A stretch of DNA of 64,000 nt, from NCBI RefSeq assembly GCF_900115245.1, contig NZ_FOVT01000013.1, positions 62,001 to 126,000 on the forward strand. Direction: 5' to 3'. The stretch comes from Mesorhizobium sp. NFR06. GTDB lineage: Bacteria > Pseudomonadota > Alphaproteobacteria > Rhizobiales > Rhizobiaceae. The notes under the pieces are model-generated. The model was given only the letters and a program-made list of their open reading frames with translations. It did no database searches and was not told where the DNA came from. Both the position numbers and the translations under genes were made by a program. Every line of letters starts with the position of its first letter. Positions within the stretch are counted from its first letter, which is position 1. This document shows, in pieces, positions 1 to 64,000 of the stretch.

Positions 1-2279
1 TTTAGCGGCGTTTGCCCGTGCGCGTCCAATGCGGTCAGTGCCCGCTCGTAGAACCGAAGGGCGTCATCGTTGGCGTATATCATGCGAGCGCGATCGCCCG
101 CCGCCTGCAGGTAATGCGCGCCCTTCTCCCGCTCGGCGCTCTGTGCGAAGTGATGACCGAGCACGGTCAAATCCTCGAACCGTTCCGGCTTGTCGCCGCA
201 CAGTTGCTCCAAGGCACCACCGATCCGCCCGTGGATGTCCGTCCTGCGTTGCAGGAGCAGGTTCTGGTAGATCACGTCCTGCAGCAATGTTTGCGTAAAG
301 CGGTAGCTTTGCGACGAGACCGAGCCTGATCCTGCTACTTCCTCGATGATTTCCTCATCGCAAAGCGTTTCGCAGCCGGCTTCCAGCCGGCCCGGGTCGG
401 CGGTCACGGCTTTCAGAAGCGCGGCATCGAAGCGCGGGCCGATCACCGCGGCTTCCTGAGCCAGCCGGCGCACCTCCTGCGGCAACCGGTCGACGCGAGC
501 AAGCAGCATTGCCTGGATAGTGGCGGGAATATCGGTTGCGACTTCGCCTGCCACGGTCCGCCATCGCTGGCCCTCGCGCACCAGGACACCGCGATCGATG
601 AGGCCGCGAACGATCTCCTCCACAAAAAGCGGGTTGCCGCCCGCGCGCTCGAGGATCTGGTCGATAAGCCCGCCTGCGGAGATTACCCAGCTCTCGCCGA
701 AAAGCGCAGCCAGCAGGCTGCGTCCCTCATCACTGCTGAGCGGCGAAAGCCTGAGCGCTGTATGGCTGACCCGACTTGAATCGAGCTGGCCGCTGTCCGG
801 CGCCGGGCGATGCGTGACCAGCAACATCAACCGCGTGCGTTCCAGCCTGTCCATCACGAAACGGAATGCCTCGAGCGACACGGCGTCGGCCCAGTGCAGG
901 TCTTCGAGGACAATCAACAGCGGCGACAACGCAAGCCGCCGTTCGATGATCGTGCGGACTGCGTAGAAAATTTGCCGCCGCAGCTGCTCGGGCTCGACAT
1001 GCTGCAAGGTCGCATCGGGGTCGCCAAGGCCAAGCACATGGTAGAGCAAAGGCATCAGCCGCTTCGCCTCCTCGCCCTGCACGCCGAGATCGGTAAGCAA
1101 GGCTGCGAGCTTCGCCCGCATTTCATCCCCATTGTCGTTTCGCATCATCCCGGCGGCGCTGCGCATCACTGCGCCCAAGGCACCGAATGATTGTTCGCCC
1201 AGCGGTGAGCACGTGGCCTGCCGCACGGCGACGTTGCGAAAACGATCCTCGTCGCCGACGCGGGTGACGAATTCCTTCACCAGGCGCGATTTCCCGATCC
1301 CGGCTTCTCCGACGAGGCGGACAAGTTGGGCCGAGCCGCCGCACGCCTGGTCAAGGCTCGCCAGCATTCTATTGAGCTCCGCGCCACGACCTATTATCGG
1401 CGCACCGAGGCCGAGCGCCTCGAGTCCACGCGCTGCCCGCGGCGCCGCAAGCGGTGCGTCCAGTCGATGGACGAGCACACTGCCAGCCTTGCCGCGAAAC
1501 ACGACATCGCCCAGCGACTCGTAAGAGAAGGCATGCCGGGTCAGCCTGTGAGTGAGTTCGCCGACCAGCACCTGACCCGGTGCGGCCAGAGATTGCAGGC
1601 GTTGCGCCGTATTCACCGTGTCGCCGGTCACCGAATAGGATCTGGCGGCGCCGATGCCCAATCCTCCCGTAACGACCGGACCGGTGTTGATGCCGATGTG
1701 CAGCATCAGAGGCGAGCCGGAGTGGGGGGCGCGTTCGCCGAGCCGCGCCGTCCGGGCGATCATGTCGAGAGCGGCGCGAAGCGCACGTTCCGGATCGTCC
1801 TCATGCGCGACCGGCGCACCGAACAATGCCAGCAGTGCATCGCCGATGAATTTGTCGACGAAACCGCCGAAATTTCGCACGGCCGCGGTCAGTTCCTTGA
1901 ACAGCTCGTTCTGCAACGCTTGCATCACCTCGGGGTCGAGCTGCTCGCTGAGTGTCGTGAAGCCGCAGAGGTCGGCGAACAGGACCGTTACCGTCCGGCG
2001 ATCGGCGTCGGAGACGGGATGCAGCCCTTCCGCGCTTTCGATGTTCGCGAGCAGCGACGAAGTTCGAGAAGGCGGCACAATGGTCCGATCCAGTGTCGGA
2101 GCAGGCCGCTCGCCGGCTTTTGCGGGCGCACCGACGCTTGCCCCACACTTCGGACAGAACTCGAAATCGGGCGCGCAGATGTAGCCGCAGCTGGCGCACG
2201 GCACGGGTTGACGCCTGCCACACTTCGGGCAGAAGGCGTAACCGCCCTCAACCTCGAAACCGCAGCCCGCGCAGTCCAT
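1..2279 (-). CDS. Zinc ribbon-class III cyclase-AAA ATPase protein (3' end cut by window)
   Basis: Reading the minus strand from an ATG at 2279 gives an open frame of at least 759 codons that runs off position 1, so the C-terminus is missing. The N-terminus is a double zinc ribbon (CAGCG, FCPKCG, CASCG, FCPKCG). A class III cyclase domain follows, with the first metal Asp in LFADLCGFT, the second in KFIGDALLALFG and the N/R pair in VTGDTVNTAQRL, so it should be catalytic. Next comes a STAND/AAA-type ATPase module with Walker A GEAGIGKSRL and Walker B LLIVLEDLHWAD, then helical TPR-like sequence. In this family the cyclase is thought to be controlled by the ATPase/TPR half; the cNMP product and signal are not known. 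It is divergent from the next cyclase gene across 242 bp. Confidence 0.9.
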   Translation of the reverse strand, partial: MDCAGCGFEVEGGYAFCPKCGRRQPVPCASCGYICAPDFEFCPKCGASVGAPAKAGERPAPTLDRTIVPPSRTSSLLANIESAEGLHPVSDADRRTVTVLFADLCGFTTLSEQLDPEVMQALQNELFKELTAAVRNFGGFVDKFIGDALLALFGAPVAHEDDPERALRAALDMIARTARLGERAPHSGSPLMLHIGINTGPVVTGGLGIGAARSYSVTGDTVNTAQRLQSLAAPGQVLVGELTHRLTRHAFSYESLGDVVFRGKAGSVLVHRLDAPLAAPRAARGLEALGLGAPIIGRGAELNRMLASLDQACGGSAQLVRLVGEAGIGKSRLVKEFVTRVGDEDRFRNVAVRQATCSPLGEQSFGALGAVMRSAAGMMRNDNGDEMRAKLAALLTDLGVQGEEAKRLMPLLYHVLGLGDPDATLQHVEPEQLRRQIFYAVRTIIERRLALSPLLIVLEDLHWADAVSLEAFRFVMDRLERTRLMLLVTHRPAPDSGQLDSSRVSHTALRLSPLSSDEGRSLLAALFGESWVISAGGLIDQILERAGGNPLFVEEIVRGLIDRGVLVREGQRWRTVAGEVATDIPATIQAMLLARVDRLPQEVRRLAQEAAVIGPRFDAALLKAVTADPGRLEAGCETLCDEEIIEEVAGSGSVSSQSYRFTQTLLQDVIYQNLLLQRRTDIHGRIGGALEQLCGDKPERFEDLTVLGHHFAQSAEREKGAHYLQAAGDRARMIYANDDALRFYERALTALDAHGQTPL

Positions 2280-2521
2280 CGAACAAGACCTCACTGGGGC
2301 CGTGACGGCGTGATCTCGCTACACACCTTCACGGCCAGGTATTCGCAAAGATGGACCGATTGACGTCGACCGGCAAGCGGCAGCGCAAACGGGCATCGAG
2401 CGATCCGTGCGGGTTCCCGTGGCGGAGCGCCGCCGATTCGAGCGGCTGCATCGCCGGCGTTTGCGAAATTTCCTCCTTACCCTGCGTCTTCCTGCTATCG
2501 TGGAGCTGAGGAGACGGACCT

Positions 2522-4291
2522 TTGAGCGAGAGTCGTAAGCTAGCCGCAATCCTCGCTGCAGACGTGGTCGGATACAGCCGGCTCGCGAGCGAGGACGAAG
2601 ACCGGACTTTGGCGAGGTTGCGGGCGCTGCGCAGCGACCTGATCGATCCGATCATCGCTGTGCACCACGGGCGGGTGATTAAGCGCACCGGGGATGGGGC
2701 GCTGGTTGAGTTCCGCAGTGTGGTGGATGCCGTGCGCTGCGCCATTGAGGTTCAGAACGGTATGGTCGAGCGCAATGCCGGCGTGCCGCAGGACCGCCGC
2801 ATCGAGTTCAGGATCGGCATCCATCTGGGGGATGTGGTCGAAGAAAGCGACGGCGACTTGATGGGCGACGGCGTCAACATCGCCTCGCGTTTGGAGGGCG
2901 TCGCGGCGCCCGGCGCCATCTGCCTGTCCGAGGATGCCTATCGCCAGGTCAAGGCGAGGCTGGACCTTTCGGTCAGCGATCTCGGCAGCACGCAGCTCAA
3001 GAACATCGCCGAGCCGATCCGGGTCTATTCGCTGCAAGTCGGCAGCGCCGGGACCAAGGCGGCCGCGATCCCGGAAACCGCAACGAGCCGGCCGGCGCCG
3101 GCGCCGCCGAAGCTGTCGATCGCCGTCCTGCCGTTCGCCAACATGAGCGGTGACGCCGAACAGGACTACTTCGCCGACGGCATCTCGGAAGACATCATCA
3201 CGGCGCTATCCAAGCTGTCGCAGCTCTTCGTCATCGCACGCAATTCGTCGTTCACCTTCAAGGGCCAGAACGTCCATGTGCAGGAGGTGGGCGCGAAGCT
3301 CGGCGTGCGGCATGTCCTCGAGGGCAGCGTGCGCAAGTCCGGGAACAGGGTGCGCATCACCGCCCAGCTTATCGACGCAACCTCGGGCGGCCATCTTTGG
3401 GCGGAGCGGTTCGATCGCGACCTGACCGACATTTTCGCCGTGCAGGACGACGTGACACAGCAGATCGTCGCTGCGCTGGCGCTCAATCTGACTGAGGGTG
3501 ACCGTCAGCGACTGGCGCCCGAGCACCCGCGCAACATCGAGGCGTATGACCGTTTCCTGCGGGGCCGAGAGCTGTGGTACCGGCTGACGAAGGAGACGAA
3601 CGTCGCAGCCCGCGACCTCTTGCAACGTGCCATCGAACAGGACCCGGAGTTTGCCTCTGCCCACGCCTTCCTCGCCCTCACGCACGGTCTCGATTACCTG
3701 AACAGGTGGAGCGCGTCGCCGCCGGAATCGATGGCGCAAGCGGAAGAGGCAGCAACGCGAGCGGTAACGCTGGATGACAGCGATCCCTGGGCGCACTGGG
3801 CGCTGGCTATCGTCAAGCTGTACACACGACGGCACGATGGGGCCCTCACCGAGGCCGAGCGCGCGATAGTCCTCAATCCGAACTTCGCCGAAGGGCAAGT
3901 GATTCTCGGCGAGGCGCTGTACTATTCGGGCAGATCCGAGGAGGCGCTCGAGAGTTACGCCCGGGGAAAGGCCTTGAATCCATACTTTCCGGATGTGCTT
4001 CTGCACTTCCAGGCTTTGGCCTTGTTTCAACTGGGAAGGTACGAAGAGGCCGTCGACCTCTTGATGCAACGGCTGGCTCGCAACGCCGTCACCGACGTCT
4101 CGCGCGCGCTTCTGGCCGCCAGCTACGGCCATTTGGGCCGTTTCGCCGAGGCCCGCGCGGCATGGCAGGAGGTGCTTCGCGTCAATCCCGACTATTCGCT
4201 GGACTACCGTCGCAAAGTCTTGCCCTACAAGAATCCTGCCGATTTCGAACTCGTGGTGGAGGGGCTCCGCAAGGCCGCTATCGTGCCATGA
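2522..4291 (+). CDS. Adenylate/guanylate cyclase with TolB/FlgO-like and TPR domains
   Basis: This 589-aa soluble protein has three parts. Residues about 5-175 are a class III cyclase domain with metal Asp in AADVVGYSRL, a second Asp in KRTGDGALVEF and the transition-state N/R in VNIASRL, so it looks active. Residues about 195-330 are a TolB/FlgO-like domain (IAVLPFANMSGD, VLEGSVRKSGNRVRIT). Residues 340-580 are tetratricopeptide repeats. This architecture is common and multi-copy in Mesorhizobium and Bradyrhizobium. The start is a TTG at 2522 preceded by GGAG 8 nt upstream; no ATG fits better. It ends 10 bp from the convergent gene at 4302. The effector of the cNMP made is unknown. Confidence 0.92.
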   Translation: MSESRKLAAILAADVVGYSRLASEDEDRTLARLRALRSDLIDPIIAVHHGRVIKRTGDGALVEFRSVVDAVRCAIEVQNGMVERNAGVPQDRRIEFRIGIHLGDVVEESDGDLMGDGVNIASRLEGVAAPGAICLSEDAYRQVKARLDLSVSDLGSTQLKNIAEPIRVYSLQVGSAGTKAAAIPETATSRPAPAPPKLSIAVLPFANMSGDAEQDYFADGISEDIITALSKLSQLFVIARNSSFTFKGQNVHVQEVGAKLGVRHVLEGSVRKSGNRVRITAQLIDATSGGHLWAERFDRDLTDIFAVQDDVTQQIVAALALNLTEGDRQRLAPEHPRNIEAYDRFLRGRELWYRLTKETNVAARDLLQRAIEQDPEFASAHAFLALTHGLDYLNRWSASPPESMAQAEEAATRAVTLDDSDPWAHWALAIVKLYTRRHDGALTEAERAIVLNPNFAEGQVILGEALYYSGRSEEALESYARGKALNPYFPDVLLHFQALALFQLGRYEEAVDLLMQRLARNAVTDVSRALLAASYGHLGRFAEARAAWQEVLRVNPDYSLDYRRKVLPYKNPADFELVVEGLRKAAIVP

Positions 4292-4301
4292 CAGGTGGAG
4301 G

Positions 4302-5687
4302 TCAGGTCTCCTTGATCTTTGCCTGGCCGATCTTGCGCCATCGGGCGTTTTCGCGAACCAGTTTCAGGTCTTCGGTCGTCTCTGCAAACGTCCGCGATCG
4401 GTATTGCCGCAGCAGGGCCGGGAAGAGCGCTCCTTCCGGCAAGCCGGCAAGCTGCTCGCGCACCGAGACCTTTTCATCGATGACCCGCGTGCCCCAGGCA
4501 TTTTCCCGAACCTTAAGCTCCGCGGCAAGATCGCGCTCTTCAGGGGCGTTTTCGTCCAGCGCAGCCAGCAGGATCGAGTGGAAAAGCGCTACATAGCCAA
4601 TCTGTCTCAGGCCGCCCACAACCCGCACGCGCGGCAATATGGCAAGGACGAGGAACATCAGGAACAGGTTCGGCAGCAGCACGCCGTCCAACAGCGCCTG
4701 CTTGAGATGCGGTCGCTCGAACGGGATGGAAAGACCATGCGGCCTGTCAGGCTCGATTATGTGGCCGTTCTCGAGGACGAGCTTGCGCACGCGCTCCTCG
4801 CGGATGCCCCAGAAATAGTCCGTGGCATTGGGCAGGAATCTGCCAAATGGACCCGATGCGGCCGCTTGCAAGGCATGTTCGAGACGCTGGCGTCTTGCGG
4901 GTTCAAGGAGCAGCCTGGAAAGAAGGCTGCCGTCATATTCCAGATGCCGCGCCATGGCAGCCGCGGCGAGCCGGTCATCGATGAAGACCGGCAATGCCAT
5001 GCCGCAACGATCCCAATCGGCGACCAGGTTCTCGTTGAGGGCTGTTAGCGCATCGGCGGCGGTTCCAAACACCTTGTCCCGGCTGGCAAGCAGTGTGCCC
5101 AGCCAGCGGCTGGCGTCCGTTTCATCGCCTATCGCCTCGAGCGCGCGCTTGTTGAGCGAGACGGGACCGGCCACGCAGGCGCTTTTGCGGCACAGTTTGT
5201 GGCGCCCCATGCCAAACAGGTTGACCTTGTCGTCGCCGACATCGAGCCATCCCGGTCCCTCCCGGCCAATTGTCTCCATGGTCATCGTCGTTCCCATGAA
5301 GCCGAAGAAGGCCGAAAGCCCGTTCTCGACCGCGCCGAGCCAGGCAAGCAGCACGGCGTCGAAGGTGATCCGGTCCATCAGAAGCAGGCAGTGCAGGCCG
5401 GACTGAATCACCGGTCTGTGTTCGAACTCATCGAGGGCCTTGCCGATTTCCTCAGGCTGCATGATCACACCGAGGCGCTGATGCAGGACGTCGCGCAGGA
5501 TCGAGCGGGCAGCGATCGCCGGCCCTGATGCAGGCCTTGCCACCGGCCGCCACAGATGGCGGGCGTAATCGGAAACCGGCGCATTCCAGTTCTGCTCGAT
5601 GTCACGCGCGACTTCCGGGCAGAGCAGCGACAGCACGGCCAGAATTTCCACCGGAGGCGCGGGGGCTGGGTCAAAGGCGGCGGTCAT
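4302..5687 (-). CDS. Uncharacterised 461-aa protein
   Basis: I do not recognise this family. The protein is 461 aa with rhizobial codon use along its whole length, so it is a real gene. It looks mostly helical and soluble, with one hydrophobic stretch near residues 335-360 (LLPNLFLMFLVLAILP) that may be a single membrane helix or a buried core helix. There is a small cysteine cluster (HKLCRKSACVAG) near residue 165. It has no signal peptide and no nucleotide-binding motif. It lies 99 bp downstream of the acetyltransferase gene on the same strand and could be co-transcribed with it. It faces the TPR cyclase tail to tail. Confidence 0.8.
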   Translation of the reverse strand: MTAAFDPAPAPPVEILAVLSLLCPEVARDIEQNWNAPVSDYARHLWRPVARPASGPAIAARSILRDVLHQRLGVIMQPEEIGKALDEFEHRPVIQSGLHCLLLMDRITFDAVLLAWLGAVENGLSAFFGFMGTTMTMETIGREGPGWLDVGDDKVNLFGMGRHKLCRKSACVAGPVSLNKRALEAIGDETDASRWLGTLLASRDKVFGTAADALTALNENLVADWDRCGMALPVFIDDRLAAAAMARHLEYDGSLLSRLLLEPARRQRLEHALQAAASGPFGRFLPNATDYFWGIREERVRKLVLENGHIIEPDRPHGLSIPFERPHLKQALLDGVLLPNLFLMFLVLAILPRVRVVGGLRQIGYVALFHSILLAALDENAPEERDLAAELKVRENAWGTRVIDEKVSVREQLAGLPEGALFPALLRQYRSRTFAETTEDLKLVRENARWRKIGQAKIKET

Positions 5688-5786
5688 TGGTCCCGTCTAG
5701 CCGCTTGTGGTGCAAACGCCAAGGGAGACCGGACTTGCTGCATCAGCTGAGACGAAAGTGGCCTCTGTCCTACTGAACAGCTGAAC

Positions 5787-6308
5787 TTAGAACCGTAGCC
5801 GGGCCATGCTCAGGAGGTCGTGGTACTGCCCGTCGGTAAAACCGGCCTTCACATGCCGGCCTTCGACCACGAAGCCGTGGCGTGTGTAGAGACGGATGGC
5901 CGGTTCGTTGTCGGCATAGACGGACAGTTCGACCCGCTTCAGGGCCCGCCAGTTGTCGGCCACGTCGAGCAGCGCGCCAAGTATGGCAGAGCCGATGCCC
6001 TTGCCGACAAAGGCATCGTCAAGGCCGATATTGATCTCGCCGATATGCGAACGGCGCGGCGAACCCTGCACGACCAGGCTGCCATGGCCGACCACCTTGC
6101 CGTCCAACTCCGCGACGATCCAGGTGGTTTCCTGGCCAGACTTGGCGATGCGCCGCTCCACCTGCTCCACCATCTCGAACGGCATCCTGAACGTGCCCCA
6201 GCGGAAGCCCGGCATGTTGAAGATAGCGCAAAGCGCCTCCGCATCGCTTGGCCGGACGGCTCGCAGCAGCGGCTGGATTTTCTCTGGGGATGGCGAGGTG
6301 CTGGTCAT
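5787..6308 (-). CDS. GNAT N-acetyltransferase, YhhY-like
   Basis: This GNAT-fold acyltransferase uses acetyl-CoA. The acetyl-CoA pyrophosphate-binding loop is seen as VGKGIGSAIL, preceded by GEINIGLDD, and the C-terminal NEPAIRLYTRHGF is typical of the fold. The segment VVGHGSLVVQGSPRRSH and the spacing to DNWRALKRVELSVYADN resemble E. coli YhhY, an L-amino-acid N-acetyltransferase; the substrate here is inferred only by resemblance. I chose the ATG at 6308 (MTSTSPSP, GGGGA 6 nt upstream) over a GTG at 6341 that lacks a good ribosome site. The length is 173 aa. Confidence 0.88.
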   Translation of the reverse strand: MTSTSPSPEKIQPLLRAVRPSDAEALCAIFNMPGFRWGTFRMPFEMVEQVERRIAKSGQETTWIVAELDGKVVGHGSLVVQGSPRRSHIGEINIGLDDAFVGKGIGSAILGALLDVADNWRALKRVELSVYADNEPAIRLYTRHGFVVEGRHVKAGFTDGQYHDLLSMARLRF

Positions 6309-6383
6309 GGCGTTCCCCGGCGAAGGCAATCGGCCCGGCACGATGCACCGGACGTGACCTGAAAATCCAGCCGTCTGTGCAAC

Positions 6384-7208
6384 CTATGATGCCGATCGCG
6401 AGCTAAAATACCGGCAGGCGGCGTAGAATTTGAAGACGCCGCTGATGCCGATCCAGCCGAAAAGGGCGAGCCAGCACAATGTCCGGGTCGCCGTCCAGTC
6501 TATCCGGTGCACCGCAGCGTCGGTGATGACGAGGCCAAGGATGGCAAGCAGGCCAACCAGGAACTGCGCCAGGCCGAGCACCAGCAGTTCCTCGCGCGGC
6601 GCGCTTCTCCGGACGAGATATGTACCGCCCGCGCCGGCGAGGAAGATGGCGCTGTAGACCTGGGCATGGAAGGGATCTACCGGCCATGGCCATGTGCTGC
6701 TGACTATCTTGGGAAACAGCAACATGCCGGCGCCATAAAGCCCAAGTGTCGCCGTTTCCAACGACATGTACCCGCGCCATGAGGGATTTAAGGTCACGCC
6801 CTTTGCTGAAGGACGGGCCCTGGCCCGCCACAAGAACAGCCCCGATACCGCGGCCGAGCCAAGATAGACCAGGAACCAGAGCCAGGTCGCTTTGCGCTCC
6901 AAATTGAAATAGCTGAGATTGACGAATGAAGCCACTGAGACGATGACTGTGAAGATGAAGGCCATGACCAGCACGAGCCTGCCGGGCGACCAGCGATTCC
7001 AGACCAGCAGCGCAGCCATCACCGCCATTTCGGCGGTATAGAAGCCGCCGAGGAAGCGGGCACTGAACGGCGTGACAGCCCAGGGCCAGCGCGGCTTGAC
7101 CAACTCAGGCGCAAAAAACAGGCCGGCGCCTACGATCAGGACGATGATGACCACCGCCGAGAAAAGCCGCAGGGCCGCGGGAAATCGCGGGTTGTCGGAT
7201 GTCGGCAT
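6384..7208 (-). CDS. Multi-pass membrane protein with an internal duplication
   Basis: This 274-aa protein has about eight predicted hydrophobic helices. The two halves repeat a motif: PELVKPRWPWAVTPFSARF near the start and PKIVSSTWPWPVDPFHAQVY in the second half, each just after a helix and followed by a Gly-rich helix. This suggests an ancient duplication of a four-helix unit. No transport or enzyme signature is visible, so function is unknown. The start is uncertain: the ATG at 7208 (MPTSDNP) puts the first helix near residue 15, while a GTG at 7298 would add 30 residues that look non-conserved. It is divergent from the DUF5939 cyclase. Confidence 0.75.
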   Translation of the reverse strand: MPTSDNPRFPAALRLFSAVVIIVLIVGAGLFFAPELVKPRWPWAVTPFSARFLGGFYTAEMAVMAALLVWNRWSPGRLVLVMAFIFTVIVSVASFVNLSYFNLERKATWLWFLVYLGSAAVSGLFLWRARARPSAKGVTLNPSWRGYMSLETATLGLYGAGMLLFPKIVSSTWPWPVDPFHAQVYSAIFLAGAGGTYLVRRSAPREELLVLGLAQFLVGLLAILGLVITDAAVHRIDWTATRTLCWLALFGWIGISGVFKFYAACRYFSSRSAS

Positions 7209-7411
7209 GGGAGAGAGTCCCAGAGCTGAATGCCTATCGACCATCATAGTGCCGCTTGCGGCCGGTGAAAATCCGCCGAATGGAGATTGAACTGTCACCG
7301 GGCTTGTCTATTCGAATGGCCGTACGGTCCGTTTCGCAGTAAGATGGAGGGCTCGGACCAAGGAGCGGTCCGGTCAACACGCCTCAGGACGCATTTTCCG
7401 GAGCCTGCACG

Positions 7412-8827
7412 ATGAACGAAGCTCAGGATCTGTTCTCGCTTCTGCGGCAATCGACCGACGTCGATCCGCTGGCTATCGACGCGATCAAGCAAACCATCAC
7501 CAAGGGCAACGACCGCGAACTTTGCCGCATCAATGCGCTGGCCTTCGCCAGCAAGCACGGCCTCGACGAGGAACGCGCCGTAAGCGCCTTTCTCCATGCG
7601 GCGCGGGTAGGCATCTTCGACATTTCCTGGAATGTTCTGTGCCCCGGCTGTGGCGGCGTGCTCGACACCAATGCCACGCTGAAAACCGTGCAGAAGGACG
7701 AATACACCTGCGCGCTGTGCTCCGAGGGCTATTCGCCGACCCTCGACGAGATGGTCGAGGTGACGTTCACCGTCAGTCCCCGCGTGCGCCGGATTGCCGC
7801 CCACAACCCAAACGAACTGCCGATGGTGGAATATTTCCGCCAGATCTACTGGGGGTCCGGCGTCGATCTGCCGGAAGGGGATCTGGCGGAAAAGATGGAA
7901 GCGTTCACACTGGAGGATATTGAGCTTGCGCCCGGTGAAAGGGCGGTTCTGCCCGTACAGCTTCCGTCCGAATTCGTCATCGTCTTCGAGCCGGTGACCC
8001 ATTCGGTGCAGTTCATCGACGGGAAGGGCGAACCAACAAAAGAGCGCCGAGGCCTCTCTTTGGTCTTCGATCGCGACCATGTCCAGAACCAGACGCTGGA
8101 GATGCAGCCTGGCCCGTTGCGCATTTCGCTGGAAAACAGGACCGACACCCGCGTACTGCCGACGGTCTTCATCGCCGGCCAGCTATTGCATGATTTCATA
8201 GGCAAGCGCCGGCCCTTCCTGACCGCCAAGCGCCTGCTCACCAACCAGACGTTCCGCGATCTCTATCGGGCGGATACGCTCGACATCAACCAGCGCCTGA
8301 AGATCACCAGCCTGACCTTCCTGTTCACCGACCTGCGCGGATCGACCGAGCTTTACGAGCGGGTGGGCGACCTTTCGGCTTTCGATCTCGTGCGCGAGCA
8401 TTTCCAGGTCCTGCACGAAATCGTCGCGGCGGAGGCGGGTGCGGTGGTGAAGACGATCGGCGATGCGGTGATGGCGACCTTCGCGACGCCCGATCGTGCG
8501 ATTGCTGCGGCCCTCAGGATGCGCGATGCCATGCGTGCGCTCAATGAAAAGAGCGGGCGCGAGGATCTGCTGCTCAAGATCGGAGTTCACGCCGGCCCCT
8601 GCATCGCAGTGTCCATGAACGAGCGACAGGACTATTTCGGCCAGACCGTCAACATTGCTTCGCGGGTCCAGAACCTTGCCAACGCACAGGCGATCTTCGC
8701 CACTCGCGCGGTTGTCGACGACGATCTCACCGCCGATCTGTTGCACAGGAACGCGCTGACGCCCGTGCCCCACGAGGTCTCGCTGCGCGGCATCGAGCGG
8801 GAGATAGCGGTATACACGATCCCCTGA
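7412..8827 (+). CDS. DUF5939-containing adenylate/guanylate cyclase
   Basis: This 471-aa protein has an N-terminal DUF5939-type region (about 1-280) with a rubredoxin-like zinc knuckle (LCPGCGGVLD and CALCSEG). A C-terminal class III cyclase domain (about 295-470) follows, with metal Asp in LFTDLRGSTELY, the second Asp in VKTIGDAVMATF and the N/R pair in FGQTVNIASRVQ. All catalytic positions I can check are kept, so it should make cAMP or cGMP. The ATG at 7412 has GGAG 8 nt upstream. It is one of five cyclase-type proteins in the first 20 kb. The sensory input of DUF5939 is unknown; a redox or metal role for the knuckle is only a guess. Confidence 0.92.
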   Translation: MNEAQDLFSLLRQSTDVDPLAIDAIKQTITKGNDRELCRINALAFASKHGLDEERAVSAFLHAARVGIFDISWNVLCPGCGGVLDTNATLKTVQKDEYTCALCSEGYSPTLDEMVEVTFTVSPRVRRIAAHNPNELPMVEYFRQIYWGSGVDLPEGDLAEKMEAFTLEDIELAPGERAVLPVQLPSEFVIVFEPVTHSVQFIDGKGEPTKERRGLSLVFDRDHVQNQTLEMQPGPLRISLENRTDTRVLPTVFIAGQLLHDFIGKRRPFLTAKRLLTNQTFRDLYRADTLDINQRLKITSLTFLFTDLRGSTELYERVGDLSAFDLVREHFQVLHEIVAAEAGAVVKTIGDAVMATFATPDRAIAAALRMRDAMRALNEKSGREDLLLKIGVHAGPCIAVSMNERQDYFGQTVNIASRVQNLANAQAIFATRAVVDDDLTADLLHRNALTPVPHEVSLRGIEREIAVYTIP

Positions 8828-8849
8828 AGATCTGAGCCGTCTCCGCCCC

Positions 8850-9329
8850 TCACACGCGCCTACAGATAAAATAACGATCGGCGGGCACCGAAGGCGGCGG
8901 CGGGAGGCGTTGCAGCAGTGGGTGATCGAGCGGCGTGCCGCTGACCGCGATACCGCCGACGCGCAGCAGGCGCGCGGCCAGGTCGGGAAGCCAGGTAGCG
9001 GTCACTGCATCGCGATCTTCGTAGCCGGTGCCGATGTCTGCATGAACAAGAGCGGCCTCGATGCCAATGAACCTGCTCGCCGTCTCGCGTATTTCGCCGA
9101 GCACGAGGTTTTCCGCTTCGGGAATTGAGCTGGCATGTGCGGCCAGCGCGCGGTCGAACGCCACGATTCGGCGTCCGGGCAGGCGCTCGCGCAGATGGTG
9201 GAACGTCCGGCCATTGCCGAGGCCGAGCTCGAGCACCGGCCCCTCCATCTTCGCCACCTCTGGGCAGACATGATCGAGAATGTCGCGCTGTGCGGTCATC
9301 CTGCGGATGAAACTGTCGAGGCGACTCAT
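8850..9329 (-). CDS. Small class I SAM-dependent methyltransferase
   Basis: This protein of about 159 aa has a Rossmann-type SAM-binding motif I, VLELGLGNGRTFHHL, and a following acidic strand end (IVAFDRAL). No substrate domain is visible beyond the core, so the acceptor is unknown. It starts at ATG 9329 (MSRLDSF) with a weak upstream purine run. A TTG at 9383 would add 18 residues and cannot be excluded. It ends 22 bp from the convergent cyclase gene. A 98-bp palindromic repeat lies upstream. Confidence 0.78.
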   Translation of the reverse strand: MSRLDSFIRRMTAQRDILDHVCPEVAKMEGPVLELGLGNGRTFHHLRERLPGRRIVAFDRALAAHASSIPEAENLVLGEIRETASRFIGIEAALVHADIGTGYEDRDAVTATWLPDLAARLLRVGGIAVSGTPLDHPLLQRLPPPPSVPADRYFICRRV

Positions 9330-9412
9330 CTGCGATCGTATGTCCTGAACCGGTCCACGAAAATCGGCGATGCCCCCGACCAAAGCCTTTCAGAGCTGGA
9401 GCCGGAGATGTC

Positions 9413-9510
9413 AGCTCGCGTCGACCCGAAATCTGGATCCGGCTCCGAATCAAAGAGATGGAGCATGATGTCGTCCGAAAACCACTTCACACTTTTCGGT
9501 ATCATGCTCT
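9413..9510 (+). repeat. Palindromic intergenic repeat, family A copy 1
   Basis: A long imperfect palindrome begins GAGCATGATGTCGTCCGAAA at 9461 and closes with TTTTCGGTATCATGCTC at 9509. The 50 bp before it (from about 9413, GTCGACCCGAAATCTGGATC) also match the second copy at 21919-22020, which lies in the opposite orientation. This is a RIME-like rhizobial intergenic mosaic element by its form. Confidence 0.85.
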
Positions 9511-9645
9511 GAAACCCGAGGGCGAGGTGTCAAAATCCGATCGATTCTTGCCGCATAGAGCCGAACCACGAACATTGCAACAACCGAACGGCAGCCGAAG
9601 CGCGACGCGCTATAGCCGACACGGCGCGACGCGATGGCGACGACG

Positions 9646-10827
9646 TCACTTGTAGGGGTCTGCGGCGTCCCGCAAGCCGTCGCCGAGGAAGTTGAACGCC
9701 AGGATAACGAGAATGACGGGGAGCATCGGCAAAAGCAGCCAGGGATAGAACGCGATCACGCTAACGCTGCGCGCCTCGGTGAGCAGGATGCCCCAGCTGG
9801 TGGTCGGCGCCCTGAGGCCGAGCCCGAGGAAGCTCAGCGCCGTCTCGCCCAGGATCATGCCGGGTACGGAGATCGTCGCCGTGGCGATCAGATGCGACAT
9901 GAAGCCGGGAATGAGATGCCGCCGGATGATGCGGCTGCTGCTGGCGCCCATCAATTGCGCGGCCAGAACGTAATCCTCCTCGCGCAAGGCAAGAAGCTTT
10001 GAACGCACGGCCCGCGCCAGTCCTGTCCAGTGGATCAGCCCGAGGATGACGGTGATGCCGAAGTAGATCAGGATCGGACTCCAGGTTATCGGCATGATCG
10101 CCGCCAGAGCCAGCCAGAGCGGAATGCTGGGGATCGATTGCAAAACTTCGATTATGCGTTGAACGATCAGGTCGAAGATACCGCCGTGATAGCCGGCCAG
10201 TCCCCCGATGACTATGCCGAGCACGAAGCTGAAACTGATGCCGACCAGGCCGATTGTCAGTGAGATGCGTGCGCCGTAGATGATGCGCGACAGCACATCG
10301 CGCCCCAGCCTGTCGGTGCCGGCCAGAAAGAGCTGGCCGTTTTCGGCAGGGCAGACAAGATGCCGGTCGCCTTCGATCAGGCCCAGGAACCGATAAGAGT
10401 CGCCCTTGCAGAAGAAACGGATCCGCTGAACATCATCGTGTTTGTCGATGTAGTTCCGCTTGAGCGTGTCCATGTCCAGCATCATCTGACGGCCATAGAC
10501 GAACGGCCCGACGAACTGCCCGTCATGGAACAGATGCACCCGCTGCGGTGGCGAATAGATGTAGTCCATGTTGCGCGTGTGCAGATTGTAGGGTGCCAGG
10601 AACTCGCAGATCAGTATCCCGAAATAAAGCGCTGCCAGGAATATGCCGGATACAAGGGCAAGCCGGTGCTTTCGGAATTTCCACCACATCAGCCGCACCT
10701 GCGAGGCCTGAAACACCTTCGACTGCTCCGGCGTCATCGCCTCGACGGACTGCAGGTCGAAGGGCGCGATGGAAACATAGTGTTGCAGTGGAGCGCCCGG
10801 AGCGGGTAGCGGCGATTGCGTGTTCAT
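9646..10827 (-). CDS. ABC transporter permease, OppC/DppC type
   Basis: This 393-aa inner-membrane permease is the last gene of a four-gene importer operon. A cytoplasmic N-terminus of about 60 residues precedes the first helix. A long periplasmic insertion (about residues 85-165) follows, ending in LFLAGTDRLGRDVLSRI, the typical OppC N-terminal motif. About five further helices contain the EAA-type coupling loop (AAQLMGASSSRIIRRHLIP). The long insertion is like that of the AgpC group of alpha-galactoside/oligosaccharide importers in rhizobia, so the cargo may be an oligosaccharide rather than a peptide. Its ATG overlaps the stop of the OppB-type gene (ATGA), so translation is probably coupled. 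Confidence 0.9.
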   Translation of the reverse strand: MNTQSPLPAPGAPLQHYVSIAPFDLQSVEAMTPEQSKVFQASQVRLMWWKFRKHRLALVSGIFLAALYFGILICEFLAPYNLHTRNMDYIYSPPQRVHLFHDGQFVGPFVYGRQMMLDMDTLKRNYIDKHDDVQRIRFFCKGDSYRFLGLIEGDRHLVCPAENGQLFLAGTDRLGRDVLSRIIYGARISLTIGLVGISFSFVLGIVIGGLAGYHGGIFDLIVQRIIEVLQSIPSIPLWLALAAIMPITWSPILIYFGITVILGLIHWTGLARAVRSKLLALREEDYVLAAQLMGASSSRIIRRHLIPGFMSHLIATATISVPGMILGETALSFLGLGLRAPTTSWGILLTEARSVSVIAFYPWLLLPMLPVILVILAFNFLGDGLRDAADPYK

Positions 10828-11822
10828 TTGGTGCTGCCGCCCTGCAAGCGAATTCGCGGATCAAGCAGCGCCAGCGCCAGGTCGGAAATCAGCACGCCGA
10901 TGACCGTCAGGAAGGCGAGGAACATCAGGAATGACCCTGCCAGATACATATCCTGGCTTTGCAGCGCTCTGATCAGCATCGGCCCGGTCGTTTCCAAGGA
11001 CAGCACGATCGCCGTGATTTCGGCGCCGGAGATGATGGCAGGCAGGATAGAGCCGATGTCTGAAATGAAGAAATTGAGCGCCATGCGCAGCGGATATTTG
11101 ACCAGTGCCTTGAAAGGATGAAGGCCCTTGGCGCGCGCGGTCACGACATATTGCTTGTGGAGCTCGTCGAGCAGATTGGCGCGCAGCCGCCGGATCATGC
11201 TTGCCGTGCCCCCGGTGCCGATGATCAGGACCGGGATCCACAGATGCGCGAGGATCGACTTCGCCTTGGCCCAGCTCATCGGCTCGCTGAGATATTGCAG
11301 GTCCATGAGATGGCCGATGGATGTGCCGAACCAGATGTTGGCGAAATACATCAGGATCAGCGCCAGCATGAAATTCGGAATGGCAAGGCCGAGAAGGCCC
11401 AGGAAAGTCAGGCCGTAGTCGCCCCAGCTGTATTGATGCGTTGCGGAGTACATGCCGATCGGAAAGGCGATGAGCCAGGTGACGATGATGGTGACGAAGG
11501 AAACCAGCACGGTCAGCCACATTCGGTCGCCGACGACGTCGCGAACCGGCAGCTCATACTCGAAGGAATAGCCGAAATCGCCGTGCAGCATCCCGCCGAC
11601 CCAGTAGAAGTAGCGAATGATCGGCGGTTTGTCGAAACCGTACTCCTTGCGCATCATCTGGATGCGATCGGAATCCACCGCTTCGCCCTGGGCCCGAAGC
11701 TCCGAAACATAGCTGTCGAAATAGTCGCCCGGCGGAAGTTCGATGATCGTGAACACCAGCGCCGATATGATCAGCAGCGTTGGAACCATCACAGCGATGC
11801 GCCAGACAATATATCGAAGCAC
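10824..11822 (-). CDS. ABC transporter permease, OppB/DppB type
   Basis: This 332-aa inner-membrane permease has the usual OppB N-terminus (LRYIVWRIAVMVPTLLI) and about six helices, with the EAA loop VVTARAKGLHPFKALVKYPL. It pairs with the OppC-type subunit to form the channel. The start codon is GTG at 11822, two bases after the stop of the binding-protein gene, and its end overlaps the next gene by 4 bp. This spacing marks a single tightly packed operon. Confidence 0.92.
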   Translation of the reverse strand: MLRYIVWRIAVMVPTLLIISALVFTIIELPPGDYFDSYVSELRAQGEAVDSDRIQMMRKEYGFDKPPIIRYFYWVGGMLHGDFGYSFEYELPVRDVVGDRMWLTVLVSFVTIIVTWLIAFPIGMYSATHQYSWGDYGLTFLGLLGLAIPNFMLALILMYFANIWFGTSIGHLMDLQYLSEPMSWAKAKSILAHLWIPVLIIGTGGTASMIRRLRANLLDELHKQYVVTARAKGLHPFKALVKYPLRMALNFFISDIGSILPAIISGAEITAIVLSLETTGPMLIRALQSQDMYLAGSFLMFLAFLTVIGVLISDLALALLDPRIRLQGGSTK

Positions 11823-11824
11823 GC

Positions 11825-13723
11825 TCAGGACTCTCCAAGCCAGAATGTATCCGGCATGTAGACACCGAAATAGGCGGTCGGGTCGTAGCCGTAGAGTGCC
11901 TTGTCAGGCATGTTGCGCAGTCGCGAGGATGCAAGAACCGGCTGATGCGTCCCGTTCACCGTGCCGATCGAAAACACCTGATCGGTGTAGATCGATAGCA
12001 TTGAATTCCAGATTTCGGCGCGCTCCGCGGCCCCGGTCGATGCGTTCCAGCGCTTGAGCAGAGCCATCAGCTCGATCACTGGCGCAAGATCGGGCGCCTC
12101 GCCGAGCGTGCCGTGAGACAGGTAGTGGGCACCCCAGAGCGGCCATTGCAGCTGGTCGTCGATGGTGGGAGCCAACTGGTACGGATTCATGTCGGCGGTC
12201 GGCACGCCATTGTCGATGCCCGACCATATCGACATCATGATTTCGCCGCCAAGCGCACGGCTGCGGAAGATGTCGCGCTGCGATGTGCGAACGAACAGGG
12301 CGATGCCGATCTTGCGCCAGTGATCGGTGATGAGTTCGAGCGCGTCGGTTTCCAGAGTGCTTTCACCGGCCGTTTCCACGATGATTTGCGCCGGGCGCCC
12401 GTCGGGGAGTATCCGCAGCCCGTCTTCGTCACGCGTCTTGAGCCCGGCCTCGTCGAGCAGGGCATTGGCCTGGTCGGGATCATGGGCGACCCAGGCTTTC
12501 GCGAATTCCGGCCGGTAGAGAGGGCTCTCCGGCAGGACGGTATCGGCGCTTTCCTGCGCCAATCCGTAGAACACGGCCAAATTGATCTCGCGCCTGTCCA
12601 CGGAGAGCGACAGCGCGCGGCGCACGCGCACGTCACGCAACAGGCCGCGCCACACCTTGTCGGCGCAATTCAGGTTGGGCAACAGCGCCAGCCGAGAACC
12701 CTGTGTGCGTTTCCACAGACGCATCTTCACCGGATAGCGCTTCTCCGCATCCTTCAGGAAGGCATAATCGCTGAAGTCAATTCCCATGCATTGCAGGTCG
12801 CTCTCGCCCGCACCGGTCTTGGCGGAAATGATCGCCGACGAGCTGACATCCATGATAACCCGGTCAATATACGGCAGTTGCCTGCCATTCTCGTCTATTC
12901 GATGAAAGAACGGGTTGCGCTCGAAGACGAACTGCTCGGCCGGCGGCTTGGTCCTGTTCTGCCAGGGATCGAGCGTCGGCAGTTCCGGATTCTCCGGGCG
13001 GTATTGCCGCGACATGCGGATATGCAGGAGCGTCCATTTCTTCGCCCGGTTCTCTTCCATCAGGCCGGCGAGCCGGAATGGATCCTGGTATTTCTTGTGG
13101 AACTGCTTGAGATAGGCGGCCGGCAGAACAAGCGACAGCGGCGAGGCGGCAGCAAGCTTGGGCAGGAAGTCGGGATTGGGCGCGTCCCAACTATAGCGGA
13201 CCGTCAACGGATCGACGATTTCGAAGCGGGGCGGCTTGCCGTCCACCATCAGGGTCGGGGGGAGCCCGCCTTGCGAAAGCTCATCGTTGAGCCAGACATC
13301 TTCCCAGCAATAGCGAAAATCCTCCGGCGTCAGCAGGCTGCCGTCGGACCATTTGTGTCCTTCCCGTATCTTGAAGGTGAAGACGCGGTCACCCGCTACG
13401 TCGAAACTTTCGAGAATGTCGGGTTGCAGATTGAGCTTTTCGTCATAGCCGACCAGGCGGGAATACCCGTAGATCGTCATCATCCGGATATCTTTCTGGC
13501 TGCCGATGATCGTGCGCAGCGTGCCGCCATACTGGCCGGGCTGCCGGCCCATCGCGGCGAGATTCACCGCGCGCGGCCTCTTGGGCACGCGTTCGGCGAG
13601 TGCCGGCAACGCCCTGGCCGTCAGCCGCGGCTGAAGAAATTCCGGCTCCAGGTCGCCGGCGCGCGACGTGCTCGGCAGAAATCCCGAAGCCATAAGTCCA
13701 AGGACGGTGCGCCGGCTGATCAA
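11825..13723 (-). CDS. ABC transporter substrate-binding protein, family 5
   Basis: This 632-aa periplasmic family-5 binding protein captures the ligand for the permease pair downstream. The N-terminus carries a twin-arginine-like signal (SRRTVLGLMASG) ending near SRAGD, so export by Tat is possible. Typical family-5 features include the DGSLLTPEDFRYCWEDV block and the late VRRALSLSVDR block. At 632 aa it is longer than DppA/OppA (about 540), like rhizobial oligosaccharide-type members. The start is a TTG at 13723 that overlaps the ATPase stop (TTGA). The ligand cannot be read from sequence. Confidence 0.9.
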   Translation of the reverse strand: MISRRTVLGLMASGFLPSTSRAGDLEPEFLQPRLTARALPALAERVPKRPRAVNLAAMGRQPGQYGGTLRTIIGSQKDIRMMTIYGYSRLVGYDEKLNLQPDILESFDVAGDRVFTFKIREGHKWSDGSLLTPEDFRYCWEDVWLNDELSQGGLPPTLMVDGKPPRFEIVDPLTVRYSWDAPNPDFLPKLAAASPLSLVLPAAYLKQFHKKYQDPFRLAGLMEENRAKKWTLLHIRMSRQYRPENPELPTLDPWQNRTKPPAEQFVFERNPFFHRIDENGRQLPYIDRVIMDVSSSAIISAKTGAGESDLQCMGIDFSDYAFLKDAEKRYPVKMRLWKRTQGSRLALLPNLNCADKVWRGLLRDVRVRRALSLSVDRREINLAVFYGLAQESADTVLPESPLYRPEFAKAWVAHDPDQANALLDEAGLKTRDEDGLRILPDGRPAQIIVETAGESTLETDALELITDHWRKIGIALFVRTSQRDIFRSRALGGEIMMSIWSGIDNGVPTADMNPYQLAPTIDDQLQWPLWGAHYLSHGTLGEAPDLAPVIELMALLKRWNASTGAAERAEIWNSMLSIYTDQVFSIGTVNGTHQPVLASSRLRNMPDKALYGYDPTAYFGVYMPDTFWLGES

Positions 13724-15621
13724 TGGCGTAACTCGCTGACATCGGCCGAACGTCGGGCCAGCACGAGGTGGCCGCCGCCAAGATCGAGCGGCGACAGCAT
13801 GTCCTCCTCGCCCTCGTCACGGAATTGCGGTCCCCATGCGCTGCTGTCGGAAGCGCCGCTGAGCTTCAGCGTCTTGAAATCCATCGGCCGGTCGAGATCG
13901 GGGAAAGGTACTGCGGCGACCAGCGAGCGCGTGTAGGGGTGGATCGGTTTCCTAAGCAGAATTTCGCGCGGCGCGAGCTCGACGATACGCCCGCCGCACA
14001 TCACCGCGATGCGGTCGGCCATGTAGTCCACCACCGCCAGGTTGTGCGATATGAACAGGTAGGTCAGGCCCAGTTCCTTCTGCAGATCTTTCAGAAGGTT
14101 CAGGATCTGCGCCTGGACGGAGACATCGAGCGCCGAAACCGGCTCGTCGCAGATCAGCAGTTCAGGCCCCAGCGCCAACGCGCGCGCGATGCCGATACGC
14201 TGACGCTGCCCGCCGGAGAAACTGTGCGGATAGCGCTTGATGAAGCGTGGATCGAGTCCGATCGCCTGCATCAGGCTCTTGACCGTGGCGAGCCGGGACG
14301 CGGCATTGCCACGTTGGTGGATTTCCAGCGGCTCGCTCAAGATGTTCTCCACCGTCATGCGAGGCGAAAGGGACGACACCGGATCCTGGAAGACCATCTG
14401 GATTTTCGCGCGCAGCTTGCGCATGGCGTCTGCGCCGCCTGCCAAGACGTCGATCGGTCCATCGCGGCCGTTGAACGTCACGGAGCCGCCGCTGGGGGTC
14501 ACCGCCCGCATGAGGATCTTGCTGACGGTGGTTTTGCCGGAGCCGCTTTCGCCGACCAGACCCAGGCACTCACCCCGCCTGATATCGAAGCTCACGCCGT
14601 CCACGGCGCGAACGGAGCTGTGATGATCCCCGCCGAACCATCCGGACTTGCGGATGGTGAAGATCTTTTTCAGGTCCCTGACCGACAACAGGATGTCGTC
14701 CGGCCCCTTCGAAGCCGGCGCCGTCTGCTTGCCGAGCAGGTCCCCGACATTCACCGGCACCTCGCGGAGCGCCTTTAGCCTTTCGCCAGGCTTCAGGTCG
14801 AAATGCGGAACGGCTGCCATCAGGCCCTTCAGGTAAGGGTGACCCGGCCGGCGGAATATCGCCTCAACGGGTCCCGCTTCCATGATCTCGCCATGGTACA
14901 TGACCACCACCTCGTCGGCGACATTGGCGACCACGCCGAGGTCGTGCGTGATCAGCAGCATCGCCATGTTCAGCTTGGTCTGAAGCCCGCGCAGCAATTG
15001 CAGGATTTGCGCCTGGATGGTGACGTCCAACGCCGTCGTCGGCTCGTCGGCGATCAACAGGGCGGGTCGGCAGATAAGCGCCATGGCGATCATGGCGCGC
15101 TGACGCAATCCTCCTGAAAGTTCAAACGGATACATGTCATAGGCGCGCTTGGGATTGGGAAAGCCGACAAGGCTGAGCATTTCCTCGGTCCGCGCCTTGC
15201 GCTCTGCCCGAGCCATGGGCGTATGGATCTGCAGGGATTCGCTGACCTGGTTGCCGATCGTGTGCAGCGGCGACAGCGATGTCATCGGCTCCTGAAAGAT
15301 CTTGCCGATGCGGCTGCCTCTCAAGGCCCGGATTTCGGGTCCGTCACGTGGCATCTGCAGGATATCCTGCGTCGTGCCGGGCTTTTCAGGATCGGAAAAC
15401 AGGATACGGCCGCGCACATGGGCTGTATTCGGCAAAATGCCCATCACGGCCTGGCTCAGAACCGATTTTCCGGAACCCGATTCGCCCACAAGCGCGGTAA
15501 CCTTGCCGGGCAGGACGCGAAGATTTGCGCGCCTGACGGCATGCAACGGTCCCCCGATAATGGCAAAAGAGATGCCAACGTCTTCGATCCGCAGTAGATC
15601 AAAACCCGAATTCATCCTCAC
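13720..15621 (-). CDS. ABC transporter ATPase, fused OppD-OppF type
   Basis: This 633-aa protein has two complete ABC ATPase domains in one chain. The first has Walker [13 protein letters not shown], signature [12 protein letters not shown] and Walker [13 protein letters not shown]. The second has Walker [13 protein letters not shown], signature [15 protein letters not shown] and Walker [13 protein letters not shown]. Both look catalytically intact. The domain order matches a fusion of OppD and OppF, which powers family-5 importers. It is the first gene of the operon, 139 bp downstream of the cyclase gene on the same strand. Confidence 0.93.
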
Positions 15622-15760
15622 ACCAGCCCCACTCTGGTCGGCCCCAGAAAGCGAGACTAGCGTATTGCCAGCCTAGAGCAACTTGGATTCGACACGGTCG
15701 TCGCTGGCGGAAGCGGCGACCGGACTGCCTCCCAAGGGCGTTCGGATCAGATCGTGGCGG

Positions 15761-17101
15761 TTATTGGAGTTTCCTCGGGTCGCCTGCCGACAGCCGCGCA
15801 GCATCGCGGTGAAGCAGCATGACCTGCTCGGCATCCGACCTTCGATCGTAGATCGGCTCCATCGCACCGTCTTCGTCGAGTGCGAGAGCACCCGACAGAT
15901 CGGGTGAAAGCACCGTCAGCTTCTGCTTGATGCCCGCCAGTTCCTCGGCGCCGAGCGTCAGCCAGCTGTTATCGCCGCAATAGCTGGCGAAGTCTTTGCT
16001 GGCGAGAACGCTGTGCGGATATTTCTTGGTCAGGGTCTGGAGGCGCTGGACCTCGTTCACAGCCGAGCCGAAGACCGAGAACGTCAGTCGGTCGGTAAGC
16101 CCGACATTGCCGAACATCACATTGCCGACATGCAGGCCGATGCCAAATTTTATGTCGGACAACCCGTTTTCCTTTCGGCGCAGATTGAGATCCGTCATCC
16201 GCGCCGTGGCCTTGTGCGCTGCCGCGAGAGCAGCCTGGCAGGCGATCTCGGACTGCGAGCGGTGCCTTTCGCAAGGGTACACGGCAATGAAGCCATCGCC
16301 GATGAAGCTCATAATCTGACCGCCGCTGCGATTGAAGGGGGCAGCGACCGCGTCGAAAAACTGGTTCAGCGTATCGATATAGATTTCGCGGCCGGAGGTT
16401 TCGGCGAGCCTTGACGACCCTCGCATGTCGCCCATGACCAGTGCCGCCCGGATTGTATCTCCGTCGCCGCGCTTGATCTGACCGTCAAGGACGCGCCTGC
16501 CGGCATCGCCGCCGAGATAAGTGGCCATCATGTTGTCGGCGAGCTTGGTGAGCACCGCCATCTTGGTTGCGATGGCGAGATGGCTCTGGATGCGCAGCAG
16601 CGCCGAAATCATGCTGTCGCTGAAGCCAGCGGCACTGTCGGTGGACCAGGACCCCATCATGCCCTGACTGGTGTTGCCGTTGAAGGGAAGGACGAAAGCC
16701 ATGTAATCGGTGACGCCCATAAGCCTGAGTTCATCGAAAACAGGAAACTCCGACGGCACCGACGTGTCGAGCCGGCGCCGCAGATGGTCGAGCTTGTGGC
16801 TGAGCAGATGGTAGTATGGGCTGGTCAGGAACCTGTCGGACGCCACGCCGGCCTTTTTGCGGAAGCTTTCCACTTCAAGGCCCTGGCCGCGAAGCCAGGT
16901 GAACCCAAGCGCGTCATAAAGCGGGTGGAGCATCGAAAAGCTCAAATGCACCCGCTTCAGCGGCAGGCCGGCGGCAGCCAGCCGTTCGCAAAAGCCTTTT
17001 ACCAATGTCTCCAGGTCATTGCCCGCCAGCGCCGATTGGTTCAGCCAATCGGCAACCTTGTCCATGAGAATGGTGGAAATTTCTGCTTGCGCTGTGCCCA
17101 T
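15761..17101 (-). CDS. Class III cyclase with uncharacterised N-terminal domain
   Basis: This 446-aa protein has an N-terminal half (about 1-200) that I cannot assign to a family but that looks like a globular sensor (FSMLHPLYDALGFTWLRG). A class III cyclase domain occupies about 215-400. The metal-binding Asp are in VMGDMRGSSRL and SFIGDGFIAVYP, and the N/R pair is in SAVNEVQRLQ. The central part is predicted active. The ATG at 17101 (MGTAQAEIS) is preferred over an ATG-less extension to 17170. It reads toward the OppDF operon, and 198 bp separate it from the sugar dehydrogenase gene. Confidence 0.88.
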   Translation of the reverse strand: MGTAQAEISTILMDKVADWLNQSALAGNDLETLVKGFCERLAAAGLPLKRVHLSFSMLHPLYDALGFTWLRGQGLEVESFRKKAGVASDRFLTSPYYHLLSHKLDHLRRRLDTSVPSEFPVFDELRLMGVTDYMAFVLPFNGNTSQGMMGSWSTDSAAGFSDSMISALLRIQSHLAIATKMAVLTKLADNMMATYLGGDAGRRVLDGQIKRGDGDTIRAALVMGDMRGSSRLAETSGREIYIDTLNQFFDAVAAPFNRSGGQIMSFIGDGFIAVYPCERHRSQSEIACQAALAAAHKATARMTDLNLRRKENGLSDIKFGIGLHVGNVMFGNVGLTDRLTFSVFGSAVNEVQRLQTLTKKYPHSVLASKDFASYCGDNSWLTLGAEELAGIKQKLTVLSPDLSGALALDEDGAMEPIYDRRSDAEQVMLLHRDAARLSAGDPRKLQ

Positions 17102-17368
17102 GCTATCTCGCAACCCGTCGAAGACGGAGCCATTATCCTTTGATCCGCCATAACACAGTCCGCCAGCCACCCAAAGCTTAGCCCCCCGAAGTCAACGAAA
17201 CGTGCTTCGGCAGCAAAAGCGTCGAGCAATTGCCCGGACGACGGTCCTTGCGGCAAAGGAGCGAACGCAACTGCATCCATGTTCTGCCGGCCTTATGTGG
17301 CGAGGCCGCCGGCGGCGTGCAACCACGATCCTGACACCGGGGCAAAAAAATCGCCGGCTCAGACTCCG

Positions 17369-18712
17369 TCAGGCCTTCACCACTGTCCCTCGGGCCAGCC
17401 CGAGGCGACCAAAAACATTGCGTGTGTCGACGATCAGAGGGGCGTGATCGGCGATCGTCCGATAGTCGATCGCGTCGTGGTCGGTTGCAATGACGACCGC
17501 ATCGAAATCCTTCAAGGCCGCCTCGGTCAATTCGACCGAGCGGCGCCCCTTGATCGCCATATGCTCCCGTGTGGTCGGGATCTCGCAAACATGCGGATCG
17601 TGGAATTCGGCCTTGCCGCCCCATTCCTCGATGAGTTCAATAAGCCGCAACGAGGGGCTTTCGCGGATGTCGGGCACATTCTTCTTGTAGGCCAGCCCGA
17701 TTATGAGAATGCGCGAGCGGCTGAGCGCCTTGCCGCGGCGCCGGTCCAGCGCCTTCGCCAGTTCGTCGACCACATGACGCGGCATGGCCGTGTTGATCTC
17801 TGCCGCCAGCTCGATGAAGCGGGTCGGCAGTTCGTATTCGCGCGCCTTCCACGTCAGGTAGAAGGGATCGATCGGAACGCAGTGGCCGCCAAGTCCGGGG
17901 CCAGGATAGAAAGGCATGTAGCCGAAGGGCTTGCTCTTTGCCGCCTCGATCACCTCCCAGATGTCGATGCCCATCGCGCCGAACACGACCTTCAACTCGT
18001 TGACGAGGGCTATGTTGACCGAGCGGAAGATATTTTCCGTCAGCTTGACCGCCTCGGCGGTCGCAGTGGTGGAAACCGGAACGACGGTCTTGACCACGCT
18101 TTGGTAGAAAGCCTGCACGAGCGTCGCCGCTTCAACGCCGTCGCCTGCCACGACCTTGGGGATCGTCGCGACTTCAAAACTGCGGTTGCCGGGATCCTCG
18201 CGTTCGGGCGAGAAGCCGAGGAAGAAGTCTTGCTTCGACTGCAAGCCGGTTTCTTGCAGTATGGGCTTGATCACGTCGTCGGTGGTGCCGGGATAGGTGG
18301 TCGATTCCAGCACGATGAGCTGGCCGAGACGCAGATGCTTGGCAATGGTGCCTGCCGTGTTCCGAACGAAGGAAAGATCCGGCTCGCGGTGTTTCGTCAG
18401 CGGTGTCGGAACGCAGATGATGATGACATCGCAGACGGCCAGCTCGACAAAATCCGCAGTGGCGCGGAACCGTCCGCTCGCCACCTGGCCGGCCAGGGCT
18501 GTCGACGTCACCGCCTCGATGTAGGATTGGCCTCTGTTCAGGCCCTCGACCTTCTGGGCTTCGATGTCGAAGCCGGTAACCGGGAAGCCGGCGCGTGCGA
18601 TCGCAACCGCCAGCGGCAACCCGACATAGCCCAGTCCGATCACGCCGACTTGCGCGGCGCGCGTCGAAATCTGGTTTAGAAGACGGTCATATATCGAAAG
18701 TGAGGCGTCCAA
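17369..18712 (-). CDS. Nucleotide-sugar dehydrogenase (UDP-GlcNAc/ManNAc type)
   Basis: This 447-aa NAD-dependent dehydrogenase oxidises the C6 hydroxyl of a UDP-sugar to a uronate. The NAD-binding motif is VGVIGLGYVGLPLAVAIA, and the catalytic Cys is in GPGLGGHCVPIDP. The C-terminal UDP-binding domain has LIIGLAYKKNVPDIRESP. The overall form is that of the WbpA/TviB group (UDP-N-acetyl-hexosamine dehydrogenases) rather than UDP-glucose dehydrogenase, but the sugar is inferred. The start is a TTG at 18712; no ATG or GTG precedes the Rossmann motif in a suitable place. It probably feeds the glycosyltransferases nearby. Confidence 0.92.
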   Translation of the reverse strand: MDASLSIYDRLLNQISTRAAQVGVIGLGYVGLPLAVAIARAGFPVTGFDIEAQKVEGLNRGQSYIEAVTSTALAGQVASGRFRATADFVELAVCDVIIICVPTPLTKHREPDLSFVRNTAGTIAKHLRLGQLIVLESTTYPGTTDDVIKPILQETGLQSKQDFFLGFSPEREDPGNRSFEVATIPKVVAGDGVEAATLVQAFYQSVVKTVVPVSTTATAEAVKLTENIFRSVNIALVNELKVVFGAMGIDIWEVIEAAKSKPFGYMPFYPGPGLGGHCVPIDPFYLTWKAREYELPTRFIELAAEINTAMPRHVVDELAKALDRRRGKALSRSRILIIGLAYKKNVPDIRESPSLRLIELIEEWGGKAEFHDPHVCEIPTTREHMAIKGRRSVELTEAALKDFDAVVIATDHDAIDYRTIADHAPLIVDTRNVFGRLGLARGTVVKA

Positions 18713-18826
18713 AAATCCGCTTTCCCGTCAATTCGAACAAGCTGTCCGTTGCCATGGCGGGGCTCAATTGGTCCCAAGAACCATGGCCGAGCCATATTGC
18801 GGAAGATCGATTTCCGCAAGCCGTCA

Positions 18827-20005
18827 TCAGACCGGCACCTTCGCCTTCAGGCTCGCGGCAGCCATCGCATAGCCGCCGGCGCCGCCATCGATGAAGTGAA
18901 CGTGGTCGCGTTGCAGCGGCGAGGCGACGAGGCATGTCATCAAGGCCGATTTCTGGCGGTGAAGGCCATAGTTGCAGATGCCCGCCGCTTCCGCCTGCTT
19001 CAGCCGGTTCTCGATCTGTTGCAACACATCCGCGTCAACGTCGATGGTCATCTTCAAGCCGTCGTCGAACTTCCGGAAGTCCGAATTGCTGGCCACTTCG
19101 CGTTTGTAGATCTTCGGGTCGAAACCGCCGATGGTCCAGCCATATCTATCGGTGACGGCCGTAAGCGTCATCAGGAACAATATCCATAGCTTCGACCGCC
19201 ACCGCCATCCTGCCGGCGCAATGGCCCGCGCCTCGATATCGAGGCCGGCGGGCCAGAAACTGTAGCCTGGCCCGTTCACCGGCACCGGGTGGCCATCGCG
19301 TTCCTGCCTGCCGGCAAGGGCGATGATGTCGGAAACCAGTACCTGAAAATCGCGCGAGTCGCGCGACGCCCCCGGTATGGCTATGATCGAGACGATTTCA
19401 CCATGCCTGGCTTCGATCGGGTTCCAGCGGCAGGAGAGGCCGGTCAGATCCGGCCGCGCGCCGGCCGGCGCGGGATCGATGCGGTAGCGCCCCGCTTTCA
19501 TCTCGGCTTCCGCCCAACTGCCGCCACCGCCGGCGAACATGGCATAGAAGACCGCTTCGGAGGCCTGGAACCGCGCCACGCGAACATCGAGGCCTTGTGC
19601 TCTTATATCCTTTATCGGCACGATTGCCGCACGCAGGGTCAGGTCCAGTTCATCCGCCACCCATCGCTGCACGGCGGCTAGCGCGTTGCGGATTTTCTCC
19701 ATCGCCGAGCCGGGAAACGCCACGAGCGCGCCGTCGCCGCCGAAAACAAAGGGAAGATCTTGCCGACCCAGCGTATTGAGCAGCGCCGAAATGACGCTGG
19801 CGCCGGCCATATTGACGGTTTTGTAGTGCCCAGCCTCGATCGCCTTGGTCGAGCCCACGATGTCGGCGGTGGCCAGCGCCCAGCCATCGGGCAGCGGCCG
19901 ATAGTTGTCTATGTCGGCGACGCTTTCGAACTTTGCGAAGACCGGCAGAGAAGCGACGAACGCGTCAGTTGCGACAGCTGTTTCCATGAGCATCAGATAG
20001 CACAT
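18827..20005 (-). CDS. DUF3095 cyclase-like protein
   Basis: This protein of up to 392 aa belongs to DUF3095, whose N-terminal part resembles a class III cyclase. The first metal Asp is in LATADIVGSTKAIEAG and the second in VFGGDGALVAFP, but I cannot find the usual N/R transition-state pair. Either it is catalytically altered or the positions are different. The second half has one hydrophobic stretch (LWILFLMTLTAV). Three in-frame ATGs (20005, 19993, 19987) are possible starts, and the ribosome site is weak at each. It is divergent from the glycosyltransferase gene at 20080. Confidence 0.82.
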   Translation of the reverse strand: MCYLMLMETAVATDAFVASLPVFAKFESVADIDNYRPLPDGWALATADIVGSTKAIEAGHYKTVNMAGASVISALLNTLGRQDLPFVFGGDGALVAFPGSAMEKIRNALAAVQRWVADELDLTLRAAIVPIKDIRAQGLDVRVARFQASEAVFYAMFAGGGGSWAEAEMKAGRYRIDPAPAGARPDLTGLSCRWNPIEARHGEIVSIIAIPGASRDSRDFQVLVSDIIALAGRQERDGHPVPVNGPGYSFWPAGLDIEARAIAPAGWRWRSKLWILFLMTLTAVTDRYGWTIGGFDPKIYKREVASNSDFRKFDDGLKMTIDVDADVLQQIENRLKQAEAAGICNYGLHRQKSALMTCLVASPLQRDHVHFIDGGAGGYAMAAASLKAKVPV

Positions 20006-20079
20006 TCCACTGTTCGAAGGTGAAGTCGATCATGCGTCGAAATTGACTTGCGCAGGCTTTGCGATGATAGGATCGCGCG

Positions 20080-21168
20080 ATGCGAATTGCCTTCTACGCG
20101 CCGCTGAAGTCGCCCAATCATCCCGTTGTCTCCGGCGACCGCCAGATGGCACGGATGCTGATCAAGGCGCTGGAGCACGGAGGCCACAGCGTCGAACTTG
20201 CATCCGAATTGCGCTTCTATCTACGCGAACCGGAGTCGAAAAGTTTCGATGCGCTCAAGATCGAGGCTCGAGAGGAAGTCGCGCGGCTGACAAGGCTTTG
20301 GCACCGTGACGGCAAGCCCGGTCTCTGGTTGTCCTACCATCCCTATTACAAGGCGCCCGACTTGGTCGGGCCCGCGTTGGCCTCGGCCTTTGCTGTCCCC
20401 TATGTGACGGCGGAAGCCTCCTATTCGAGGCGGCGCAACGCCGGTTTGTGGGCCGATGCGCAGGCGTCGGTGGCGCGAGCCATCGAACAGGCGGCGCTCA
20501 ACATCTGCTTCACGCAAAGGGATCGTCAGGGACTGGCGGATGCGATACCCGGCGCCGCTCTCGGCATGCTTTCGCCCTTCATCGACACATCGGCATTCCG
20601 GGAAAAGCCGGCACGGGGTTGTCCGACGCGCCTTGTTACCGTTGCCATGATGCGCCCGGGCGACAAAGTCGAAAGCTATCGCATACTGGCGCAGGCGCTC
20701 GGTTCGATAAGCCACTTGCCCTGGACCATGTCGGTCGTCGGCGACGGGCCTGCCCGTGAAGAGGTCAAAGCGCAATTCGCCGGCTTGCCGGCCGGCCGTA
20801 TCGAATGGCTCGGCGCGATTGAGCCAGCCGCCGTGCCGGATGTCCTCTACAGTGGCGGAATTTACGTCTGGCCGGGTTTCGGCGAGGCCTATGGCGTCGC
20901 CTATCTCGAAGCGCAGGCTGCCGGCCTTCCGGTGGTGGCCCAGGACATCGCCGGCGTGCCGGAGGTCGTGCGCGATGGCCGCGCCGGATTTCTCACCCCG
21001 CCGGGCGATGTCGCCGCGTTCGCTTCCGCCATCGAAAGGCTTCTGGCCCGTAACGACGAAAGAACCATCATGGCCGCCGAAGCCAGACGTTTCGTCCTCG
21101 AAGAACGTTCCCTTGCTGCTGCGGCGGCGCGTCTGGCCGACTTTCTTGCGAAGATCCCGGTTTCATGA
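20080..21168 (+). CDS. Glycosyltransferase family 4
   Basis: This 362-aa GT-B glycosyltransferase is presumably cytoplasmic. The C-terminal half has the GT4 retaining signature GFGEAYGVAYLEAQAAGLP (E-x7-E) followed by VAQDIAGVPEVVRDGRAGF, which binds the sugar nucleotide. The donor and acceptor are not evident. Its end overlaps the start of the deacetylase gene by 4 bp (ATGA), so the two are translated together, implying that an N-acetylated sugar is added and then deacetylated. Confidence 0.9.
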   Translation: MRIAFYAPLKSPNHPVVSGDRQMARMLIKALEHGGHSVELASELRFYLREPESKSFDALKIEAREEVARLTRLWHRDGKPGLWLSYHPYYKAPDLVGPALASAFAVPYVTAEASYSRRRNAGLWADAQASVARAIEQAALNICFTQRDRQGLADAIPGAALGMLSPFIDTSAFREKPARGCPTRLVTVAMMRPGDKVESYRILAQALGSISHLPWTMSVVGDGPAREEVKAQFAGLPAGRIEWLGAIEPAAVPDVLYSGGIYVWPGFGEAYGVAYLEAQAAGLPVVAQDIAGVPEVVRDGRAGFLTPPGDVAAFASAIERLLARNDERTIMAAEARRFVLEERSLAAAAARLADFLAKIPVS

Positions 21169-21926
21169 CATCCGACCGGATCTGGCAACCCTTGGTGGAA
21201 GAACTGGCGTCCCTGCAGCGCGCCGACCGCAAGGTAGAGTTCTGGCTGCGCGACGATGACGCCGTGGACCCGACGCCTGCGCTTGATCGGCTGCTCGGCC
21301 TCACAGGTGAATTCGCGGTTCCGGTCACTCTGGCCGTTATTCCGGCCCTGACGGATGAGAAGCTTGTTGCCCGGCTTGACCAGGCGCCGCACGCCACGGT
21401 CGCCGTCCATGGCTGGGCGCACCGAAATCATGCGCCCGAGGATCAGAAAAAGCAGGAACTCGGCCCGCATCGGCCACGCGAGGCGGTGCTCGACGACCTG
21501 ACTCGCGGGCTGGCGCGCGTAACCGGCCTGCACGGCGCACGTGCCGTTCCGATGCTGGTGCCGCCTTGGAACAGGATCGACGCCGGCTTGGTACCCGACC
21601 TTGGATCGATAGGATTTGCGGCATTGTCGGTTTATGGGCCGCCGAAGCCGGCTTCGCTGGCGGTCATCAACAGCAATGTCGACATTATGGATTGGCATGG
21701 CACTCGCGGATGCCGCGATCATGCCACGTTGGTTCAAGCAATCGCCGCGCAATTGCAGGATGCGTTCGACGGCGGCGAACCGGTCGGCCTGCTCACACAC
21801 CATCTCGTACATGACGAATCGGCCTGGCTTTTCCTCGAACGGCTGTTCGCGGTCACCGCGCGGGCTGGAGCCTGCGCCTGGCTTCCGATCAGGACATTGA
21901 TCGGGCGCCACGCGTCCAGCGCATGA
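21165..21926 (+). CDS. Polysaccharide deacetylase-like protein (CE4/NodB fold)
   Basis: This 253-aa protein has a NodB-like core. The metal motif is seen as WLRDDDAV (Asp-Asp) and VHGWAHRNH (His-x3-His), and a late LLTHHLVHD supplies a further His. It should hydrolyse an acetyl group from a sugar or a similar amide. There is no signal peptide, so the substrate is probably a cytoplasmic lipid- or nucleotide-linked glycan. The stop codon lies inside a family A repeat (21919 onward). It is translationally coupled to the GT4 gene upstream. Confidence 0.83.
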   Translation: MTSDRIWQPLVEELASLQRADRKVEFWLRDDDAVDPTPALDRLLGLTGEFAVPVTLAVIPALTDEKLVARLDQAPHATVAVHGWAHRNHAPEDQKKQELGPHRPREAVLDDLTRGLARVTGLHGARAVPMLVPPWNRIDAGLVPDLGSIGFAALSVYGPPKPASLAVINSNVDIMDWHGTRGCRDHATLVQAIAAQLQDAFDGGEPVGLLTHHLVHDESAWLFLERLFAVTARAGACAWLPIRTLIGRHASSA

Positions 21927-22020
21927 TGCCGAAGCGTGCGAAGCGGTTTTCGGACGACATCATGCTCTATCTCTTTCATTTAGAGCCGGATTCAGATTTC
22001 AGGTCGACCTGACCTGAAAT
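21919..22020 (-). repeat. Palindromic intergenic repeat, family A copy 2
   Basis: This is the reverse-complement copy of the element at 9413-9510. The palindrome reads GCATGATGCCGAAG at its left end and CGACATCATGCTC at its right, followed by the same roughly 50-bp arm ending in a GTCGACCTG segment. Its first bases hold the TGA stop of the deacetylase gene. Confidence 0.85.
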
Positions 22021-22071
22021 CATCCGGGTTCTAGCCGGGGGATTTCACGTCGACCTGAACTGAAATCATCC
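21995..22071. repeat. Tandem 31-bp direct repeat within the family A arm
   Basis: Two 31-bp copies (21995-22025 and 22041-22071) differ at only two positions and are separated by 15 bp. Each is itself palindromic around GTCGAC (GATTTCA..GTCGACCTGA..TGAAATC). The arm of the repeat has been duplicated here but not in the copy at 9413. Confidence 0.85.
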
Positions 22072-22076
22072 AGCTC

Positions 22077-22177
22077 CAGAGCAATTCCAGGAAAAGTGTG
22101 ACGCTGTTTTCCGTCAGGAATTGCGTCAAAACAAAGAGATAGAGCGTTTCGCCGTTTCCGCGAAACGGTGAAACGCC
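22077..22177 (+). repeat. Palindromic intergenic repeat, family B copy 1
   Basis: This element has two nested hairpins. The first is CAATTCC..GGAAAA..TTTTCC..GGAATTG, the second CGTTTC..GTTTC..GAAAC..GAAACG, with AAAACAAAGAGATAGAG between them. It directly abuts the family A element and lies 13 bp from the end of the MBL-fold gene. Confidence 0.88.
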
Positions 22178-22190
22178 AGCGGAAAATAAT

Positions 22191-23039
22191 TCAGCGCTCG
22201 TTGTGCAATGGAAGTTTGAGCGTCTGGCCGTCCCGTGCGGCAAATGCGCCGGCAAACCTGTCTTTGGCCAGTTTCTCGATTTCGTCCAGTTGCTCGTCGG
22301 TGCGTGTCGGATCGTGGTGAAACAGCGCAAGCCTCCGCGCGCCGGCCGCCTCGCAGAGCTTGACGCCGTGATCCCATGTCGAGTGCCCGTCACCGCGGTG
22401 GCGCTCCATTTCCTCCTCGGTGTAAGTGCAGTCGTAAATGACGAGGTCGGCATCTTTGATGAGGCCGAGCACCGCCGGATCGAGTTTGTCCGGCTGGTGC
22501 TCGGTGTCCGTGATCACCGCGACCGCGCGGCCGTCCCATTCCACCCGGTAGCCTATGCAGCCGCCCGGATGGGTAAGACTGGCGGTTCGGACCACCACCC
22601 CTTCGCGCGGCCGAAGCACGTCTCCGGATACGAAATCGCGGAAGTCGAGGCTTGCCTTGCAGATATCCAGTTTCACCGGAAACCACGGCGGCCGCATGAA
22701 CTCGTCGACCATCTGCCGGGTCGTCATGCGTCCTGCAAGATGTCCGGACCAAAGCGCAAGCTTGACGCTCCGGTCATAGATCGGTGCGAAAAATGGCAGC
22801 CCGATGATGTGGTCGTAATGGCAATGGGTGAAAAGCAAGTCGAAATCGGTCACGCCCGACGCCCGAAGCGAGCGGCCGGCGGACCGTAGACCGGACCCCG
22901 CGTCGAAGAGAAGCGTATGCTTGCCGCATCGCATCTCGATGCAGATCGTGTTGCCGCCATAGCGAGAGAATTCTGGCCCCGATACCGCAATACTCCCGCG
23001 CACGCCCCAAAACTTGATCAGGAAAACGTCGTCGTCCAT
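22191..23039 (-). CDS. MBL-fold metallo-hydrolase
   Basis: This 282-aa protein has the metallo-beta-lactamase fold. The metal motif is FTHCHYDHIIGLPFF, with a later DTEH (Asp/His) and FHHDPTRT. The N-terminus KFWGVRGSIAVSGPEFSRYG is that of the PhnP/phosphodiesterase-like branch. A phosphodiester, perhaps a cyclic nucleotide, is a plausible substrate given the cNMP-binding protein 74 bp upstream, but this is inference. The ATG at 23039 has GAAGGGG 5 nt upstream. It is the last gene of a three-gene operon with the CNB and ABC-like genes. Confidence 0.88.
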   Translation of the reverse strand: MDDDVFLIKFWGVRGSIAVSGPEFSRYGGNTICIEMRCGKHTLLFDAGSGLRSAGRSLRASGVTDFDLLFTHCHYDHIIGLPFFAPIYDRSVKLALWSGHLAGRMTTRQMVDEFMRPPWFPVKLDICKASLDFRDFVSGDVLRPREGVVVRTASLTHPGGCIGYRVEWDGRAVAVITDTEHQPDKLDPAVLGLIKDADLVIYDCTYTEEEMERHRGDGHSTWDHGVKLCEAAGARRLALFHHDPTRTDEQLDEIEKLAKDRFAGAFAARDGQTLKLPLHNER

Positions 23040-23113
23040 GCTACCCCTTCGCAGTCCGGTCGCCCATGGTAGCCAGTGCCATCACGACGGCGAGATTAAG
23101 TGCACGTCAGTCG

Positions 23114-23563
23114 TTATTTGCCGCTTCGTGCGTCGATTAGGTCGGCGGTCGTATGGTTCAGGCGATCGGCAAGAACCCGCACCATCTCGATGGTCATTTC
23201 CGGGAACTCCCTCATAAGCCTCAGGAAATGATCCTTGCGGATCCTCAAGGCTTCCAGTTGAGATGCCGCTCTGACGGTGGCGGTGCGGGAGCTGTTGCAC
23301 AATATGGCGATCTCACCGACAATCGAATTTGGCGCCAGCTCGGCGACCTTGATCGGTCCGCTGTCGGAATCGACCAGGATATCCGCCCGGCCTGAAAGGA
23401 TGACATAGGCGGCGTCTCCCTCGTCGCCCTGCCGGAAAAGGATTTGGCCGGCGCTGTAGCTCACGCGATCGGATGTAAACGCAAGCAACTTGAGCTTCGT
23501 CGGCTCTATGCCAGAGAACAAGGGAACGCGTTGCAGCATTCCAACCTCATCCTTGAGCAGCAT
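23114..23563 (-). CDS. Stand-alone cyclic-nucleotide-binding domain protein
   Basis: This 149-aa protein is almost entirely one CNB domain (residues about 12-130) with a short C-terminal helix and no DNA-binding domain. The phosphate-binding cassette reads NSIVGEIAILCNSSRTATV, with the Gly-Glu and Arg that contact the ribose and phosphate of cAMP or cGMP kept. It is therefore a likely cNMP receptor that acts by protein contact, not as a Crp-type regulator. It lies 27 bp downstream of the pseudo-ABC gene and 74 bp upstream of the MBL gene, so its partner is probably one of these. Confidence 0.9.
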   Translation of the reverse strand: MLLKDEVGMLQRVPLFSGIEPTKLKLLAFTSDRVSYSAGQILFRQGDEGDAAYVILSGRADILVDSDSGPIKVAELAPNSIVGEIAILCNSSRTATVRAASQLEALRIRKDHFLRLMREFPEMTIEMVRVLADRLNHTTADLIDARSGK

Positions 23564-23590
23564 TGTCGCAACCTTCCCAAAATCGTTGCT

Positions 23591-26305
23591 CTATGAAAGC
23601 AGTTCCTTGAGGATACCGTTCCCTGCCAAAAGTGTCTCGTGTGTTCCGTCTTCCACCAATTGACCCGAGTCGAAGACGATAACGCGATCGAACATCATCC
23701 CCATCGACGGATTCGTCACGACCCATATAATAGCCGGCGAATGACCATCGCGTCTGGCTTCCTCGAGCACGTTTCGCAGCACCTTCTCCTGCATGCGCTG
23801 GTCGAGCGCCGACAACGGCCGGTTGAGGATGAGAAAATCGGGACGCTTGAGCAGGGCCCGGGCAACATCGAGCTTCTGTCGCTGTCCACTGGTCAGCCGC
23901 CTGCCGCCGGAGCCGACGTTGAAGTCCAGGCCGACATCCAGAACCTCGGCATAAAGCCCCAGTTCGTCAAGAATGTCATAGACGATGGAGCGTATGCGGT
24001 CCGGCGCGTCGGGATGGTTGTTGCCCACACGCCCGAACAGGACATTGTCCATGACGGTAGCCGCGGCAATGTATTTGGCGGGATCATACCGTTCGACCGC
24101 GTTTTGCAGCTCGGGCGGCAGGTTTTCGTAGAACCGGTTGCGTGCGGCGACGATCTTGCTCATCAGCTCGTCGCTCAATAGGCCGAAGCGGTGCCGGGGC
24201 TCGATATAGGCAAAGCTCAAGGTGACGATCATGGCGCGGTCATTTTCGGCAACCGCCTCGTACGGACGGTTCTTGAGCCGTTGCAGCAGGGTTTCGTAAG
24301 CGGGTATCTCCTCGGCGCTCATGAAGGCGAGCTGCTGGAAGAACTGGTGATCGGGCGGCAGGTCGGCAAACAGCTCGATCGCCTGCTCGGCGATTTCCAT
24401 GCCCATTTCATAGAGCGTGCGGTCGAGGCCTGCTTGCCTCAGCACTGAAGCAAAATAGGGATTGGCCGCCAGAGCCCTGTCGGCCAGTTCGGGGCCGGCG
24501 GCAGCGCCGAAGAGCAGGTTTTGGCCGATCGTCGCTTCCTTGTTGTAGGCGCCCGGTTCGAAAGGAACCACCAATCCGCTCAGCCCTTCGTGTTCCAGCC
24601 GGGTTCGAAGCGTCGCTCGCAGTTCGATGATCCGCCTGGCAAGCTCCGTGTGACGCGTGAGGTCGGCCGAAGAGCGCAAGCCAAGATCCAGAATGTCGCG
24701 CGACAGAACAACCGCGTCGAGCACCCTGCGCACGGCTTCAAAAAGGTCGCTCGGGCCGGTAGCGCCGACGGAAGCATAGTTGATCCAGTCGCTGTTGATA
24801 TCAAGATCCGAATTGCCCGACCGGAGCGCCTCGTTGATGTTCCAGCGGCGCTGGGCTGCCGCAACACCGTCATAAGTCACCGGTGTCAGCGGCGCATGCT
24901 TCAGCCCGTAGAGCAGGTTATCGCGCAGGCTTGCCTGGAACAGGAAAACATCCGACGAGGCATAGGACATGCGCCGCCCGGTCACTGCTTCGGGGAGTTC
25001 ATGCAGGTCGTCGGCGCCCGAGGCGACCCTTCCGCTGGCCGGCCAGTTCAGCCGCGCGAATGCTTCTGCAAGCGCCTCCGCTCCACCTGTCGCGGTACTG
25101 ACCAGCGCCACCGTCTCGCCCGGCTTGACCTGGAGGGAGATACGGTTAAGCAGCATTGCACCGCCATCGTCTGCTATGGACAGGCTGATCGCCGACAGCG
25201 GCTGGGTCATCGGAGCGGGATCGTCGATCGCCAATGCCCCGATTCTCGGCGCAATGAGGCCCTCGACGGTAAACTGTTCAACGACCTGCTGATATTTGAC
25301 CTGGACATCCTGCCGCGCCTGATCCCAGTCGATCAGTTCCTTCATCGGTCCGGGCAGGTCCTTGTAGGCGCTGATCACGGCTACGAGCTGGCCGACGTCC
25401 AGCCGCCCCTGGATGACCAGATACCCGCCGATCATGTAGAACAGAAAGGGCGTGAGCTGCGCCAGAATATTGTTGAGGAACTTCACCATGAATTTCCATT
25501 GGTAAAGATCGAAGCGAATCTTGAAGATAAGCCCGAGCCGGGCAGCTATGTCGGCGCGCTCGTAGTTTGATGTATCGTGGACGTGAACCGCGCCGATGCC
25601 GTCGACGATTTCGCCAACCCGGCCCGAGAGGGCGCGTGCCGTCAACTGCCGTTCGCGCCCGAGCACGATGAGCCGTCGCCGCATTCGCGGGATGAGCACG
25701 ATCTGGATCAGCACGATCACGACCGCTATCATTCCGAGCCAGAAGTTCTGGACCATGATGAACAGCATGGCCGTCAACGCCTGGCCGCCGAGCAGCACCG
25801 GCTGCAGGAAGGCATCGCCGATGAAGCCGCCCAGCGGCTCCACCTCGTCCTTCACCATTGTCGCCACTTCGGCGGATTTCACCCGCTTGAAGTAGACCGG
25901 CGGAAACCGCAGCACACGATCGACCAGATCGAAGCGGATACGCCGCAGCATGCGTTCGCCGAGGCGGCCCTTGTAGGTGTTGATGTAGAGTTTGAAGAGG
26001 CCGTTGATGATGACCAGCAGGAGGAACACGACGCTCAGGGCAAACAGCGTCGCGGTGCGGTCGAGCTGAAAACCGGAGAAGAACTGGACCTCTCCAATGA
26101 ACGGCAGGTCATAGTGTAGCCTCATGAACGGATGGGTCGCGCCCGGTTGCTCGAAGCCGCGACCCTGGATCGGACCGTTGACGATCAACTTCGGCAGGTC
26201 GAAGGACAAGAAATACGGGATCATCGAAAGCAAGACGATCAGCAATATCCAGATCTGCTGCTTCTTGGTGTGCTTCCAGATATAGCGCGCTAGGCTGGGT
26301 TCCAT
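23591..26305 (-). CDS. ABC-exporter-like protein with degenerate ATPase and large insertion
   Basis: This 904-aa protein has an exporter-type six-helix membrane domain (residues 1-370) and a C-terminal ABC domain (about 375-904). The motifs are degraded. Walker A reads ALVSTATGGAEAL with no Gly-Lys-Ser/Thr (about 400-412). The Q-loop Gln is Ser (SYASSDVFLF). The signature is LTSGQRQK (about 804). Walker B is FLILNRPLSALD, with Asp to Asn and Glu to Arg (about 824). The H-loop His is Asn (VVTNPS, about 865). Between the Q-loop and the signature there is an insertion of about 280 residues. ATP hydrolysis is very unlikely by family rules. I chose the ATG at 26305 because the membrane domain starts there. 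The CNB gene follows within 27 bp. Confidence 0.88.
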   Translation of the reverse strand: MEPSLARYIWKHTKKQQIWILLIVLLSMIPYFLSFDLPKLIVNGPIQGRGFEQPGATHPFMRLHYDLPFIGEVQFFSGFQLDRTATLFALSVVFLLLVIINGLFKLYINTYKGRLGERMLRRIRFDLVDRVLRFPPVYFKRVKSAEVATMVKDEVEPLGGFIGDAFLQPVLLGGQALTAMLFIMVQNFWLGMIAVVIVLIQIVLIPRMRRRLIVLGRERQLTARALSGRVGEIVDGIGAVHVHDTSNYERADIAARLGLIFKIRFDLYQWKFMVKFLNNILAQLTPFLFYMIGGYLVIQGRLDVGQLVAVISAYKDLPGPMKELIDWDQARQDVQVKYQQVVEQFTVEGLIAPRIGALAIDDPAPMTQPLSAISLSIADDGGAMLLNRISLQVKPGETVALVSTATGGAEALAEAFARLNWPASGRVASGADDLHELPEAVTGRRMSYASSDVFLFQASLRDNLLYGLKHAPLTPVTYDGVAAAQRRWNINEALRSGNSDLDINSDWINYASVGATGPSDLFEAVRRVLDAVVLSRDILDLGLRSSADLTRHTELARRIIELRATLRTRLEHEGLSGLVVPFEPGAYNKEATIGQNLLFGAAAGPELADRALAANPYFASVLRQAGLDRTLYEMGMEIAEQAIELFADLPPDHQFFQQLAFMSAEEIPAYETLLQRLKNRPYEAVAENDRAMIVTLSFAYIEPRHRFGLLSDELMSKIVAARNRFYENLPPELQNAVERYDPAKYIAAATVMDNVLFGRVGNNHPDAPDRIRSIVYDILDELGLYAEVLDVGLDFNVGSGGRRLTSGQRQKLDVARALLKRPDFLILNRPLSALDQRMQEKVLRNVLEEARRDGHSPAIIWVVTNPSMGMMFDRVIVFDSGQLVEDGTHETLLAGNGILKELLS

Positions 26306-26582
26306 ATGCGACAGTGAGCCTTCAGTTGGAAGGATGGATGTAAAAGCGCCTGGCGGACGGCGTATCGGCGATGTCTTCGTCGCCAGCGAGCGGCACGAGG
26401 CCGCGGCTGCGCGGCTGCTGCTGGCTGATGGACGCCGGTGGCCCGGACAGATGCAACAGCCTCTCTCCGGCACCGGGCAATGGCGAAGCGGCTTGCGGCA
26501 TGATCACGTCCGCGAATCCAACAGCTTTGCGGGAGGCAAGATTGCGTTGTGTCGCCCGAAATCCCAACATACAAGAACGAAT

Positions 26583-27257
26583 ATGATGGATGTCACGCAA
26601 CCACGCAATGCCGGCATGGACGGGCACGAGCAAGCCTTGGACCTCACGCGGGGGATTGCCGCCTACCTCAACGACCCTCTCGTGGCAGGGCTGGCGCGCG
26701 TCATCGCCAAGCATCCGAAGGCCGATATCGCCAACGCCTTTAACCACAAGCAGGTCGCCTGCAAGATGTGGGCGCTCGACAAGCTGTTCGAAAGCTGCGG
26801 CGGCCGGTTCGGGCGCATATGGGTTCTGGGTGGCTGGTACGGCGTGTTGCCGGCAATGCTTTTCAACGACGCCCGCTTCGACATCGTGGCGGTCGATAGC
26901 ATCGACATCGATCCCGAAGTCGCGCCGGTCGCCAGGACCTTCAACCGGGAAGCCGGCGACCGGTTCCGGGCGCTGACGGCCGATATGTACGCGCTCGACT
27001 ACGCGGCCGGGCGGCCCGACCTGACGGTCAATACGAGTTGCGAACACATAGCCGATCTGCGCGCCTGGCTTGCTCTGCTTCCGCAGGGTACGAATGTTCT
27101 GCTGCAATCGAACGATTATTTCAGCGAGCCGACGCACGTCAACTGCGTGGCTTCACTTGCGGCTTTCGAAGCAATGGCGGCGCTACGGGAGGTGCGGTTC
27201 TCCGGCGAACTGCCGACAAAAAATTACACGCGCTTCATGCTGATCGGATCTGTCTAA
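26583..27257 (+). CDS. SAM-dependent methyltransferase-like protein
   Basis: This 224-aa protein has a Rossmann-like motif, RIWVLGGWYGVLPAMLF, followed by an acidic loop VAVDSIDIDPE, which fits SAM binding. The Gly-rich turn is unusual, with Trp-Tyr in place of the common Cys-Gly or Ser-Gly. The acceptor is unknown. The two adjacent ATGs at 26583 and 26586 are the likely starts; the upstream frame to 26334 is open but lies opposite the ABC-like gene start region. It sits between the ABC-like gene (divergent) and the Rid gene. The TAA stop touches a family C repeat. Confidence 0.75.
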   Translation: MMDVTQPRNAGMDGHEQALDLTRGIAAYLNDPLVAGLARVIAKHPKADIANAFNHKQVACKMWALDKLFESCGGRFGRIWVLGGWYGVLPAMLFNDARFDIVAVDSIDIDPEVAPVARTFNREAGDRFRALTADMYALDYAAGRPDLTVNTSCEHIADLRAWLALLPQGTNVLLQSNDYFSEPTHVNCVASLAAFEAMAALREVRFSGELPTKNYTRFMLIGSV

Positions 27258-27353
27258 AGCGCGTCGCGCTGAAACGGATTCAGGCGACGCGCTTAAGTCT
27301 TTGTTTTGATGCATGTCGTTCTCCCAGAGCCGCTGCACTGGGCGACATGCATT
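27256..27353 (+). repeat. Double-hairpin intergenic repeat, family C
   Basis: Two perfect stems lie side by side. AAGCGCGTCGC (27257-27267) pairs with GCGACGCGCTT (27284-27294) around a 16-nt loop. ATGCATGTCG (27309-27318) pairs with CGACATGCAT (27343-27352) around a 24-nt loop that itself contains CCCAG..CTGGG. Such two-stem mosaics are a form often seen between genes in Mesorhizobium. Confidence 0.88.
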
Positions 27354-27384
27354 AAATTGAAATCGCCCCACAGGAGACCGACAA

Positions 27385-27780
27385 GTGACGCTCCAAAGCA
27401 TCAACCCCAAGGATCTGCCGGTTCCCCAGACCTACAGCCAGGTCGTCGTTGCGACAGGCAGCAAGCTGGTATTCATCTCGGGCCAGGAGCCCGAAGGCCT
27501 GCATGGCAAGCTTGTCGGCCGTGGTGATCTTGCGACCCAGGCGCGCCAAGTGTTTACCAATCTCGGCCGGGCGCTTGCCGCTGCCGGTGCGACGCCTGCG
27601 CAGGTCACCAGGATCACGATCTATGTGGTCAACTACCACCGCGATGAATGCCTGCCGATCATCGAAAAGGCTCGGGTAGAGCTGTTCGGAGATCACAAAC
27701 CGGCCGACGTGGTGCTTGGCGTGGCGAGCCTGTCTCCCGACTATCTGATCGAAGTTGACGCAGTCGCGGTCATCGACTGA
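27385..27780 (+). CDS. Rid family protein (RidA/YjgF-like)
   Basis: This 131-aa protein has the trimeric Rid fold seen from NPKDLPVPQTYSQVV, VFISGQEPEG and RITIYVVN. RidA proper has an Arg in the PARSCV segment that is needed to deaminate imines; here the same place reads PADVVLGVASL, without Arg. It is therefore probably not an imine deaminase of the RidA class but one of the other Rid subfamilies, whose reactions are poorly known. The start is GTG at 27385 with CAGGAG upstream. Confidence 0.9.
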   Translation: MTLQSINPKDLPVPQTYSQVVVATGSKLVFISGQEPEGLHGKLVGRGDLATQARQVFTNLGRALAAAGATPAQVTRITIYVVNYHRDECLPIIEKARVELFGDHKPADVVLGVASLSPDYLIEVDAVAVID

Positions 27781-27798
27781 CCACGCATTTGCGACGGG

Positions 27799-27894
27799 TC
27801 TAGAACAATTCCAGGAAAAGTGTGACACGGGAATTGTGTCAAAACAAAGAGATAGAGCGTTTCGCCATTTCCGTGAAACGGTGAAAAGCTCTAG
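27799..27894 (+). repeat. Palindromic intergenic repeat, family B copy 2
   Basis: This matches the element at 22077-22177 with a shorter first hairpin (CAATTCC..GGAATTG) and a full second hairpin (GCGTTTCGCC..GTGAAACGG). Its ends are TCTAG and GCTCTAG. The right end supplies the TAG stop of the glycosyltransferase gene on the minus strand (27891-27893). Confidence 0.9.
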
Positions 27895-29102
27895 GATCCC
27901 TGGTCTGTTTGATCGTGTGCTTTTCCAAAACCGGGCCGTGTTTTCAGGCACCAGGTTCGATACCGCTCGCGCAGGATTTGCGCCGAGTGACGCGCGCCTT
28001 CCAGATCGAGACGATGCGCGGATGGCGTCGGTGCCGCAAGCGCCTGTTCGATCGCTCGCGCCAGACCTTCAGGCGTTAGGTCATTTTCCGTCAGTACGGT
28101 TGCCAGACCGAGTTCCCCGAGCATCAGGGCGCGAACCGTCTGCTCGGTTTCCCCGCCGGCTGCAAACGGAACGAGCAGGGAGCGACAACCCGCGCGCAGG
28201 ACATCGCAGACCGTGTTGTAGCCCGCCTGCGAGACCGACAGGCGGGCACCGGTAAGCAGGCTGGCGAAATCCTCGCGGAACCTGAAGATGGACAGCCCCG
28301 GCGTGGCATCGCGTGCGATCGCGTCAAACTCGTCCTTCGGCAGGTTTGGACCGGTGATCAAACACCATTTCCAACCGTTGCTGGCATGCCGTGCCGCCGC
28401 GATGGTGGAGCTGACCAGGACCTTTCCGGCAGCCCCGCCGCCAACCGACACCAGAACGTCGAAGCGCTCGGAGGCCGCGGGCGGAGGCGGCGCGGCAACA
28501 AGCCCCGTGTAGGTGATCTCGGCCTTGATCGTCCCAGCCAGTGGAAATGTCCTGTCGATGGTTGCGAAAGCCGGATCGCCGTGGACCATGACAAGGTCGA
28601 AGTGCCTGTTGATGAGATCGACCGTCTCCTCGTTTCGGCCTGGCTTGACGCGCTCCTGGAGGATATCGCGGACGGACGTTGCCAGCAGCGGCCTGGGCGA
28701 CGTCGCGTCGATGGCTTCGATCAGCGGCAAGAGTTCGAAACGCATCTGCCGGCGTCCAAATGGAAACGCCTCGATAATGACGATGTCAGGCCGGCAATCC
28801 CGGAATGCCTGCAGCAGCATCTGTGAACGCGATTTCTTGAAATCATCATCGATGGATTTGCCCTGCAGATCGACAAGTTCGGAAAATCCTTCATCACCGG
28901 AGGTGACGGGTGGCAGGATTACGGATTTTACCCCCGGTCCTGGAAACCCCGCGACCGGCGCTCCGCCGGTCACGACGGTTACGTCAAACCCGTCATCGGC
29001 CAGAGCCGCCGCAATGCGGCTGGCGCGCGCGAGGTGGCCGATGCCGAGCAGGTGCTGGACATAGAGGAAGGCGCGCAGCTGCTTCAATCGGCGGCCCGCC
29101 AC
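27891..29102 (-). CDS. Glycosyltransferase, MurG-like (COG4671 type)
   Basis: This 403-aa GT-B protein has the N-terminal signature YVQHLLGIGHLARASRI of the predicted-glycosyltransferase group COG4671. A MurG-like C-terminal donor-binding part follows (VSVGGGAAGKVL, LSVSQAGYNTVCDVLRAG). Donor and acceptor are unknown. The start is GTG at 29102, which overlaps the end of the previous glycosyltransferase gene by about 19 bp. The stop codon lies in a family B repeat. It is the third gene of a three-glycosyltransferase operon that starts at 31544. Confidence 0.88.
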   Translation of the reverse strand: MAGRRLKQLRAFLYVQHLLGIGHLARASRIAAALADDGFDVTVVTGGAPVAGFPGPGVKSVILPPVTSGDEGFSELVDLQGKSIDDDFKKSRSQMLLQAFRDCRPDIVIIEAFPFGRRQMRFELLPLIEAIDATSPRPLLATSVRDILQERVKPGRNEETVDLINRHFDLVMVHGDPAFATIDRTFPLAGTIKAEITYTGLVAAPPPPAASERFDVLVSVGGGAAGKVLVSSTIAAARHASNGWKWCLITGPNLPKDEFDAIARDATPGLSIFRFREDFASLLTGARLSVSQAGYNTVCDVLRAGCRSLLVPFAAGGETEQTVRALMLGELGLATVLTENDLTPEGLARAIEQALAAPTPSAHRLDLEGARHSAQILRERYRTWCLKTRPGFGKAHDQTDQGS

Positions 29103-30328
29103 TCGCGCTCGAACAGCTCCTTGAGCTGCCCAATGCTTGCCATATGATCGAAATTGCCGCGCACGCGCCGCTCAGCGGCCTCGCCGAGGCGGGCGCGCAG
29201 CACAGGATCACGGATCAGGCGCTCCAGCGCCTGTGCCAGGGCAACCGGGTTTTCCGTCGGAACCAGCAACCCGGTCTCATCCGGCAACAAAAGCTCCGGC
29301 ACGCCGGAAATATCGGTCGACACGCAGGCAAGCCGCTGGCTGGCAGCCTCCACGAGAACATTCGGCAGACCGTCGCGGTCGCCATTTGCGGTGATCCTGC
29401 AGGCCAGCGCGAAGATGTCGGCGCTGCGGTAGTGCTCGAGTACCTGCTCCTGAGCAAGCGCTCCTTTCCAGGAGACGCGACCGCTCAGTCCGAGCTTTTG
29501 CGCCAGCGCCCTGAGCCGTTCCAGTTTCTCGCCGTCGCCGATATGCTCGAAACGCCACGCCAAATCGCCGGGCAAGAGGGCAAGGGCCTCCAGCAAGGTA
29601 TCGTAGCCTTTCTTTTCAACGGCGCGCCCGACGCTCAAAATGACAACCGGTTCGTCCGGCGCCGAGCCGTCATGCTGTTTTCGCGCGCCGCCGAAACTGC
29701 CGAAGCGATGAAGGTCGAGCCCATGGTAGCTCAGATGCACTGACGAGTTGCCGTTGGCGAGTTCTTTCAGACGGTCGAAGCCGGTCTTCGTGCAAGTGAC
29801 CGTCCAGCGCGCAGAGGAAAGCTTGCCAGCCAGATCCCAGTCCGCCGAAGTCCAGATGTCCTTGGCGTGGGCTGAGCAGCTCCAGGGCAGGCTACGAAGC
29901 TGGCTGGCGTAGCGGGTAACCGATGCCGGCGTGTGCGCGAAATGCGCATGCAACCATTCCGCGCCTTCCGGCCATTCGGCCGCCAGCACGAGCGCTTGCC
30001 CGAAGCGGCGCGCGCGATTGCGCGTAAAGTCGCGAGGGATATCGCTGGCCAGCGATGCGAGCGCGCGCCAGAAGGCCGGTCGCGGCAGATAAGCAAACAG
30101 CGAGCGAAGCACGCGCAGCGGCTCTTGATGCAGATATTCCGGCAGATAGTGGACGGGCGCTTTGATCTCGTCATGCACGGGGTGGCGTTTTGCGTCGGTT
30201 GGCCGCCTGAGCGCGACCAGTATCAGGTCGAACCCCGCTCGCTCCAGACCGAGCAGTTCCTGCGCGATGAAGGTTTCCGACAGCCGCGGATAGCCCTTCA
30301 GAACCACGACGATCTTGCGATTTTGCAA
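29084..30328 (-). CDS. Glycosyltransferase family 4
   Basis: This GT4 protein of about 414 aa has the donor-binding half VVILSVGRAVEKKGYDTLLE and the signature region GDRDGLPNVLVEAASQRL (E-x7-E-like). I chose the TTG at 30328, with GAGGGA 9 nt upstream, over a TTG at 30346 which has no ribosome site. Both overlap or abut the end of the upstream gene (stop at 30330). It is the middle gene of the glycosyltransferase operon and probably acts in sequence on the same glycan. Confidence 0.88.
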   Translation of the reverse strand: MQNRKIVVVLKGYPRLSETFIAQELLGLERAGFDLILVALRRPTDAKRHPVHDEIKAPVHYLPEYLHQEPLRVLRSLFAYLPRPAFWRALASLASDIPRDFTRNRARRFGQALVLAAEWPEGAEWLHAHFAHTPASVTRYASQLRSLPWSCSAHAKDIWTSADWDLAGKLSSARWTVTCTKTGFDRLKELANGNSSVHLSYHGLDLHRFGSFGGARKQHDGSAPDEPVVILSVGRAVEKKGYDTLLEALALLPGDLAWRFEHIGDGEKLERLRALAQKLGLSGRVSWKGALAQEQVLEHYRSADIFALACRITANGDRDGLPNVLVEAASQRLACVSTDISGVPELLLPDETGLLVPTENPVALAQALERLIRDPVLRARLGEAAERRVRGNFDHMASIGQLKELFEREWRAAD

Positions 30329-30329
30329 G

Positions 30330-31544
30330 TCAGTTGATTCCCTCAATGACCGACAGGTGATGGCCGGCCCGCCGGTCGAGCAGTTCCGCGACGATTTCGG
30401 AAATATGAGGCAGCCCTTCCAGCGTCAGATGCGGATTGCTCTGTGAGGGGCGGGGCCGGTTCGGCAGCGCCACCAGCGCATCGGCAAACCGTTGGGAATC
30501 CTTGGCTTCCTCGGGCAACAGCATCTCGACGAGGCCGAGCTCGGCTGCTCGCCGGGCTCGGATCAATTGTTCCTCGCGGGGCTCGATGCGCGGGACGATC
30601 AGCGCCGGCTTGTCGAAAGACAGTATCTCGCAATAGGTGTTGTAACCGCCCATCGCCACCACCGCCTTGGCGCCGGCAATCAGGTCTTCCATGCGGTTGT
30701 CGAACTCGATGATCTTGATGTAGGGGATCTTGGCCCCCTTCTTGAGCAGCTTGTTGCGCTTGCGCGCCGGCATGTAGGGCCCAAGCACGATCAGCGCCCT
30801 ATGCTGCAATTGTGGATCCTGCTGATAGGCATCGACGACGTCGTGGATCAGTTCGGCGCCGTCACCCCCGCCACCGGTGGTAACGAGGATATACTCGCCC
30901 TCGGGCCGGTGGCCGGGCAATTCGTTCCGTTGCAGGCTGCGTTGCAGGAAACCGACGAACCTTATCTTTGCCCTGATAGCGGGAGGCACATCCAGGCCGG
31001 TCAACGGATCGTAGAAATCCGGCGGACCATAGGCCCAGATCTTGTCGTAGAACAGGCCTATCTTGCGCATCACATCCCTGCGCGCCCACTCTGCCTCGAG
31101 CAGATGCGGCGCATCCATCACCTCGCGCAGGCCAAGCACGAGCGTGGTGCCGCGCGTTTTGAGGTAGGACAGCGTGTCCTCAATCTCGCCGCGCAGGCCG
31201 AGCGGCTCCTTGTCGACGATGAAGATATCCGGCCGGAAGCTCTCGGCCGTGTGGCGGATGATCGACTGGCGCATCCTCAGCGTCTCATGCAGATCGATAT
31301 CCTTTTCCAGCGAGGTGTATTCGCCGTTGCGCAACTTGATGACGCTGGGGATCTTCACGAAGTCGACTCGAGCGCGGTAATCGAAGGCGCCGGCGATAGT
31401 CGCACCCGAAATTATGAGCACCTGAAGCCCGCGGAAATCCTCGACCAGCGAATGCGCGATCGTCCGGCAGCGCTGCAGGTGGCCGAGCCCGAACGTGTCG
31501 TGGCTGTACATGAGAATTCGAGCGTTTTCTGCGTGCTGGGTCAT
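30330..31544 (-). CDS. Glycosyltransferase, MurG-like (COG4671 type)
   Basis: This 404-aa protein is related to the product of 27891. It shares the N-terminal signature (MYSHDTFGLGHLQRCRTIA) and the C-terminal VVAMGGYNTYCEILSFDKPA, where a Gly-rich turn binds the nucleotide. Two paralogues in one operon suggest two related sugar additions. It is the first gene of the operon; the pseudogene remnant lies just upstream, and the ATG at 31544 has a modest purine run before it. Confidence 0.88.
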   Translation of the reverse strand: MTQHAENARILMYSHDTFGLGHLQRCRTIAHSLVEDFRGLQVLIISGATIAGAFDYRARVDFVKIPSVIKLRNGEYTSLEKDIDLHETLRMRQSIIRHTAESFRPDIFIVDKEPLGLRGEIEDTLSYLKTRGTTLVLGLREVMDAPHLLEAEWARRDVMRKIGLFYDKIWAYGPPDFYDPLTGLDVPPAIRAKIRFVGFLQRSLQRNELPGHRPEGEYILVTTGGGGDGAELIHDVVDAYQQDPQLQHRALIVLGPYMPARKRNKLLKKGAKIPYIKIIEFDNRMEDLIAGAKAVVAMGGYNTYCEILSFDKPALIVPRIEPREEQLIRARRAAELGLVEMLLPEEAKDSQRFADALVALPNRPRPSQSNPHLTLEGLPHISEIVAELLDRRAGHHLSVIEGIN

Positions 31545-31654
31545 TGTTGAACGTCTCTTAAAATTCTCGCCTTGAGCACCGTGGGCGACCCCGCAGGCTT
31601 CGAAACCATCTCGCAGGCCTACCGATCCGTTTTGAGATATGAGGCCGCAATTTT

Positions 31655-32285
31655 CACTTTGTCCTATCCAACGGGGCCAACGATGACGCGCTTCTTGATC
31701 GTGCGTTCAAGCTGACCGTCGTCCGCTATACGATGTTCGATAATGTCGTCCAAGCTCATTAATCACTTCAAAGGCCGGGCTATTCGAGCCGCTGCGTGAC
31801 AGCGCATCGTGGCTGAAAGTGGCGCCGGCTGCCACCAATTCGAAGGTATTGTTTGGTATATCTGTCGGATAGGCTTTCTGATTGGCCGAGCCCGAAACTG
31901 CATGGATTGGCGAATATCGCCTCGGCGGGAGCGGGCTGAGACTCCCTATTGTTGTTTTGGGATGGATCCAAGGGCAAAGCAGTGTCCAAGTGGTTGGCAA
32001 AGGCCTCCCTTCTTGTTTTCGATAGGCTCCGGTCTCTCCGAACTCAATTGGTTTGGCAGTGGTGAAGGCGAATTCCGCTATCCTGCCAATATAGCTAATT
32101 GCTTGATCGGCATACTTAATTGCTTGCTCGGTATACGAAATGACGAGGCCGGCGGCTGTCGCACGGCGCATATAATCGTACTCACTTCGCGCGCCATTGC
32201 TCTCGGTCTTGGGGGAGCAAAGGTGCTGCCCGTCAATCTCTCGACGTGCGGCCTGATTATGATTCACCCACCGGAACTGAGCCAT
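31655..32285 (-). pseudogene. Remnant of an HNH-type restriction endonuclease (N-terminal domain only)
   Basis: The minus strand from ATG 32285 reads FRWVNHNQAARREIDGQHL, SPKTESNGARSEY, RIAEFAFTTAKPIEFGE and later YSPIHAVSGSANQKAYP. This is the pattern of the N-terminal DNA-recognition domain of many HNH restriction endonucleases, as I remember the family. The frame stops early, but a +1 shift near 31745 continues the family-like reading (LDDIIEHRIADDGQLERTIK) to a stop at about 31655. The HNH domain is absent. A 21-bp tandem duplication near 32088-32135 encodes YTEQAIK-YADQAIS. Lower GC than the neighbours suggests acquisition by transfer. The gene is broken. Confidence 0.6.
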
Positions 32286-32389
32286 CTATCGCCCACGCTA
32301 TCCGGAAATTCGGCAGGAATCGAGTGGATGCCAGCGCTCACGACACACCGCCCGCAGCAGGGGGTGCAACACCGGGTGCTTGTCGATCG

Positions 32390-32752
32390 CTATGGCTTCT
32401 GGCCAATGCCTTTAGCTGGGAGAAGGGGATGACCGGCGATGCCGTGGTAAGCGGCTGCCTTTCGGCCGCGTGAGGCACGTGCATGGCGAGGAGGATCCGC
32501 GGCACGATTTCGGGGAAGGGGCCTGGCAGGATCCGCCGCGTCGAATTCGATCGCAAATCCTGCGTCGATGGCGATCTGCGCAATGAGATCGCCGAGTTGC
32601 CGATCCGTCAGTTCACACGAAGGGAACGTTCTCCGCACGGCACAGATCCCCTCAGCTATCGAGATGCACGGGTTGTGGGCATTGTCGAGCAGGTAGCGGA
32701 CAATCGTTCGGCGAATGTCCGATGGGGTGGGTGTCTGCTCGGGCGCGGACAT
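32390..32752 (-). CDS. Small conserved-looking protein, paralogue of the next gene
   Basis: A 120-aa frame starts at ATG 32752. Its core SIAEGICAVRRTFPSCELTD and RQLGDLIAQIAIDAGFAIEF aligns residue by residue with the upstream gene product (SIAQAIRAIRTLMPACKATD, RELEELLAQACITHGVAIAF). The last 45 residues have no counterpart there and may be a read-through tail. Function is unknown; the helical core of about 45 residues could bind a partner. It begins 8 bp after the upstream stop, so it is probably co-translated. Confidence 0.65.
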   Translation of the reverse strand: MSAPEQTPTPSDIRRTIVRYLLDNAHNPCISIAEGICAVRRTFPSCELTDRQLGDLIAQIAIDAGFAIEFDAADPARPLPRNRAADPPRHARASRGRKAAAYHGIAGHPLLPAKGIGQKP

Positions 32753-32760
32753 CTCCTGCC

Positions 32761-33006
32761 CTAGGAATGGAGCCGCGTTTGTGAGCCGCCGGCCGTTCCT
32801 GCGTCGAAAGCGATCGCCACGCCGTGCGTAATGCATGCTTGCGCCAGCAACTCTTCCAACTCGCGGTCGGTGGCCTTGCATGCCGGCATGAGTGTTCGAA
32901 TGGCGCGGATCGCCTGGGCGATGGACAGGAACCGCGCCTTGCCTCTTGAGCGCACATAGGCCTCGGCCGCCCTCTCTACCGTGAGGGCGTGAAAAGCGTG
33001 GGTCAT
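32761..33006 (-). CDS. Small protein, tandem paralogue
   Basis: This 81-aa protein has an excellent ribosome site, AGGGAGGAAT, about 6 nt before ATG 33006. It is a compact helical protein with the core shared with the gene at 32390. I do not recognise the family. The pair looks like a tandem duplication in which the downstream copy diverged. It lies in the decayed, possibly transferred patch. Confidence 0.72.
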   Translation of the reverse strand: MTHAFHALTVERAAEAYVRSRGKARFLSIAQAIRAIRTLMPACKATDRELEELLAQACITHGVAIAFDAGTAGGSQTRLHS

Positions 33007-33138
33007 CGAGATTCCTCCCTGAACCTGACTGGAGAATTTAGAAAGCGGATTTTCGCGGTCTTCAAGGCTTCGTATGATTCCGGACAGTTCGGCGGCGGCG
33101 AGGTCCGGGTGACATCGCTCCAGTGTCTTCCGGAGCAG

Positions 33139-33393
33139 TCAGGCTGGTCCCGCGGACCCCGGAATCACCTCGTCGAACGGCATCGCCAGCACGACCCTGC
33201 CGCTCTCGTCGGTGACCTCGAAACTGCAGTCGAACCAGCTGCGGATTGTGTCCATGCGGGTGCGGAAGACCAGATCCCGAGCGGTGGCGAGCGCATGTCC
33301 GCGCACGGCTTCCTCGTTTGCCAGTTCATCGCCTTCATAGTCGGGTATCAGCCGACCGCGGTAGCGCATGTTCATGAAGTAGCGCAAGGCCAC
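33139..33393 (-). CDS. DUF6894-like small protein
   Basis: This protein of about 84 aa reads RYFMNMRYRGRLIPDYEG, then ANEEAVRGHALATARDL and FEVTDESGRVVLAMPF. This is the short two-part pattern of DUF6894 proteins that are frequent in rhizobia. The function of that family is unknown. The start is uncertain: GTG at 33393, one base after the Crp-type stop, fits the family N-terminus, and TTG at 33387 also would. It is translationally coupled to the regulator gene. Confidence 0.7.
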   Translation of the reverse strand: MALRYFMNMRYRGRLIPDYEGDELANEEAVRGHALATARDLVFRTRMDTIRSWFDCSFEVTDESGRVVLAMPFDEVIPGSAGPA

Positions 33394-33394
33394 C

Positions 33395-34126
33395 TCATGC
33401 GCCCCGTTTGATCGGGAACTGGAACACGTTGGAGTATTCCTTCTCGGCGAAGCCGTAGGACTGGCCGGCAATCTGTTCCAGCTTGTCGCGATCCCTCACC
33501 GTGATGTGACCACGCGTGGCGCGGATCACGCCGACGCCCTCGAGCATCTGCACCGCCAGCGTTACGCCGGGACGGCGCGTGCCCAGCATGACGCTCATGA
33601 ACTCGTGCGTGATAGGCAAGTCGTCACGCTCCAGCCGGTCATGGGTCATGAGCAGCCACCGCGCCAGCCGCTCTTCAATGGAGTAGCCGGCGTTGGCATA
33701 GGCCGTCTGGCTGACCTGCACGATAAAGGTGTGCACGAAGCGCAGAAGCAGGGCGCGCAGCGTGAGGCTCTGGTCCATCGCCGCGTGAAGTGCCTCCGCC
33801 CCTATGCGCACGGCTTCTCCAGAAGCCTGGACCAGGCAGGTGTGCGGCGAACGATCCACGCCAAGCACGATGGGGACACCCACAAGACCCTCCGATCCGA
33901 CCATGCCGACCTCGAACCGTCCTTCCCCGGTGTCGGCGACGATTGAGGCAACCCCAAATTCGGGGAAGGTGACGTGCGCGATCTTCTGGTCGGCTCTGAA
34001 CAGGTGTTCGCGCACCTCAAACGTAACGGCCTCGAGATGCGGCTGCACCAAGGCAAAGTCGTCCGGCGATAGAGATGCCAGCAGACGATTGCGAATGACT
34101 GATTGCTGAAAGTGAGCCATGCTCAT
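33395..34126 (-). CDS. Crp/Fnr-family transcriptional regulator
   Basis: This 243-aa regulator has an N-terminal effector domain (about 15-140) of the CNB fold and a C-terminal winged helix with LGTRRPGVTLAVQMLEGVGV. The cAMP-contacting Gly-Glu/Arg pair is not evident (VGSEGLVGVPIVLG), so cNMP binding is doubtful; other members of this type answer to oxygen, NO or unknown signals. The likely start is ATG 34126, or the second ATG 6 bp later. Confidence 0.88.
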   Translation of the reverse strand: MSMAHFQQSVIRNRLLASLSPDDFALVQPHLEAVTFEVREHLFRADQKIAHVTFPEFGVASIVADTGEGRFEVGMVGSEGLVGVPIVLGVDRSPHTCLVQASGEAVRIGAEALHAAMDQSLTLRALLLRFVHTFIVQVSQTAYANAGYSIEERLARWLLMTHDRLERDDLPITHEFMSVMLGTRRPGVTLAVQMLEGVGVIRATRGHITVRDRDKLEQIAGQSYGFAEKEYSNVFQFPIKRGA

Positions 34127-34560
34127 AGCCTCCGTTTAGGGGCAAGAGCACGGGCGGCTCAGCCATCTCTCAGCCGCTTGCGCCCAAACAGTCAGCAAGC
34201 GATCGACTTGTATCCTCCCAAGCTCAATCCCAGGCAAGGATGAATGTCATTTTGGCGACTTGGGTACGGATTCGTACGCTGGCATTCGCGTGTGGGAACC
34301 ACAGCGCAAATCAAGCATTGGGCATGCCAGAGCGGTCGAGTTTCTGTCCCAAAACCTGTTGCGGCCGCTCTCCCGCGCGCGTAAGAGCCCGCCGGCTGCT
34401 TCCCGGAGCAACCAGCGGGCTTCCTTTGTTCGAAGTCGGGCGTGGCGGACCAGAATATCGGCGGCGCGAGCTTCGCCGACATCACCTCGTGAATGAACAT
34501 GACCCAGGGGTGCGACGACCCGCCACGGACGCGGCGTGCTTGCTGCGGCCTCTCGTCCGC
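34127..34560. other. Intergenic region without a convincing gene
   Basis: I find no gene in these 434 bp. There is a hairpin, AGCCCGC (34386-34392) with GCGGGCT (34415-34421) and a 22-nt loop, followed by TTCCTTTG on the plus strand. It could end a small RNA or be a remnant. The short minus-strand frame at 34192-34500 has no ribosome site or family pattern. Confidence 0.5.
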
Positions 34561-36057
34561 TCAGAGCCGCGGCCCGGCCACCATCCTGGCGACCCGCGCC
34601 ATGTCGGCGCTCATTTCGCGGTCGTCGTCGAGCGGTGCGACCAGCGCGCGCACGGTGGCATAGCTGCGCCGCGGGCCTTCGCCCATGCTGTCGAGCACGC
34701 CGCGCAGTTCGACGCCGGTGGCCGAGAAGATCAGTTCCATCGCTACCAGGTAGCGCAGGCGCTCGATGATCCCCGCGGTCTTGGCAACCACGCGCGGCGC
34801 CATCGACGACTGGTCCTCGACGCCGTCCGAGATGGCCAAGGGGCTGAGCGACATCGGATTGGCGAGATGGCGGATCTCCGCCTCGAGCGCCGCCACCGGC
34901 TTCTGCAATTCGGCATAGCCTTGGCGGCTTCCGCCCCTGGCCGACAAGAAGCGCGGCAGTTCCGCCACGGTCGGCGACATCAGCTTCATCGAGCGGTTGG
35001 CGGTGCCGACGGCGCAGTGCGCCAGCGCCTGGCCAAGATGCTCCCAGGCCAGCGTGAACGCCGTCAGGTCGAAATTGCCGTTGGAAAGGACGCGTTCGGC
35101 ATCAGGCAGGATCACGGGATTGTCGCCGGAATGGCCGAGCTCGATCTCGGTCGCCAGCTTGGCCTGCTCATACGCATGCAGCAGGCCGCCCCATACCTGC
35201 GGGACGCAGCGAAAGCTCAGCGGATCCTGCAGCCGTCGCGCGGCATTCTCCTGCCAAAGCCCGCTTCCCGAAAGCTCGGCCCTCAGCCGGGCGCCGATCT
35301 CGACCTGGCCGAATGCCGGTCGCGCGGCAAGCGCCTCCTCGTCGATGGCCTTGAGCGTGCAACGGAATGCCTCGTAATTCAGCGCGACCGCCGCCAGCGA
35401 CCAGTCGATCAGGCAAGCGACCTCTTCGAGCGCCAGGCAGGCCGTTCCGGTCGAAAGGCTGTTGGCGACGATGATGGCATGCCCGTCCTTCTCGCGCAGG
35501 TCGAGCGGTTCGAGCCCGGCGAGCCGTAGGGCCTCGGCCGACGGCATGATCCTGCCCTGATATTCCGCCTCGCCTTCGCCGCGCAGCGCCCTTGCCAGAT
35601 GGCCGAGCGGCGCAAGGTCCGCAGCGCCGACCGATCCCCAGCTCGGAATCATCGGGTGCACGCCGGCATTGAGCGCCGCGATCAGGCCCATGACCACGCC
35701 CTCCGAGGCGCCGGTACCGCCCGCGGCCATGCCGCAGATGCGCGCCGTCATCAGCGCCCGCACCGCCTCGGTCGGCAGCGACGGGCCGGCGCCCATCGAG
35801 TGGCTGAGCGGCACGCTGTGCTGGAAGGCGATCAGGTCGGCCTCTGCCAGCGGTGTGTCGACACAGGCGCCAAGCCCGGTGGTGACGCCATAGAGCGGCT
35901 TGCCGAGCCGGGTGAGATGCTCGATGAGGGCGCGGCTCGCGCGGATGCGGCGCATGGCTTCCTCACCGAGCACAAGCCGGGCATTGCGTCGCGCAATCTC
36001 GGCGACATCATCTGTACCGAGCGGCCTGGCGTCGAGGACGATCACTCTGGCTGTCAT
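34561..36057 (-). CDS. Aromatic amino acid lyase-like protein lacking the MIO Ser
   Basis: This 498-aa protein has the fold of the histidine/phenylalanine ammonia-lyase family: LYGVTTGLGAC (with the catalytic Tyr), ENAARRLQDPLSFRCVPQVWG and HSGDNPVI. The family makes its electrophile (MIO) from Ala-Ser-Gly in a GSVGASGDLAPL stretch. Here it reads GSVGAADLAPLGH at minus-strand 35600-35640: one residue shorter and without the Ser. I read this in the DNA directly. Either the cofactor is not formed and the reaction differs, or a different residue is used. The ATG at 36057 has AAGGA upstream. It does not lie in a histidine-degradation operon. Confidence 0.85.
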   Translation of the reverse strand: MTARVIVLDARPLGTDDVAEIARRNARLVLGEEAMRRIRASRALIEHLTRLGKPLYGVTTGLGACVDTPLAEADLIAFQHSVPLSHSMGAGPSLPTEAVRALMTARICGMAAGGTGASEGVVMGLIAALNAGVHPMIPSWGSVGAADLAPLGHLARALRGEGEAEYQGRIMPSAEALRLAGLEPLDLREKDGHAIIVANSLSTGTACLALEEVACLIDWSLAAVALNYEAFRCTLKAIDEEALAARPAFGQVEIGARLRAELSGSGLWQENAARRLQDPLSFRCVPQVWGGLLHAYEQAKLATEIELGHSGDNPVILPDAERVLSNGNFDLTAFTLAWEHLGQALAHCAVGTANRSMKLMSPTVAELPRFLSARGGSRQGYAELQKPVAALEAEIRHLANPMSLSPLAISDGVEDQSSMAPRVVAKTAGIIERLRYLVAMELIFSATGVELRGVLDSMGEGPRRSYATVRALVAPLDDDREMSADMARVARMVAGPRL

Positions 36058-36308
36058 CTGTCGGCTATTCCTTATGCGCGCCTGCGCTGGTGGCTTGCGG
36101 CCGAACGAACGCAGGATAGCTGCCATCGGCACCGGTCATTGTCGGAAATCCGCCGTCGCGATTGCCGTTATCTTTCTTCGGCGGTCCTGGTGTCAAACTG
36201 CTTGTAGGCGAATGTGGCGTCCATCAGCCAACGAAGGTGCCGGGCGGTCCGAGAACAGGCACGACCGGTCAAGCGGCGGCCAGGGCGGCAAAAAAATTCT
36301 GGGGCCGA

Positions 36309-36336
36309 TGTCACAAGACGCTGGGCCTTGCTCGTC
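36309..36336 (+). promoter_or_regulatory. ECF41-type promoter
   Basis: The -35 element TGTCACA (36309-36315) and the -10 element CGTC (36333-36336) are separated by 17 bp. This matches the known ECF41 consensus. It lies upstream of the CMD-family gene whose operon includes an ECF41 sigma factor, so the operon is probably autoregulated. Confidence 0.8.
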
Positions 36337-36367
36337 TTGAGGTCGGAACCAACGAAAGGAACCGACC

Positions 36368-36883
36368 ATGACTGTCAGACTTGATCCCCTTGCCGCCGCC
36401 CCGTCGCTGATGAAGGAGTGGCACCGCGCCTCGCTCGCCATTGCCGGCAGCCTCGACCCGGCGCTTGCCGAGCTCGTCGAGATCCGCGCCTCCCAGATCA
36501 ATGGCTGCGCCAACTGCATCAACATGCATTCGACCTATGCCCGCGAGGGCGGCGAGACCGAGCAGCGCATCTATCTGTTGTCGGCCTGGCGCGAGGCTCC
36601 GTGCTATACTGACCGCGAGCGCGCGGCGCTCGGCTGGACCGAGGCGCTGACCAGGATTTGCGAAGGCCATACGCATGAGGCGGCCTATGAAGCGCTGGAA
36701 GCGCATTTCTCCGAGGAGGAGCGGGTGAAGCTCACATTGATGATCAACATAATCAATGGCTGGAACCGCATCGCGGTCGGCTTTGGCGGCTTTGTCGATC
36801 CGGCGGCGGTCAAGGCTTCCAACAAGGCGGCTGCCGACAAGGCGGCTGCCGCCAAGACTGCCGACAAGGCGGCCGCCGCTTGA
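36368..36883 (+). CDS. Carboxymuconolactone decarboxylase-family (AhpD-like) protein
   Basis: This 171-aa protein has the CxxC redox pair with a following His, NGCANCINMH, of AhpD-like CMD proteins. It probably works as an alkylhydroperoxidase/disulfide reductase in the cytoplasm, but its substrate is unknown. The C-terminal 25 residues are a low-complexity Lys/Ala/Asp repeat (KAAADKAAAAKTADKAAAA). ECF41 sigma genes usually sit next to a CMD gene, and here the sigma gene overlaps its stop. Confidence 0.92.
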   Translation: MTVRLDPLAAAPSLMKEWHRASLAIAGSLDPALAELVEIRASQINGCANCINMHSTYAREGGETEQRIYLLSAWREAPCYTDRERAALGWTEALTRICEGHTHEAAYEALEAHFSEEERVKLTLMINIINGWNRIAVGFGGFVDPAAVKASNKAAADKAAAAKTADKAAAA

Positions 36884-37761
36884 CGACGGCGCCGGCATTC
36901 ACGGGCGCGGCGGCCGAATTCGAGCCGCTGCGCCCGAAGCTGATGCGGCTCGCCTACCGCATGCTCGGCTCGGTCGCCGATGCCGAGGACGTGGTGCAGG
37001 AGGCCTTCATCCGCTGGATGAGGACCGAGCGCGCCGAGGTGCGCTGGCCCGAGGCGTTCCTGCGCCGCACGGTCACGCGACTGTGCCTCGACCAGCTCAA
37101 ATCGGCGCGGCATCAGCGCGAGACCTATGTCGGCCCCTGGTTGCCCGAGCCGCTCGTGGAGGAAGACGAGGCCGACGACGTTACGTTGCCGCTGATGATG
37201 GCGCTGGAGCGCCTGTCGCCGCTCGAGCGCGCCGCCTTCCTGCTGCACGATGTATTCGGACTTCAATTCGAGGAAGTCGCGGCTGAGATCGAGCGCGATC
37301 CGGCGGCATGCCGCCAGCTTGCCGCCCGCGCGCGTGAGCATGTCCGCGAGGCACGGCCCCGGTTCAAGGTCGAGAAGCAGCGCGGACTGGAGATCGCCGA
37401 AGCCTTCTTCCAGGCTTCGCGCAGCGGCGACATGAAGGCGCTCGGCGCGATGCTGAGCGCCGATGTCACGGCGCATGCCGATGGCGGCGGCAAGCGTGCC
37501 GCGGCGACCGAGCCGGCGCTTGGTTACCAGGCGGTCATGACGCAATACGCGGTCGTCGCGGCGTGGCTCAAGGACAACCCCTCGAAGCTGATCCGCTACG
37601 GCTTCATCAACGGCCTGCCCGGCTTCGTCACGCTGGAGGTCGACGGCGAGCTTCAGACAACTGCCCTCGACATCGAGGACGGCAAGATCGCGGCGATCTA
37701 TGTCATGCGCAATCCCGACAAGCTGCGGCACCTGCACTTAGGGTTTCGGCCAGGGATATGA
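36880..37761 (+). CDS. RNA polymerase ECF41-type sigma factor
   Basis: This 293-aa sigma factor has sigma2 (DAEDVVQEAFIRWMR) and sigma4 (LSPLERAAFLLHDVFGLQFEE) regions, followed by a SnoaL-like C-terminal domain. The ECF41 landmarks WLPEPL, DGGGK and NPDKL are all present. In this group the C-terminal domain controls activity in place of a separate anti-sigma factor. The start is TTG at 36880, overlapping the CMD stop (TTGA). An ECF41 promoter lies upstream of the pair. Confidence 0.93.
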   Translation: MTTAPAFTGAAAEFEPLRPKLMRLAYRMLGSVADAEDVVQEAFIRWMRTERAEVRWPEAFLRRTVTRLCLDQLKSARHQRETYVGPWLPEPLVEEDEADDVTLPLMMALERLSPLERAAFLLHDVFGLQFEEVAAEIERDPAACRQLAARAREHVREARPRFKVEKQRGLEIAEAFFQASRSGDMKALGAMLSADVTAHADGGGKRAAATEPALGYQAVMTQYAVVAAWLKDNPSKLIRYGFINGLPGFVTLEVDGELQTTALDIEDGKIAAIYVMRNPDKLRHLHLGFRPGI

Positions 37762-37986
37762 CAGATTGCAGACCTGCCTGCAGCCGCAGGAGCAGGAAGC
37801 GACGGGTGTTTTCGACTGCATACGATCTGCCAGGGCAGCACCGTCCGACTCGTCAGAATTTTTTGCGCCAGGAACAGCGGGCGTCTTTCTCGAGCGAGAG
37901 ATGTTGCTGAGTTCTCTGACGGAACTTTTGTTCCGCTGGCGATTTTGGATATGCTGGTGATCCGTATGGCCAGAAGGGTTCCGCCG

Positions 37987-38262
37987 ATGACGAATTATCT
38001 TGCGATCTCCACTCTTGTTCTGGCCGCGGCGGTTGGCATGTCCAGCCCGACATCCGCCGGCGATCGGCACCACCGCCAGCAAACGGTCGAGCGTGAACGC
38101 TACGTCCCCGCCAATGGCGATATCATCGATATCCTGTTCGGCGGCCCGCGCTACTATGATGTCATGCTGGTCACAACAGCCGCAGGGGCCTGCTCCTACC
38201 ATCGGACTGGGCCGGATGCGTACGCACTGAACAAGATCAACGATCATCATTGCGGGAAATAG
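37987..38262 (+). CDS. Small secreted protein
   Basis: This 91-aa protein begins with a signal peptide (TNYLAISTLVLAAAVGMSS) and a cleavage site near TSAGD. The mature part is about 68 residues, with two cysteines (GACSYH and HHCGK) that may pair. Its function and family are not recognised. ATG 37987 has AGAAGGG 8 nt upstream; an in-frame ATG at 37966 is less likely. Confidence 0.75.
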   Translation: MTNYLAISTLVLAAAVGMSSPTSAGDRHHRQQTVERERYVPANGDIIDILFGGPRYYDVMLVTTAAGACSYHRTGPDAYALNKINDHHCGK

Positions 38263-38355
38263 GCTGCCAGCGGCGATCGCGCGATCTGCCACCTCGGCAG
38301 CCGCCCGGGTCCGGCCACGCGGGCTAATCATGGGCCTCGGATAGCCGCCCCAAAA

Positions 38356-38369
38356 TATTGTATACAATA
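38356..38369. promoter_or_regulatory. Perfect 14-bp palindrome, likely GntR operator
   Basis: TATTGTATACAATA is a perfect palindrome and fits the TTGTATACAA pattern bound by FCD-type GntR proteins. It sits 14 bp upstream of a good -35 hexamer (TTGACA, 38383-38388) for the binding-protein gene at 38471. The regulator at 43976 is FCD-type, which makes it the likely ligand-sensing repressor. Confidence 0.72.
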
Positions 38370-38470
38370 CTGCAGAAAAATGTTGACAATCTGCCGCAGG
38401 CAGTTTCCCTTACGCTATCCGCGCAGCCGCTGAGCAAAAACAAAGCGCGGTAACCAAAGGGGAACTGCAG

Positions 38471-39673
38471 ATGATCAACCGACGCTCGACTCTCAAATCA
38501 TTGGCGCTTGGCGCCGTCTCGACCCTGGCGATCGCCGCTGTCGGCATGCCGTCGGCGCTAGCTGAAAACAAGGAGCTGAAAATCGGCTTCGTTGGCGTCA
38601 CCAGCGGTCCCGCCGCCGCCTGGGGCACGTCGAATGTGCGCTCGATGCAGACGCGCGCCGCCTGGATCAACGAGACCGGCGGCGTCAAGATCGGCAATGA
38701 CACCTACAACATCAACATCGTCACCTTCGACGACCAGAAGGATCCCAAGCGCGCCATCGCCGGCATGGAGAAGATGGCGCAGGAAGGCATCCATTATGTC
38801 GTCGGACCGAATGTCGATGATGGCGCCGCCGCGGTCCGCCCCGTCGCCGAGGCCAACGGCATCATCTATTTCCCCTACGCCTTCCCGAAGGCGCTTTACC
38901 AGAAGCCCGCCTCGAATGCCGTGCTTGGCATGATCGCCAACTATCAGTCGGGCCCGGCTATCTACAAATATCTCAAGGAAAACAAAGGCGTGAAGAAGAT
39001 CGCCTTTGTCGCCGCCAACGAATCCGACCCGCTCAGCCAGCGTGACAGCGGCGTCGAGGCGGCCAAGGCGCTCGGGCTCGATGTCGTCGCGCAGAACGAC
39101 ACCTACCAGAACGACACCCGCGACTTCACGCCGGTGCTGACGCCGATCGTCGCGCTGAAGCCCGACCTGCTCGTCTTGTCGGGCGTGGCGCCGGCCAATG
39201 CGCCGCTGCTCATCCGCGCCGCTCGCGAGCTCGGCTACGAAGGCCTGATCTCGACCGAAACGGCGCAGGACGCGAAAGTTCTTCAGGAGGGAGCCGGTGA
39301 ATACGCCAACGGCTTCATTTCCGTCGGTGGTGCCTCCACGCCGGAGATCGCCTCGGACTCGATGAAGGAGTTCGTCACCCGCTATACCAAGATGTTCGGC
39401 GAATATAACGACGAGTCCAACACCAAGGTCTACGCGCTCGAATACATCATCGAAACGCTGAAGGCCAACCCCAAGGCGATCAACGATGTCGCGGAATTCA
39501 AGAAGACCATGGACACCTTCTCGGCGCCCAATCCGTTCCTGAAGGGCGACGCCAAGCTGAGCTATGTCGGCACGACGTCGTTCGGCCAGAAGCGCCAGCT
39601 CTCGGTGCCGATGGTGGTTAATGAGTACAAGGACGGTGCATTCCAGACCTTGTTCGTCGGTTCTGTCGACTAA
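38471..39673 (+). CDS. ABC transporter substrate-binding protein, LivK type
   Basis: This 400-aa periplasmic binding protein has a signal peptide with RR (INRRSTLKSLALGA) ending near ALAEN. The mature part is a type-1 periplasmic-binding domain (KIGFVGVTSGPAAAWG, HYVVGPNVDDGAAAVRPVAE). These proteins bind branched-chain amino acids, urea, amides or related compounds. The permeases and ATPases that follow form a LivHMGF-type importer. The racemase that ends the operon suggests a hydantoin- or allantoin-like ligand (inference). Confidence 0.92.
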   Translation: MINRRSTLKSLALGAVSTLAIAAVGMPSALAENKELKIGFVGVTSGPAAAWGTSNVRSMQTRAAWINETGGVKIGNDTYNINIVTFDDQKDPKRAIAGMEKMAQEGIHYVVGPNVDDGAAAVRPVAEANGIIYFPYAFPKALYQKPASNAVLGMIANYQSGPAIYKYLKENKGVKKIAFVAANESDPLSQRDSGVEAAKALGLDVVAQNDTYQNDTRDFTPVLTPIVALKPDLLVLSGVAPANAPLLIRAARELGYEGLISTETAQDAKVLQEGAGEYANGFISVGGASTPEIASDSMKEFVTRYTKMFGEYNDESNTKVYALEYIIETLKANPKAINDVAEFKKTMDTFSAPNPFLKGDAKLSYVGTTSFGQKRQLSVPMVVNEYKDGAFQTLFVGSVD

Positions 39674-39753
39674 GGTTCGGTTCCTAGGTTAATTCCTCCC
39701 GCATGCCGGGGGTCCGGACGGCGTTCCGGGCTCCCGGAAGATCGAAGGTATCC

Positions 39754-40620
39754 ATGGAACAGGTGATCGCCAACGGATTGTATCTCGGTGCTCAGTATGC
39801 GCTGATCGCGCTGGGCCTCACCCTGATCTTCGCCTTGATGAACGTGCTCAATTTCGCGCACGGACAGATGTACGTGCTGGGCGGGTTCATCACCTACACC
39901 GTCTACGGACAGCTCGGCCTGCCTTTCGTGGTGGCGCTGCTGGCCTCCGGCGTCACGCTCGCCGTCATCGGCGCGCTGATGGAGAAATTTCTCTTCCGCA
40001 CCGTCATCCGGCGCAGTCATCGCGAGGAGAGCACGATGTTGCTTGCCGCGGCGACGGCCTTCTTCTTCGATGCCGTCATCCTGCTCCTCTTCGGTGAGAA
40101 GCAGCGCGGCGTTCCCAAGATCGTCAAGGGCGTCTTCAACGACGCCGGCATCATCATGCCTTACGACCGCATGGTCGTCGGCGCCCTCGCCATCGTCTTC
40201 ATCGCCGCCTTCGTCCTCTACATGCAGTACAGCAGGGTCGGCCGCGCCATGCGGGCGCTCGCCCAGGATCGCGTCGCCGCCCAGCTGATGGGTGTCAGGG
40301 TCGACCGCTATTCGATGATCGGCTTCGCCATGGGCGCGATGCTGGCCGGCGTCGTCGGCGGGCTGCTGGTCACCATCACCGGCGTCAATTCCGGCATCGG
40401 CGGCCCGATCTCGATCAAGGCCTTCCTGATGGTGATGATCGGCGGCGCCGGCGTCGTCGGCGGCGCGATCGCCGGCGGCTTCATCCTCGGCATGATGGAA
40501 TCGGTCGGCCTCACAGTGCTGCGCGAATATGGCGACGTCACCTACCTGGTGATCTTTGCCGCCCTGATGGTCTTTCTGTCGATCCGCCCCAACGGGCTGA
40601 TGGGCAAGCCGTGGGGTTGA
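39754..40620 (+). CDS. ABC transporter permease, LivH type
   Basis: This 288-aa inner-membrane permease has the LivH N-terminus VIANGLYLGAQYALIALGLT and about eight helices, with the Gly-rich later region (MIGGAGVVGGAIAGGFILG). It begins at ATG 39754 with AAGG upstream and follows the binding-protein gene by 80 bp. It is 7 bp from the LivM gene. Confidence 0.92.
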   Translation: MEQVIANGLYLGAQYALIALGLTLIFALMNVLNFAHGQMYVLGGFITYTVYGQLGLPFVVALLASGVTLAVIGALMEKFLFRTVIRRSHREESTMLLAAATAFFFDAVILLLFGEKQRGVPKIVKGVFNDAGIIMPYDRMVVGALAIVFIAAFVLYMQYSRVGRAMRALAQDRVAAQLMGVRVDRYSMIGFAMGAMLAGVVGGLLVTITGVNSGIGGPISIKAFLMVMIGGAGVVGGAIAGGFILGMMESVGLTVLREYGDVTYLVIFAALMVFLSIRPNGLMGKPWG

Positions 40621-40627
40621 CAGCGCC

Positions 40628-41608
40628 ATGACCCACAAACGCAATGTGAAAATCGCTTCGGTCGTCGCCTTCCTGGCGATAGTCTTCATCGCCGTGCCGG
40701 CGGCGATCTCGGCGAGCGGCCGCATCGACCTCTACTACACGCTGACCTCCGTGGCGCTGCTCAGCATCGGCAGCGCCGGCGTGTGGCTCACCTTCTACAT
40801 CGGCCGCATCAACATCGGCCAGGGCGCCTATGCGCTGATGGGCGGCTACGTGTCGGCCGTGCTGGTGATGAACCATGGCTGGTCGTTCTGGCCGACGCTG
40901 CCGGTGGCCGGTCTCTTCTGCGCCGCGGCCAGCGTGCTGATCGGCCTGCCGATTCTGCGGCTGCGCGGGGTCTACTTCGCCATGGTGACACTGACTCTGA
41001 CCGAGGTCGCGCGCCTGCTCGCGCTGGCCCTGCCGATCACCAACGGCGCCAAGGGCATCGTCAGCATTCCTCTACCGGGCGCCTTGTCGATCTTCGGCCT
41101 GACCGTCATTCCGGATTTCGCCGTGCTGCAGAATTCGCGTCTTGCCTTCTATCTGCTCGCGGTCACCGTCATGGTGGTCTGCTTCGCGGTGATGTACCGG
41201 CTGGTCAATTCGCGCATCGGCAAGCTTTGTCAGTCGCTGCAGCAGAACGAGGAGCTCGCGTCCTCGATCGGCGTCAACATCGCCTATCTGCGCGTCATCG
41301 CCTATGCCGTCTCGTCCTTCTTCGGCGGCGTATCCGGCGCCATCTTTGCCGCAATCTCGCAGTCGATCTATCCGTCGAGCTTCACCGTCACCGATTCCGT
41401 CAACTTCATGCTGAACTGCTTCCTCGGCGGCCTCGGCTACGTGTTCGGACCGATGCTGGGCACGCTGGTGCTTTATTTCGGCTGGGACCTTCTGTTCCAG
41501 ACCGGCCAGTTCCAGTTGCTCATTTATTCCGGCCTGATGATCGTCTTGATGCTGGTGCTGCCCAACGGCTTGCTCAGCCTTGCCGAAATGACCCGGAAAA
41601 AGGGTTGA
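40628..41608 (+). CDS. ABC transporter permease, LivM type
   Basis: This 326-aa inner-membrane permease has about eight helices and the LivM patterns YVSAVLVMNHGWSFW and LRLRGVYFAMVTLTLTEVA, then GGVSGAIFAAISQSIYPSSF. It pairs with the LivH-type protein. It is 3 bp from the LivG gene. Confidence 0.92.
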   Translation: MTHKRNVKIASVVAFLAIVFIAVPAAISASGRIDLYYTLTSVALLSIGSAGVWLTFYIGRINIGQGAYALMGGYVSAVLVMNHGWSFWPTLPVAGLFCAAASVLIGLPILRLRGVYFAMVTLTLTEVARLLALALPITNGAKGIVSIPLPGALSIFGLTVIPDFAVLQNSRLAFYLLAVTVMVVCFAVMYRLVNSRIGKLCQSLQQNEELASSIGVNIAYLRVIAYAVSSFFGGVSGAIFAAISQSIYPSSFTVTDSVNFMLNCFLGGLGYVFGPMLGTLVLYFGWDLLFQTGQFQLLIYSGLMIVLMLVLPNGLLSLAEMTRKKG

Positions 41609-41611
41609 GCC

Positions 41612-42391
41612 ATGGCCGAAATGCTCGAAGTCTCCGGCCTGACAAAACGCTTCGGCGGCCTCGTCGCGGTCAATAACGTCTCCTTCTCGGTGCGCGAAAA
41701 GGAAATCCTGTCGGTCATCGGGCCGAACGGCGCCGGCAAGTCGACGCTGTTCAAGCTGATCTCGTCGTTCCTGCGGCCGACAACCGGCGAGGTGCGCTTG
41801 AAGGGCGAACGCATCTCCGGACTCGCGCCGCACATCGCCGCCCGCAGGGGCGTCGTGCGCACGTTCCAGGAAACGACCATCTTTAAAAACATGAGCGTGC
41901 GCGACAACGTCGTCATCGCGCACCATCTGCGCTCGAAGGCGAGCCTTTTCGGCTTCTTCCTCGGCACAGGCACGGCGAAGGCCGACGAGGCGGCCTTCGG
42001 CGCATCGGCCGATGAGATACTGGAACTGCTCGGTCTTTCCTCACTCGCCGAAGAGACCGCCCGCAATCTGCCGCACGGCCATTTGCGGGCACTGGGCATC
42101 GCCATCGGTCTCGCCACGGACCCGTCCATTCTGCTGCTCGATGAACCTTTCGCCGGGATGAACCACGACGAGACGATGCGAATGGTGGCCATGGTGCGTC
42201 GCCTGCGCGAGCGCGGCCTCACCATCCTGCTCGTCGAGCACGACATGCCAGCCGTCATGAGGATCTCGGACCGCATCGTCGTCCTCAATTTCGGGCAGAA
42301 GATCGCCGAGGGTACCCCGTCGGAAATCCAGGCCGACGACAAGGTGATCGAAGCCTATCTCGGCAGCGAAGACGAGGCGATCGGCCTATGA
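41612..42391 (+). CDS. ABC transporter ATPase, LivG type
   Basis: This 259-aa ATPase has Walker A GPNGAGKSTL and Walker B ILLLDEPFAGMNHDET. The signature reads LPHGHLRALGIA, differing from the common LSYGQQRRLEIA, but this variant occurs in one LivG subgroup and the hydrolytic residues are kept. It is expected to be active with the LivF partner. Its end overlaps the LivF start (ATGA). Confidence 0.92.
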   Translation: MAEMLEVSGLTKRFGGLVAVNNVSFSVREKEILSVIGPNGAGKSTLFKLISSFLRPTTGEVRLKGERISGLAPHIAARRGVVRTFQETTIFKNMSVRDNVVIAHHLRSKASLFGFFLGTGTAKADEAAFGASADEILELLGLSSLAEETARNLPHGHLRALGIAIGLATDPSILLLDEPFAGMNHDETMRMVAMVRRLRERGLTILLVEHDMPAVMRISDRIVVLNFGQKIAEGTPSEIQADDKVIEAYLGSEDEAIGL

Positions 42392-43110
42392 ACCGGATCC
42401 TGAACTTCACCAATGTCGAACTCTACTACGACCACGTCTATGCGCTGAAAGGCGTTTCGCTCGAGGTCAACGAAGGCGAGACCGTCGCGCTCATCGGCGC
42501 CAACGGCGCCGGCAAGTCCTCGATCCTTCGCGCCATCACCGGCCTGCGCAAGATAAGGTCCGGCGAGATCCACTACAGCGGCAAACGCATCGACGGCGCC
42601 GCCCCGGACGAGATCGTCAAGATGGGCATCGCCATGGTGCCGGAAGGGCGCCGCGTCTTCCCGTATATGACGGTCAGGGACAATCTCCTGATGGGCGCCT
42701 TCACGCGTTCGAGCAAATCCGAGATCGCCGCATCGATGGAGATGGTGCTGGGGCGCTTTCCGCGCCTCAAGGAGCGCTTCTCGCAGGCCGCCGGCACGAT
42801 GAGCGGCGGCGAGCAGCAGATGCTGGTCATCGGCCGCGCCCTGATGGCGAAGCCCAGGCTTTTGCTGCTCGACGAACCGTCGCTCGGTGTCGCGCCAAAG
42901 CTCGTCCAGGATATCGCCCGCTCGATCGTCGCCATCAACCGCGACGAGAAGGTCAGTGTGCTCCTGGTCGAGCAGAATTCCCGCATGGCGCTGCGCATCT
43001 CGCAGCGGGCCTATGCGCTGACCACCGGCAGCGTCGCGCTGAGCGGCAACTCCACCGAATTGCTGACCGACGACCGGGTCCAGCGTCTTTATCTCGGCGG
43101 CGAGATCTGA
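42388..43110 (+). CDS. ABC transporter ATPase, LivF type
   Basis: This 240-aa ATPase has Walker A GANGAGKSSI, signature MSGGEQQMLVIGRAL and Walker B LLLLDEPSLGVAP. It is the second ATPase of the LivHMGF-type importer, translationally coupled to LivG by a 4-bp overlap. Confidence 0.93.
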   Translation: MNRILNFTNVELYYDHVYALKGVSLEVNEGETVALIGANGAGKSSILRAITGLRKIRSGEIHYSGKRIDGAAPDEIVKMGIAMVPEGRRVFPYMTVRDNLLMGAFTRSSKSEIAASMEMVLGRFPRLKERFSQAAGTMSGGEQQMLVIGRALMAKPRLLLLDEPSLGVAPKLVQDIARSIVAINRDEKVSVLLVEQNSRMALRISQRAYALTTGSVALSGNSTELLTDDRVQRLYLGGEI

Positions 43111-43120
43111 GGCTGATTTA

Positions 43121-43864
43121 ATGCGCATACTCGTCATCAACCCCAACACGACCGCATCGATGACTGCCAAGGTAGGCGAGGCGGCATCTTCCGTCGCGTC
43201 CGCTGCGACTGAAATCGTCGCCGTCAATCCGGCTGACGGTCCGCCGAGCATTGAGGGTTACTTCGACGAGGTGTTCGCCATTCCTGGCATCATCGCCGAG
43301 ATGGGCAAGGCGCCGGCCGCGGATGCCTATGTCATCGCCTGCTTCGACGATACCGGGCTCGATGCCGCACGTTGCGCCACCGAGGCTCCGGTCATCGGCA
43401 TCGGCGAGGCGGCCTTCCACCTTGCCAGCCTGGTCGCCGGCAAGTTCAGCGTCGTCACCACACTTGCCCGCTCGGTGCCGGCGATCGAGCACAATCTGGC
43501 CAAATACGGCCTCGCCTCGCGCTGCGCCAAGGTGCGCTCGTCCGAAGTCGCCGTGCTCGAGCTCGAACGCCCAGGCTCGAACGCCAGGCACAAGATATCG
43601 CAGGAGATCGCGCGCGCCATCCGTGAGGATGGTGCCGAGGCGATCGTCCTCGGCTGCGCCGGCATGGCCGACCTCGCGCACAGCCTGTCCGAAGAGCACG
43701 GCGTTCCCGTGCTCGATGGCGTCGTCTGCGCCGTCACGCTGGCCGAGAGCCTGTTCAAGGTCGGCTTGAAGACGTCGAAGATCGGCGGCTATGCGGCCCC
43801 GCGCGGCAAGCGGTTTGCCGGCATGTTCGCACCGCTCTCGCCCACGGAAGCTGAGATCGTCTAG
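43121..43864 (+). CDS. Asp/Glu/hydantoin racemase-family protein
   Basis: This 247-aa protein starts RILVINPNTTASMT, the usual start of hydantoin/allantoin racemases. It has two cysteines in the places of the family catalytic pair: IACFDDTGLDAAR and VLGCAGMADL. It should interconvert the enantiomers of a hydantoin-type compound in the cytoplasm. It closes the transporter operon (10 bp after LivF), so the imported ligand is likely its substrate or a precursor. Confidence 0.9.
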   Translation: MRILVINPNTTASMTAKVGEAASSVASAATEIVAVNPADGPPSIEGYFDEVFAIPGIIAEMGKAPAADAYVIACFDDTGLDAARCATEAPVIGIGEAAFHLASLVAGKFSVVTTLARSVPAIEHNLAKYGLASRCAKVRSSEVAVLELERPGSNARHKISQEIARAIREDGAEAIVLGCAGMADLAHSLSEEHGVPVLDGVVCAVTLAESLFKVGLKTSKIGGYAAPRGKRFAGMFAPLSPTEAEIV

Positions 43865-43975
43865 GCGGCTTCATGCTGCCGGACGACCGGCCGGCGCCGG
43901 GCTGGGTGGGATTGACCGCCGCGCGAGCGATACTAGATTGGGCGGGCTGCCGGCGATTTGGGGGCAGATCGGGCC

Positions 43976-44707
43976 ATGTCGGACCCGCGCATTGAAAGCA
44001 TGTTGACGGTACTTAGGGACGACGATCGAGACGACAAACCGGCTGCGCGCTGGTCGCCGATCTATTATGGGCTGAGGGATGCCATCGTCAGCCATCGCCT
44101 CGCGCCAGGCACCAAGCTGCCCGAGGACGAGTTGGCGTCGATCTATTCGGTGAGCCGCACGGTTGTTCGGGCCGCCCTGCAGGCGCTCGCCCACGACCGG
44201 CTGGCGCGGCTGGAGCCCAATCGCGGCGCCTTCGTCGCGCAGCCGTCGAAGATCGAGGCGCGCGAGGTGTTCGAGGCGAGGGCGCTGATCGAGCCCAAGG
44301 TGGCGGCACTCGCCGCCAGGGCGGCGGTGCCGTCGGACATCGCGCAACTGAGACATCATCTCGAGAAGGAGCACGAGGCGCTGCACGACGGCCGTGACAG
44401 CGACGCCATCATGCTGTCGGCGCGCTTCCATGTCGGCATCGCCGAGATCGCCGCCCATTCGGTGTTCACCAACTTCGTGCGCGACCTCGTCTCGCATTCC
44501 TCGCTGATCATAGCGCTCTATTGGAAGCGCCGCGACGCCACCTGCGAGAAGCACGCCCACCACGCGCTGGTCGATGCGATCGAGGCCGGCGACAGCGCCG
44601 ACGCGGCCGCCCTGATGAAAAGTCATCTGGTCGATCTGCTGTCAGGGCTGGACCTCACCGACAAGGTGGAAAAGTCGGACAGTTTGGCGGACTTGCTGCG
44701 CGCCTAA
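43976..44707 (+). CDS. GntR-family regulator, FCD type
   Basis: This 243-aa regulator has a GntR winged helix (IYYGLRDAIVSHRLAPGTKL, YSVSRTVVRAALQAL) and an all-helical FCD ligand domain (FEARALIEPKVAALAA, HHALVDAIEAGDSA). ATG 43976 is taken in preference to a TTG at 43958. It follows the racemase gene and probably controls the importer operon through the palindrome at 38356. Confidence 0.92.
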   Translation: MSDPRIESMLTVLRDDDRDDKPAARWSPIYYGLRDAIVSHRLAPGTKLPEDELASIYSVSRTVVRAALQALAHDRLARLEPNRGAFVAQPSKIEAREVFEARALIEPKVAALAARAAVPSDIAQLRHHLEKEHEALHDGRDSDAIMLSARFHVGIAEIAAHSVFTNFVRDLVSHSSLIIALYWKRRDATCEKHAHHALVDAIEAGDSADAAALMKSHLVDLLSGLDLTDKVEKSDSLADLLRA

Positions 44708-44725
44708 CCCGACATGGAATGTTGA

Positions 44726-44752
44726 GGCGGTTCAACTGGTTGCCGAACCGCC
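44726..44752. terminator. Hairpin between convergent genes
   Basis: GGCGGTTC (44726-44733) pairs perfectly with GAACCGCC (44745-44752) around an 11-nt loop, midway between two convergent genes. There is no T run, so it is a weak candidate terminator that could serve both directions. Confidence 0.4.
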
Positions 44753-44759
44753 CCGCAAG

Positions 44760-45662
44760 CTAGGCCGCGGCCGCCTGCGAATAATCCATCCGCTCGAGGT
44801 CGGCAATGAGGCCGGGTCCCGTCGGCTGCCAGCCGAGATGCGCACGCGTCCATTCGCTCGACGCCGGCAGGTCGAGGCCGGCGAACATGGAAAGCCATCC
44901 GAAATGGTCCGCTGCCTCTTCCTGCGACAGCGAGGCCACCGGCACGTTGAGGCCGGCGCCGATCACTTCCGCGATCTCGCGCATCGGGATGCCTTCCTCG
45001 GCGACGGCGTTGTAGCGCACGCCGGCTTCCTGCTTGTCCAACGCCAAACGATAGAGCTTCGCGACATCCAGCACATGCGCCGCCGACCAACGGTTGCGGC
45101 CCTCGCCGACATAGGCTGACACGCCCTTGGCGCGCGTCTGCGCGATCAGCGGTGTGATCAGGCCCTGCTTCACCGTGTCATGCACCTGCGGCAGGCGCAC
45201 CACCGATACTTTGACGCCCTTCTCAGCCATCGCCGCGCCGGTAAGCTCGGACAGGATGCGCGGATTGGGATGGTCGGTGTTGAACACGTCTTCCTTGGCC
45301 GGCTGTCCGTGTTCGGCAGAGCCCATGCCCACACCCGACGTGATGATGAGCAGCCGGTCCGAGCCGGCCAGCGCGCCGCCCAGCGCTTCGATGACGCGCT
45401 TGTCCTTCTCGCAATTCGCGACGAAGTTCGCAAAGTTGTGGTCGAAGGCGGTGTGGATCACCGCGTCCGATCTCGCCGCGCCTTCGCGAAGGCTGTCGAG
45501 GTCCTCAAGGTCGCCGCGATGGGGCTCGGCGCCCGCGGCCGCAAGCGACCGCGCGCCGGCGTCGGAGCGGGTCAGGCCGAGCACCTGATGACCGGCGGCA
45601 AGAAGTTGGGGCACGATTCTGGAACCGATGAAGCCGGTCGCGCCGGTGAGGAATACACGCAT
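44760..45662 (-). CDS. NAD(P)-binding SDR, epimerase-like
   Basis: This 300-aa atypical/extended short-chain dehydrogenase has a Rossmann motif FLTGATGFIGSRIV. No clear Tyr-x3-Lys is visible in the expected place, so its reaction is not certain. It resembles a family often described as NAD-dependent epimerase/dehydratase. It is divergent from the MmyB-type regulator, which probably controls it through the shared 98-bp region. Confidence 0.85.
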   Translation of the reverse strand: MRVFLTGATGFIGSRIVPQLLAAGHQVLGLTRSDAGARSLAAAGAEPHRGDLEDLDSLREGAARSDAVIHTAFDHNFANFVANCEKDKRVIEALGGALAGSDRLLIITSGVGMGSAEHGQPAKEDVFNTDHPNPRILSELTGAAMAEKGVKVSVVRLPQVHDTVKQGLITPLIAQTRAKGVSAYVGEGRNRWSAAHVLDVAKLYRLALDKQEAGVRYNAVAEEGIPMREIAEVIGAGLNVPVASLSQEEAADHFGWLSMFAGLDLPASSEWTRAHLGWQPTGPGLIADLERMDYSQAAAA

Positions 45663-45716
45663 GGGAGGTCTCCGCTTGTTGTTCGGAGGCCCTTCTTGCG
45701 CTATAGCTCATTCTAT

Positions 45717-45744
45717 TAAAGTAGTGACTTTATCATGGTATAAT
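45717..45744 (+). promoter_or_regulatory. Promoter of the MmyB-type regulator with an overlapping operator
   Basis: TATAAT (45739-45744) is a perfect -10 element, 16 bp from the ATG at 45761. An inverted repeat TAAAGT..ACTTTA (45717-45722 and 45727-45732) covers the -35 place, and lies also upstream of the SDR gene. It fits autoregulation and control of the SDR by the regulator. Confidence 0.65.
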
Positions 45745-45760
45745 AGCCAACAGGATCGCA

Positions 45761-46594
45761 ATGCCCATCGACACGTGCAACAGGCTTGGCACCTTTTTGC
45801 GAGATCGCCGCATGCGCCTTGATCCGGCCACTTTCGGCTTCGCCACGGGGCGCCGGCGCACGCAAGGCTTGCGCCGCGAAGAGGTGGCGCAGCGCGCCAA
45901 CATCAGCCCGACCTGGTACACCTGGTTGGAGCAGGGGCGGGGCGGCGCGCCGTCAGCCGACGTGCTCAACCGCATCGCCACCGGCCTGATGCTGACTGAA
46001 CCCGAACGCGAGCATTTGTTCATGCTGGGTCTCGGGCGGCCGCCGGAGGTTCGCTACCGCAACGTCGACAGTGTAACCCCGCGCCTCCAGCGCGTCCTCG
46101 ACGCCTTGGACCCCAGCCCGGCGATCGTCAAGACCGCGACATGGGATGTGGTGGCATGGAACCGTGCCGCCGCGGCAATGCTGACTGACTATTCCAAGCT
46201 GCCGCGCGAGCAGCGCAACATCCTGCGCCTGATGTTCGGCAATCCGCGCGTGCGCGACGCACAGGACGACTGGCAGAGCGTCGCGCGTTTCGTAGTCGGG
46301 TCCTTCAGGGCCGACGCCGTCCGCGCCGGCGCCGGCGCGGAGGTCGCGGAACTGGTCGAAGAACTGTCCCGCGTGAGTCCGGAGTTCGCGGCGCTCTGGC
46401 GCGACAATGACGTAGTCCCCGCGCATGGCGAAGGCGTGAAGCGCCTGCGACATCCCGAGATCGGGCTGATCGAGCTGGAGTTCTCGGTCTTTGCCGTAGA
46501 CGGCCGACCCGAGCTCGGCATGATTGTCTACAACCCCGCGACGCCTGCTGACGCCGAGCGCATCCAATCGCTGATCGCTTCTCGCTCCGGCTAA
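45761..46594 (+). CDS. XRE-family regulator with MmyB-like ligand domain
   Basis: This 277-aa regulator has an N-terminal helix-turn-helix (LRREEVAQRANISPTWYTWL) and a C-terminal MmyB-like domain (PAIVKTATWDVVAWNRAA, HPEIGLIELEFSVF). Such proteins usually bind a small molecule or fatty acid and regulate a neighbouring SDR gene. ATG 45761 has AGGA 6 nt upstream. Confidence 0.92.
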   Translation: MPIDTCNRLGTFLRDRRMRLDPATFGFATGRRRTQGLRREEVAQRANISPTWYTWLEQGRGGAPSADVLNRIATGLMLTEPEREHLFMLGLGRPPEVRYRNVDSVTPRLQRVLDALDPSPAIVKTATWDVVAWNRAAAAMLTDYSKLPREQRNILRLMFGNPRVRDAQDDWQSVARFVVGSFRADAVRAGAGAEVAELVEELSRVSPEFAALWRDNDVVPAHGEGVKRLRHPEIGLIELEFSVFAVDGRPELGMIVYNPATPADAERIQSLIASRSG

Positions 46595-46650
46595 CGCCGT
46601 GTCTATTGTCTTGGCTACGCGGCGCGCCTGAGGTCCGATCATTTCCGGGC

Positions 46651-48213
46651 TCAAGCCTCCAGCCAGACCCGGCTGGCGATGCGGCCATTGGAAAAGTCAT
46701 TGCCAATATCGGGAACAAAACCCTTAAGATGGCTCGTGCAGGCGTTGATGTAGTCGTTGAATACCGGCAGTATCAGGCCGCCCTCCTCTCGCACCATCAG
46801 CGCCATGTCACGATAAAGTACGCGCCGCTTTGTCTCATCCAGTTCACCGCGCGCCTGCGCCACCATCTTGTCGAAGTCGGGCCGCTTGAAGCGGGTGTCG
46901 TTCCACTCCGCGTTGGAAACGTAGGAAGTGGAATAGCGCGCATCCTGCGTCGGACGCCCACCCCAAAAGGAGGTGCAGAACGGCTTGACGTTCCAGACTT
47001 CCGACCAGTAGCCGTCACTAGGCTCGCGCTGCACATTGATCTTGATGCCAGCCTTTTGCGCGCTCAACTGGAAAAGCTGGGCCGCTTCGACCGCGCCGGG
47101 GAACGCCGCCTCCGACGTGCGCAGCAGAATTGGATCCTGAAGGCCAGACTTCTTGAAGTGGAATGCAGCCTTGTCGGGATCGTAATTGCGCTGCTCTATA
47201 TCGGTAGGCGCGAGCGCATAGTTGCCGTTGATCGGGTAATCATTGCCAATGGTGCCGAACCCGCCCAGAACCCGCTTGAGGATAGCCTCGCGGTCTATCG
47301 CATATTTGAGCGCCAGACGCAGATCATTGTTGTCGAACGGCGCGGTGTCGCAATGCATCAGAAAGGAATAGAACCCCTTGCCGGAGGTACGGAGGATCTC
47401 GACGCCCGGAACCCTCTTCAGCAACGGCACGATCTTCGGTTCGACGGTGCTGATGAAATCGACCTGACCGGATCGCAAGGCGCTGGCCCGGGCGGTCAGG
47501 TCGTTCAACACGGTAATAAGGACGCTGTCGACGTAGCCCCGGTCCTGGCGCCAGTCGTCGGTGTTTTTTTCGAAAGCAGCGCGAATGCCCGGCTCGAACG
47601 CAGCCAGCTTGTAGGGCCCGGTGCCGATCGCCGCCGTCGGTTTTTCCACGCCGCCCCCCGGCTGGATCTGAAGATGATAATCCGTAAATATCAGGGGCAA
47701 GTCAGCATTGGCTTCCTTCAGCGTCACCACCAAGTTGCCCGACCGTTCCTCGATGCGGTCTATCCCGGACAGCAGGCCGAGTGCGCCCGATTGCGATTTC
47801 GTCCCGGCGTGGCGGCGCAACGTCTCGACAGCATCGGAAACGGTAAACGCCTTGCCATCGTGGAAACGAACGTCTTTGCGTATCTTGAAGGTCCATTCCT
47901 TGGCGTCGGCCGACGGTGACCAGGATTCGGCCAGCGAGGGAACCGCCGCGCCCGTCTTGGGATCGGATTCGACCAGGGTATCGCCCCAGCAATGCGCGAT
48001 CACAAAATTGACGCTGGCAGACGCCAAGGCTGGGTCAAGTGTATCGGCGGAGGCGCCGCCATCGAGTCCCAGCCGCAACTGTCCGCCGCGCACGGGCGTT
48101 TGCGCCGCGGCCGGCGACGCCAGCGAGCCGACCGCTGCCGAGAGGCCCAAAACCACCCCCGCTTGAAGAAGATCACGGCGTGACAGACTCGATAACCTGC
48201 TGGAAGCGCTCAT
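46651..48213 (-). CDS. ABC transporter substrate-binding protein, family 5 (orphan)
   Basis: This 520-aa family-5 binding protein has a Tat-like signal (LSRRDLLQAGVVLG) and a SPAAAQT cleavage site. The mature part has DTLDPALASASVNF, WTFKIRKDVRFHDGKAFTV and later LRLALKYAIDREAIL, all usual in the family. No permease or ATPase is near, so it either serves another importer or was left behind. It is divergent from the XRE-type regulator. Confidence 0.9.
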   Translation of the reverse strand: MSASSRLSSLSRRDLLQAGVVLGLSAAVGSLASPAAAQTPVRGGQLRLGLDGGASADTLDPALASASVNFVIAHCWGDTLVESDPKTGAAVPSLAESWSPSADAKEWTFKIRKDVRFHDGKAFTVSDAVETLRRHAGTKSQSGALGLLSGIDRIEERSGNLVVTLKEANADLPLIFTDYHLQIQPGGGVEKPTAAIGTGPYKLAAFEPGIRAAFEKNTDDWRQDRGYVDSVLITVLNDLTARASALRSGQVDFISTVEPKIVPLLKRVPGVEILRTSGKGFYSFLMHCDTAPFDNNDLRLALKYAIDREAILKRVLGGFGTIGNDYPINGNYALAPTDIEQRNYDPDKAAFHFKKSGLQDPILLRTSEAAFPGAVEAAQLFQLSAQKAGIKINVQREPSDGYWSEVWNVKPFCTSFWGGRPTQDARYSTSYVSNAEWNDTRFKRPDFDKMVAQARGELDETKRRVLYRDMALMVREEGGLILPVFNDYINACTSHLKGFVPDIGNDFSNGRIASRVWLEA

Positions 48214-48265
48214 TGGGTTCCCCTTTTGGACTGAAGGCTTCGGGCGATCCTAGGCCGAGGCCGTG

Positions 48266-48311
48266 GCAACGCAATTTCGTTGCTTGAAGCGCGTTTAAGC
48301 GGATTTATACT
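48266..48311 (+). promoter_or_regulatory. Promoter/operator of the XRE-type regulator
   Basis: An inverted repeat GCAACG (48266-48271) and CGTTGC (48278-48283) with a 6-bp spacer is followed by a -35-like TTGAAG (48284-48289) and a -10-like TATACT (48306-48311), 16 bp apart. The start codon ATG is at 48318, just where transcription should start. Confidence 0.55.
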
Positions 48312-48317
48312 GTCTCC

Positions 48318-49139
48318 ATGAGCAAGCCATGGGCCAATTTCAGCAACAACCTGAAGCTTGCCTGCAGCACGCACAAATCGGTATCCGATTTGTGCCGCAC
48401 CATCGGCATCAACAGGCAGCAGTTCAATCGCTACCTCAATGCGGGATCCCAGCCTTCCGCCCACAATCTCCTGACGATCGCGGCAGCCTTTGGCCTCGAA
48501 CCAGCCGATTTCGACCTTCCTGCGGGCGCCTTCCGCAGCAAATTGGGCGAACGGCGCCGACACACCGGCCTGCAAGGGCCGTTGGCGGACGCCTTTCCGG
48601 GCGACCTGCATGCACTCGAACCATATCTCGGATTCTATCAGGCATGGCATACGTCGCTGTCTTGGCCTGACAAGATCGTCTGCGCCTGCGCTCACATGCG
48701 CGAGCATGGCGGACAAGTTCTGGTTACCACGCTTGAGCGCATCGAAGATGCTGAACACGACATCGCGCAGCGCTCACGTTATTTCGGGCTCGCGGCGTAT
48801 CGGCACCAGCGCATCTTCCTAACTGAACTGACGCGCGGCAAGGCACCAACCTTTGGACAGACGATCCTTATGCCGTTCGAAACTTACCAGCGGCGCTACC
48901 TGCGCGGTGTCACCATGGGCGTGTCGTGGCGGAACAACAATCTGCCCTACGCCACCCGCACCGTCTGGCACTATCTGGGGAAACATGTCGACAAGAGAAG
49001 TCTTATTTTGCGTTGCGGCATCTATGCCCCCAATTCCGCAGCGCTACCCACCGCCGTGCTGTCTTTCCTGACCGAGGCCCAGCCGGTCACCGCCGCGCCT
49101 GTGCAGGCACCAAGACCGGATCGCCGAGCGCCTCCCTGA
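48318..49139 (+). CDS. XRE-type transcriptional regulator
   Basis: This 273-aa protein has an N-terminal HTH (SVSDLCRTIGINRQQFNRYL, then AFGLEPADFDLP) and a C-terminal half of unknown fold. The -10-like element ends 6 bp before the ATG and no Shine-Dalgarno is visible, so the mRNA may be leaderless. It is divergent from the orphan binding protein gene and probably regulates it. Confidence 0.85.
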   Translation: MSKPWANFSNNLKLACSTHKSVSDLCRTIGINRQQFNRYLNAGSQPSAHNLLTIAAAFGLEPADFDLPAGAFRSKLGERRRHTGLQGPLADAFPGDLHALEPYLGFYQAWHTSLSWPDKIVCACAHMREHGGQVLVTTLERIEDAEHDIAQRSRYFGLAAYRHQRIFLTELTRGKAPTFGQTILMPFETYQRRYLRGVTMGVSWRNNNLPYATRTVWHYLGKHVDKRSLILRCGIYAPNSAALPTAVLSFLTEAQPVTAAPVQAPRPDRRAPP

Positions 49140-49325
49140 TCCGCGGGGTCACCCCGCTACTTTGCGGGTTTGTCCGAAGACAAGCGGGAGGAGATCCGCA
49201 GATTCCTTGCCCGGCGCGCCCGGCAGCAGGTCGTCGCCGCACAGCATCGCCGAAACCGCTCCGCTCGGCACTGCGGTCGGGCGGCGCATTGCCTGGCATA
49301 ACCGCCTTCACGCGCCTTCGAAGCG

Positions 49326-50279
49326 TCAGCCTTGCCGCCGCCTGCCCGACCGCTTCGGGGGAGCGTCAGCACCGCCCGGACGCCTGATGTGGTCGATGAA
49401 GGCGCGCAGCTTGGGCAGCACCTGGTGCCGTTCGGGGTAGTAAAGAAAAACACCCGGCGTGGTCACCGCGAAGCGGCCGAGCAGCGCCTGCAGTCGCCCG
49501 TCGGCGATCGGCGCTTCGGTGATCGGGCCTGGCACCTGGGCCAGTCCCACGCCCTGGATCGCCGCGCCGAGCAGCGACGGATAGTCATGCGCGATCAGCG
49601 GCCCCGAGACGATTGCCTCGACAGCCTTGTTGCCGTCGGCGAAGGACCAGGGCGCAACCGAACCATTTGATCGCCGCAGACGCAGGCAGGCGTGGTCGCG
49701 CAGGTCCTCGATGCGCTCCGGCGTCGTTCGGTGGCGCAGGTAATCGGGGCTGCCGACGACCACCATAGGGAAGGAGGGGGTCAGTCGGACCGCCACCATG
49801 TCGGGCGCGATCAGATCGCCCATGCGGATGCCGGCATCGAATCCCTCGGCGGCGAGATCGGTCAGTTCGCCGCTGGCGACAATCTCCAGCTCTATCTCGG
49901 GAAAAGCCCGGCAGAAGGAGGCGATCATCGGTTCCAGCAGGACCGGCACCACTGCCGGCGGTACCGAGAGGCGCAACAGTCCCGCAGGCCGCAGGCCCAT
50001 CCCGCGCGCGGTCTCGCTCGCGGCGATCAATTCCTCGAATGCCGGCCGGGCGCGTGCGAAAAAGCGCTCGCCGGCTTCGGTCAGGCCGACGCTGCGCGTC
50101 GTGCGGATGAAGAGCGCAGCGCCAATGCGCGCCTCGAGCGTGCGTATCGCCTGGCTGATCGCCGACGGGGTGACGGCGAGTTCGGCCGCCGCCTTGCGGA
50201 AATTGCGGTGTCTGGCCACGCTCAAAAACGCCTCGACGCCGTCGAGCGCGCCATGCCTGACTGTGAAGTTCTGCTTCAT
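49326..50279 (-). CDS. LysR-family transcriptional regulator
   Basis: This 317-aa LysR protein has an N-terminal winged helix (AELAVTPSAISQAIRTLEAR) and a C-terminal PBP2-type effector domain (LRLSVPPAVVPVLL). It is divergent from the methyltransferase gene (82 bp) and may regulate it. The effector is unknown. Confidence 0.93.
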   Translation of the reverse strand: MKQNFTVRHGALDGVEAFLSVARHRNFRKAAAELAVTPSAISQAIRTLEARIGAALFIRTTRSVGLTEAGERFFARARPAFEELIAASETARGMGLRPAGLLRLSVPPAVVPVLLEPMIASFCRAFPEIELEIVASGELTDLAAEGFDAGIRMGDLIAPDMVAVRLTPSFPMVVVGSPDYLRHRTTPERIEDLRDHACLRLRRSNGSVAPWSFADGNKAVEAIVSGPLIAHDYPSLLGAAIQGVGLAQVPGPITEAPIADGRLQALLGRFAVTTPGVFLYYPERHQVLPKLRAFIDHIRRPGGADAPPKRSGRRRQG

Positions 50280-50361
50280 GACCCATCGACATTATCGCTG
50301 ATAGTTGCCGGCGCAAAGCGGCCGTATTTCTGATGCGAGTTTGAAAACCAAGGAGGTGGCA

Positions 50362-51189
50362 ATGACCGACCAAACGAATCGCGTGCGCGATCACTACCGT
50401 GCAACCGGCCTGACGGAGCGCCTGAAGACAGCGCTCGCGGTCTTCGGGCCGGAGGAACACCTGCTGAAGCCGGAACAACTGGCCACGCTCGACCAGTTCC
50501 ACACGCGCGGGCTGGCCGCGACGGCCGAGCTGGCCGACCTGGCTGTCATCACTGCCGACATGTCGGTGCTGGATATCGGATCGGGCGTTGGCGGGCCGGC
50601 TCGCTTCCTGGAAGCGACCTATGGCTGCAAGGTCACGGGCATCGACCTGAGCGAACCATTCGTCGATGCTTCCCGCTACCTGACCAAGCGGACCGGGCAG
50701 GACGGCAGGGTGTCGTTCGAAGCCGGCAGCGCCCTGGCGCTTCCCTTCGAGGATGGCCGTTTCGAAGCCGCGCTTCTGCAGCATGTGGCGATGAACATCG
50801 CCGACCGGCCGCTGCTCTACCGCGAGATCAGACGGGTGCTGAAGCCGGGCGGAAAATTCGCGACCTTCGACGTGGTGCTGAGCGGCGGCGATCCGCACTA
50901 TCCCGTGCCATGGGCGAAGACACCGGGTGAAAGCTTCCTCATCACTGCCGCCGAAACCTGCGAGGCGATCGAAGCCGCCGGCTTCAGCACACTCGTCCGC
51001 CGCGATGACACGGCTGCCGCCAAGGCCTGGTTTGCCGAGTTTCGTGCCTCCGGTCCGCCGCCTTCGCTCAATCTCGGCGTCGTCATGGGGCAGGGTTTCG
51101 CGGATCTAGCCACCAATCTCGGACGCAATCTCATGGAAGGCCGGCTGGGCATCCTCACTGCGGTGTTCGAAGCCGTCCCGGTCAGCTGA
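50362..51189 (+). CDS. Class I SAM-dependent methyltransferase
   Basis: This 275-aa methyltransferase has motif I VLDIGSGVGGPARFLEA, motif II-like VTGIDLSEPFVDAS and post-I ALPFEDGRFEAALLQHV. The overall form is that of small-molecule (UbiE/COQ5-like) methyltransferases; the acceptor is unknown. The ATG at 50362 has an ideal AGGAGGTGGC upstream. A divergent family B repeat starts at its stop. Confidence 0.9.
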   Translation: MTDQTNRVRDHYRATGLTERLKTALAVFGPEEHLLKPEQLATLDQFHTRGLAATAELADLAVITADMSVLDIGSGVGGPARFLEATYGCKVTGIDLSEPFVDASRYLTKRTGQDGRVSFEAGSALALPFEDGRFEAALLQHVAMNIADRPLLYREIRRVLKPGGKFATFDVVLSGGDPHYPVPWAKTPGESFLITAAETCEAIEAAGFSTLVRRDDTAAAKAWFAEFRASGPPPSLNLGVVMGQGFADLATNLGRNLMEGRLGILTAVFEAVPVS

Positions 51190-51267
51190 ACAATTCCAGG
51201 AGAACGTTCCAGCGGTTGGGCTCGGCGACTTCGCCGTAGCCTTTCCGTCCGGAATTGCGCGAAACCA
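51189..51267 (+). repeat. Palindromic intergenic repeat, family B, divergent copy
   Basis: ACAATTCCAGGAGAACG at the left and CCGTCCGGAATTGCGC at the right repeat the outer stem of family B, with a different middle (about 79 bp in all) containing GGCGACTTCGCC. Only the first of the two usual hairpins is present. Confidence 0.6.
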
Positions 51268-51283
51268 ACACTGGGAGATGAGA

Positions 51284-51787
51284 ATGTCGCCAGCGATGAT
51301 CTTCAACATCCACCTCGGCCTCGGCTACGTGCCGTGGCTGCTTTGCTTCGCAACCTATGTCTGGCCCAGGCTCAAGTCGATGGACAACACCGAGGCGCAG
51401 CGCGCCATGGCCACGCTGCACGGCTTCCGCTTCTTCGGGCTCGTCTTCCTCATTCCAGGCGTTGTCGGACCGAATCTGCCCGGCGGCTTTGCCAGTTTCG
51501 CCGCCTATGGCGACTTCGCGACCGGTCTGCTTGCTATGTTGGCGCTGCTTGCCGTGGCGAGGCCGTCGATCTTCTGGCCGCTCGTTGTCGCCTTCAACGT
51601 CGTGGGCGTGGTCGACATAATCGTCGACTACTATCACGGCACTGTGCTCGACCTTCCGGGGCAGGCCGGGCAGTTGGGCGCGACCTACGCGATCCCGATC
51701 ATCTACGTGCCGCTGCTGATGATTACGCATGTCGCGGCCTTCTATCTCATGATGCGGCCCAGGCGCCGCGAGCTCGCGGCGACATAG
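51284..51787 (+). CDS. Four- or five-helix membrane protein
   Basis: This 167-aa protein is made mostly of hydrophobic helices (FNIHLGLGYVPWLLCFATYV, FGLVFLIPGVV, LLAMLALLAV, PLVVAFNVVGVVDIIVDYY and LLMITHVAAFYLM). I do not recognise a family. ATG 51284 has GGGAG 6 nt upstream; ATG 51278 is too near. It is flanked on both sides by family B repeats. Confidence 0.82.
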   Translation: MSPAMIFNIHLGLGYVPWLLCFATYVWPRLKSMDNTEAQRAMATLHGFRFFGLVFLIPGVVGPNLPGGFASFAAYGDFATGLLAMLALLAVARPSIFWPLVVAFNVVGVVDIIVDYYHGTVLDLPGQAGQLGATYAIPIIYVPLLMITHVAAFYLMMRPRRRELAAT

Positions 51788-51888
51788 GCAATCCCGGGAA
51801 AGGTATGAAACGGTTATCCGTCCGGGATCGCGCCAAAACAAAGGAATAGAGCGGCGTCGCCGTTTCATGAAACGGCGAAACGCTCTAA
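51785..51888 (+). repeat. Palindromic intergenic repeat, family B copy 3
   Basis: The same two-hairpin form as at 22077 (GCAATCCCGGGAAAGG..CCGTCCGGGATCGCG, then GCGTCGCCGTTTC..GAAACGGCGAAACGC). Its right end CTCTA supplies the TAG stop of the Lrp-type gene (51885-51887), and its left end lies at the stop of the membrane protein gene. Confidence 0.88.
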
Positions 51889-52424
51889 TAGACCGGCGTC
51901 GCCATGTGCTTGGGCGCCGGCCATTCGCTTGTGATCTCGGGCTGCACCGGCCGCTCGAGATAGGTCGACAGCACCACATAGCTGCGCGTCGAGGTGACGC
52001 CCGGCGTGTCGTAGAGGCGAGCCAGCAGGCCTTCGAGCGCGCGCGTATCCTCGGTGCGCACCTTGAGCAGCATGCAGGTGTCGCCGGCAACCGTGTGGAT
52101 CTCCTCGACCTCGGGATATTTCGACACCGCCATCAGCTCCGGCGTCTTGCCCCAGCCCCTGGTGTCGATATGCACGAAGGCGAGCAGCGGCTTCTTCACC
52201 GCTCGCGGATCGATGAGCGCGGAGGTGGCGCGGATCGCGCCGCTGCGCTTCAGCCGTTTGACCCGCTCATGCGCCGCCGGCGGCGACAGGCCGACGCGCT
52301 CCCCGAGCTCGGCATAGCTGATGGTCGCGTCCTCGACGAGAACGCCTAATATCTTTCGGTCGACAGGGTCGATCTCGCGGGCCGGCGGCTTGTTCCGCTG
52401 AACGTCATCTGTTTCTGTGTCCAT
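51885..52424 (-). CDS. Lrp/AsnC-family transcriptional regulator
   Basis: This 179-aa regulator has an HTH (DRKILGVLVEDATISYAELG, LSPPAAHERVKRL) and a RAM-type effector domain (HTVAGDTCMLLKVRTED). ATG 52424 has GGAGAA upstream; earlier ATGs to 52490 overlap the divergent MFS start and are less likely. It probably controls that MFS gene. The stop codon lies inside a family B repeat. Confidence 0.9.
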   Translation of the reverse strand: MDTETDDVQRNKPPAREIDPVDRKILGVLVEDATISYAELGERVGLSPPAAHERVKRLKRSGAIRATSALIDPRAVKKPLLAFVHIDTRGWGKTPELMAVSKYPEVEEIHTVAGDTCMLLKVRTEDTRALEGLLARLYDTPGVTSTRSYVVLSTYLERPVQPEITSEWPAPKHMATPVY

Positions 52425-52472
52425 ATGGAAATTCTCCATTGATGCGGAATTTAATTCGGCCATTATGATGAT

Positions 52473-53651
52473 ATGTCGAACAGTGATCAATCAGCAATTC
52501 TGACTGTGGCACCGCGCGCGCCGATCCCGGCCGCCGCCTATCTGCTGACAGGCTGCATCGCAGTCATCGGCTCCAACTCGCTGGTTCTCGGGCCGATCGC
52601 GCCGGCCGTCGCGGCATCGTTCGGCGCCAGCGTGCCGGCGGTGATGACGGCAGCCGCCGCCTTCGGCCTCGGCACGTCGGCCAGCGCGCTGTTCCTTGCT
52701 CGCTACATCGACCGGATCGGCGCGCGCCGCATGCTGCAGGGCGCATTGCTGTTGCTGGCCGTCGCACTGGTCGCCAGCGCCCTGGCGCCGACGGTGACGG
52801 CGCTGGTCGCCGCCCAGCTCGTTGCCGGCATCGCGGCCGGTATCGCCATGCCGGCGATCTATGCCAGCTCGGCCGCGATCGCGCCGCCCGGCCGCGAGAG
52901 CGGCACCATCGGCGTCGTGCTGACCGGCTGGACGCTCTCCATGGTCGCCGGCGTCTCGCTGTCGGCCGTGCTTGCCGATCTCATCCATTGGCGCGCCGTC
53001 TTCGCAGCGGTGGCGCTGCTGGCTGGTATGGCCGTCGCCGGCCTTGCGATGAGCGCGCTTCCCGACATCAGGAAAGGCGGGCCGGCGCCGTCGCCGCTCG
53101 GCGCGCTGGCCGTGCCCGGCATCTTGCCGCTGCTCATTGCCTGCGGCGCCTTCATGACCGCCTTCTACGGCGTCTACGGCTATCTCGGCGACCACCTTCA
53201 TGAACGTCTCGGCGAGCCGGTCAGCGCCAACGGCCTTGCGGCGGTCGCCTACGGCCTTGGCTTTGGCGCTGCCGCACTTCTCGACGGCGTGATCGATCGC
53301 CTCGGTGCCCGCCGCGTCATGCCCTTCGCCTATCTGCTGGTCGCCGCCGTCTATGTCGCGATCGCTTGGGCGAGCGGCAGTTTCGGGGTGCTCATGGCAA
53401 CGATCGGCGCCTGGGGTCTCGCCAATCATTTCGGGCTGAACGTCCTAGTGATGCGCCTCACCGCCCTCGACCCTTCGCGGCGCGGCACCATCATGGGCCT
53501 GAACAGCGCGGTCACCTATCTCGCCGTCACCGTCGGCACCGCCGGTTTCGGCCCGCTCTACACTGGGCTCGGCTTCGCCAACTGCGCCTTGATCGCCGCG
53601 CTGCTCATGCTCGTCGCGGCAACCGCCGCGGCGTGGCGATCTGCGGCCTGA
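52473..53651 (+). CDS. MFS transporter
   Basis: This 392-aa major-facilitator transporter has twelve predicted helices and the usual loop 2-3 motif (FLARYIDRIGARRML), repeated in the second half (LDGVIDRLGARRVM). It resembles amino acid or drug effluxers controlled by Lrp-type regulators. The substrate is unknown. The start lies 48 bp from the regulator start. Confidence 0.9.
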   Translation: MSNSDQSAILTVAPRAPIPAAAYLLTGCIAVIGSNSLVLGPIAPAVAASFGASVPAVMTAAAAFGLGTSASALFLARYIDRIGARRMLQGALLLLAVALVASALAPTVTALVAAQLVAGIAAGIAMPAIYASSAAIAPPGRESGTIGVVLTGWTLSMVAGVSLSAVLADLIHWRAVFAAVALLAGMAVAGLAMSALPDIRKGGPAPSPLGALAVPGILPLLIACGAFMTAFYGVYGYLGDHLHERLGEPVSANGLAAVAYGLGFGAAALLDGVIDRLGARRVMPFAYLLVAAVYVAIAWASGSFGVLMATIGAWGLANHFGLNVLVMRLTALDPSRRGTIMGLNSAVTYLAVTVGTAGFGPLYTGLGFANCALIAALLMLVAATAAAWRSAA

Positions 53652-53665
53652 CCGGCCGTGGAAAA

Positions 53666-54607
53666 TCAGTTTGAGCTGGCGACGACAACGGTGCGCGCGG
53701 CCCTGATCAACCAGGGGCATGCATAATAGTCGCTTATCCGATTGACGGTCGAACCGGCCGCTTCGATGCGCACCGGGTAGACCGGTTTCCAGCCGCCTTC
53801 GCCTCGGTGGAGCACGAGCAGCACGATCTCGTCATCGACAGCGCCGATCGCCATCTTCCAGTTCGCGTTGCCCTTTTCATATTCGACGAAATAGGGCGAT
53901 TCCGACAAGGGGCCCCTGAAACAGTCCGAGACCCGCAGTTGCGCGTCGGCGCTGGTCAATGCCCGCACACCGTCCCAGTCACGGCGGTTGAACAGTTCGA
54001 CATAGCGGTTGAGCAATCTCGAAAGCTGCGGATCGCGCCACGGCTCTGGGCGAACGATTGGCTGGCTTGGCAGCGCAGCCAGCTTGGCGCGGCCACGGCT
54101 CAAGGCGGCCTTGACGCCGCCGACGGTCGATCCGACGAGATCGGCAATCTCCTCCAGCGAATAGTCGAAGACGTCCTTCAAGAGAATGCAGGCGCGCTCC
54201 TTGGGCGGCAGGTGAATCACCAGCCGTTCGATGGCGCGATCGGCGCCCTGGCCCGCCGGTTCGGCCGGCAGGACGATCTCGTCGGCCGTGAAATTGGCTT
54301 CGGCGCGGCGCCGCGTTTGCTGGTTGCGCAAGAAATCGACACAGCGGTTGTGCGCGGTGCGAAACAGCCATGAGCGCAGAGCGCCCGGATCGTCGATCTT
54401 CTCGATCTTGCGATAGATCTCGAACAGCGTTTCCTGCATGACGTCTTCGCCGTCGAGCGCCGAGCCTGTCATGCGCGCGCAATAGCGGTGCAGCCGTTCC
54501 CGCAGATGCATCACCGTTTCCAGAAACGCGACGTAGCGAACGTCGAAGAGCCCGGCGGGCTCAAGTCTGGGCTGCATCGTCATGACAACACGAACACCGT
54601 TCTGCAT
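53666..54607 (-). CDS. ECF-type sigma factor with SnoaL-like domain
   Basis: This protein of about 313 aa has sigma2 (LDGEDVMQETLFEIYRKIE) and sigma4 (LPPKERACILLKDVFDYSLE) regions and a C-terminal SnoaL-like domain (LLNRYVELFNRRDWDGVRAL). It has no anti-sigma gene beside it. It is not ECF41, since the DGGGK and NPDKL landmarks are absent. I prefer ATG 54607, which has GGTGGA just upstream, but ATG 54583 is possible. The DHFR-like and GFA genes follow upstream on the same strand. Confidence 0.85.
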   Translation of the reverse strand: MQNGVRVVMTMQPRLEPAGLFDVRYVAFLETVMHLRERLHRYCARMTGSALDGEDVMQETLFEIYRKIEKIDDPGALRSWLFRTAHNRCVDFLRNQQTRRRAEANFTADEIVLPAEPAGQGADRAIERLVIHLPPKERACILLKDVFDYSLEEIADLVGSTVGGVKAALSRGRAKLAALPSQPIVRPEPWRDPQLSRLLNRYVELFNRRDWDGVRALTSADAQLRVSDCFRGPLSESPYFVEYEKGNANWKMAIGAVDDEIVLLVLHRGEGGWKPVYPVRIEAAGSTVNRISDYYACPWLIRAARTVVVASSN

Positions 54608-54634
54608 CTTCCACCGGAGCAAGGTCCGGTCATG

Positions 54635-55054
54635 TTACATCAGCCTGATGTCGTCGGGAGTCCGATCAAAACGATCGTGCCTGCCGTCGACATGCATCAC
54701 CGGCGCCGCCGCCAGTTCTTCCGGGTCTACCCCGTCGAGAGCCGCCATCGGAATGGCGTAGACGATGCCGCCAAGCGCCGGAACATCGCCGCGCGCCGGC
54801 ATGCGCACGCCGCAGGTCGCGCAGAAATGATACTGGATGCTGGGCGCCTCCCTGCCCGGCGGGATCCACTGATATTCGCTCTGCGCTTCGGCCCCGGACA
54901 TCAGGCGATAGTGCTGAGGACCGACGAAGCCCACCCAGGAGCGCGTCTTGGTGCATGTCGAACAATTGCATTTGACGGTTCCCCGGCTGAGATCGATATC
55001 CGCCTCGAACCGCACCTTGCCGCAATGGCAGCTTCCTGCGTAGGTTTTCAACAT
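54635..55054 (-). CDS. GFA-family (CENP-V/GFA) protein
   Basis: This 139-aa protein has the zinc-binding cysteines of the GFA fold: SCHCGKVRF, CNCSTCTKT and FCATCGVR. Family members include a glutathione-dependent formaldehyde-activating enzyme, but the family is broad and this function is unproven here. It starts at ATG 55054; the long open frame upstream to 55546 is an overlap with the next gene. Confidence 0.88.
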   Translation of the reverse strand: MLKTYAGSCHCGKVRFEADIDLSRGTVKCNCSTCTKTRSWVGFVGPQHYRLMSGAEAQSEYQWIPPGREAPSIQYHFCATCGVRMPARGDVPALGGIVYAIPMAALDGVDPEELAAAPVMHVDGRHDRFDRTPDDIRLM

Positions 55055-55179
55055 AGCCCAATGGTCTCCGCGCTGGCTGGCCGGCATGATCGCCGGTTGG
55101 CTCCAAGACGGATGGCCGCCAGGAAAAGATACGTGCCGCCTGACAGATACGCGCGGCATCTGGCATGGTCGCGCCAAGA

Positions 55180-55719
55180 TCATTTCAGCACGCGATAGGT
55201 CAGCGTGACGACACCGCTTTCGAACCGGCGTGTGTCCGTGAGCTCCAACCTGACCAGGGATGGGTCGACATCCTGGAACGCGCGCTTTCCGTAACCCACC
55301 CGCGTTGGCACGATCGACAGCTGATATTCGTCGACGAGCTTGCTGGCGAGCAGGGTCTGGTCGAGTTGGCTGATGCCGTATTTCAAGATGTCGCCGCCGC
55401 CTTGCGCCTTGATCGCCGCGAGACCCTGCGCAACGTCGCCTTCGATCAGCGAAGCGTTCCAGCCGACCTCTTTCAGGGTTCGCGACGCGACCAGCTTCTT
55501 CAGCCCGTTCATGCGGTCCATATACTTGCCCTGAATCTGCGGCCACCGGCTGGAAAACAGCTCGTAGGTCACGCGGCCGAGCAGGAAATACTCTGCTTCG
55601 CCGGCCTTCTCATAGGAATGTTCCAGCGCATCTCCGACAAAGAACGGCGATGCCCAGTTCATGGGCGCCTCGATAACGCCGTCGAGTGAAACGAAACTGC
55701 CGACGATCAATTTTCTCAC
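55180..55719 (-). CDS. Dihydrofolate reductase-family protein (RibD C-terminal type)
   Basis: This 179-aa protein starts RKLIVGSFVSLDGVI and contains GDILKYGISQLDQTLL, the pattern of the RibD C-terminal/DHFR-like family. Its substrate is unknown. The start is GTG at 55719 with GGAG 9 nt upstream. The same region also has an upstream open frame to 56037 that I do not count. Confidence 0.9.
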   Translation of the reverse strand: MRKLIVGSFVSLDGVIEAPMNWASPFFVGDALEHSYEKAGEAEYFLLGRVTYELFSSRWPQIQGKYMDRMNGLKKLVASRTLKEVGWNASLIEGDVAQGLAAIKAQGGGDILKYGISQLDQTLLASKLVDEYQLSIVPTRVGYGKRAFQDVDPSLVRLELTDTRRFESGVVTLTYRVLK

Positions 55720-55876
55720 CAAAAATACTCCTGCTGCGTGGACGGCGTCCCAAGGACGTTCGAGATGCGCTCCGGGATACGTGGTGCAGGGAATTTTTTC
55801 GGGCCGTGGCTGGCTTGCCGAGACCTTGGGTCCTTCGATATGGCTTGGCGCAGTATCGGCCGGAGCGAAAAGCGCG

Positions 55877-56302
55877 ATGAAGACGAGCCTCGAAGTCACC
55901 GCCGAGCCCTTGCCGCAGGATCTGGCTTTCCTGAGCGGGAGCCTCACCGCCTTCAACGATGCCGATGTCGGGGCGTCAGGGCGAACGCCGCTGGCGGTTT
56001 TCGTGCGCGACGAAACCGGCGTCATCGTAGCCGGCATTTCCGGTTACACCGCCTGGGGCTGGCTCTATGTGCAGTGGCTATGGGTCGACGAAAGGCTACG
56101 CGGCCGGCGCATGGCTGCCGGCATGCTCGACGCCGCCGAACGGGCAGCCATCGCACGCGGCTGCCACGGCGCCTGGATCGACACTTTCAACCCCACCGCT
56201 GAGAAGGTTTATCAGCGCCAGGGCTACCAGCCGTTCGGCACGCTGCCTGACTTCCCCATCGGCCGCAGCCGCATCTTCCTGCAGAAGAAATTGTTGCCCT
56301 GA
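55877..56302 (+). CDS. GNAT N-acetyltransferase
   Basis: This 141-aa GNAT protein has the acetyl-CoA motif VDERLRGRRMAAGMLDAAE and the C-terminal FNPTAEKVYQRQGYQPFG. The acceptor is unknown. ATG 55877 has GGAG upstream at some distance. It is convergent with AnmK, with adjacent stops. Confidence 0.85.
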   Translation: MKTSLEVTAEPLPQDLAFLSGSLTAFNDADVGASGRTPLAVFVRDETGVIVAGISGYTAWGWLYVQWLWVDERLRGRRMAAGMLDAAERAAIARGCHGAWIDTFNPTAEKVYQRQGYQPFGTLPDFPIGRSRIFLQKKLLP

Positions 56303-57418
56303 TCAGCCAGCCAGCTTTCCGCCGCGCATCGGCTTTGGCGCGCCAGTGGTGCTCGGAAAGCTGATCGGCAGGCCGCGCAGCACGCGCACGGCGAGGAAAG
56401 CAAAGCACTCCGCTTCGACAGCATCGCCCTTCCATCCAAGCGTCTCGGCCTGCACGACTTCGACACCGGCGCGGCTCCCGAGCATAGCCATCATCGTCGG
56501 GTTGTGGCGGCCGCCGCCGCTGACCGCGAGCCGCTTCGGCCGGCGCGGCAAGAGGTCGAGTGCCTTGCCAACGGCCGACACGGTGAAGGCCGTCAGCGTC
56601 GCCGCGCCGTCCTCTGCGCCGAGCCCGTCTGCCATCGCCGCGGTGAAGTCGAAGCGGTCGAGCGACTTCGGATAGGGCTTTGTCAGATAGGGGTGCTGCA
56701 GCAGCCTGGCGAGGCGATCCTCATCGACCTTGCCGGCGGCTGCGAGCCTGCCGTCGCGGTCCATCTCGCCCAGCCCCTTCGCCTTGATGAAATCATTGAC
56801 CGGCGCGTTGGCCGGGCCGGTGTCGAAGGCGATGATATTGTCGTTGCCGTCCCACCAGGTGATGTTGCCGACGCCGCCGAGATTGAGCACGGCGGTGTTG
56901 CCGCTGGCGTCCGCCTCCTTGAGCAGCGCCGCGTGATACGTGGCGGCCAAGGGCGCGCCTTGCCCGCCTGCCGCGACATCGGCCGAGCGGAAGTCGTAGG
57001 CGACCTTGGTGCCAAGCAGCGAGGCCATCAGCTCGCCGTCGCCGAGCTGGCGCGTGCGGCCGATCCGTCCCGGCTGCGGGGCGCGATGCAGCACGGTCTG
57101 GCCGTGGAAGCCGACGACGCCGATATCGGCCATGCTCATTCCCTGGCGCTCGACAAGATCCCTGACCGCCGCCGACTGCGCCCGTGTCAGCGCTTCCTCG
57201 GCCTCGCGAAAAATCGCCGGTTCCGGTCCCTCGAAGTTCCAGGCGCGCGCCTGGCGCAACGTCTCTTCGAGCAGGGTCCGGATCGATTGCGGGTAGGGAG
57301 CCAAGGTATAGGTGCCGGTGTCGGCAACGCGCTCGCCATCCGTCTTGATCAGCGCGACGTCGATGTTGCCGTCGAGCACCGTGCCGGTCATCAGGCCGAC
57401 GGCCCAGATTGGTTCCAT
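56303..57418 (-). CDS. anmK: Anhydro-N-acetylmuramic acid kinase
   Basis: This 371-aa kinase phosphorylates 1,6-anhydro-MurNAc from recycled peptidoglycan to MurNAc-6-phosphate. The N-terminal [16 protein letters not shown] and [25 protein letters not shown] and [13 protein letters not shown] are all family landmarks, and the active-site Asp lies in the last-named region. Length and sequence match the Mesorhizobium AnmK as I remember it. It starts at ATG 57418. Confidence 0.95.
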
Positions 57419-57643
57419 GGTCGTTCCTCGAATCGCCGTTCAAACACCTGTCGGACGGATTGACGTGGCAGGCAAGTGTCTCGCCACACCCAAGCAGGCC
57501 GCCGGAGGGGCCGACGGCCTTTTGCGTCGAATGGTGAAAACCGAGCAATGCGGTTCTTGCCTCCCGGCGAAGAAGGCGCGAGGCTGCGGACAAAGAACAC
57601 CAGCGGGCCTACTGCCCGGATGGATTCGCAAGGAGGACATCAC

Positions 57644-58333
57644 ATGGCAGCCAACGTTGCGGTGATCGCAGGCGCGGGGCAGGGTCTCAGCGCTTCATTG
57701 GCACGGCTTCTCGGCAAGCAAGGTTTCCGCGTCGTCCTTGCCGCCCGCAATGTCGATAAGCTCGCCACGCTGGCAAAGGAGACCGGCGCGCTGGCGGTGG
57801 AGACCGATGTGTCGGACGCGGCCTCCGTCGAGCGGCTGTTCGAGGCGGCCGATAAGGCGGGCCCGCTCGAAATTGCTGTCTTCAATGCCAGCGGCCGCAC
57901 GCGCGGCCCGATCGCGGAACTCGATCCCGAGGCGGTCAAGCGAGCCTTGCTCGTCGGTGCCTATGGCGGCTTCCTGGTCGGCCAGCAGGCGGCGCGTCGG
58001 CTTTTGGAGCGCGGCTCCGGCTCGATCCTATTCACAGGCGCGACCGCGAGCCTCAAGGGTTTTTCAGGTTCGGCCGGCTTCGCCATGCCGAAATTCGGCC
58101 TGCGTGGGCTGGCGCAGTCCATGGCGCGCGAGCTGTCGCCGAAGAACATCCACGTCGCGCATTTCGTCATCGACGGACAGATCGAGCCGGCCGGACAGGC
58201 GCCCGACCCCGACCGGCCGGATCGTCGCCTGTCGCCCGACGCAATCGCCGAGACCTATCTGGCTGTCCACCGCCAGCATCGCAGCGCCTGGAGCTTCGAA
58301 GTCGAGCTCAGGCCCTGGGTTGAAGCGTTCTGA
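57644..58333 (+). CDS. SDR-family protein with Phe in place of the catalytic Tyr
   Basis: This 229-aa classical SDR has the cofactor motif IAGAGQGLSASLARL. In the catalytic place it reads GFAMPKFGLRG: the Tyr of Tyr-x3-Lys is Phe, and the Lys is kept. The group with Phe is seen elsewhere in alphaproteobacteria, so this is not a decayed gene, but its reaction is doubtful. ATG 57644 has AAGGAGGACA 8 nt upstream. Confidence 0.88.
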   Translation: MAANVAVIAGAGQGLSASLARLLGKQGFRVVLAARNVDKLATLAKETGALAVETDVSDAASVERLFEAADKAGPLEIAVFNASGRTRGPIAELDPEAVKRALLVGAYGGFLVGQQAARRLLERGSGSILFTGATASLKGFSGSAGFAMPKFGLRGLAQSMARELSPKNIHVAHFVIDGQIEPAGQAPDPDRPDRRLSPDAIAETYLAVHRQHRSAWSFEVELRPWVEAF

Positions 58334-58727
58334 CCCTTCAGGCTGGTTGCCCGGCACACCCAGTAACGCACCAGTTCGATGCTGTCGGTATTTTAGAAAT
58401 GGCGCATATTAACGATGCCGTTTTAGCGCAGGCCATTTGCGGCCCGAGGTCTGCCGACCGTGCCGCGCTTGCGCGGCAATGGCCGATTGAGCTGGCGCGC
58501 TGCGCGGCGGGCCTCATAAGGCACTGCCGCTTCGACCTTCACCAGGCAAGACCGGCTTGCCAGCTGCCCACGTGCTCCAAGTCACAAAATCTTTGAGAGA
58601 ATATTTTGCGCTCTCCCCCTAAGAGGAAAAGCGCTTCTTTGCCCGACAGGGCAGCATTGGTGATGCTGATATCAAGGCTCCACATCCCGCAGGGCCGAAA
58701 TGATTTCTGGATCGCAAGGAACGCATC
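58334..58727. other. Leader region of metQ, no gene
   Basis: I see no gene in these 394 bp. It must hold the promoter of metQ. I looked for a SAM-II or other SAM riboswitch and could not recognise one. There is an AT-rich stretch at about 58592-58612 (TTTGAGAGAATATTTTGCGC) that could be a promoter part. Confidence 0.4.
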
Positions 58728-59579
58728 ATGTCCGAACGTGGAAACGCTACGAATTCTCTCGTTACGTCAATCACCAGGCGCGCCGGAATTGCCGCGCTTC
58801 TCGCCGCGACATTTGCCGTCATCGGCTTGGCCGCGCCGTCGCCATCCTTTGCCGAGGACAAGAAGGCGATCAAGGTCGGCATCATCAGCGGCGAGGACGA
58901 GGATGTATGGCGCGTCGTCACCGCCGAGGCGGCCAAGAAAGGGCTGACGATCGAGACCGTCGTCTTCAACGACTACACCCAGCCCAACGAAGCGCTGGAG
59001 CGCGGCGAAATCGACGCCAATGCGTTCCAGCACAAGCCCTATCTCGACAACCAGATCAAGACGCAAGGCTACCATATCGTGCCGGTCGGCTATACCGGCG
59101 TCAGGCCGATCGGCCTCTATTCGAAGAAGCACGCCAAGGTCGCCGACCTGCCGGAGAGCGCCGTCATCGGGCTGCCGAACGATCCCTCCAACGAGGGTCG
59201 CGCGCTGCATGTGCTGCAGAACGAAGGCCTGATCAAGCTGAAGGACGGCACCGGCATCCTGGCGACCACGGCTGATATTGCCGAGAACCCGAAGAAGCTC
59301 GAGATCAAGGAGCTCGACGCCGGCATCGTCGGCCGCTCGGTCGACGATCTCGACGCGGCCGTGGTCAACACCGACTGGGCGCTGAAGAGTGGTCTGACGC
59401 CGGAAAACCGCATCGCGCAGGAGCCGGTGGCCGACAATCCCTACCGCAACTTCATCGCAGTCAAGGCTGGCAACGAGAACCAGCCTTGGGTGAAGACGCT
59501 GGTCGCGTCCTACCAGAACGAGACGGTGAAAGCCGAATTCGACAAGGTCTACAAGGGCACGGGGATCAGCGCCTATTGA
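58728..59579 (+). CDS. metQ: Methionine ABC transporter substrate-binding protein
   Basis: This 283-aa NLPA-family binding protein has KVGIISGEDEDVW, NDYTQPNEALERGEIDANAF and GLPNDPSNEGRAL, all MetQ family landmarks. It should capture methionine for MetNI. It has a cleavable signal ending at SPSFAED and no Cys for lipid attachment, so it is soluble periplasmic rather than a lipoprotein. ATG 58728 has AAGGA upstream. Confidence 0.92.
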   Translation: MSERGNATNSLVTSITRRAGIAALLAATFAVIGLAAPSPSFAEDKKAIKVGIISGEDEDVWRVVTAEAAKKGLTIETVVFNDYTQPNEALERGEIDANAFQHKPYLDNQIKTQGYHIVPVGYTGVRPIGLYSKKHAKVADLPESAVIGLPNDPSNEGRALHVLQNEGLIKLKDGTGILATTADIAENPKKLEIKELDAGIVGRSVDDLDAAVVNTDWALKSGLTPENRIAQEPVADNPYRNFIAVKAGNENQPWVKTLVASYQNETVKAEFDKVYKGTGISAY

Positions 59580-59602
59580 TCGGAGCCTGGCTGGCAGGAA
59601 CG

Positions 59603-59637
59603 GGCGGTCCGCATTGAGCGGACCGCCGACGCTTTTT
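59603..59637 (+). terminator. Intra-operon hairpin between metQ and metN
   Basis: GGCGGTCCGC (59603-59612) pairs perfectly with GCGGACCGCC (59618-59627) around ATTGA, followed by a T run at 59633. It has the form of a factor-independent terminator or an mRNA-stabilising hairpin after the binding-protein gene. Confidence 0.75.
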
Positions 59638-59661
59638 CGCGGCACTGAAACGGAAACAGAG

Positions 59662-60753
59662 ATGAACCAGCATGTCACGGCCGAGCTGGCCGATCAGGTC
59701 CGCATCCAGCCCACGGGGCCGGATGATGTCGTCCGCCTCGTCGGCCTCAAGCGCCGCTTCGGCGCGACGGCCGCGCTGGACGGCGTCTCGCTTACCGTGC
59801 GCAAGGGCGAGATACTCGGCCTCATCGGCCGCAGCGGTGCCGGCAAGTCGACGCTGATCCGCTGCCTGAACGGGCTGGAGCGATCAGACTCGGGCGAGGT
59901 GTTCATCGAAGGCCGCGAAATCAGCCGTCTGAACGAGCGCGAATTGCGGCCGCTTCGCCGCCGCATCGGCATGGTCTTCCAGCACTTCAATCTGCTGTCG
60001 GCGAAGACCGTCGAGGACAACGTCGCGCTGCCGTTGAAGATCGAAGGGCGGCCGCGCGCCGAGCGCATGGCGCGTGCGGCAGAGCTTTTGCAACTCGTCG
60101 GCCTGTCGGAGAAGGCGAAAGCCTATCCGGCGTCGCTGTCGGGTGGGCAGAAGCAGCGCGTCGGCATTGCGCGGGCGCTCGCCGCGAGCCCGGCGCTGCT
60201 CTTGTCCGACGAGGCGACCTCGGCGCTCGATCCGGAGACGACGCGCTCGATCCTGGCCTTGCTCAAGGACATCAATTCCAGGCTCGGCCTCACCATCCTG
60301 CTCATCACGCATGAGATGGAGGTGATCCGTTCCATCGCCGACCGCGTGGCGGTGATCGACGCTGGCCGGATCGTCGAGGAAGGCGCCGTGTGGCAGGTTT
60401 TTTCCAATCCGAAGTCGACGATCACCAGCAGCCTGCTCGGCGGCATCCGGCCGCAACTGCCACCAGAGATCGCCAGTCAATTGGCGGCGGGCGCGGGCTC
60501 TGAAACGATTTTGAGGATCGATGTCGCCGGAGAGGCGGCGCGGCGCCCGCTGCTGTCCGAGCTGGGCGCCAGCGTACCAGGTCCGTTCCGACTTGTGCAT
60601 GGTGGCATCGACCACGTGCAGCAGCAACCCGTTGGCACGCTGTTCGTGGCGCTCCCGGGTTCCGACGCTGCGCACCTGGCCGCGGCTATCGCTTTCCTGA
60701 AAGACCGCGATGCACGGGTGGAGGTGCTTGGCCATGTCGCCGATCCTGTTTGA
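59662..60753 (+). CDS. metN: Methionine ABC transporter ATPase
   Basis: This 363-aa ATPase has Walker A GRSGAGKSTL, signature LSGGQKQRVGIARAL, Walker B LLLSDEATSALD and H-loop LITHEME. The C-terminal 90 residues are the NIL domain that senses methionine. ATG 59662 is preferred to an upstream frame opening at 59614. Confidence 0.93.
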   Translation: MNQHVTAELADQVRIQPTGPDDVVRLVGLKRRFGATAALDGVSLTVRKGEILGLIGRSGAGKSTLIRCLNGLERSDSGEVFIEGREISRLNERELRPLRRRIGMVFQHFNLLSAKTVEDNVALPLKIEGRPRAERMARAAELLQLVGLSEKAKAYPASLSGGQKQRVGIARALAASPALLLSDEATSALDPETTRSILALLKDINSRLGLTILLITHEMEVIRSIADRVAVIDAGRIVEEGAVWQVFSNPKSTITSSLLGGIRPQLPPEIASQLAAGAGSETILRIDVAGEAARRPLLSELGASVPGPFRLVHGGIDHVQQQPVGTLFVALPGSDAAHLAAAIAFLKDRDARVEVLGHVADPV

Positions 60754-61390
60754 ACTCCTGCTTCGCTCGATCTGGGAGACCATCCTGATGACGGGAGCTT
60801 CCGGCCTCGTTTCGCTGGTCTTCGGCCTGCCGCTCGGCCTCGCTTTGGTCGCCACCGATCGCGGCGGCATCGCTGAGAACCTTTGGGTCAACCGCATTCT
60901 CGGCGCCATCATCAACGGCTTCCGTTCGGTTCCTTTCATCATTTTGCTGGTGGCGCTCATCCCGGTGACGCGGCTGATTGTCGGCACCTCGATCGGCACG
61001 TGGGCGGCGATCGTTCCGCTGTCGATCGCGGCAACGCCCTACTATGCCCGCATCGCCGAAGTGTCGCTACGCGAGGTCGATCTCGGGCTGATCGAGGCGG
61101 CGCGCGCCATGGGCGGCAATCGCTGGACGATCATCCGCGAGGTGCTGGTGCCGGAGGCGCTGCCGGGCATCGTCGCCGGCTTCACAGTGACGCTGGTGAC
61201 GCTGGTCGGCGCTTCCGCCATGGCCGGCGCCATCGGTGCCGGCGGACTGGGCGACCTCGCCATCCGCTATGGCTATCAGCGCTTTGAGACCAGCGTGATG
61301 GTCGCCGTCGTTGTCGTTCTCATCGTGTTGGTCTGCGGCATCCAGTGGATCGGCGACCGGCTGGTCGCACGGCTGGATCATCGCGCATAA
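60734..61390 (+). CDS. metI: Methionine ABC transporter permease
   Basis: This 218-aa inner-membrane permease has five helices and the MetI landmarks INGFRSVPFIILLVALIP, VGTSIGTWAAIVPLSIAATP and the EAA loop EAARAMGGNRWTIIREVLVP. ATG 60734 has GGAGG 9 nt upstream and overlaps the metN end by 20 bp. It closes the metQNI operon. Confidence 0.92.
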   Translation: MSPILFELLLRSIWETILMTGASGLVSLVFGLPLGLALVATDRGGIAENLWVNRILGAIINGFRSVPFIILLVALIPVTRLIVGTSIGTWAAIVPLSIAATPYYARIAEVSLREVDLGLIEAARAMGGNRWTIIREVLVPEALPGIVAGFTVTLVTLVGASAMAGAIGAGGLGDLAIRYGYQRFETSVMVAVVVVLIVLVCGIQWIGDRLVARLDHRA

Positions 61391-61528
61391 GGCGCTGGTG
61401 TGAGAGGACGAACGCAATTTGCCGCGAAAGCCGGGAATTGAGCGCCAGCTTGCTCCGTTTGCAATGAGATTGGTCGGCGCGTTTCTTCACCTGCAATGAC
61501 GCGCATGTCATCGTGCGGCCGGGTCGCT

Positions 61529-61575
61529 AAAGCAATTCCCGGAAAGTGCGCAGCGGTTTTCCGTCCGGAAAAACG
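61529..61575 (+). repeat. Partial palindromic repeat, family B
   Basis: AAGCAATTCCCGGAAAGTGC..TTTTCCGTCCGGAAAAAC repeats only the first hairpin of family B. The second hairpin is missing. It lies just upstream of the 2OG oxygenase gene. Confidence 0.65.
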
Positions 61576-61602
61576 AAGAGGTGCCGCAGAAGGAGCCTGT
61601 CA

Positions 61603-62622
61603 ATGCCCAGAATAATTCCCGTGCTCGATCTCGACCGCCTGGAACAGGGCGCGTCGGAACTGCGGACTTTCTTGTTTGATCTGCGAACCGCCGCTCGCGA
61701 TGTCGGCTTCTTCTATCTCAGTGGCCACGGCATCACCCAACCGGAGATCGATGCGGTGCTCGACGCGGCGCGCCGCTTCTTCGCCTTGCCGGAAGCCGAT
61801 AAGCTCGCCATCGAGATGGTGAAGTCACCGCAGTTCCGTGGCTATACGCGCGCCGGCGGCGAACTGACCAAAGGCAAGGCCGACTGGCGCGAGCAGCTCG
61901 ACATCGGCGTCGAGCGCGCGACGATCCAGCAAGGGCCGGGCGTGCCGGCCTGGACGCGGCTGCAAGGCCCGAACCAGTGGCCTGCCGCACTTCCCGATCT
62001 CAAGCCCGCCCTGCTTGCCTGGCAGGCCAAGGCGACCGACGTGGCGATCCGGCTGCTCAAGGCCTTCGCGCTCTCGCTCGACCAGCCGGAAGTCGCATTC
62101 GACCCGATCTATCGCGGCGAGCCGAACCACCGCATGAAGATCGTGCGCTATCCCGGCCGCAACGCGACCGGCGACGACCAGGGCGTCGGCGCGCATAAGG
62201 ATGGCGGTTTTCTCACCCTTCTGCTGCAGGACGAGAACAAGGGCCTGCAGGTCGAGTATAACGGCAGCTGGGTGAACGTCGATCCCATTCCAGGCACGCT
62301 TGTGGTCAACATCGGCGAGCTGCTGGAACTGGCCTCCAATGGCTATCTCAGGGCAACCGTCCACCGCGTGGTCACGCCGCCGGCCGGCGTCGAGCGCATC
62401 TCCGTCCCCTTCTTCTTCAGCGCCCGGCTCGATGCGACGATACCGCTGCTCGACCTGCCGGAGGAATTGGCGGCCGAGGCGCGCGGGCCGGCCAGTGATC
62501 CCGACAATCCGCTGTTCCGCAACGTCGGCGCCAATGTGCTGAAGAGCCGGCTGAGGTCGCATCCCGACGTGGCGCGGCGGCACTATGCCGATCTGCTCGC
62601 AACGACAGCGGCGGCCGGCTGA
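61603..62622 (+). CDS. 2-oxoglutarate/Fe(II) oxygenase, isopenicillin N synthase type
   Basis: This 339-aa enzyme has the iron-binding His-x-Asp...His (GAHKDGGFLTLLLQD and ATVHRVV) and the 2-oxoglutarate Arg (RISVPFF). The N-terminal DVGFFYLSGHGI is usual for the family. Substrate is unknown. ATG 61603 has AGAAGGAG 8 nt upstream, and a strong terminator follows. Confidence 0.92.
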   Translation: MPRIIPVLDLDRLEQGASELRTFLFDLRTAARDVGFFYLSGHGITQPEIDAVLDAARRFFALPEADKLAIEMVKSPQFRGYTRAGGELTKGKADWREQLDIGVERATIQQGPGVPAWTRLQGPNQWPAALPDLKPALLAWQAKATDVAIRLLKAFALSLDQPEVAFDPIYRGEPNHRMKIVRYPGRNATGDDQGVGAHKDGGFLTLLLQDENKGLQVEYNGSWVNVDPIPGTLVVNIGELLELASNGYLRATVHRVVTPPAGVERISVPFFFSARLDATIPLLDLPEELAAEARGPASDPDNPLFRNVGANVLKSRLRSHPDVARRHYADLLATTAAAG

Positions 62623-62787
62623 CGTTTTGCGGCCGTCCGAGCGAGATTTTTTCGCGTTTTGGATAGTTTTTGGAATTCTGTTCGTCGCAAACATGCTGGC
62701 AAGCGCCCACATATGGCGTGTCGTTCGGTGTTTTCCTCCCATTGCGCCGGACGATGTTCCCCTCTGAAGGTTATGGCCTTCATTTTT

Positions 62788-62818
62788 GGCCGGGCCGCTT
62801 TCGTGCCCGGCCTTTTTC
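62788..62818 (+). terminator. Strong factor-independent terminator
   Basis: GGCCGGGC (62788-62795) pairs perfectly with GCCCGGCC (62805-62812) around a 9-nt loop, followed by TTTTTCTTTC. It ends the 2OG oxygenase transcript 165 bp after the gene. Confidence 0.9.
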
Positions 62819-62845
62819 TTTCATGTGTCTGTGAAAATGCGCCGT

Positions 62846-63649
62846 TCAGGCGAAACCGATGCGGATCGCACCGAAGGGGCCGAAATCCGAGACGATCCGG
62901 TCGCCATGCCGGCATTCGACCGGCCGGATGAAGGAGCCCGACAGCACGACCTGGCCGGCCTCGATGCGCATACCGTATTGATGGAGCCGGTTGGCGAGCC
63001 AGACGATGCCCTTGGCCGGATGATCGAGCACGCCGGCGCCTAAGCCCGTTTCCTCGACCTCGCCATTGCGCGACACGATGGCGCCGATCCAGCGCAGATC
63101 CGCCTCGCGCGCGCCGACCGCGCGGCCGCCGACGACGATGCCGGCATTGGCGGCGTTGTCCGAGATGGTGTCGAAGAAGGTGCGGATCTTGCCGGTTTCC
63201 TTGTTCATCCGCTCGATGCGGGTGTCGAGGATTTCCAGCGCCGGCGTGATGTGGTCGGTGGCGTCGAGCACGTCGTCGATCGACACGTCGGGGCCCGCCA
63301 ACGGCGCTTTCATGACGAAGGCGATCTCCGCCTCGATGCGCGGCTGGATGAAGCGGCCGGCCGGCACCGTGCCGCCGTCCTCGAAGAACATGTCGTCGAA
63401 CAGGACGCCGGAATCCGGGATGTCGATGCTGAGCGCCGACTGCATCGCCTTCGAGGTCAGGCCGATCTTCCAGCCACTGACGGTGAGCCCCGAAGCGGCT
63501 TTCCTCCGCACCAGCGCTGCCTGCACGCGGTAGGCATCGTCCATCGTCGCCTGCGGAAATTCTAGGCTGAGCAGCCTGATCTGGCGACGATCGCGTTCGG
63601 CGTCGAACAGCCTGCGCGCGGCGTCCTCGACTTGTTCTTCCGTCATCAT
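62846..63649 (-). CDS. 2-oxo-hepta-3-ene-1,7-dioate hydratase-like (HpaH type)
   Basis: This 267-aa protein belongs to the FAH-like fold hydratases/decarboxylases. GWKIGLTSKAMQSAL, GVLFDDMFFEDGG, and PRIEAEIAFVM (with the metal-binding Glu) are present. HpaH acts late in homoprotocatechuate breakdown by adding water to the ring-cleavage product. Its stop lies 28 bp from the terminator T run. It overlaps the next gene by 4 bp. Confidence 0.9.
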   Translation of the reverse strand: MMTEEQVEDAARRLFDAERDRRQIRLLSLEFPQATMDDAYRVQAALVRRKAASGLTVSGWKIGLTSKAMQSALSIDIPDSGVLFDDMFFEDGGTVPAGRFIQPRIEAEIAFVMKAPLAGPDVSIDDVLDATDHITPALEILDTRIERMNKETGKIRTFFDTISDNAANAGIVVGGRAVGAREADLRWIGAIVSRNGEVEETGLGAGVLDHPAKGIVWLANRLHQYGMRIEAGQVVLSGSFIRPVECRHGDRIVSDFGPFGAIRIGFA

Positions 63650-64000
63650 CGGCCGGCCCGTTCGTCGACGACGCCGTTGCGCAGCAAGCCAATGCCTTCG
63701 GCCTCGACCTCGATCACGTCGCCCGGCTTGAGCCAGATCGGCGGCTCGAAGCGGGCGCCGGCGCCGGTCGGTGTTCCGGTGACGATGACGTCGCCCGGCG
63801 CCAGCGTGGTGAAGGTCGAGATGTAGTTGATGATCTTGCGGAAGGAAAAGATCATGCGGCCAGTGCGGTCCTGCTGGCGAACCTCGCCATTGACGCGCGT
63901 GGTCAGCGCGATGTCGGCGATCTGTGCCTCGTCGGTGAACGGCACCAGCCAGGGGCCTATAGAGCCGGTCCGGTCGAAGTTCTTGCCCTGCGTGACGTTG
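63646..64000 (-). CDS. FAH-family protein, C-terminal part (cut by window end)
   Basis: The frame is open from the window end and gives 117 residues: QGKNFDRTGSIGPWLVPF, then VIVTGTPTGAGARFEPPIWL and KPGDVIEVEAEGIG. It is the C-terminal half of a fumarylacetoacetate-hydrolase-family enzyme, by context a 5-carboxymethyl-2-hydroxymuconate isomerase or decarboxylase (HpaG type). Its stop overlaps the hydratase start by 4 bp. Confidence 0.88.
   Translation of the reverse strand, partial: NVTQGKNFDRTGSIGPWLVPFTDEAQIADIALTTRVNGEVRQQDRTGRMIFSFRKIINYISTFTTLAPGDVIVTGTPTGAGARFEPPIWLKPGDVIEVEAEGIGLLRNGVVDERAGR

Follow-up and report, generated by a model that had tools for sequence, protein, structure and literature searches.

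A degenerate ABC exporter and a small cyclic-nucleotide-binding (CNB) protein are encoded as a conserved pair across the Alphaproteobacteria, and their consistent linkage, often in sugar-polymer clusters, suggests an undescribed route by which a signal could reach a cell-surface process. In the window (the whole 64,000-nucleotide stretch of a Mesorhizobium-like genome that was analysed), the pair is followed by a gene for an MBL-fold hydrolase. According to the ORF calls, all three genes lie on the minus strand with gaps of 27 bp (ABC–CNB) and 74 bp (CNB–MBL), as an earlier note on this DNA had stated:

23591..26305, minus strand: pseudo-ABC exporter, 904 aa, TMD and NBD fold with ATPase motifs lost
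23114..23563, minus strand: CNB protein, 149 aa, a stand-alone cyclic-nucleotide-binding domain without HTH
22191..23039, minus strand: MBL-fold hydrolase (PF12706), 282 aa, PDE-like or RNase Z-like fold

A neighbourhood survey of the kind proposed in that note showed the first two genes to be tightly associated: CNB is downstream of ABC in 80 of 80 genome_contigs loci, and among class-wide loci it adjoins or is fused to the pseudo-ABC in 75 of 79, including 10 fusions. The outcome that the note named as refuting, a lack of any conserved neighbourhood in relatives, thus did not occur. Fusion places the CNB at the C-terminus of the pseudo-ABC (confirmed by Pfam for L227, L237, and L291), and the tree groups the 10 fused loci as one clade, which rules out many independent events. 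Adjacency conserved across a bacterial class implies more than chance. Synteny around the locus is high within Mesorhizobium, as would be expected if unrelated genes had stayed side by side by chance where rearrangement is slow. For ABC and CNB, however, that explanation is already contradicted and deserves almost no credence, since their link holds at 46–50% ABC identity as well as class-wide, while other neighbours change, and becomes a gene fusion. Because the gap between the two genes is 150–320 bp in many Mesorhizobium, their co-transcription is not assured; in the unfused forms, the two proteins would probably meet as a complex. Searches of open-access papers yielded no earlier description of the pair.

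The pseudo-ABC retains the domain architecture of an exporter, with Pfam matches to ABC_membrane (PF00664, 67.8 bits) and ABC_tran (40.1 bits) only; the C39 peptidase that marks PCAT/HetC-type proteins is absent. In the window protein, Walker A reads STATGGAEA, Walker B LILNRP, the H-loop TNP, and the signature LTSGQ, all of them altered, which bears out its description as degenerate. The relevant segments are as follows:

25067..25108, minus strand: degenerate Walker A ALVSTATGGAEALA, residues 400-413, with Lys absent in 37 of 37 Rhizobiaceae sequences
24905..24958, minus strand: first 'NLLYG' helical-segment motif, residues 450-467
24506..24550, minus strand: second repeat, 'NLLFG', residues 586-600, within the NBD insert
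24032..24076, minus strand: third repeat, 'NVLFG', residues 744-758
23792..23902, minus strand: degenerate signature and Walker B (RRLTSGQRQ...LILNRPLSALD), residues 802-838

Neither the full ATPase motif set nor LSGGQ was found in any of 116 family members, and the Walker A consensus GxxGxGK[S/T] was found in one; the decay is graded, many alphaproteobacteria still having GK[E/D] at Walker A and Rhizobiaceae having lost the motif altogether. The nucleotide-binding fold outlasts this loss. Residues 363-903 of a structure model (pTM 0.57, with a poor transmembrane part, the NBD alone being used) superpose on the NBD of ComA with Z 26.9 and 2.3 A over 239 residues, and the ~280-residue insert in the NBD consists of repeats of a helical segment, the 'NLLFG' repeats being retained in 110/116 and 114/116 members. 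Judged by its motifs, the protein has the TMD and NBD fold of a type IV (MsbA-like) exporter and is predicted not to function as one. Heterodimeric exporters, for example TM287/288 and MsRv1273c/72c (PMC12038006), often have a degenerate site, and the pseudo-ABC might accordingly be one half of such a pair, its active half encoded elsewhere and transport still driven by ATP. We consider this improbable, given that a linked active partner of exporter type was not seen in the annotated neighbourhoods and that, with Walker A, Walker B, H-loop, and signature all lost, little remains for a composite ATP site.

A database record labels the CNB protein a Crp/Fnr regulator. PF00027 (cNMP_binding, 80.5 bits against a gathering score of 27.5) is its only domain, and the protein ends at 149 aa with no C-terminal HTH, ruling out a Crp/Fnr transcription factor. 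The cassette GEIAILCNSSRTAT has the phosphate-binding G-E ... R-x-A pattern and resembles that of PKA, and the Gly-Glu/Arg contacts previously read from it are present as G83-E84 and R93:

23279..23317, minus strand: CNB phosphate-binding cassette (G83-E84 ... R93-T94-A95), contacts intact

All 86 distinct unfused CNBs examined conserve the cassette as G[ED]...R[TSN][AS], a few with Asp instead of Glu, and we infer from the sequence that the ligand is probably cAMP or cGMP. A different ligand, such as ppGpp, or a role as a plain protein–protein module seems unlikely to us. This alternative draws on HetC, whose CNB is needed for function and binds ppGpp, not cAMP, with ppGpp sensing proposed (PMC10986499), and on the fused clade, where the cassette has decayed in some members; it is countered by the near-invariant, PKA-like cassette of the unfused proteins and by the enrichment of cyclases nearby.

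That enrichment is evident both in the window and across the class. Together with other neighbours, two of the cyclase-type genes are located as follows:

15761..17170, minus strand: co-localised class III nucleotidyl cyclase (PF00211), which in some relatives adjoins the pseudo-ABC directly
18827..20005, minus strand: DUF3095 protein, which carries the cyclase-like motifs DIVGS and GGDG and is co-localised in Rhizobiaceae
9646..15621, minus strand: Opp-type ABC system with permeases, a family 5 binding protein, and an ATPase whose motifs are intact, a conserved partner
20080..21926, plus strand: glycosyltransferase of family GT4 and a polysaccharide-deacetylase-like protein, both conserved partners
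26583..27257, plus strand: ORF opposite the pseudo-ABC, a Rhizobiaceae neighbour annotated in S. meliloti as SAM-dependent methyltransferase
27891..31544, minus strand: three glycosyltransferase genes (labels GT28, GT29, GT30) upstream of the pseudo-ABC, conserved partners

PF00211 matches fall at about 1485-1997, 2543-3034, 8306-8719, and 16025-16441, which with the DUF3095 protein makes up the five cyclase-type genes reported near the trio. For a genome with 28 PF00211 matches in total, four within 15 kb anywhere would be expected in ~0.16% of random placements. Class-wide, a class III cyclase lies within 3 kb of the pair in 12 of 79 loci, against ~1.3 expected from 279 hits in ~99 Mb, and this linkage has changed state at least 7 times on the tree; in 64 of 79 loci, no cyclase was detected within the fetched region. 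Four genomes (L231, L281, L283, and L284), one of them from another family, carry ABC, CNB, MBL, and cyclase in one order on the same strand.

The MBL gene is a frequent addition in Rhizobiaceae and not part of the core: it was found in 7 of 79 class-wide regions and is absent from most loci outside that family. Its position also varies, being ahead of ABC in six loci (e.g. L073, L081) and 2.4–2.9 kb downstream in seven (e.g. L064, L071), while in eight (e.g. L061, L062, L068) it was not found within the fetched flank. With the MBL moving or missing and the ABC–CNB gap reaching ~320 bp, the operon arrangement of the window is not universal. The protein matches Lactamase_B_2 (PF12706, 73.2 bits), and its metal ligands (H72, H74, D76, H77, H157, D178, and H241) are invariant in 23 sequences. 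Since PF12706 enzymes with HxHxDH include proven cNMP phosphodiesterases (PMC9293780, PMC9117128), a role as cNMP eraser is plausible. The assignment to a phosphodiesterase-like branch holds in part: these ligands and a fold like that of the cNMP phosphodiesterase YhfI (PMC9117128; Z 25.4, 235 residues, 2.7 A, ~20% identity) favour it, but RNase Z structures match at least as well (Z 26.6), with VIA placing RNase Z/ZipD first. Scores fall below cut-off both for the cNMP-PDE equivalog NF041851 (40.5 bits, cut-off 400) and for RNase Z, the top NCBIfam match (TIGR02651, 71.6 bits, cut-off 292.95). That the MBL is the genome's own tRNase Z is not supported, a better candidate lying at C5:46990. 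A search for MBL–CNB fusions outside Alphaproteobacteria found receiver–MBL fusions instead, which marks those relatives as signalling proteins.

It is quite possible that ABC and CNB form a real regulatory unit, while the MBL cuts a glycan or nucleic-acid phosphodiester (as an RNase Z-like or PhnP-like enzyme) and the cyclases are neighbours for another reason. The rarity of the MBL class-wide, its best structural and NCBIfam matches, and its frequent position beside deacetylase and GT genes favour this view; the recurrent four-gene order, the receiver-domain fusions, and the better RNase Z candidate argue against it. The complete cNMP circuit that the earlier note envisaged is thus supported in part: the conserved and sometimes fused ABC–CNB pair, the enriched cyclases, and the four-gene run speak for it, but the MBL does not belong to the core.

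The target named there, an unspecified membrane or export process, overlooked the conserved partner, a glycosyltransferase cluster. At least three of four GT homologues are present in 45 of 79 class-wide loci, and the set is lacking in 34; tree rows for Rhizobiaceae were all set GT-positive by default, and the tree's GT count was not used. Published NCR-peptide and KPS data for smb20804/smb20805 (PMC5539429) could not be placed on the pseudo-ABC cluster and did not enter the analysis, and the sole mention of SMb20811 in PMC6180224 is as a spontaneous variant.

We propose a membrane regulator of two parts as the core, in which an ABC-exporter fold whose NBD would no longer be an ATPase is joined by the CNB as its cytosolic regulatory subunit. 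A 3',5'-cyclic nucleotide (cAMP or cGMP) would bind the CNB, which may act on the dead NBD from its C-terminal side (the fusion point in one clade) and so change the state of the transmembrane part. The pseudo-ABC might then gate or scaffold a synthesis, flipping, or export step of a cell-surface glycan, presumably the product of the linked glycosyltransferases and deacetylase. Among Rhizobiaceae and some other lineages, the adjoining class III cyclase would make the signal and the MBL, if its substrate is a cyclic nucleotide, would remove it locally. We give an even chance to this reading, in which an exporter with a dead ATPase is controlled by a subunit that binds cNMP, within a glycan pathway and, in some lineages, with the signal written and erased locally. 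More tentatively, a cyclic mononucleotide may directly gate a non-ATP ABC fold (as channel, flippase, or scaffold) throughout the class. The device would then descend from a pump that lost its ATPase and multiplied its helical (coupling) segment; it would control a surface glycan and, in several lineages, have its own cyclase and phosphodiesterase.

Several known systems resemble parts of this arrangement. HetC (Nostoc PCC 7120, PCAT-type) likewise joins an ABC exporter fold to a CNB domain, but has a C39 peptidase, an essential ATPase, and an N-terminal CNB, whereas the pseudo-ABC has none of the C39 or ATPase motifs and a CNB that is separate or C-terminal; to our knowledge, no glycan, cyclase, or MBL operon has been described for HetC. 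NHLM bacteriocin exporters, which are peptide exporters with working ATPases, together with TIGR03896 (cyc_nuc_ocin) also tie a CNB protein to ABC export genes; the window CNB scores 44.2 bits against TIGR03896, far below the cut-off of 161.05. Atypical class II cNMP phosphodiesterases (Rv1339, YhfI, CpdA of Corynebacterium, and Apyc1) have PF12706, the HxHxDH di-metal site, and the fold in common with the MBL, a candidate phosphodiesterase that nevertheless falls far under the NF041851 cut-off. PelD, Alg44, and BcsA are c-di-GMP receptors inside polysaccharide export systems and similarly wire a second-messenger receptor to a glycan machine; messenger, receptor fold, and membrane protein all differ, and we claim no homology. 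SUR1 and SUR2, regulatory and non-pumping ABC proteins, provide a precedent for the exporter fold as regulator, but retain nucleotide binding and have no CNB subunit. The graded decay from pump to non-ATPase within one family makes the role of a dead ABC exporter directly testable.

Rhizobia encode ~28 nucleotidyl cyclases, yet their outputs have been described mostly through Crp-type transcription factors. One of these is Clr of Sinorhizobium, a Crp-family receptor for cAMP/cGMP in a species with 28 putative cyclase genes (PMC10127613); Clr combines a CNB with a DNA-binding domain, whereas the CNB of the window has none. If our reading is correct, the CNB and its membrane partner in the glycan locus would form an output that bypasses transcription, and some of the orphan cyclases would gain a function.

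An ORF check confirmed the three closely spaced genes that the earlier note had read as an operon, all encoded on the minus strand and separated by 27 and 74 bp:

22191-23039 (-), MBL, a 282-aa hydrolase (Lactamase_B_2 in Pfam)
23114-23563 (-), CNB, a 149-aa protein with cNMP_binding as its sole Pfam domain
23591-26305 (-), pseudo-ABC, a 904-aa exporter-like protein (ABC_membrane plus a weak ABC_tran match in Pfam)

Co-occurrence is conserved across the class for pseudo-ABC and CNB, and for MBL mainly in the genome_contigs loci. In 80/80 genome_contigs loci CNB directly follows pseudo-ABC and shares its strand; of 79 alphaproteobacterial loci, 65 have it adjacent to pseudo-ABC and 10 have it fused to the pseudo-ABC C-terminus (75/79 adjacent or fused). 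At the other four, one of which is on a short contig of 5 kb, no linked CNB was found in the fetched stretch. MBL, in contrast, is present in 72/80 genome_contigs loci (mostly Mesorhizobium) versus 7/79 class-wide. Fusions were confirmed with Pfam at loci L227, L237, and L291 (the last outside the 79), and fused forms constitute a single clade. The pseudo-ABC family occurs in 57 of 121 genomes of the GTDB family and 113 of 337 of the class, with matches confined to the class in a phylum sample of 349 genomes (E 1e-60). The genome's close relatives are Mesorhizobium. The family is accessory: three same-genus genomes lack pseudo-ABC, and these also lack MBL.

Among 37 Rhizobiaceae sequences (46-76% identity to the window's pseudo-ABC), the Walker A lysine is missing in all, the Walker B acidic residues and H-loop histidine are lost, and variants such as LTxxQ replace LSGGQ. 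Class-wide, the 79 loci show an intermediate state—Walker A is often GxxGSGK[E/D], Walker B is NEA or SEA, and the H-loop histidine is present in 24—and a complete ATPase motif set was found in none of 116 family members. The nucleotide-binding domain (NBD) fold is nonetheless retained: in a structure model (mean pLDDT 71.9, pTM 0.57, NBD mostly >80), residues 363-903 match the ComA NBD (Z 26.9, 2.3 A, 239 residues). An insert of ~280 residues, placed between the Q-loop region and the signature, repeats a helical segment; profile comparison aligned residues 560-720 with 718-815 (98.8% probability, E 7.7e-17, 76 columns), and the first segment gave a match too. The repeat motifs ENLLFG and DNILFG are kept in 110/116 and 114/116 members, whereas ATPase motifs decay, a sequence pattern that argues for a functional protein without ATP hydrolysis rather than a decaying pseudogene. 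The repeated NBD insert also occurs in another protein family (L287-L290, from genomes G584, G403, G576, and G696; about 860-1016 aa), whose transmembrane part diverges strongly; at L287 the gene is followed by one for a protein of 832 aa whose MBL domain is C-terminal and whose N-terminus has no known match.

The cyclic-phosphate cassette is conserved in 86/86 distinct unfused CNBs, and PKA regulatory subunits and the cyclic nucleotide-binding protein 5d1i are among the PDB sequences nearest to that of the window. Thr follows the cassette Arg in nearly all CNBs; at this position, as compared between PKA and PKG, Thr leans towards cGMP, and cAMP is therefore not the sole candidate ligand. Among 11 fused CNBs, the cassette is decayed in 5 and partly changed in 1 more, so ligand control may be altered in those members; fusions with partly or wholly decayed cassettes are seen at L225, L233-L236, and L291. 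A CNB-only protein at L223 (22809-23273) is labelled a Crp/Fnr family transcriptional regulator, although relatives lack an HTH; the same database annotation of the Sinorhizobium meliloti CNB is contradicted by the absent HTH. Near the module, at window 33395-34126, is a separate regulator with a CNB and a Crp-type HTH.

The five cyclase-type writers claimed nearby were recovered as four PF00211 hits and a DUF3095 protein (18827-20005, 438 bits) with cyclase-like DIVGS and GGDG motifs. The latter, possibly an uncharacterised nucleotidyl cyclase, co-travels with cyclase and MBL in Rhizobiaceae. The genome that contains the window (C13:62001-126000) measures 6.16 Mb and yields 28 PF00211 hits, 4 of them at C13:63-78 kb; ~0.16% of random-placement trials give such a cluster anywhere. 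Three of these class III cyclase domains, close together at window 1485-9000, fall outside the class-wide module:

about 1485-1997, class III cyclase domain
2543-3034, class III cyclase domain with TPR repeats
8306-8719, class III cyclase domain with DUF5939

Class-wide, 12/79 loci have a cyclase <=3 kb from the pair, in 11 of them on the pair's strand, against ~1.3 expected from the density in 25 such genomes (about 99 Mb with 279 hits), an approximate ratio given that density was counted with Pfam and loci with our own profile. The trait requires at least 7 changes on the tree; therefore, the association was gained or lost repeatedly. The same-strand order pseudo-ABC, CNB, MBL, cyclase occurs at L231, L281, L283, and L284, and genome G228 encodes pseudo-ABC with no PF00211 hit and no linked CNB.

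MBL, the candidate eraser, has invariant metal ligands. Its model (pLDDT 85) matches RNase Z/ZipD (Z 26.6) and YhfI (Z 25.4), a difference too small to choose between them; the score for a GMP-bound MBL from Brucella is 22.1, and Apyc1 is among the Foldseek matches. YhfI is a cAMP/cGMP phosphodiesterase preferring these substrates (PMC9117128), and Rv1339 and its relatives are PF12706 proteins able to act as cNMP phosphodiesterases (PMC9293780). MBL is a putative cNMP phosphodiesterase, with a sequence and fold that are also compatible with other phosphodiester substrates. Outside Alphaproteobacteria (L207-L222), its nearest relatives, about 410-450 aa long, are response-regulator MBL hydrolases that carry a receiver-like domain at the N-terminus.

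Near the pair, at least three of four glycosyltransferase homologues occur at 45/79 class-wide loci, a polysaccharide-deacetylase-like gene at 35, and an Opp-type ABC ATPase at 37; outside Rhizobiaceae this set is usually divergent from the pair. The window's counterparts are:

9646-15621, Opp-type genes
20080-21168, glycosyltransferase GT20
21165-21926, deacetylase-like gene
27891-31544, glycosyltransferases GT28-GT30

In S. meliloti the corresponding set is on pSymB, where the pseudo-ABC counterpart is probably the msbA homologue SMb20813 (PMC10945364).

Pel, alginate, and cellulose systems use c-di-GMP receptors, a functional analogy to this pair. HetC is an example of an ABC exporter with a CNB domain of its own, but differs in having a peptidase, an essential ATPase, and a CNB that binds ppGpp (PMC10986499). 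In the open-access literature we found no description of an exporter with a dead ATPase and a CNB. We place the pair under a known general principle, in which an export-type membrane protein has a second-messenger receptor attached to it. Most economically, pseudo-ABC would derive from a pump and CNB would be its regulatory subunit, complexed with it where unfused; having lost its motor and kept its transmembrane domain, NBD fold, and enlarged helical region, pseudo-ABC may no longer pump and act instead as a switch or scaffold. The linked glycosyltransferases suggest that its output would be a surface glycan or glycolipid step.

Follow-up and report, generated by a model that had tools for sequence, protein, structure and literature searches.

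Genes at the locus

The window (the whole stretch of DNA analysed, 64,000 nucleotides from Mesorhizobium sp. NFR06) carries on its minus strand an open reading frame for an ABC-exporter-like protein with altered ATPase motifs, referred to here as the pseudo-ABC protein. A gene for a small cyclic-nucleotide-binding (CNB) protein follows 27 bp downstream, and glycosyltransferase and nucleotide cyclase genes are found on the flanks.

9646-15621, minus strand: oligopeptide-type ABC importer (SBP_bac_5, two permeases, fused double ATPase), recurrent beside the pseudo-ABC locus
15761..17170, minus strand: class III nucleotide cyclase domain protein, with a homologue in 23 of 80 named loci
18827..20005, minus strand: DUF3095 protein, possible distant relative of class III nucleotide cyclases (Pfam, hhalign)
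20080..21168, plus strand: glycosyltransferase, GT4 type (Pfam)
21165..21926, plus strand: polysaccharide-deacetylase-like protein (weak match, below cut-off)
22191..23039, minus strand: metallo-beta-lactamase (MBL)-fold hydrolase (weak NCBIfam match to cyclic nucleotide phosphodiesterase, below cut-off)
23114..23563, minus strand: CNB protein, 149 aa, without DNA-binding domain (Pfam cNMP_binding, E-value = 9.2e-23)
23591..26305, minus strand: pseudo-ABC exporter coding region, 904 codons plus stop, 904 aa
27891..29102, minus strand: glycosyltransferase, Glyco_tran_28_C (Pfam)
29084..30346, minus strand: glycosyltransferase, Glycos_transf_1 (Pfam)
30330..31544, minus strand: glycosyltransferase, Glyco_tran_28_C (Pfam)

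Domain layout of the pseudo-ABC protein

The intact 904-codon frame reported in the initial annotation, which gave no strand, is confirmed and lies on the minus strand. The exporter-type membrane domain (TMD) joined to an ABC domain is borne out by Pfam as well, but an insertion of about 314 aa in the nucleotide-binding domain (NBD) had been overlooked. The parts of the protein are as follows.

25271..26305, minus strand: TMD, type IV exporter fold, residues 1-345 (Pfam ABC_membrane, model, structure match)
24881..25270, minus strand: linker and N-terminal part of the pseudo-NBD, residues 346-475 (Pfam, model)
25076..25099, minus strand: degenerate Walker A, STATGGAE, residues 403-410 (sequence and family alignment)
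23939..24880, minus strand: insertion, residues ~476-789 (hhalign self-comparison; model pLDDT mostly ~90)
23594..23938, minus strand: C-terminal part of the pseudo-NBD, residues 790-904 (sequence, model)
23882..23896, minus strand: signature remnant, LTSGQ, residues 804-808 (sequence and family alignment)
23819..23836, minus strand: degenerate Walker B, FLILNR, residues 824-829 (sequence and family alignment)

Pfam gives ABC_membrane at residues 86-312 (E-value = 1.6e-18) and ABC_tran in two pieces. A six-helix exporter TMD followed by an NBD, as in the type IV ABC exporter fold, is found by Pfam, in the model and by structure match. The AlphaFold2 model, made with a 42-sequence alignment, shows a pLDDT of 84 and a pTM of 0.78, with the NBD region mostly at 90 or above. 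Residues 364-904 of the model match the complete ComA NBD (3vx4) over 239 of 239 residues with Z = 27.7 and an rmsd of 2.1 A (VIA-align), and residues about 2-904 match many exporters at Z 26-27 (VIA-align; also in the Foldseek list). Because of the match to the ComA NBD, the two NBD pieces are predicted to form one ordinary NBD from which the extra residues are looped out. The best NCBIfam match is MsbA, TIGR02203 (E-value = 1.2e-51); however, the pseudo-ABC protein stays far below the cut-off (175.9 vs 602 bits) and differs from MsbA by the lost motifs and the insertion.

Loss of ATPase motifs in the window protein and its family

The motif readings of the initial annotation are correct; the Walker A site is STATGGAE, the Walker B site FLILNR and the signature LTSGQ. 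In the Walker A site the Lys is replaced by Ala and the first Gly by Ser, and NR stands in place of the Walker B Asp and the catalytic Glu. The Q-loop Gln and the H-loop His are absent as well; position 451 is S and position 864 is T.

For the family, 210 full-length frames and the window protein were reduced to 182 distinct sequences and then to 112 representatives less than 85% identical. Homologues with intact Walker A and B motifs, which would have pointed to local decay, were looked for, and the full motif set is intact in 0/112 representatives; the best retains 4 of 7 elements. Local decay is therefore rejected. In a plain pattern search, GxxGxGK[S/T] is found in none of the 182 distinct full-length homologues vs 13/13 canonical exporter controls, an LSGGQ-like pattern in 5/182 vs 12/13, and hhhhD[E/Q] in 23/182 vs 13/13, so that neither chance nor a faulty alignment explains the loss. 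The H-loop pattern, which matched 0/13 canonical controls, was given no weight.

Residue by residue, the Walker A Lys position of the 112 representatives shows Lys in 37, Arg in 33, Ala in 20 and Gly in 13, and the position after it Glu in 60, Asp in 32 and Ser or Thr in 10. The Walker B Asp position is Asn in 74 and Asp in 18. The catalytic Glu is present in 34/112, the H-loop His in 17/112, the Q-loop Gln in 15/112 and the D-loop Asp in 97/112, and the signature region mostly reads RL[S/T]xxQRQK. Thus the statement that every motif is degraded holds for the window protein but not for all relatives, of which a minority keep single residues such as the Lys or the Glu. Judged by these residues, the ATPase of the pseudo-ABC protein is very probably dead.

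The gene is under purifying selection (median dN/dS 0.17, 19 of 19 orthologues), in agreement with the earlier view that it is selected and no pseudogene. By part, dN/dS is 0.16 in the TMD, 0.20 in the N-terminal part of the NBD, 0.17 in the insertion and 0.22 in the C-terminal part. Many TMD residues are invariant, both in an alignment of 11 and in one of 42 sequences. From the motif counts, the pattern result in the 182 homologues and the dN/dS, the motif loss is therefore old, family-wide and constrained.

Of the 37 genus genomes, 24 (the window's own genome counted) have full-length homologues at a level of at least 90%, and 8 of 24 genomes from elsewhere in the order have them at 33-53%. 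A match at E 1e-60 was obtained in 98 of 289 class genomes and in 31 of 398 in the phylum sample. The family is present in 262 plasmid records, and named contigs that carry it belong to Mesorhizobium, Rhizobium, Sinorhizobium, Phyllobacterium, Brucella, Loktanella and Plasticicumulans, among others; 80 out of 453 confirmed stretches were examined as named loci. No description of the pseudo-ABC protein was recognised in the literature searched. The family is real, widespread and, as far as that literature shows, undescribed.

A triplicated segment in the NBD

The NBD is interrupted at about residues 476-789, between the Q-loop and the signature. An hhalign self-comparison shows that the insertion consists of two further copies of the Q-loop/helical segment. 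In exporters, a motif like [T/S][I/L/V]xx[N][L/V]L[F/Y]G comes after the Q-loop, and such a motif is found in each of the three copies (sequence, hhalign).

24905..24931, minus strand: repeat motif of copy A, SLRDNLLYG, residues 459-467
24506..24532, minus strand: repeat motif of copy B, TIGQNLLFG, residues 592-600
24032..24058, minus strand: repeat motif of copy C, TVMDNVLFG, residues 750-758

Profiles of the segments were cut from the 112-row alignment (A 437-560, B 555-650, C 700-800) and compared with hhalign. B vs C gives a probability of 99.3% and E = 5e-20, and A vs B or C 92.8% and E = 3.9e-7, whereas seven control pairings, including the TMD and other NBD parts, give at most 0.6%. An internal duplication is favoured because the segments match one another and not the controls, and for the same reason a foreign domain is rejected as the source of the insertion, as far as the sequences can tell. 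In real exporters the Q-loop/helical segment contacts the coupling helices.

A distant branch (L211, L212, L214, L223 and L224) matches with 252-265 bits over about residues 499-858 and has a diverged membrane domain. The triplicated segment is seemingly the most conserved part in this branch, because it is best kept while the membrane domain has diverged. No CNB gene was found beside these five in the flanks examined.

The CNB partner

The CNB gene is adjacent to or fused with the pseudo-ABC gene in 105 of 112 representatives, as the gene directly downstream in 95 and as a C-terminal fusion in 10. One of the remaining representatives stops at a contig end, and 6/112 have room for the gene but show no CNB match by the rules used. 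Three of these six (L181, L193 and L203) have a CNB match in the second neighbourhood survey described below; the other three (L195, L197 and L198) have none in either survey.

The partner has the cNMP-binding domain and the key residues of Crp/Fnr proteins, but at 149 aa it differs from them in having no DNA-binding domain that could be found; cNMP_binding is the only domain given by Pfam, with no HTH after it. The phosphate-binding cassette G-E ... R-[S/T] is present. In 105 aligned CNB sequences the ligand residues are Gly83 in 104, Glu84 in 95 (with Asp in another 8), Arg93 in 103 and Thr or Ser at 94 in 96, and by these residues the CNB protein can be expected to bind cyclic nucleotides. 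At the level of residues, the ATP-binding fold has lost its own and the cNMP-binding fold has kept its own.

Gene neighbourhood

A first neighbourhood survey covered the 80 named loci and 8 further ones from the order, 88 in all. The CNB gene was found in 87, the MBL hydrolase in 41, DUF3095 in 28 and the three glycosyltransferases in 70, 68 and 67, these last counts being upper bounds because some matches of 22-31% identity cross between neighbouring glycosyltransferases. One or other glycosyltransferase is absent in 18-21 of the 88 loci, partly because the sequence ends. A second, class-wide survey also took in 88 loci, 8 of them common to the first and three of them loci of proteins without an NBD (see below). 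Here the CNB gene was found in 76, glycosyltransferases in 52, 49, 45 and 43, the deacetylase-like gene in 29 and the MBL hydrolase in 8; where genes overlap or are fused, the relative positions from this survey should not be read as distances. Permeases of the oligopeptide-type ABC importer are near the pseudo-ABC locus in 45 of 80 named loci.

Four of the genome's 28 Guanylate_cyc domain hits are situated in the 64-kb window, at 1485-16441, within 15 kb of each other. A cyclase is found in 43 of the 80 named loci, many of which are close relatives, where 0.10 per locus would be expected at the density of this one genome. Among the 68 representatives with enough flank on both sides, a cyclase lies within 5.5 kb in 19 (about 0.06 expected per locus, on the same basis) and is absent within that distance in 49. 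It is the gene right after CNB in 7/82 representatives. The Plasticicumulans contig L101 carries ABC, CNB, cyclase, glycosyltransferase, deacetylase-like and DUF3095 genes together. The cyclase there (L101:7023-8759, plus strand), directly after CNB, is of class III and has a 2Fe-2S ferredoxin domain (Fer2); it is possibly a redox-sensing cyclase.

The motifs ADIVxST and GGDG of the DUF3095 protein (18827-20005) align with class III cyclases. The hhalign comparison gives a probability of 73.5% and E = 2.9e-5 over 42-98, covering both motif regions, while a profile search of PDB sequences with DUF3095 found no cyclase. No mention of DUF3095 was found in the literature searched. By its motifs, DUF3095 may be an unrecognised cyclase family.

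Relatives without an NBD

Homology searches also yield frames of about 314-413 aa that match the membrane domain only. With the TMD profile, near-full-length relatives of this NBD-less type give 122-324 bits vs 25-46 for canonical exporters. Three are NBD-less ABC-exporter membrane domains in copper-resistance-type operons.

L210:5917-7158, minus strand
L220:5785-6984, plus strand
L298:4001-5200, plus strand

These three adjoin genes like multicopper oxidase and CopB (checked with Pfam for L210 only), and in L210 a PCuAC chaperone gene then follows. No conserved NBD gene is found beside the NBD-less frames; 3 of 21 have one in the flank examined, and two of those three are UvrA-like by their first residues.

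A TMD tree was made with 36 of the 112 pseudo-ABC rows, 14 of the 21 NBD-less frames (shorter frames and near-copies were left out) and 13 canonical rows. A 100/100 branch separates the canonical exporters from the other rows. The copper-operon group clusters with the pseudo-ABC proteins (97/95), with the other NBD-less groups outside; because long branches were flagged, the exact position of the NBD-less groups is uncertain. In several settings, judging from these relatives, this membrane-domain lineage seemingly does without its own ATPase.

In Mesorhizobium L253 (1209-5847), an NBD-less membrane protein at 3512-4534 lies between class III cyclase genes at 1209-2654 and 4777-5847. The cyclase at 1209-2654 resembles the DUF5939-cyclase of the window, and a small-GTPase-like gene adjoins.

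Comparison with known systems

CFTR and sulfonylurea receptors are ABC proteins that act as gates of a pathway and not as pumps, and SUR2 chains are found among the structure matches to the model. Both bind ATP, whereas the likely ligand site of the pseudo-ABC system is a separate CNB domain. The overall fold of the type IV (type I) exporters with a degenerate nucleotide-binding site (TM287/288, TmrAB, TAP, CFTR) is the same, and there too a non-canonical site is under selection. The known examples, as described in PMC7756269, retain one canonical, active site; in contrast, a homodimer of the pseudo-ABC protein would have two non-canonical sites, and its NBD segment is triplicated.

SbmA has an ABC-type TMD without an NBD and uses the proton gradient, according to PMC13316013. 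The pseudo-ABC protein is like SbmA/BacA (SLiPT) in having an ABC-exporter-type TMD without an ATPase, but it keeps an enlarged pseudo-NBD and a CNB subunit. It is not a member of that family; Pfam gives PF00664 and PF00005 only, with no SbmA_BacA match at E up to 0.1.

Interpretation and alternatives

The motif loss, the purifying selection, the triplication, the linkage or fusion to a CNB protein with its ligand residues, the glycosyltransferase neighbourhood and the NBD-less relatives, all read from sequence, lead here to the proposal of a permease or flippase of ABC fold that works without ATP, moves a surface glycan and is gated by cyclic nucleotide through the CNB subunit. A probability of roughly 45% is given to this reading. 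The pseudo-ABC protein would probably be a homodimer and would have given up ATP hydrolysis. With the two extra segment copies, the pseudo-NBD would form a regulatory platform between the membrane domain and the CNB subunit, and the latter would be in physical contact with it. Cyclic nucleotide on the CNB subunit would change the pseudo-NBDs and their state would be relayed to the coupling helices, so that the membrane domain is opened, closed or alternated. The fold suggests transport, and the neighbouring glycosyltransferases point to a glycan as substrate, either a lipid-linked intermediate or an exported glycan. The driving force would be the gradient of the substrate itself or the proton gradient; by analogy, SbmA may serve as a precedent for a proton-driven ABC-type TMD. 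The CNB protein could act away from the pseudo-ABC protein, which is disfavoured because of the 10 fusions to the pseudo-ABC C-terminus.

Sulfonylurea receptors regulate a channel, and by analogy the ABC-like body might be a non-transporting membrane receptor or scaffold. In response to a lipid or glycan that it senses, it would, together with CNB, control either the glycosyltransferases or a genuine transporter. The lost NBD motifs and the linked signalling genes (CNB, cyclases) would agree with this. However, the well conserved TMD with its many invariant residues and the persistence of NBD-less relatives in unrelated contexts such as copper operons suit transport, and besides CNB no partner is conserved in all loci; a receptor or scaffold is considered possible but rather doubtful. 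Partner genes of heterodimeric exporters are commonly adjacent. An adjacent catalytic partner was not found here; a TMD+NBD exporter lies within 4 kb in only 1/112 representative loci (L202), and the tight partner is CNB. That the protein is the degenerate half of a heterodimer with its catalytic half elsewhere in the genome appears unlikely for the same reasons, although many canonical exporters are present in the genomes searched and degenerate sites are frequent in non-homodimeric exporters, as described in PMC7756269.

ATP or another nucleotide might also be bound without hydrolysis and gate the pseudo-ABC protein, with CNB as a second input. In its favour, the Walker A Lys position holds Lys in 37 and Arg in 33 of 112. 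Throughout the family, Glu or Asp takes the place of Ser/Thr (92/112) and Asn that of the Walker B Asp (74/112), as if the site had been altered in a defined way and not by random decay. But in the window protein itself the Walker A Lys is replaced by Ala and the first Gly by Ser, and at the Lys position 20 of the 112 have Ala and 13 have Gly, which makes this quite improbable. A recent local decay or pseudogene has nothing in its favour except the degraded motifs; with no intact member among the 112, no GxxGxGK[S/T] match among the 182, a dN/dS of 0.17 and a presence in 98/289 class genomes, it is ruled out for practical purposes.

A sensor, a scaffold or a gated channel had been guessed at in the initial annotation. 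Because of the CNB linkage in 105/112, the triplicated segment and the NBD-less relatives, a gated transporter or channel appears the most specific of the three. ABC exporters are taken as ATP-driven. A broader conclusion, put forward tentatively, is that this would be a cyclic-nucleotide-gated ABC-fold transporter with a cNMP switch in place of the ATP engine, and with an NBD grown by triplication of the segment that contacts the membrane domain. It would belong to a wider lineage of ABC-exporter TMDs working without ATP, one branch having a pseudo-NBD and others, including those in copper-resistance operons, no NBD at all.

If the cyclic-nucleotide-gated reading is correct, a family found in about a third of the sampled class genomes would show the change from a pump to a signal-gated permease. 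Rhizobia have many cyclases (28 domain hits in the genome of the window) and would gain a direct, non-transcriptional target of cyclic nucleotides at the cell surface. Together with its NBD-less relatives, the pseudo-NBD family would then be a natural series on what drives the ABC fold without ATP.
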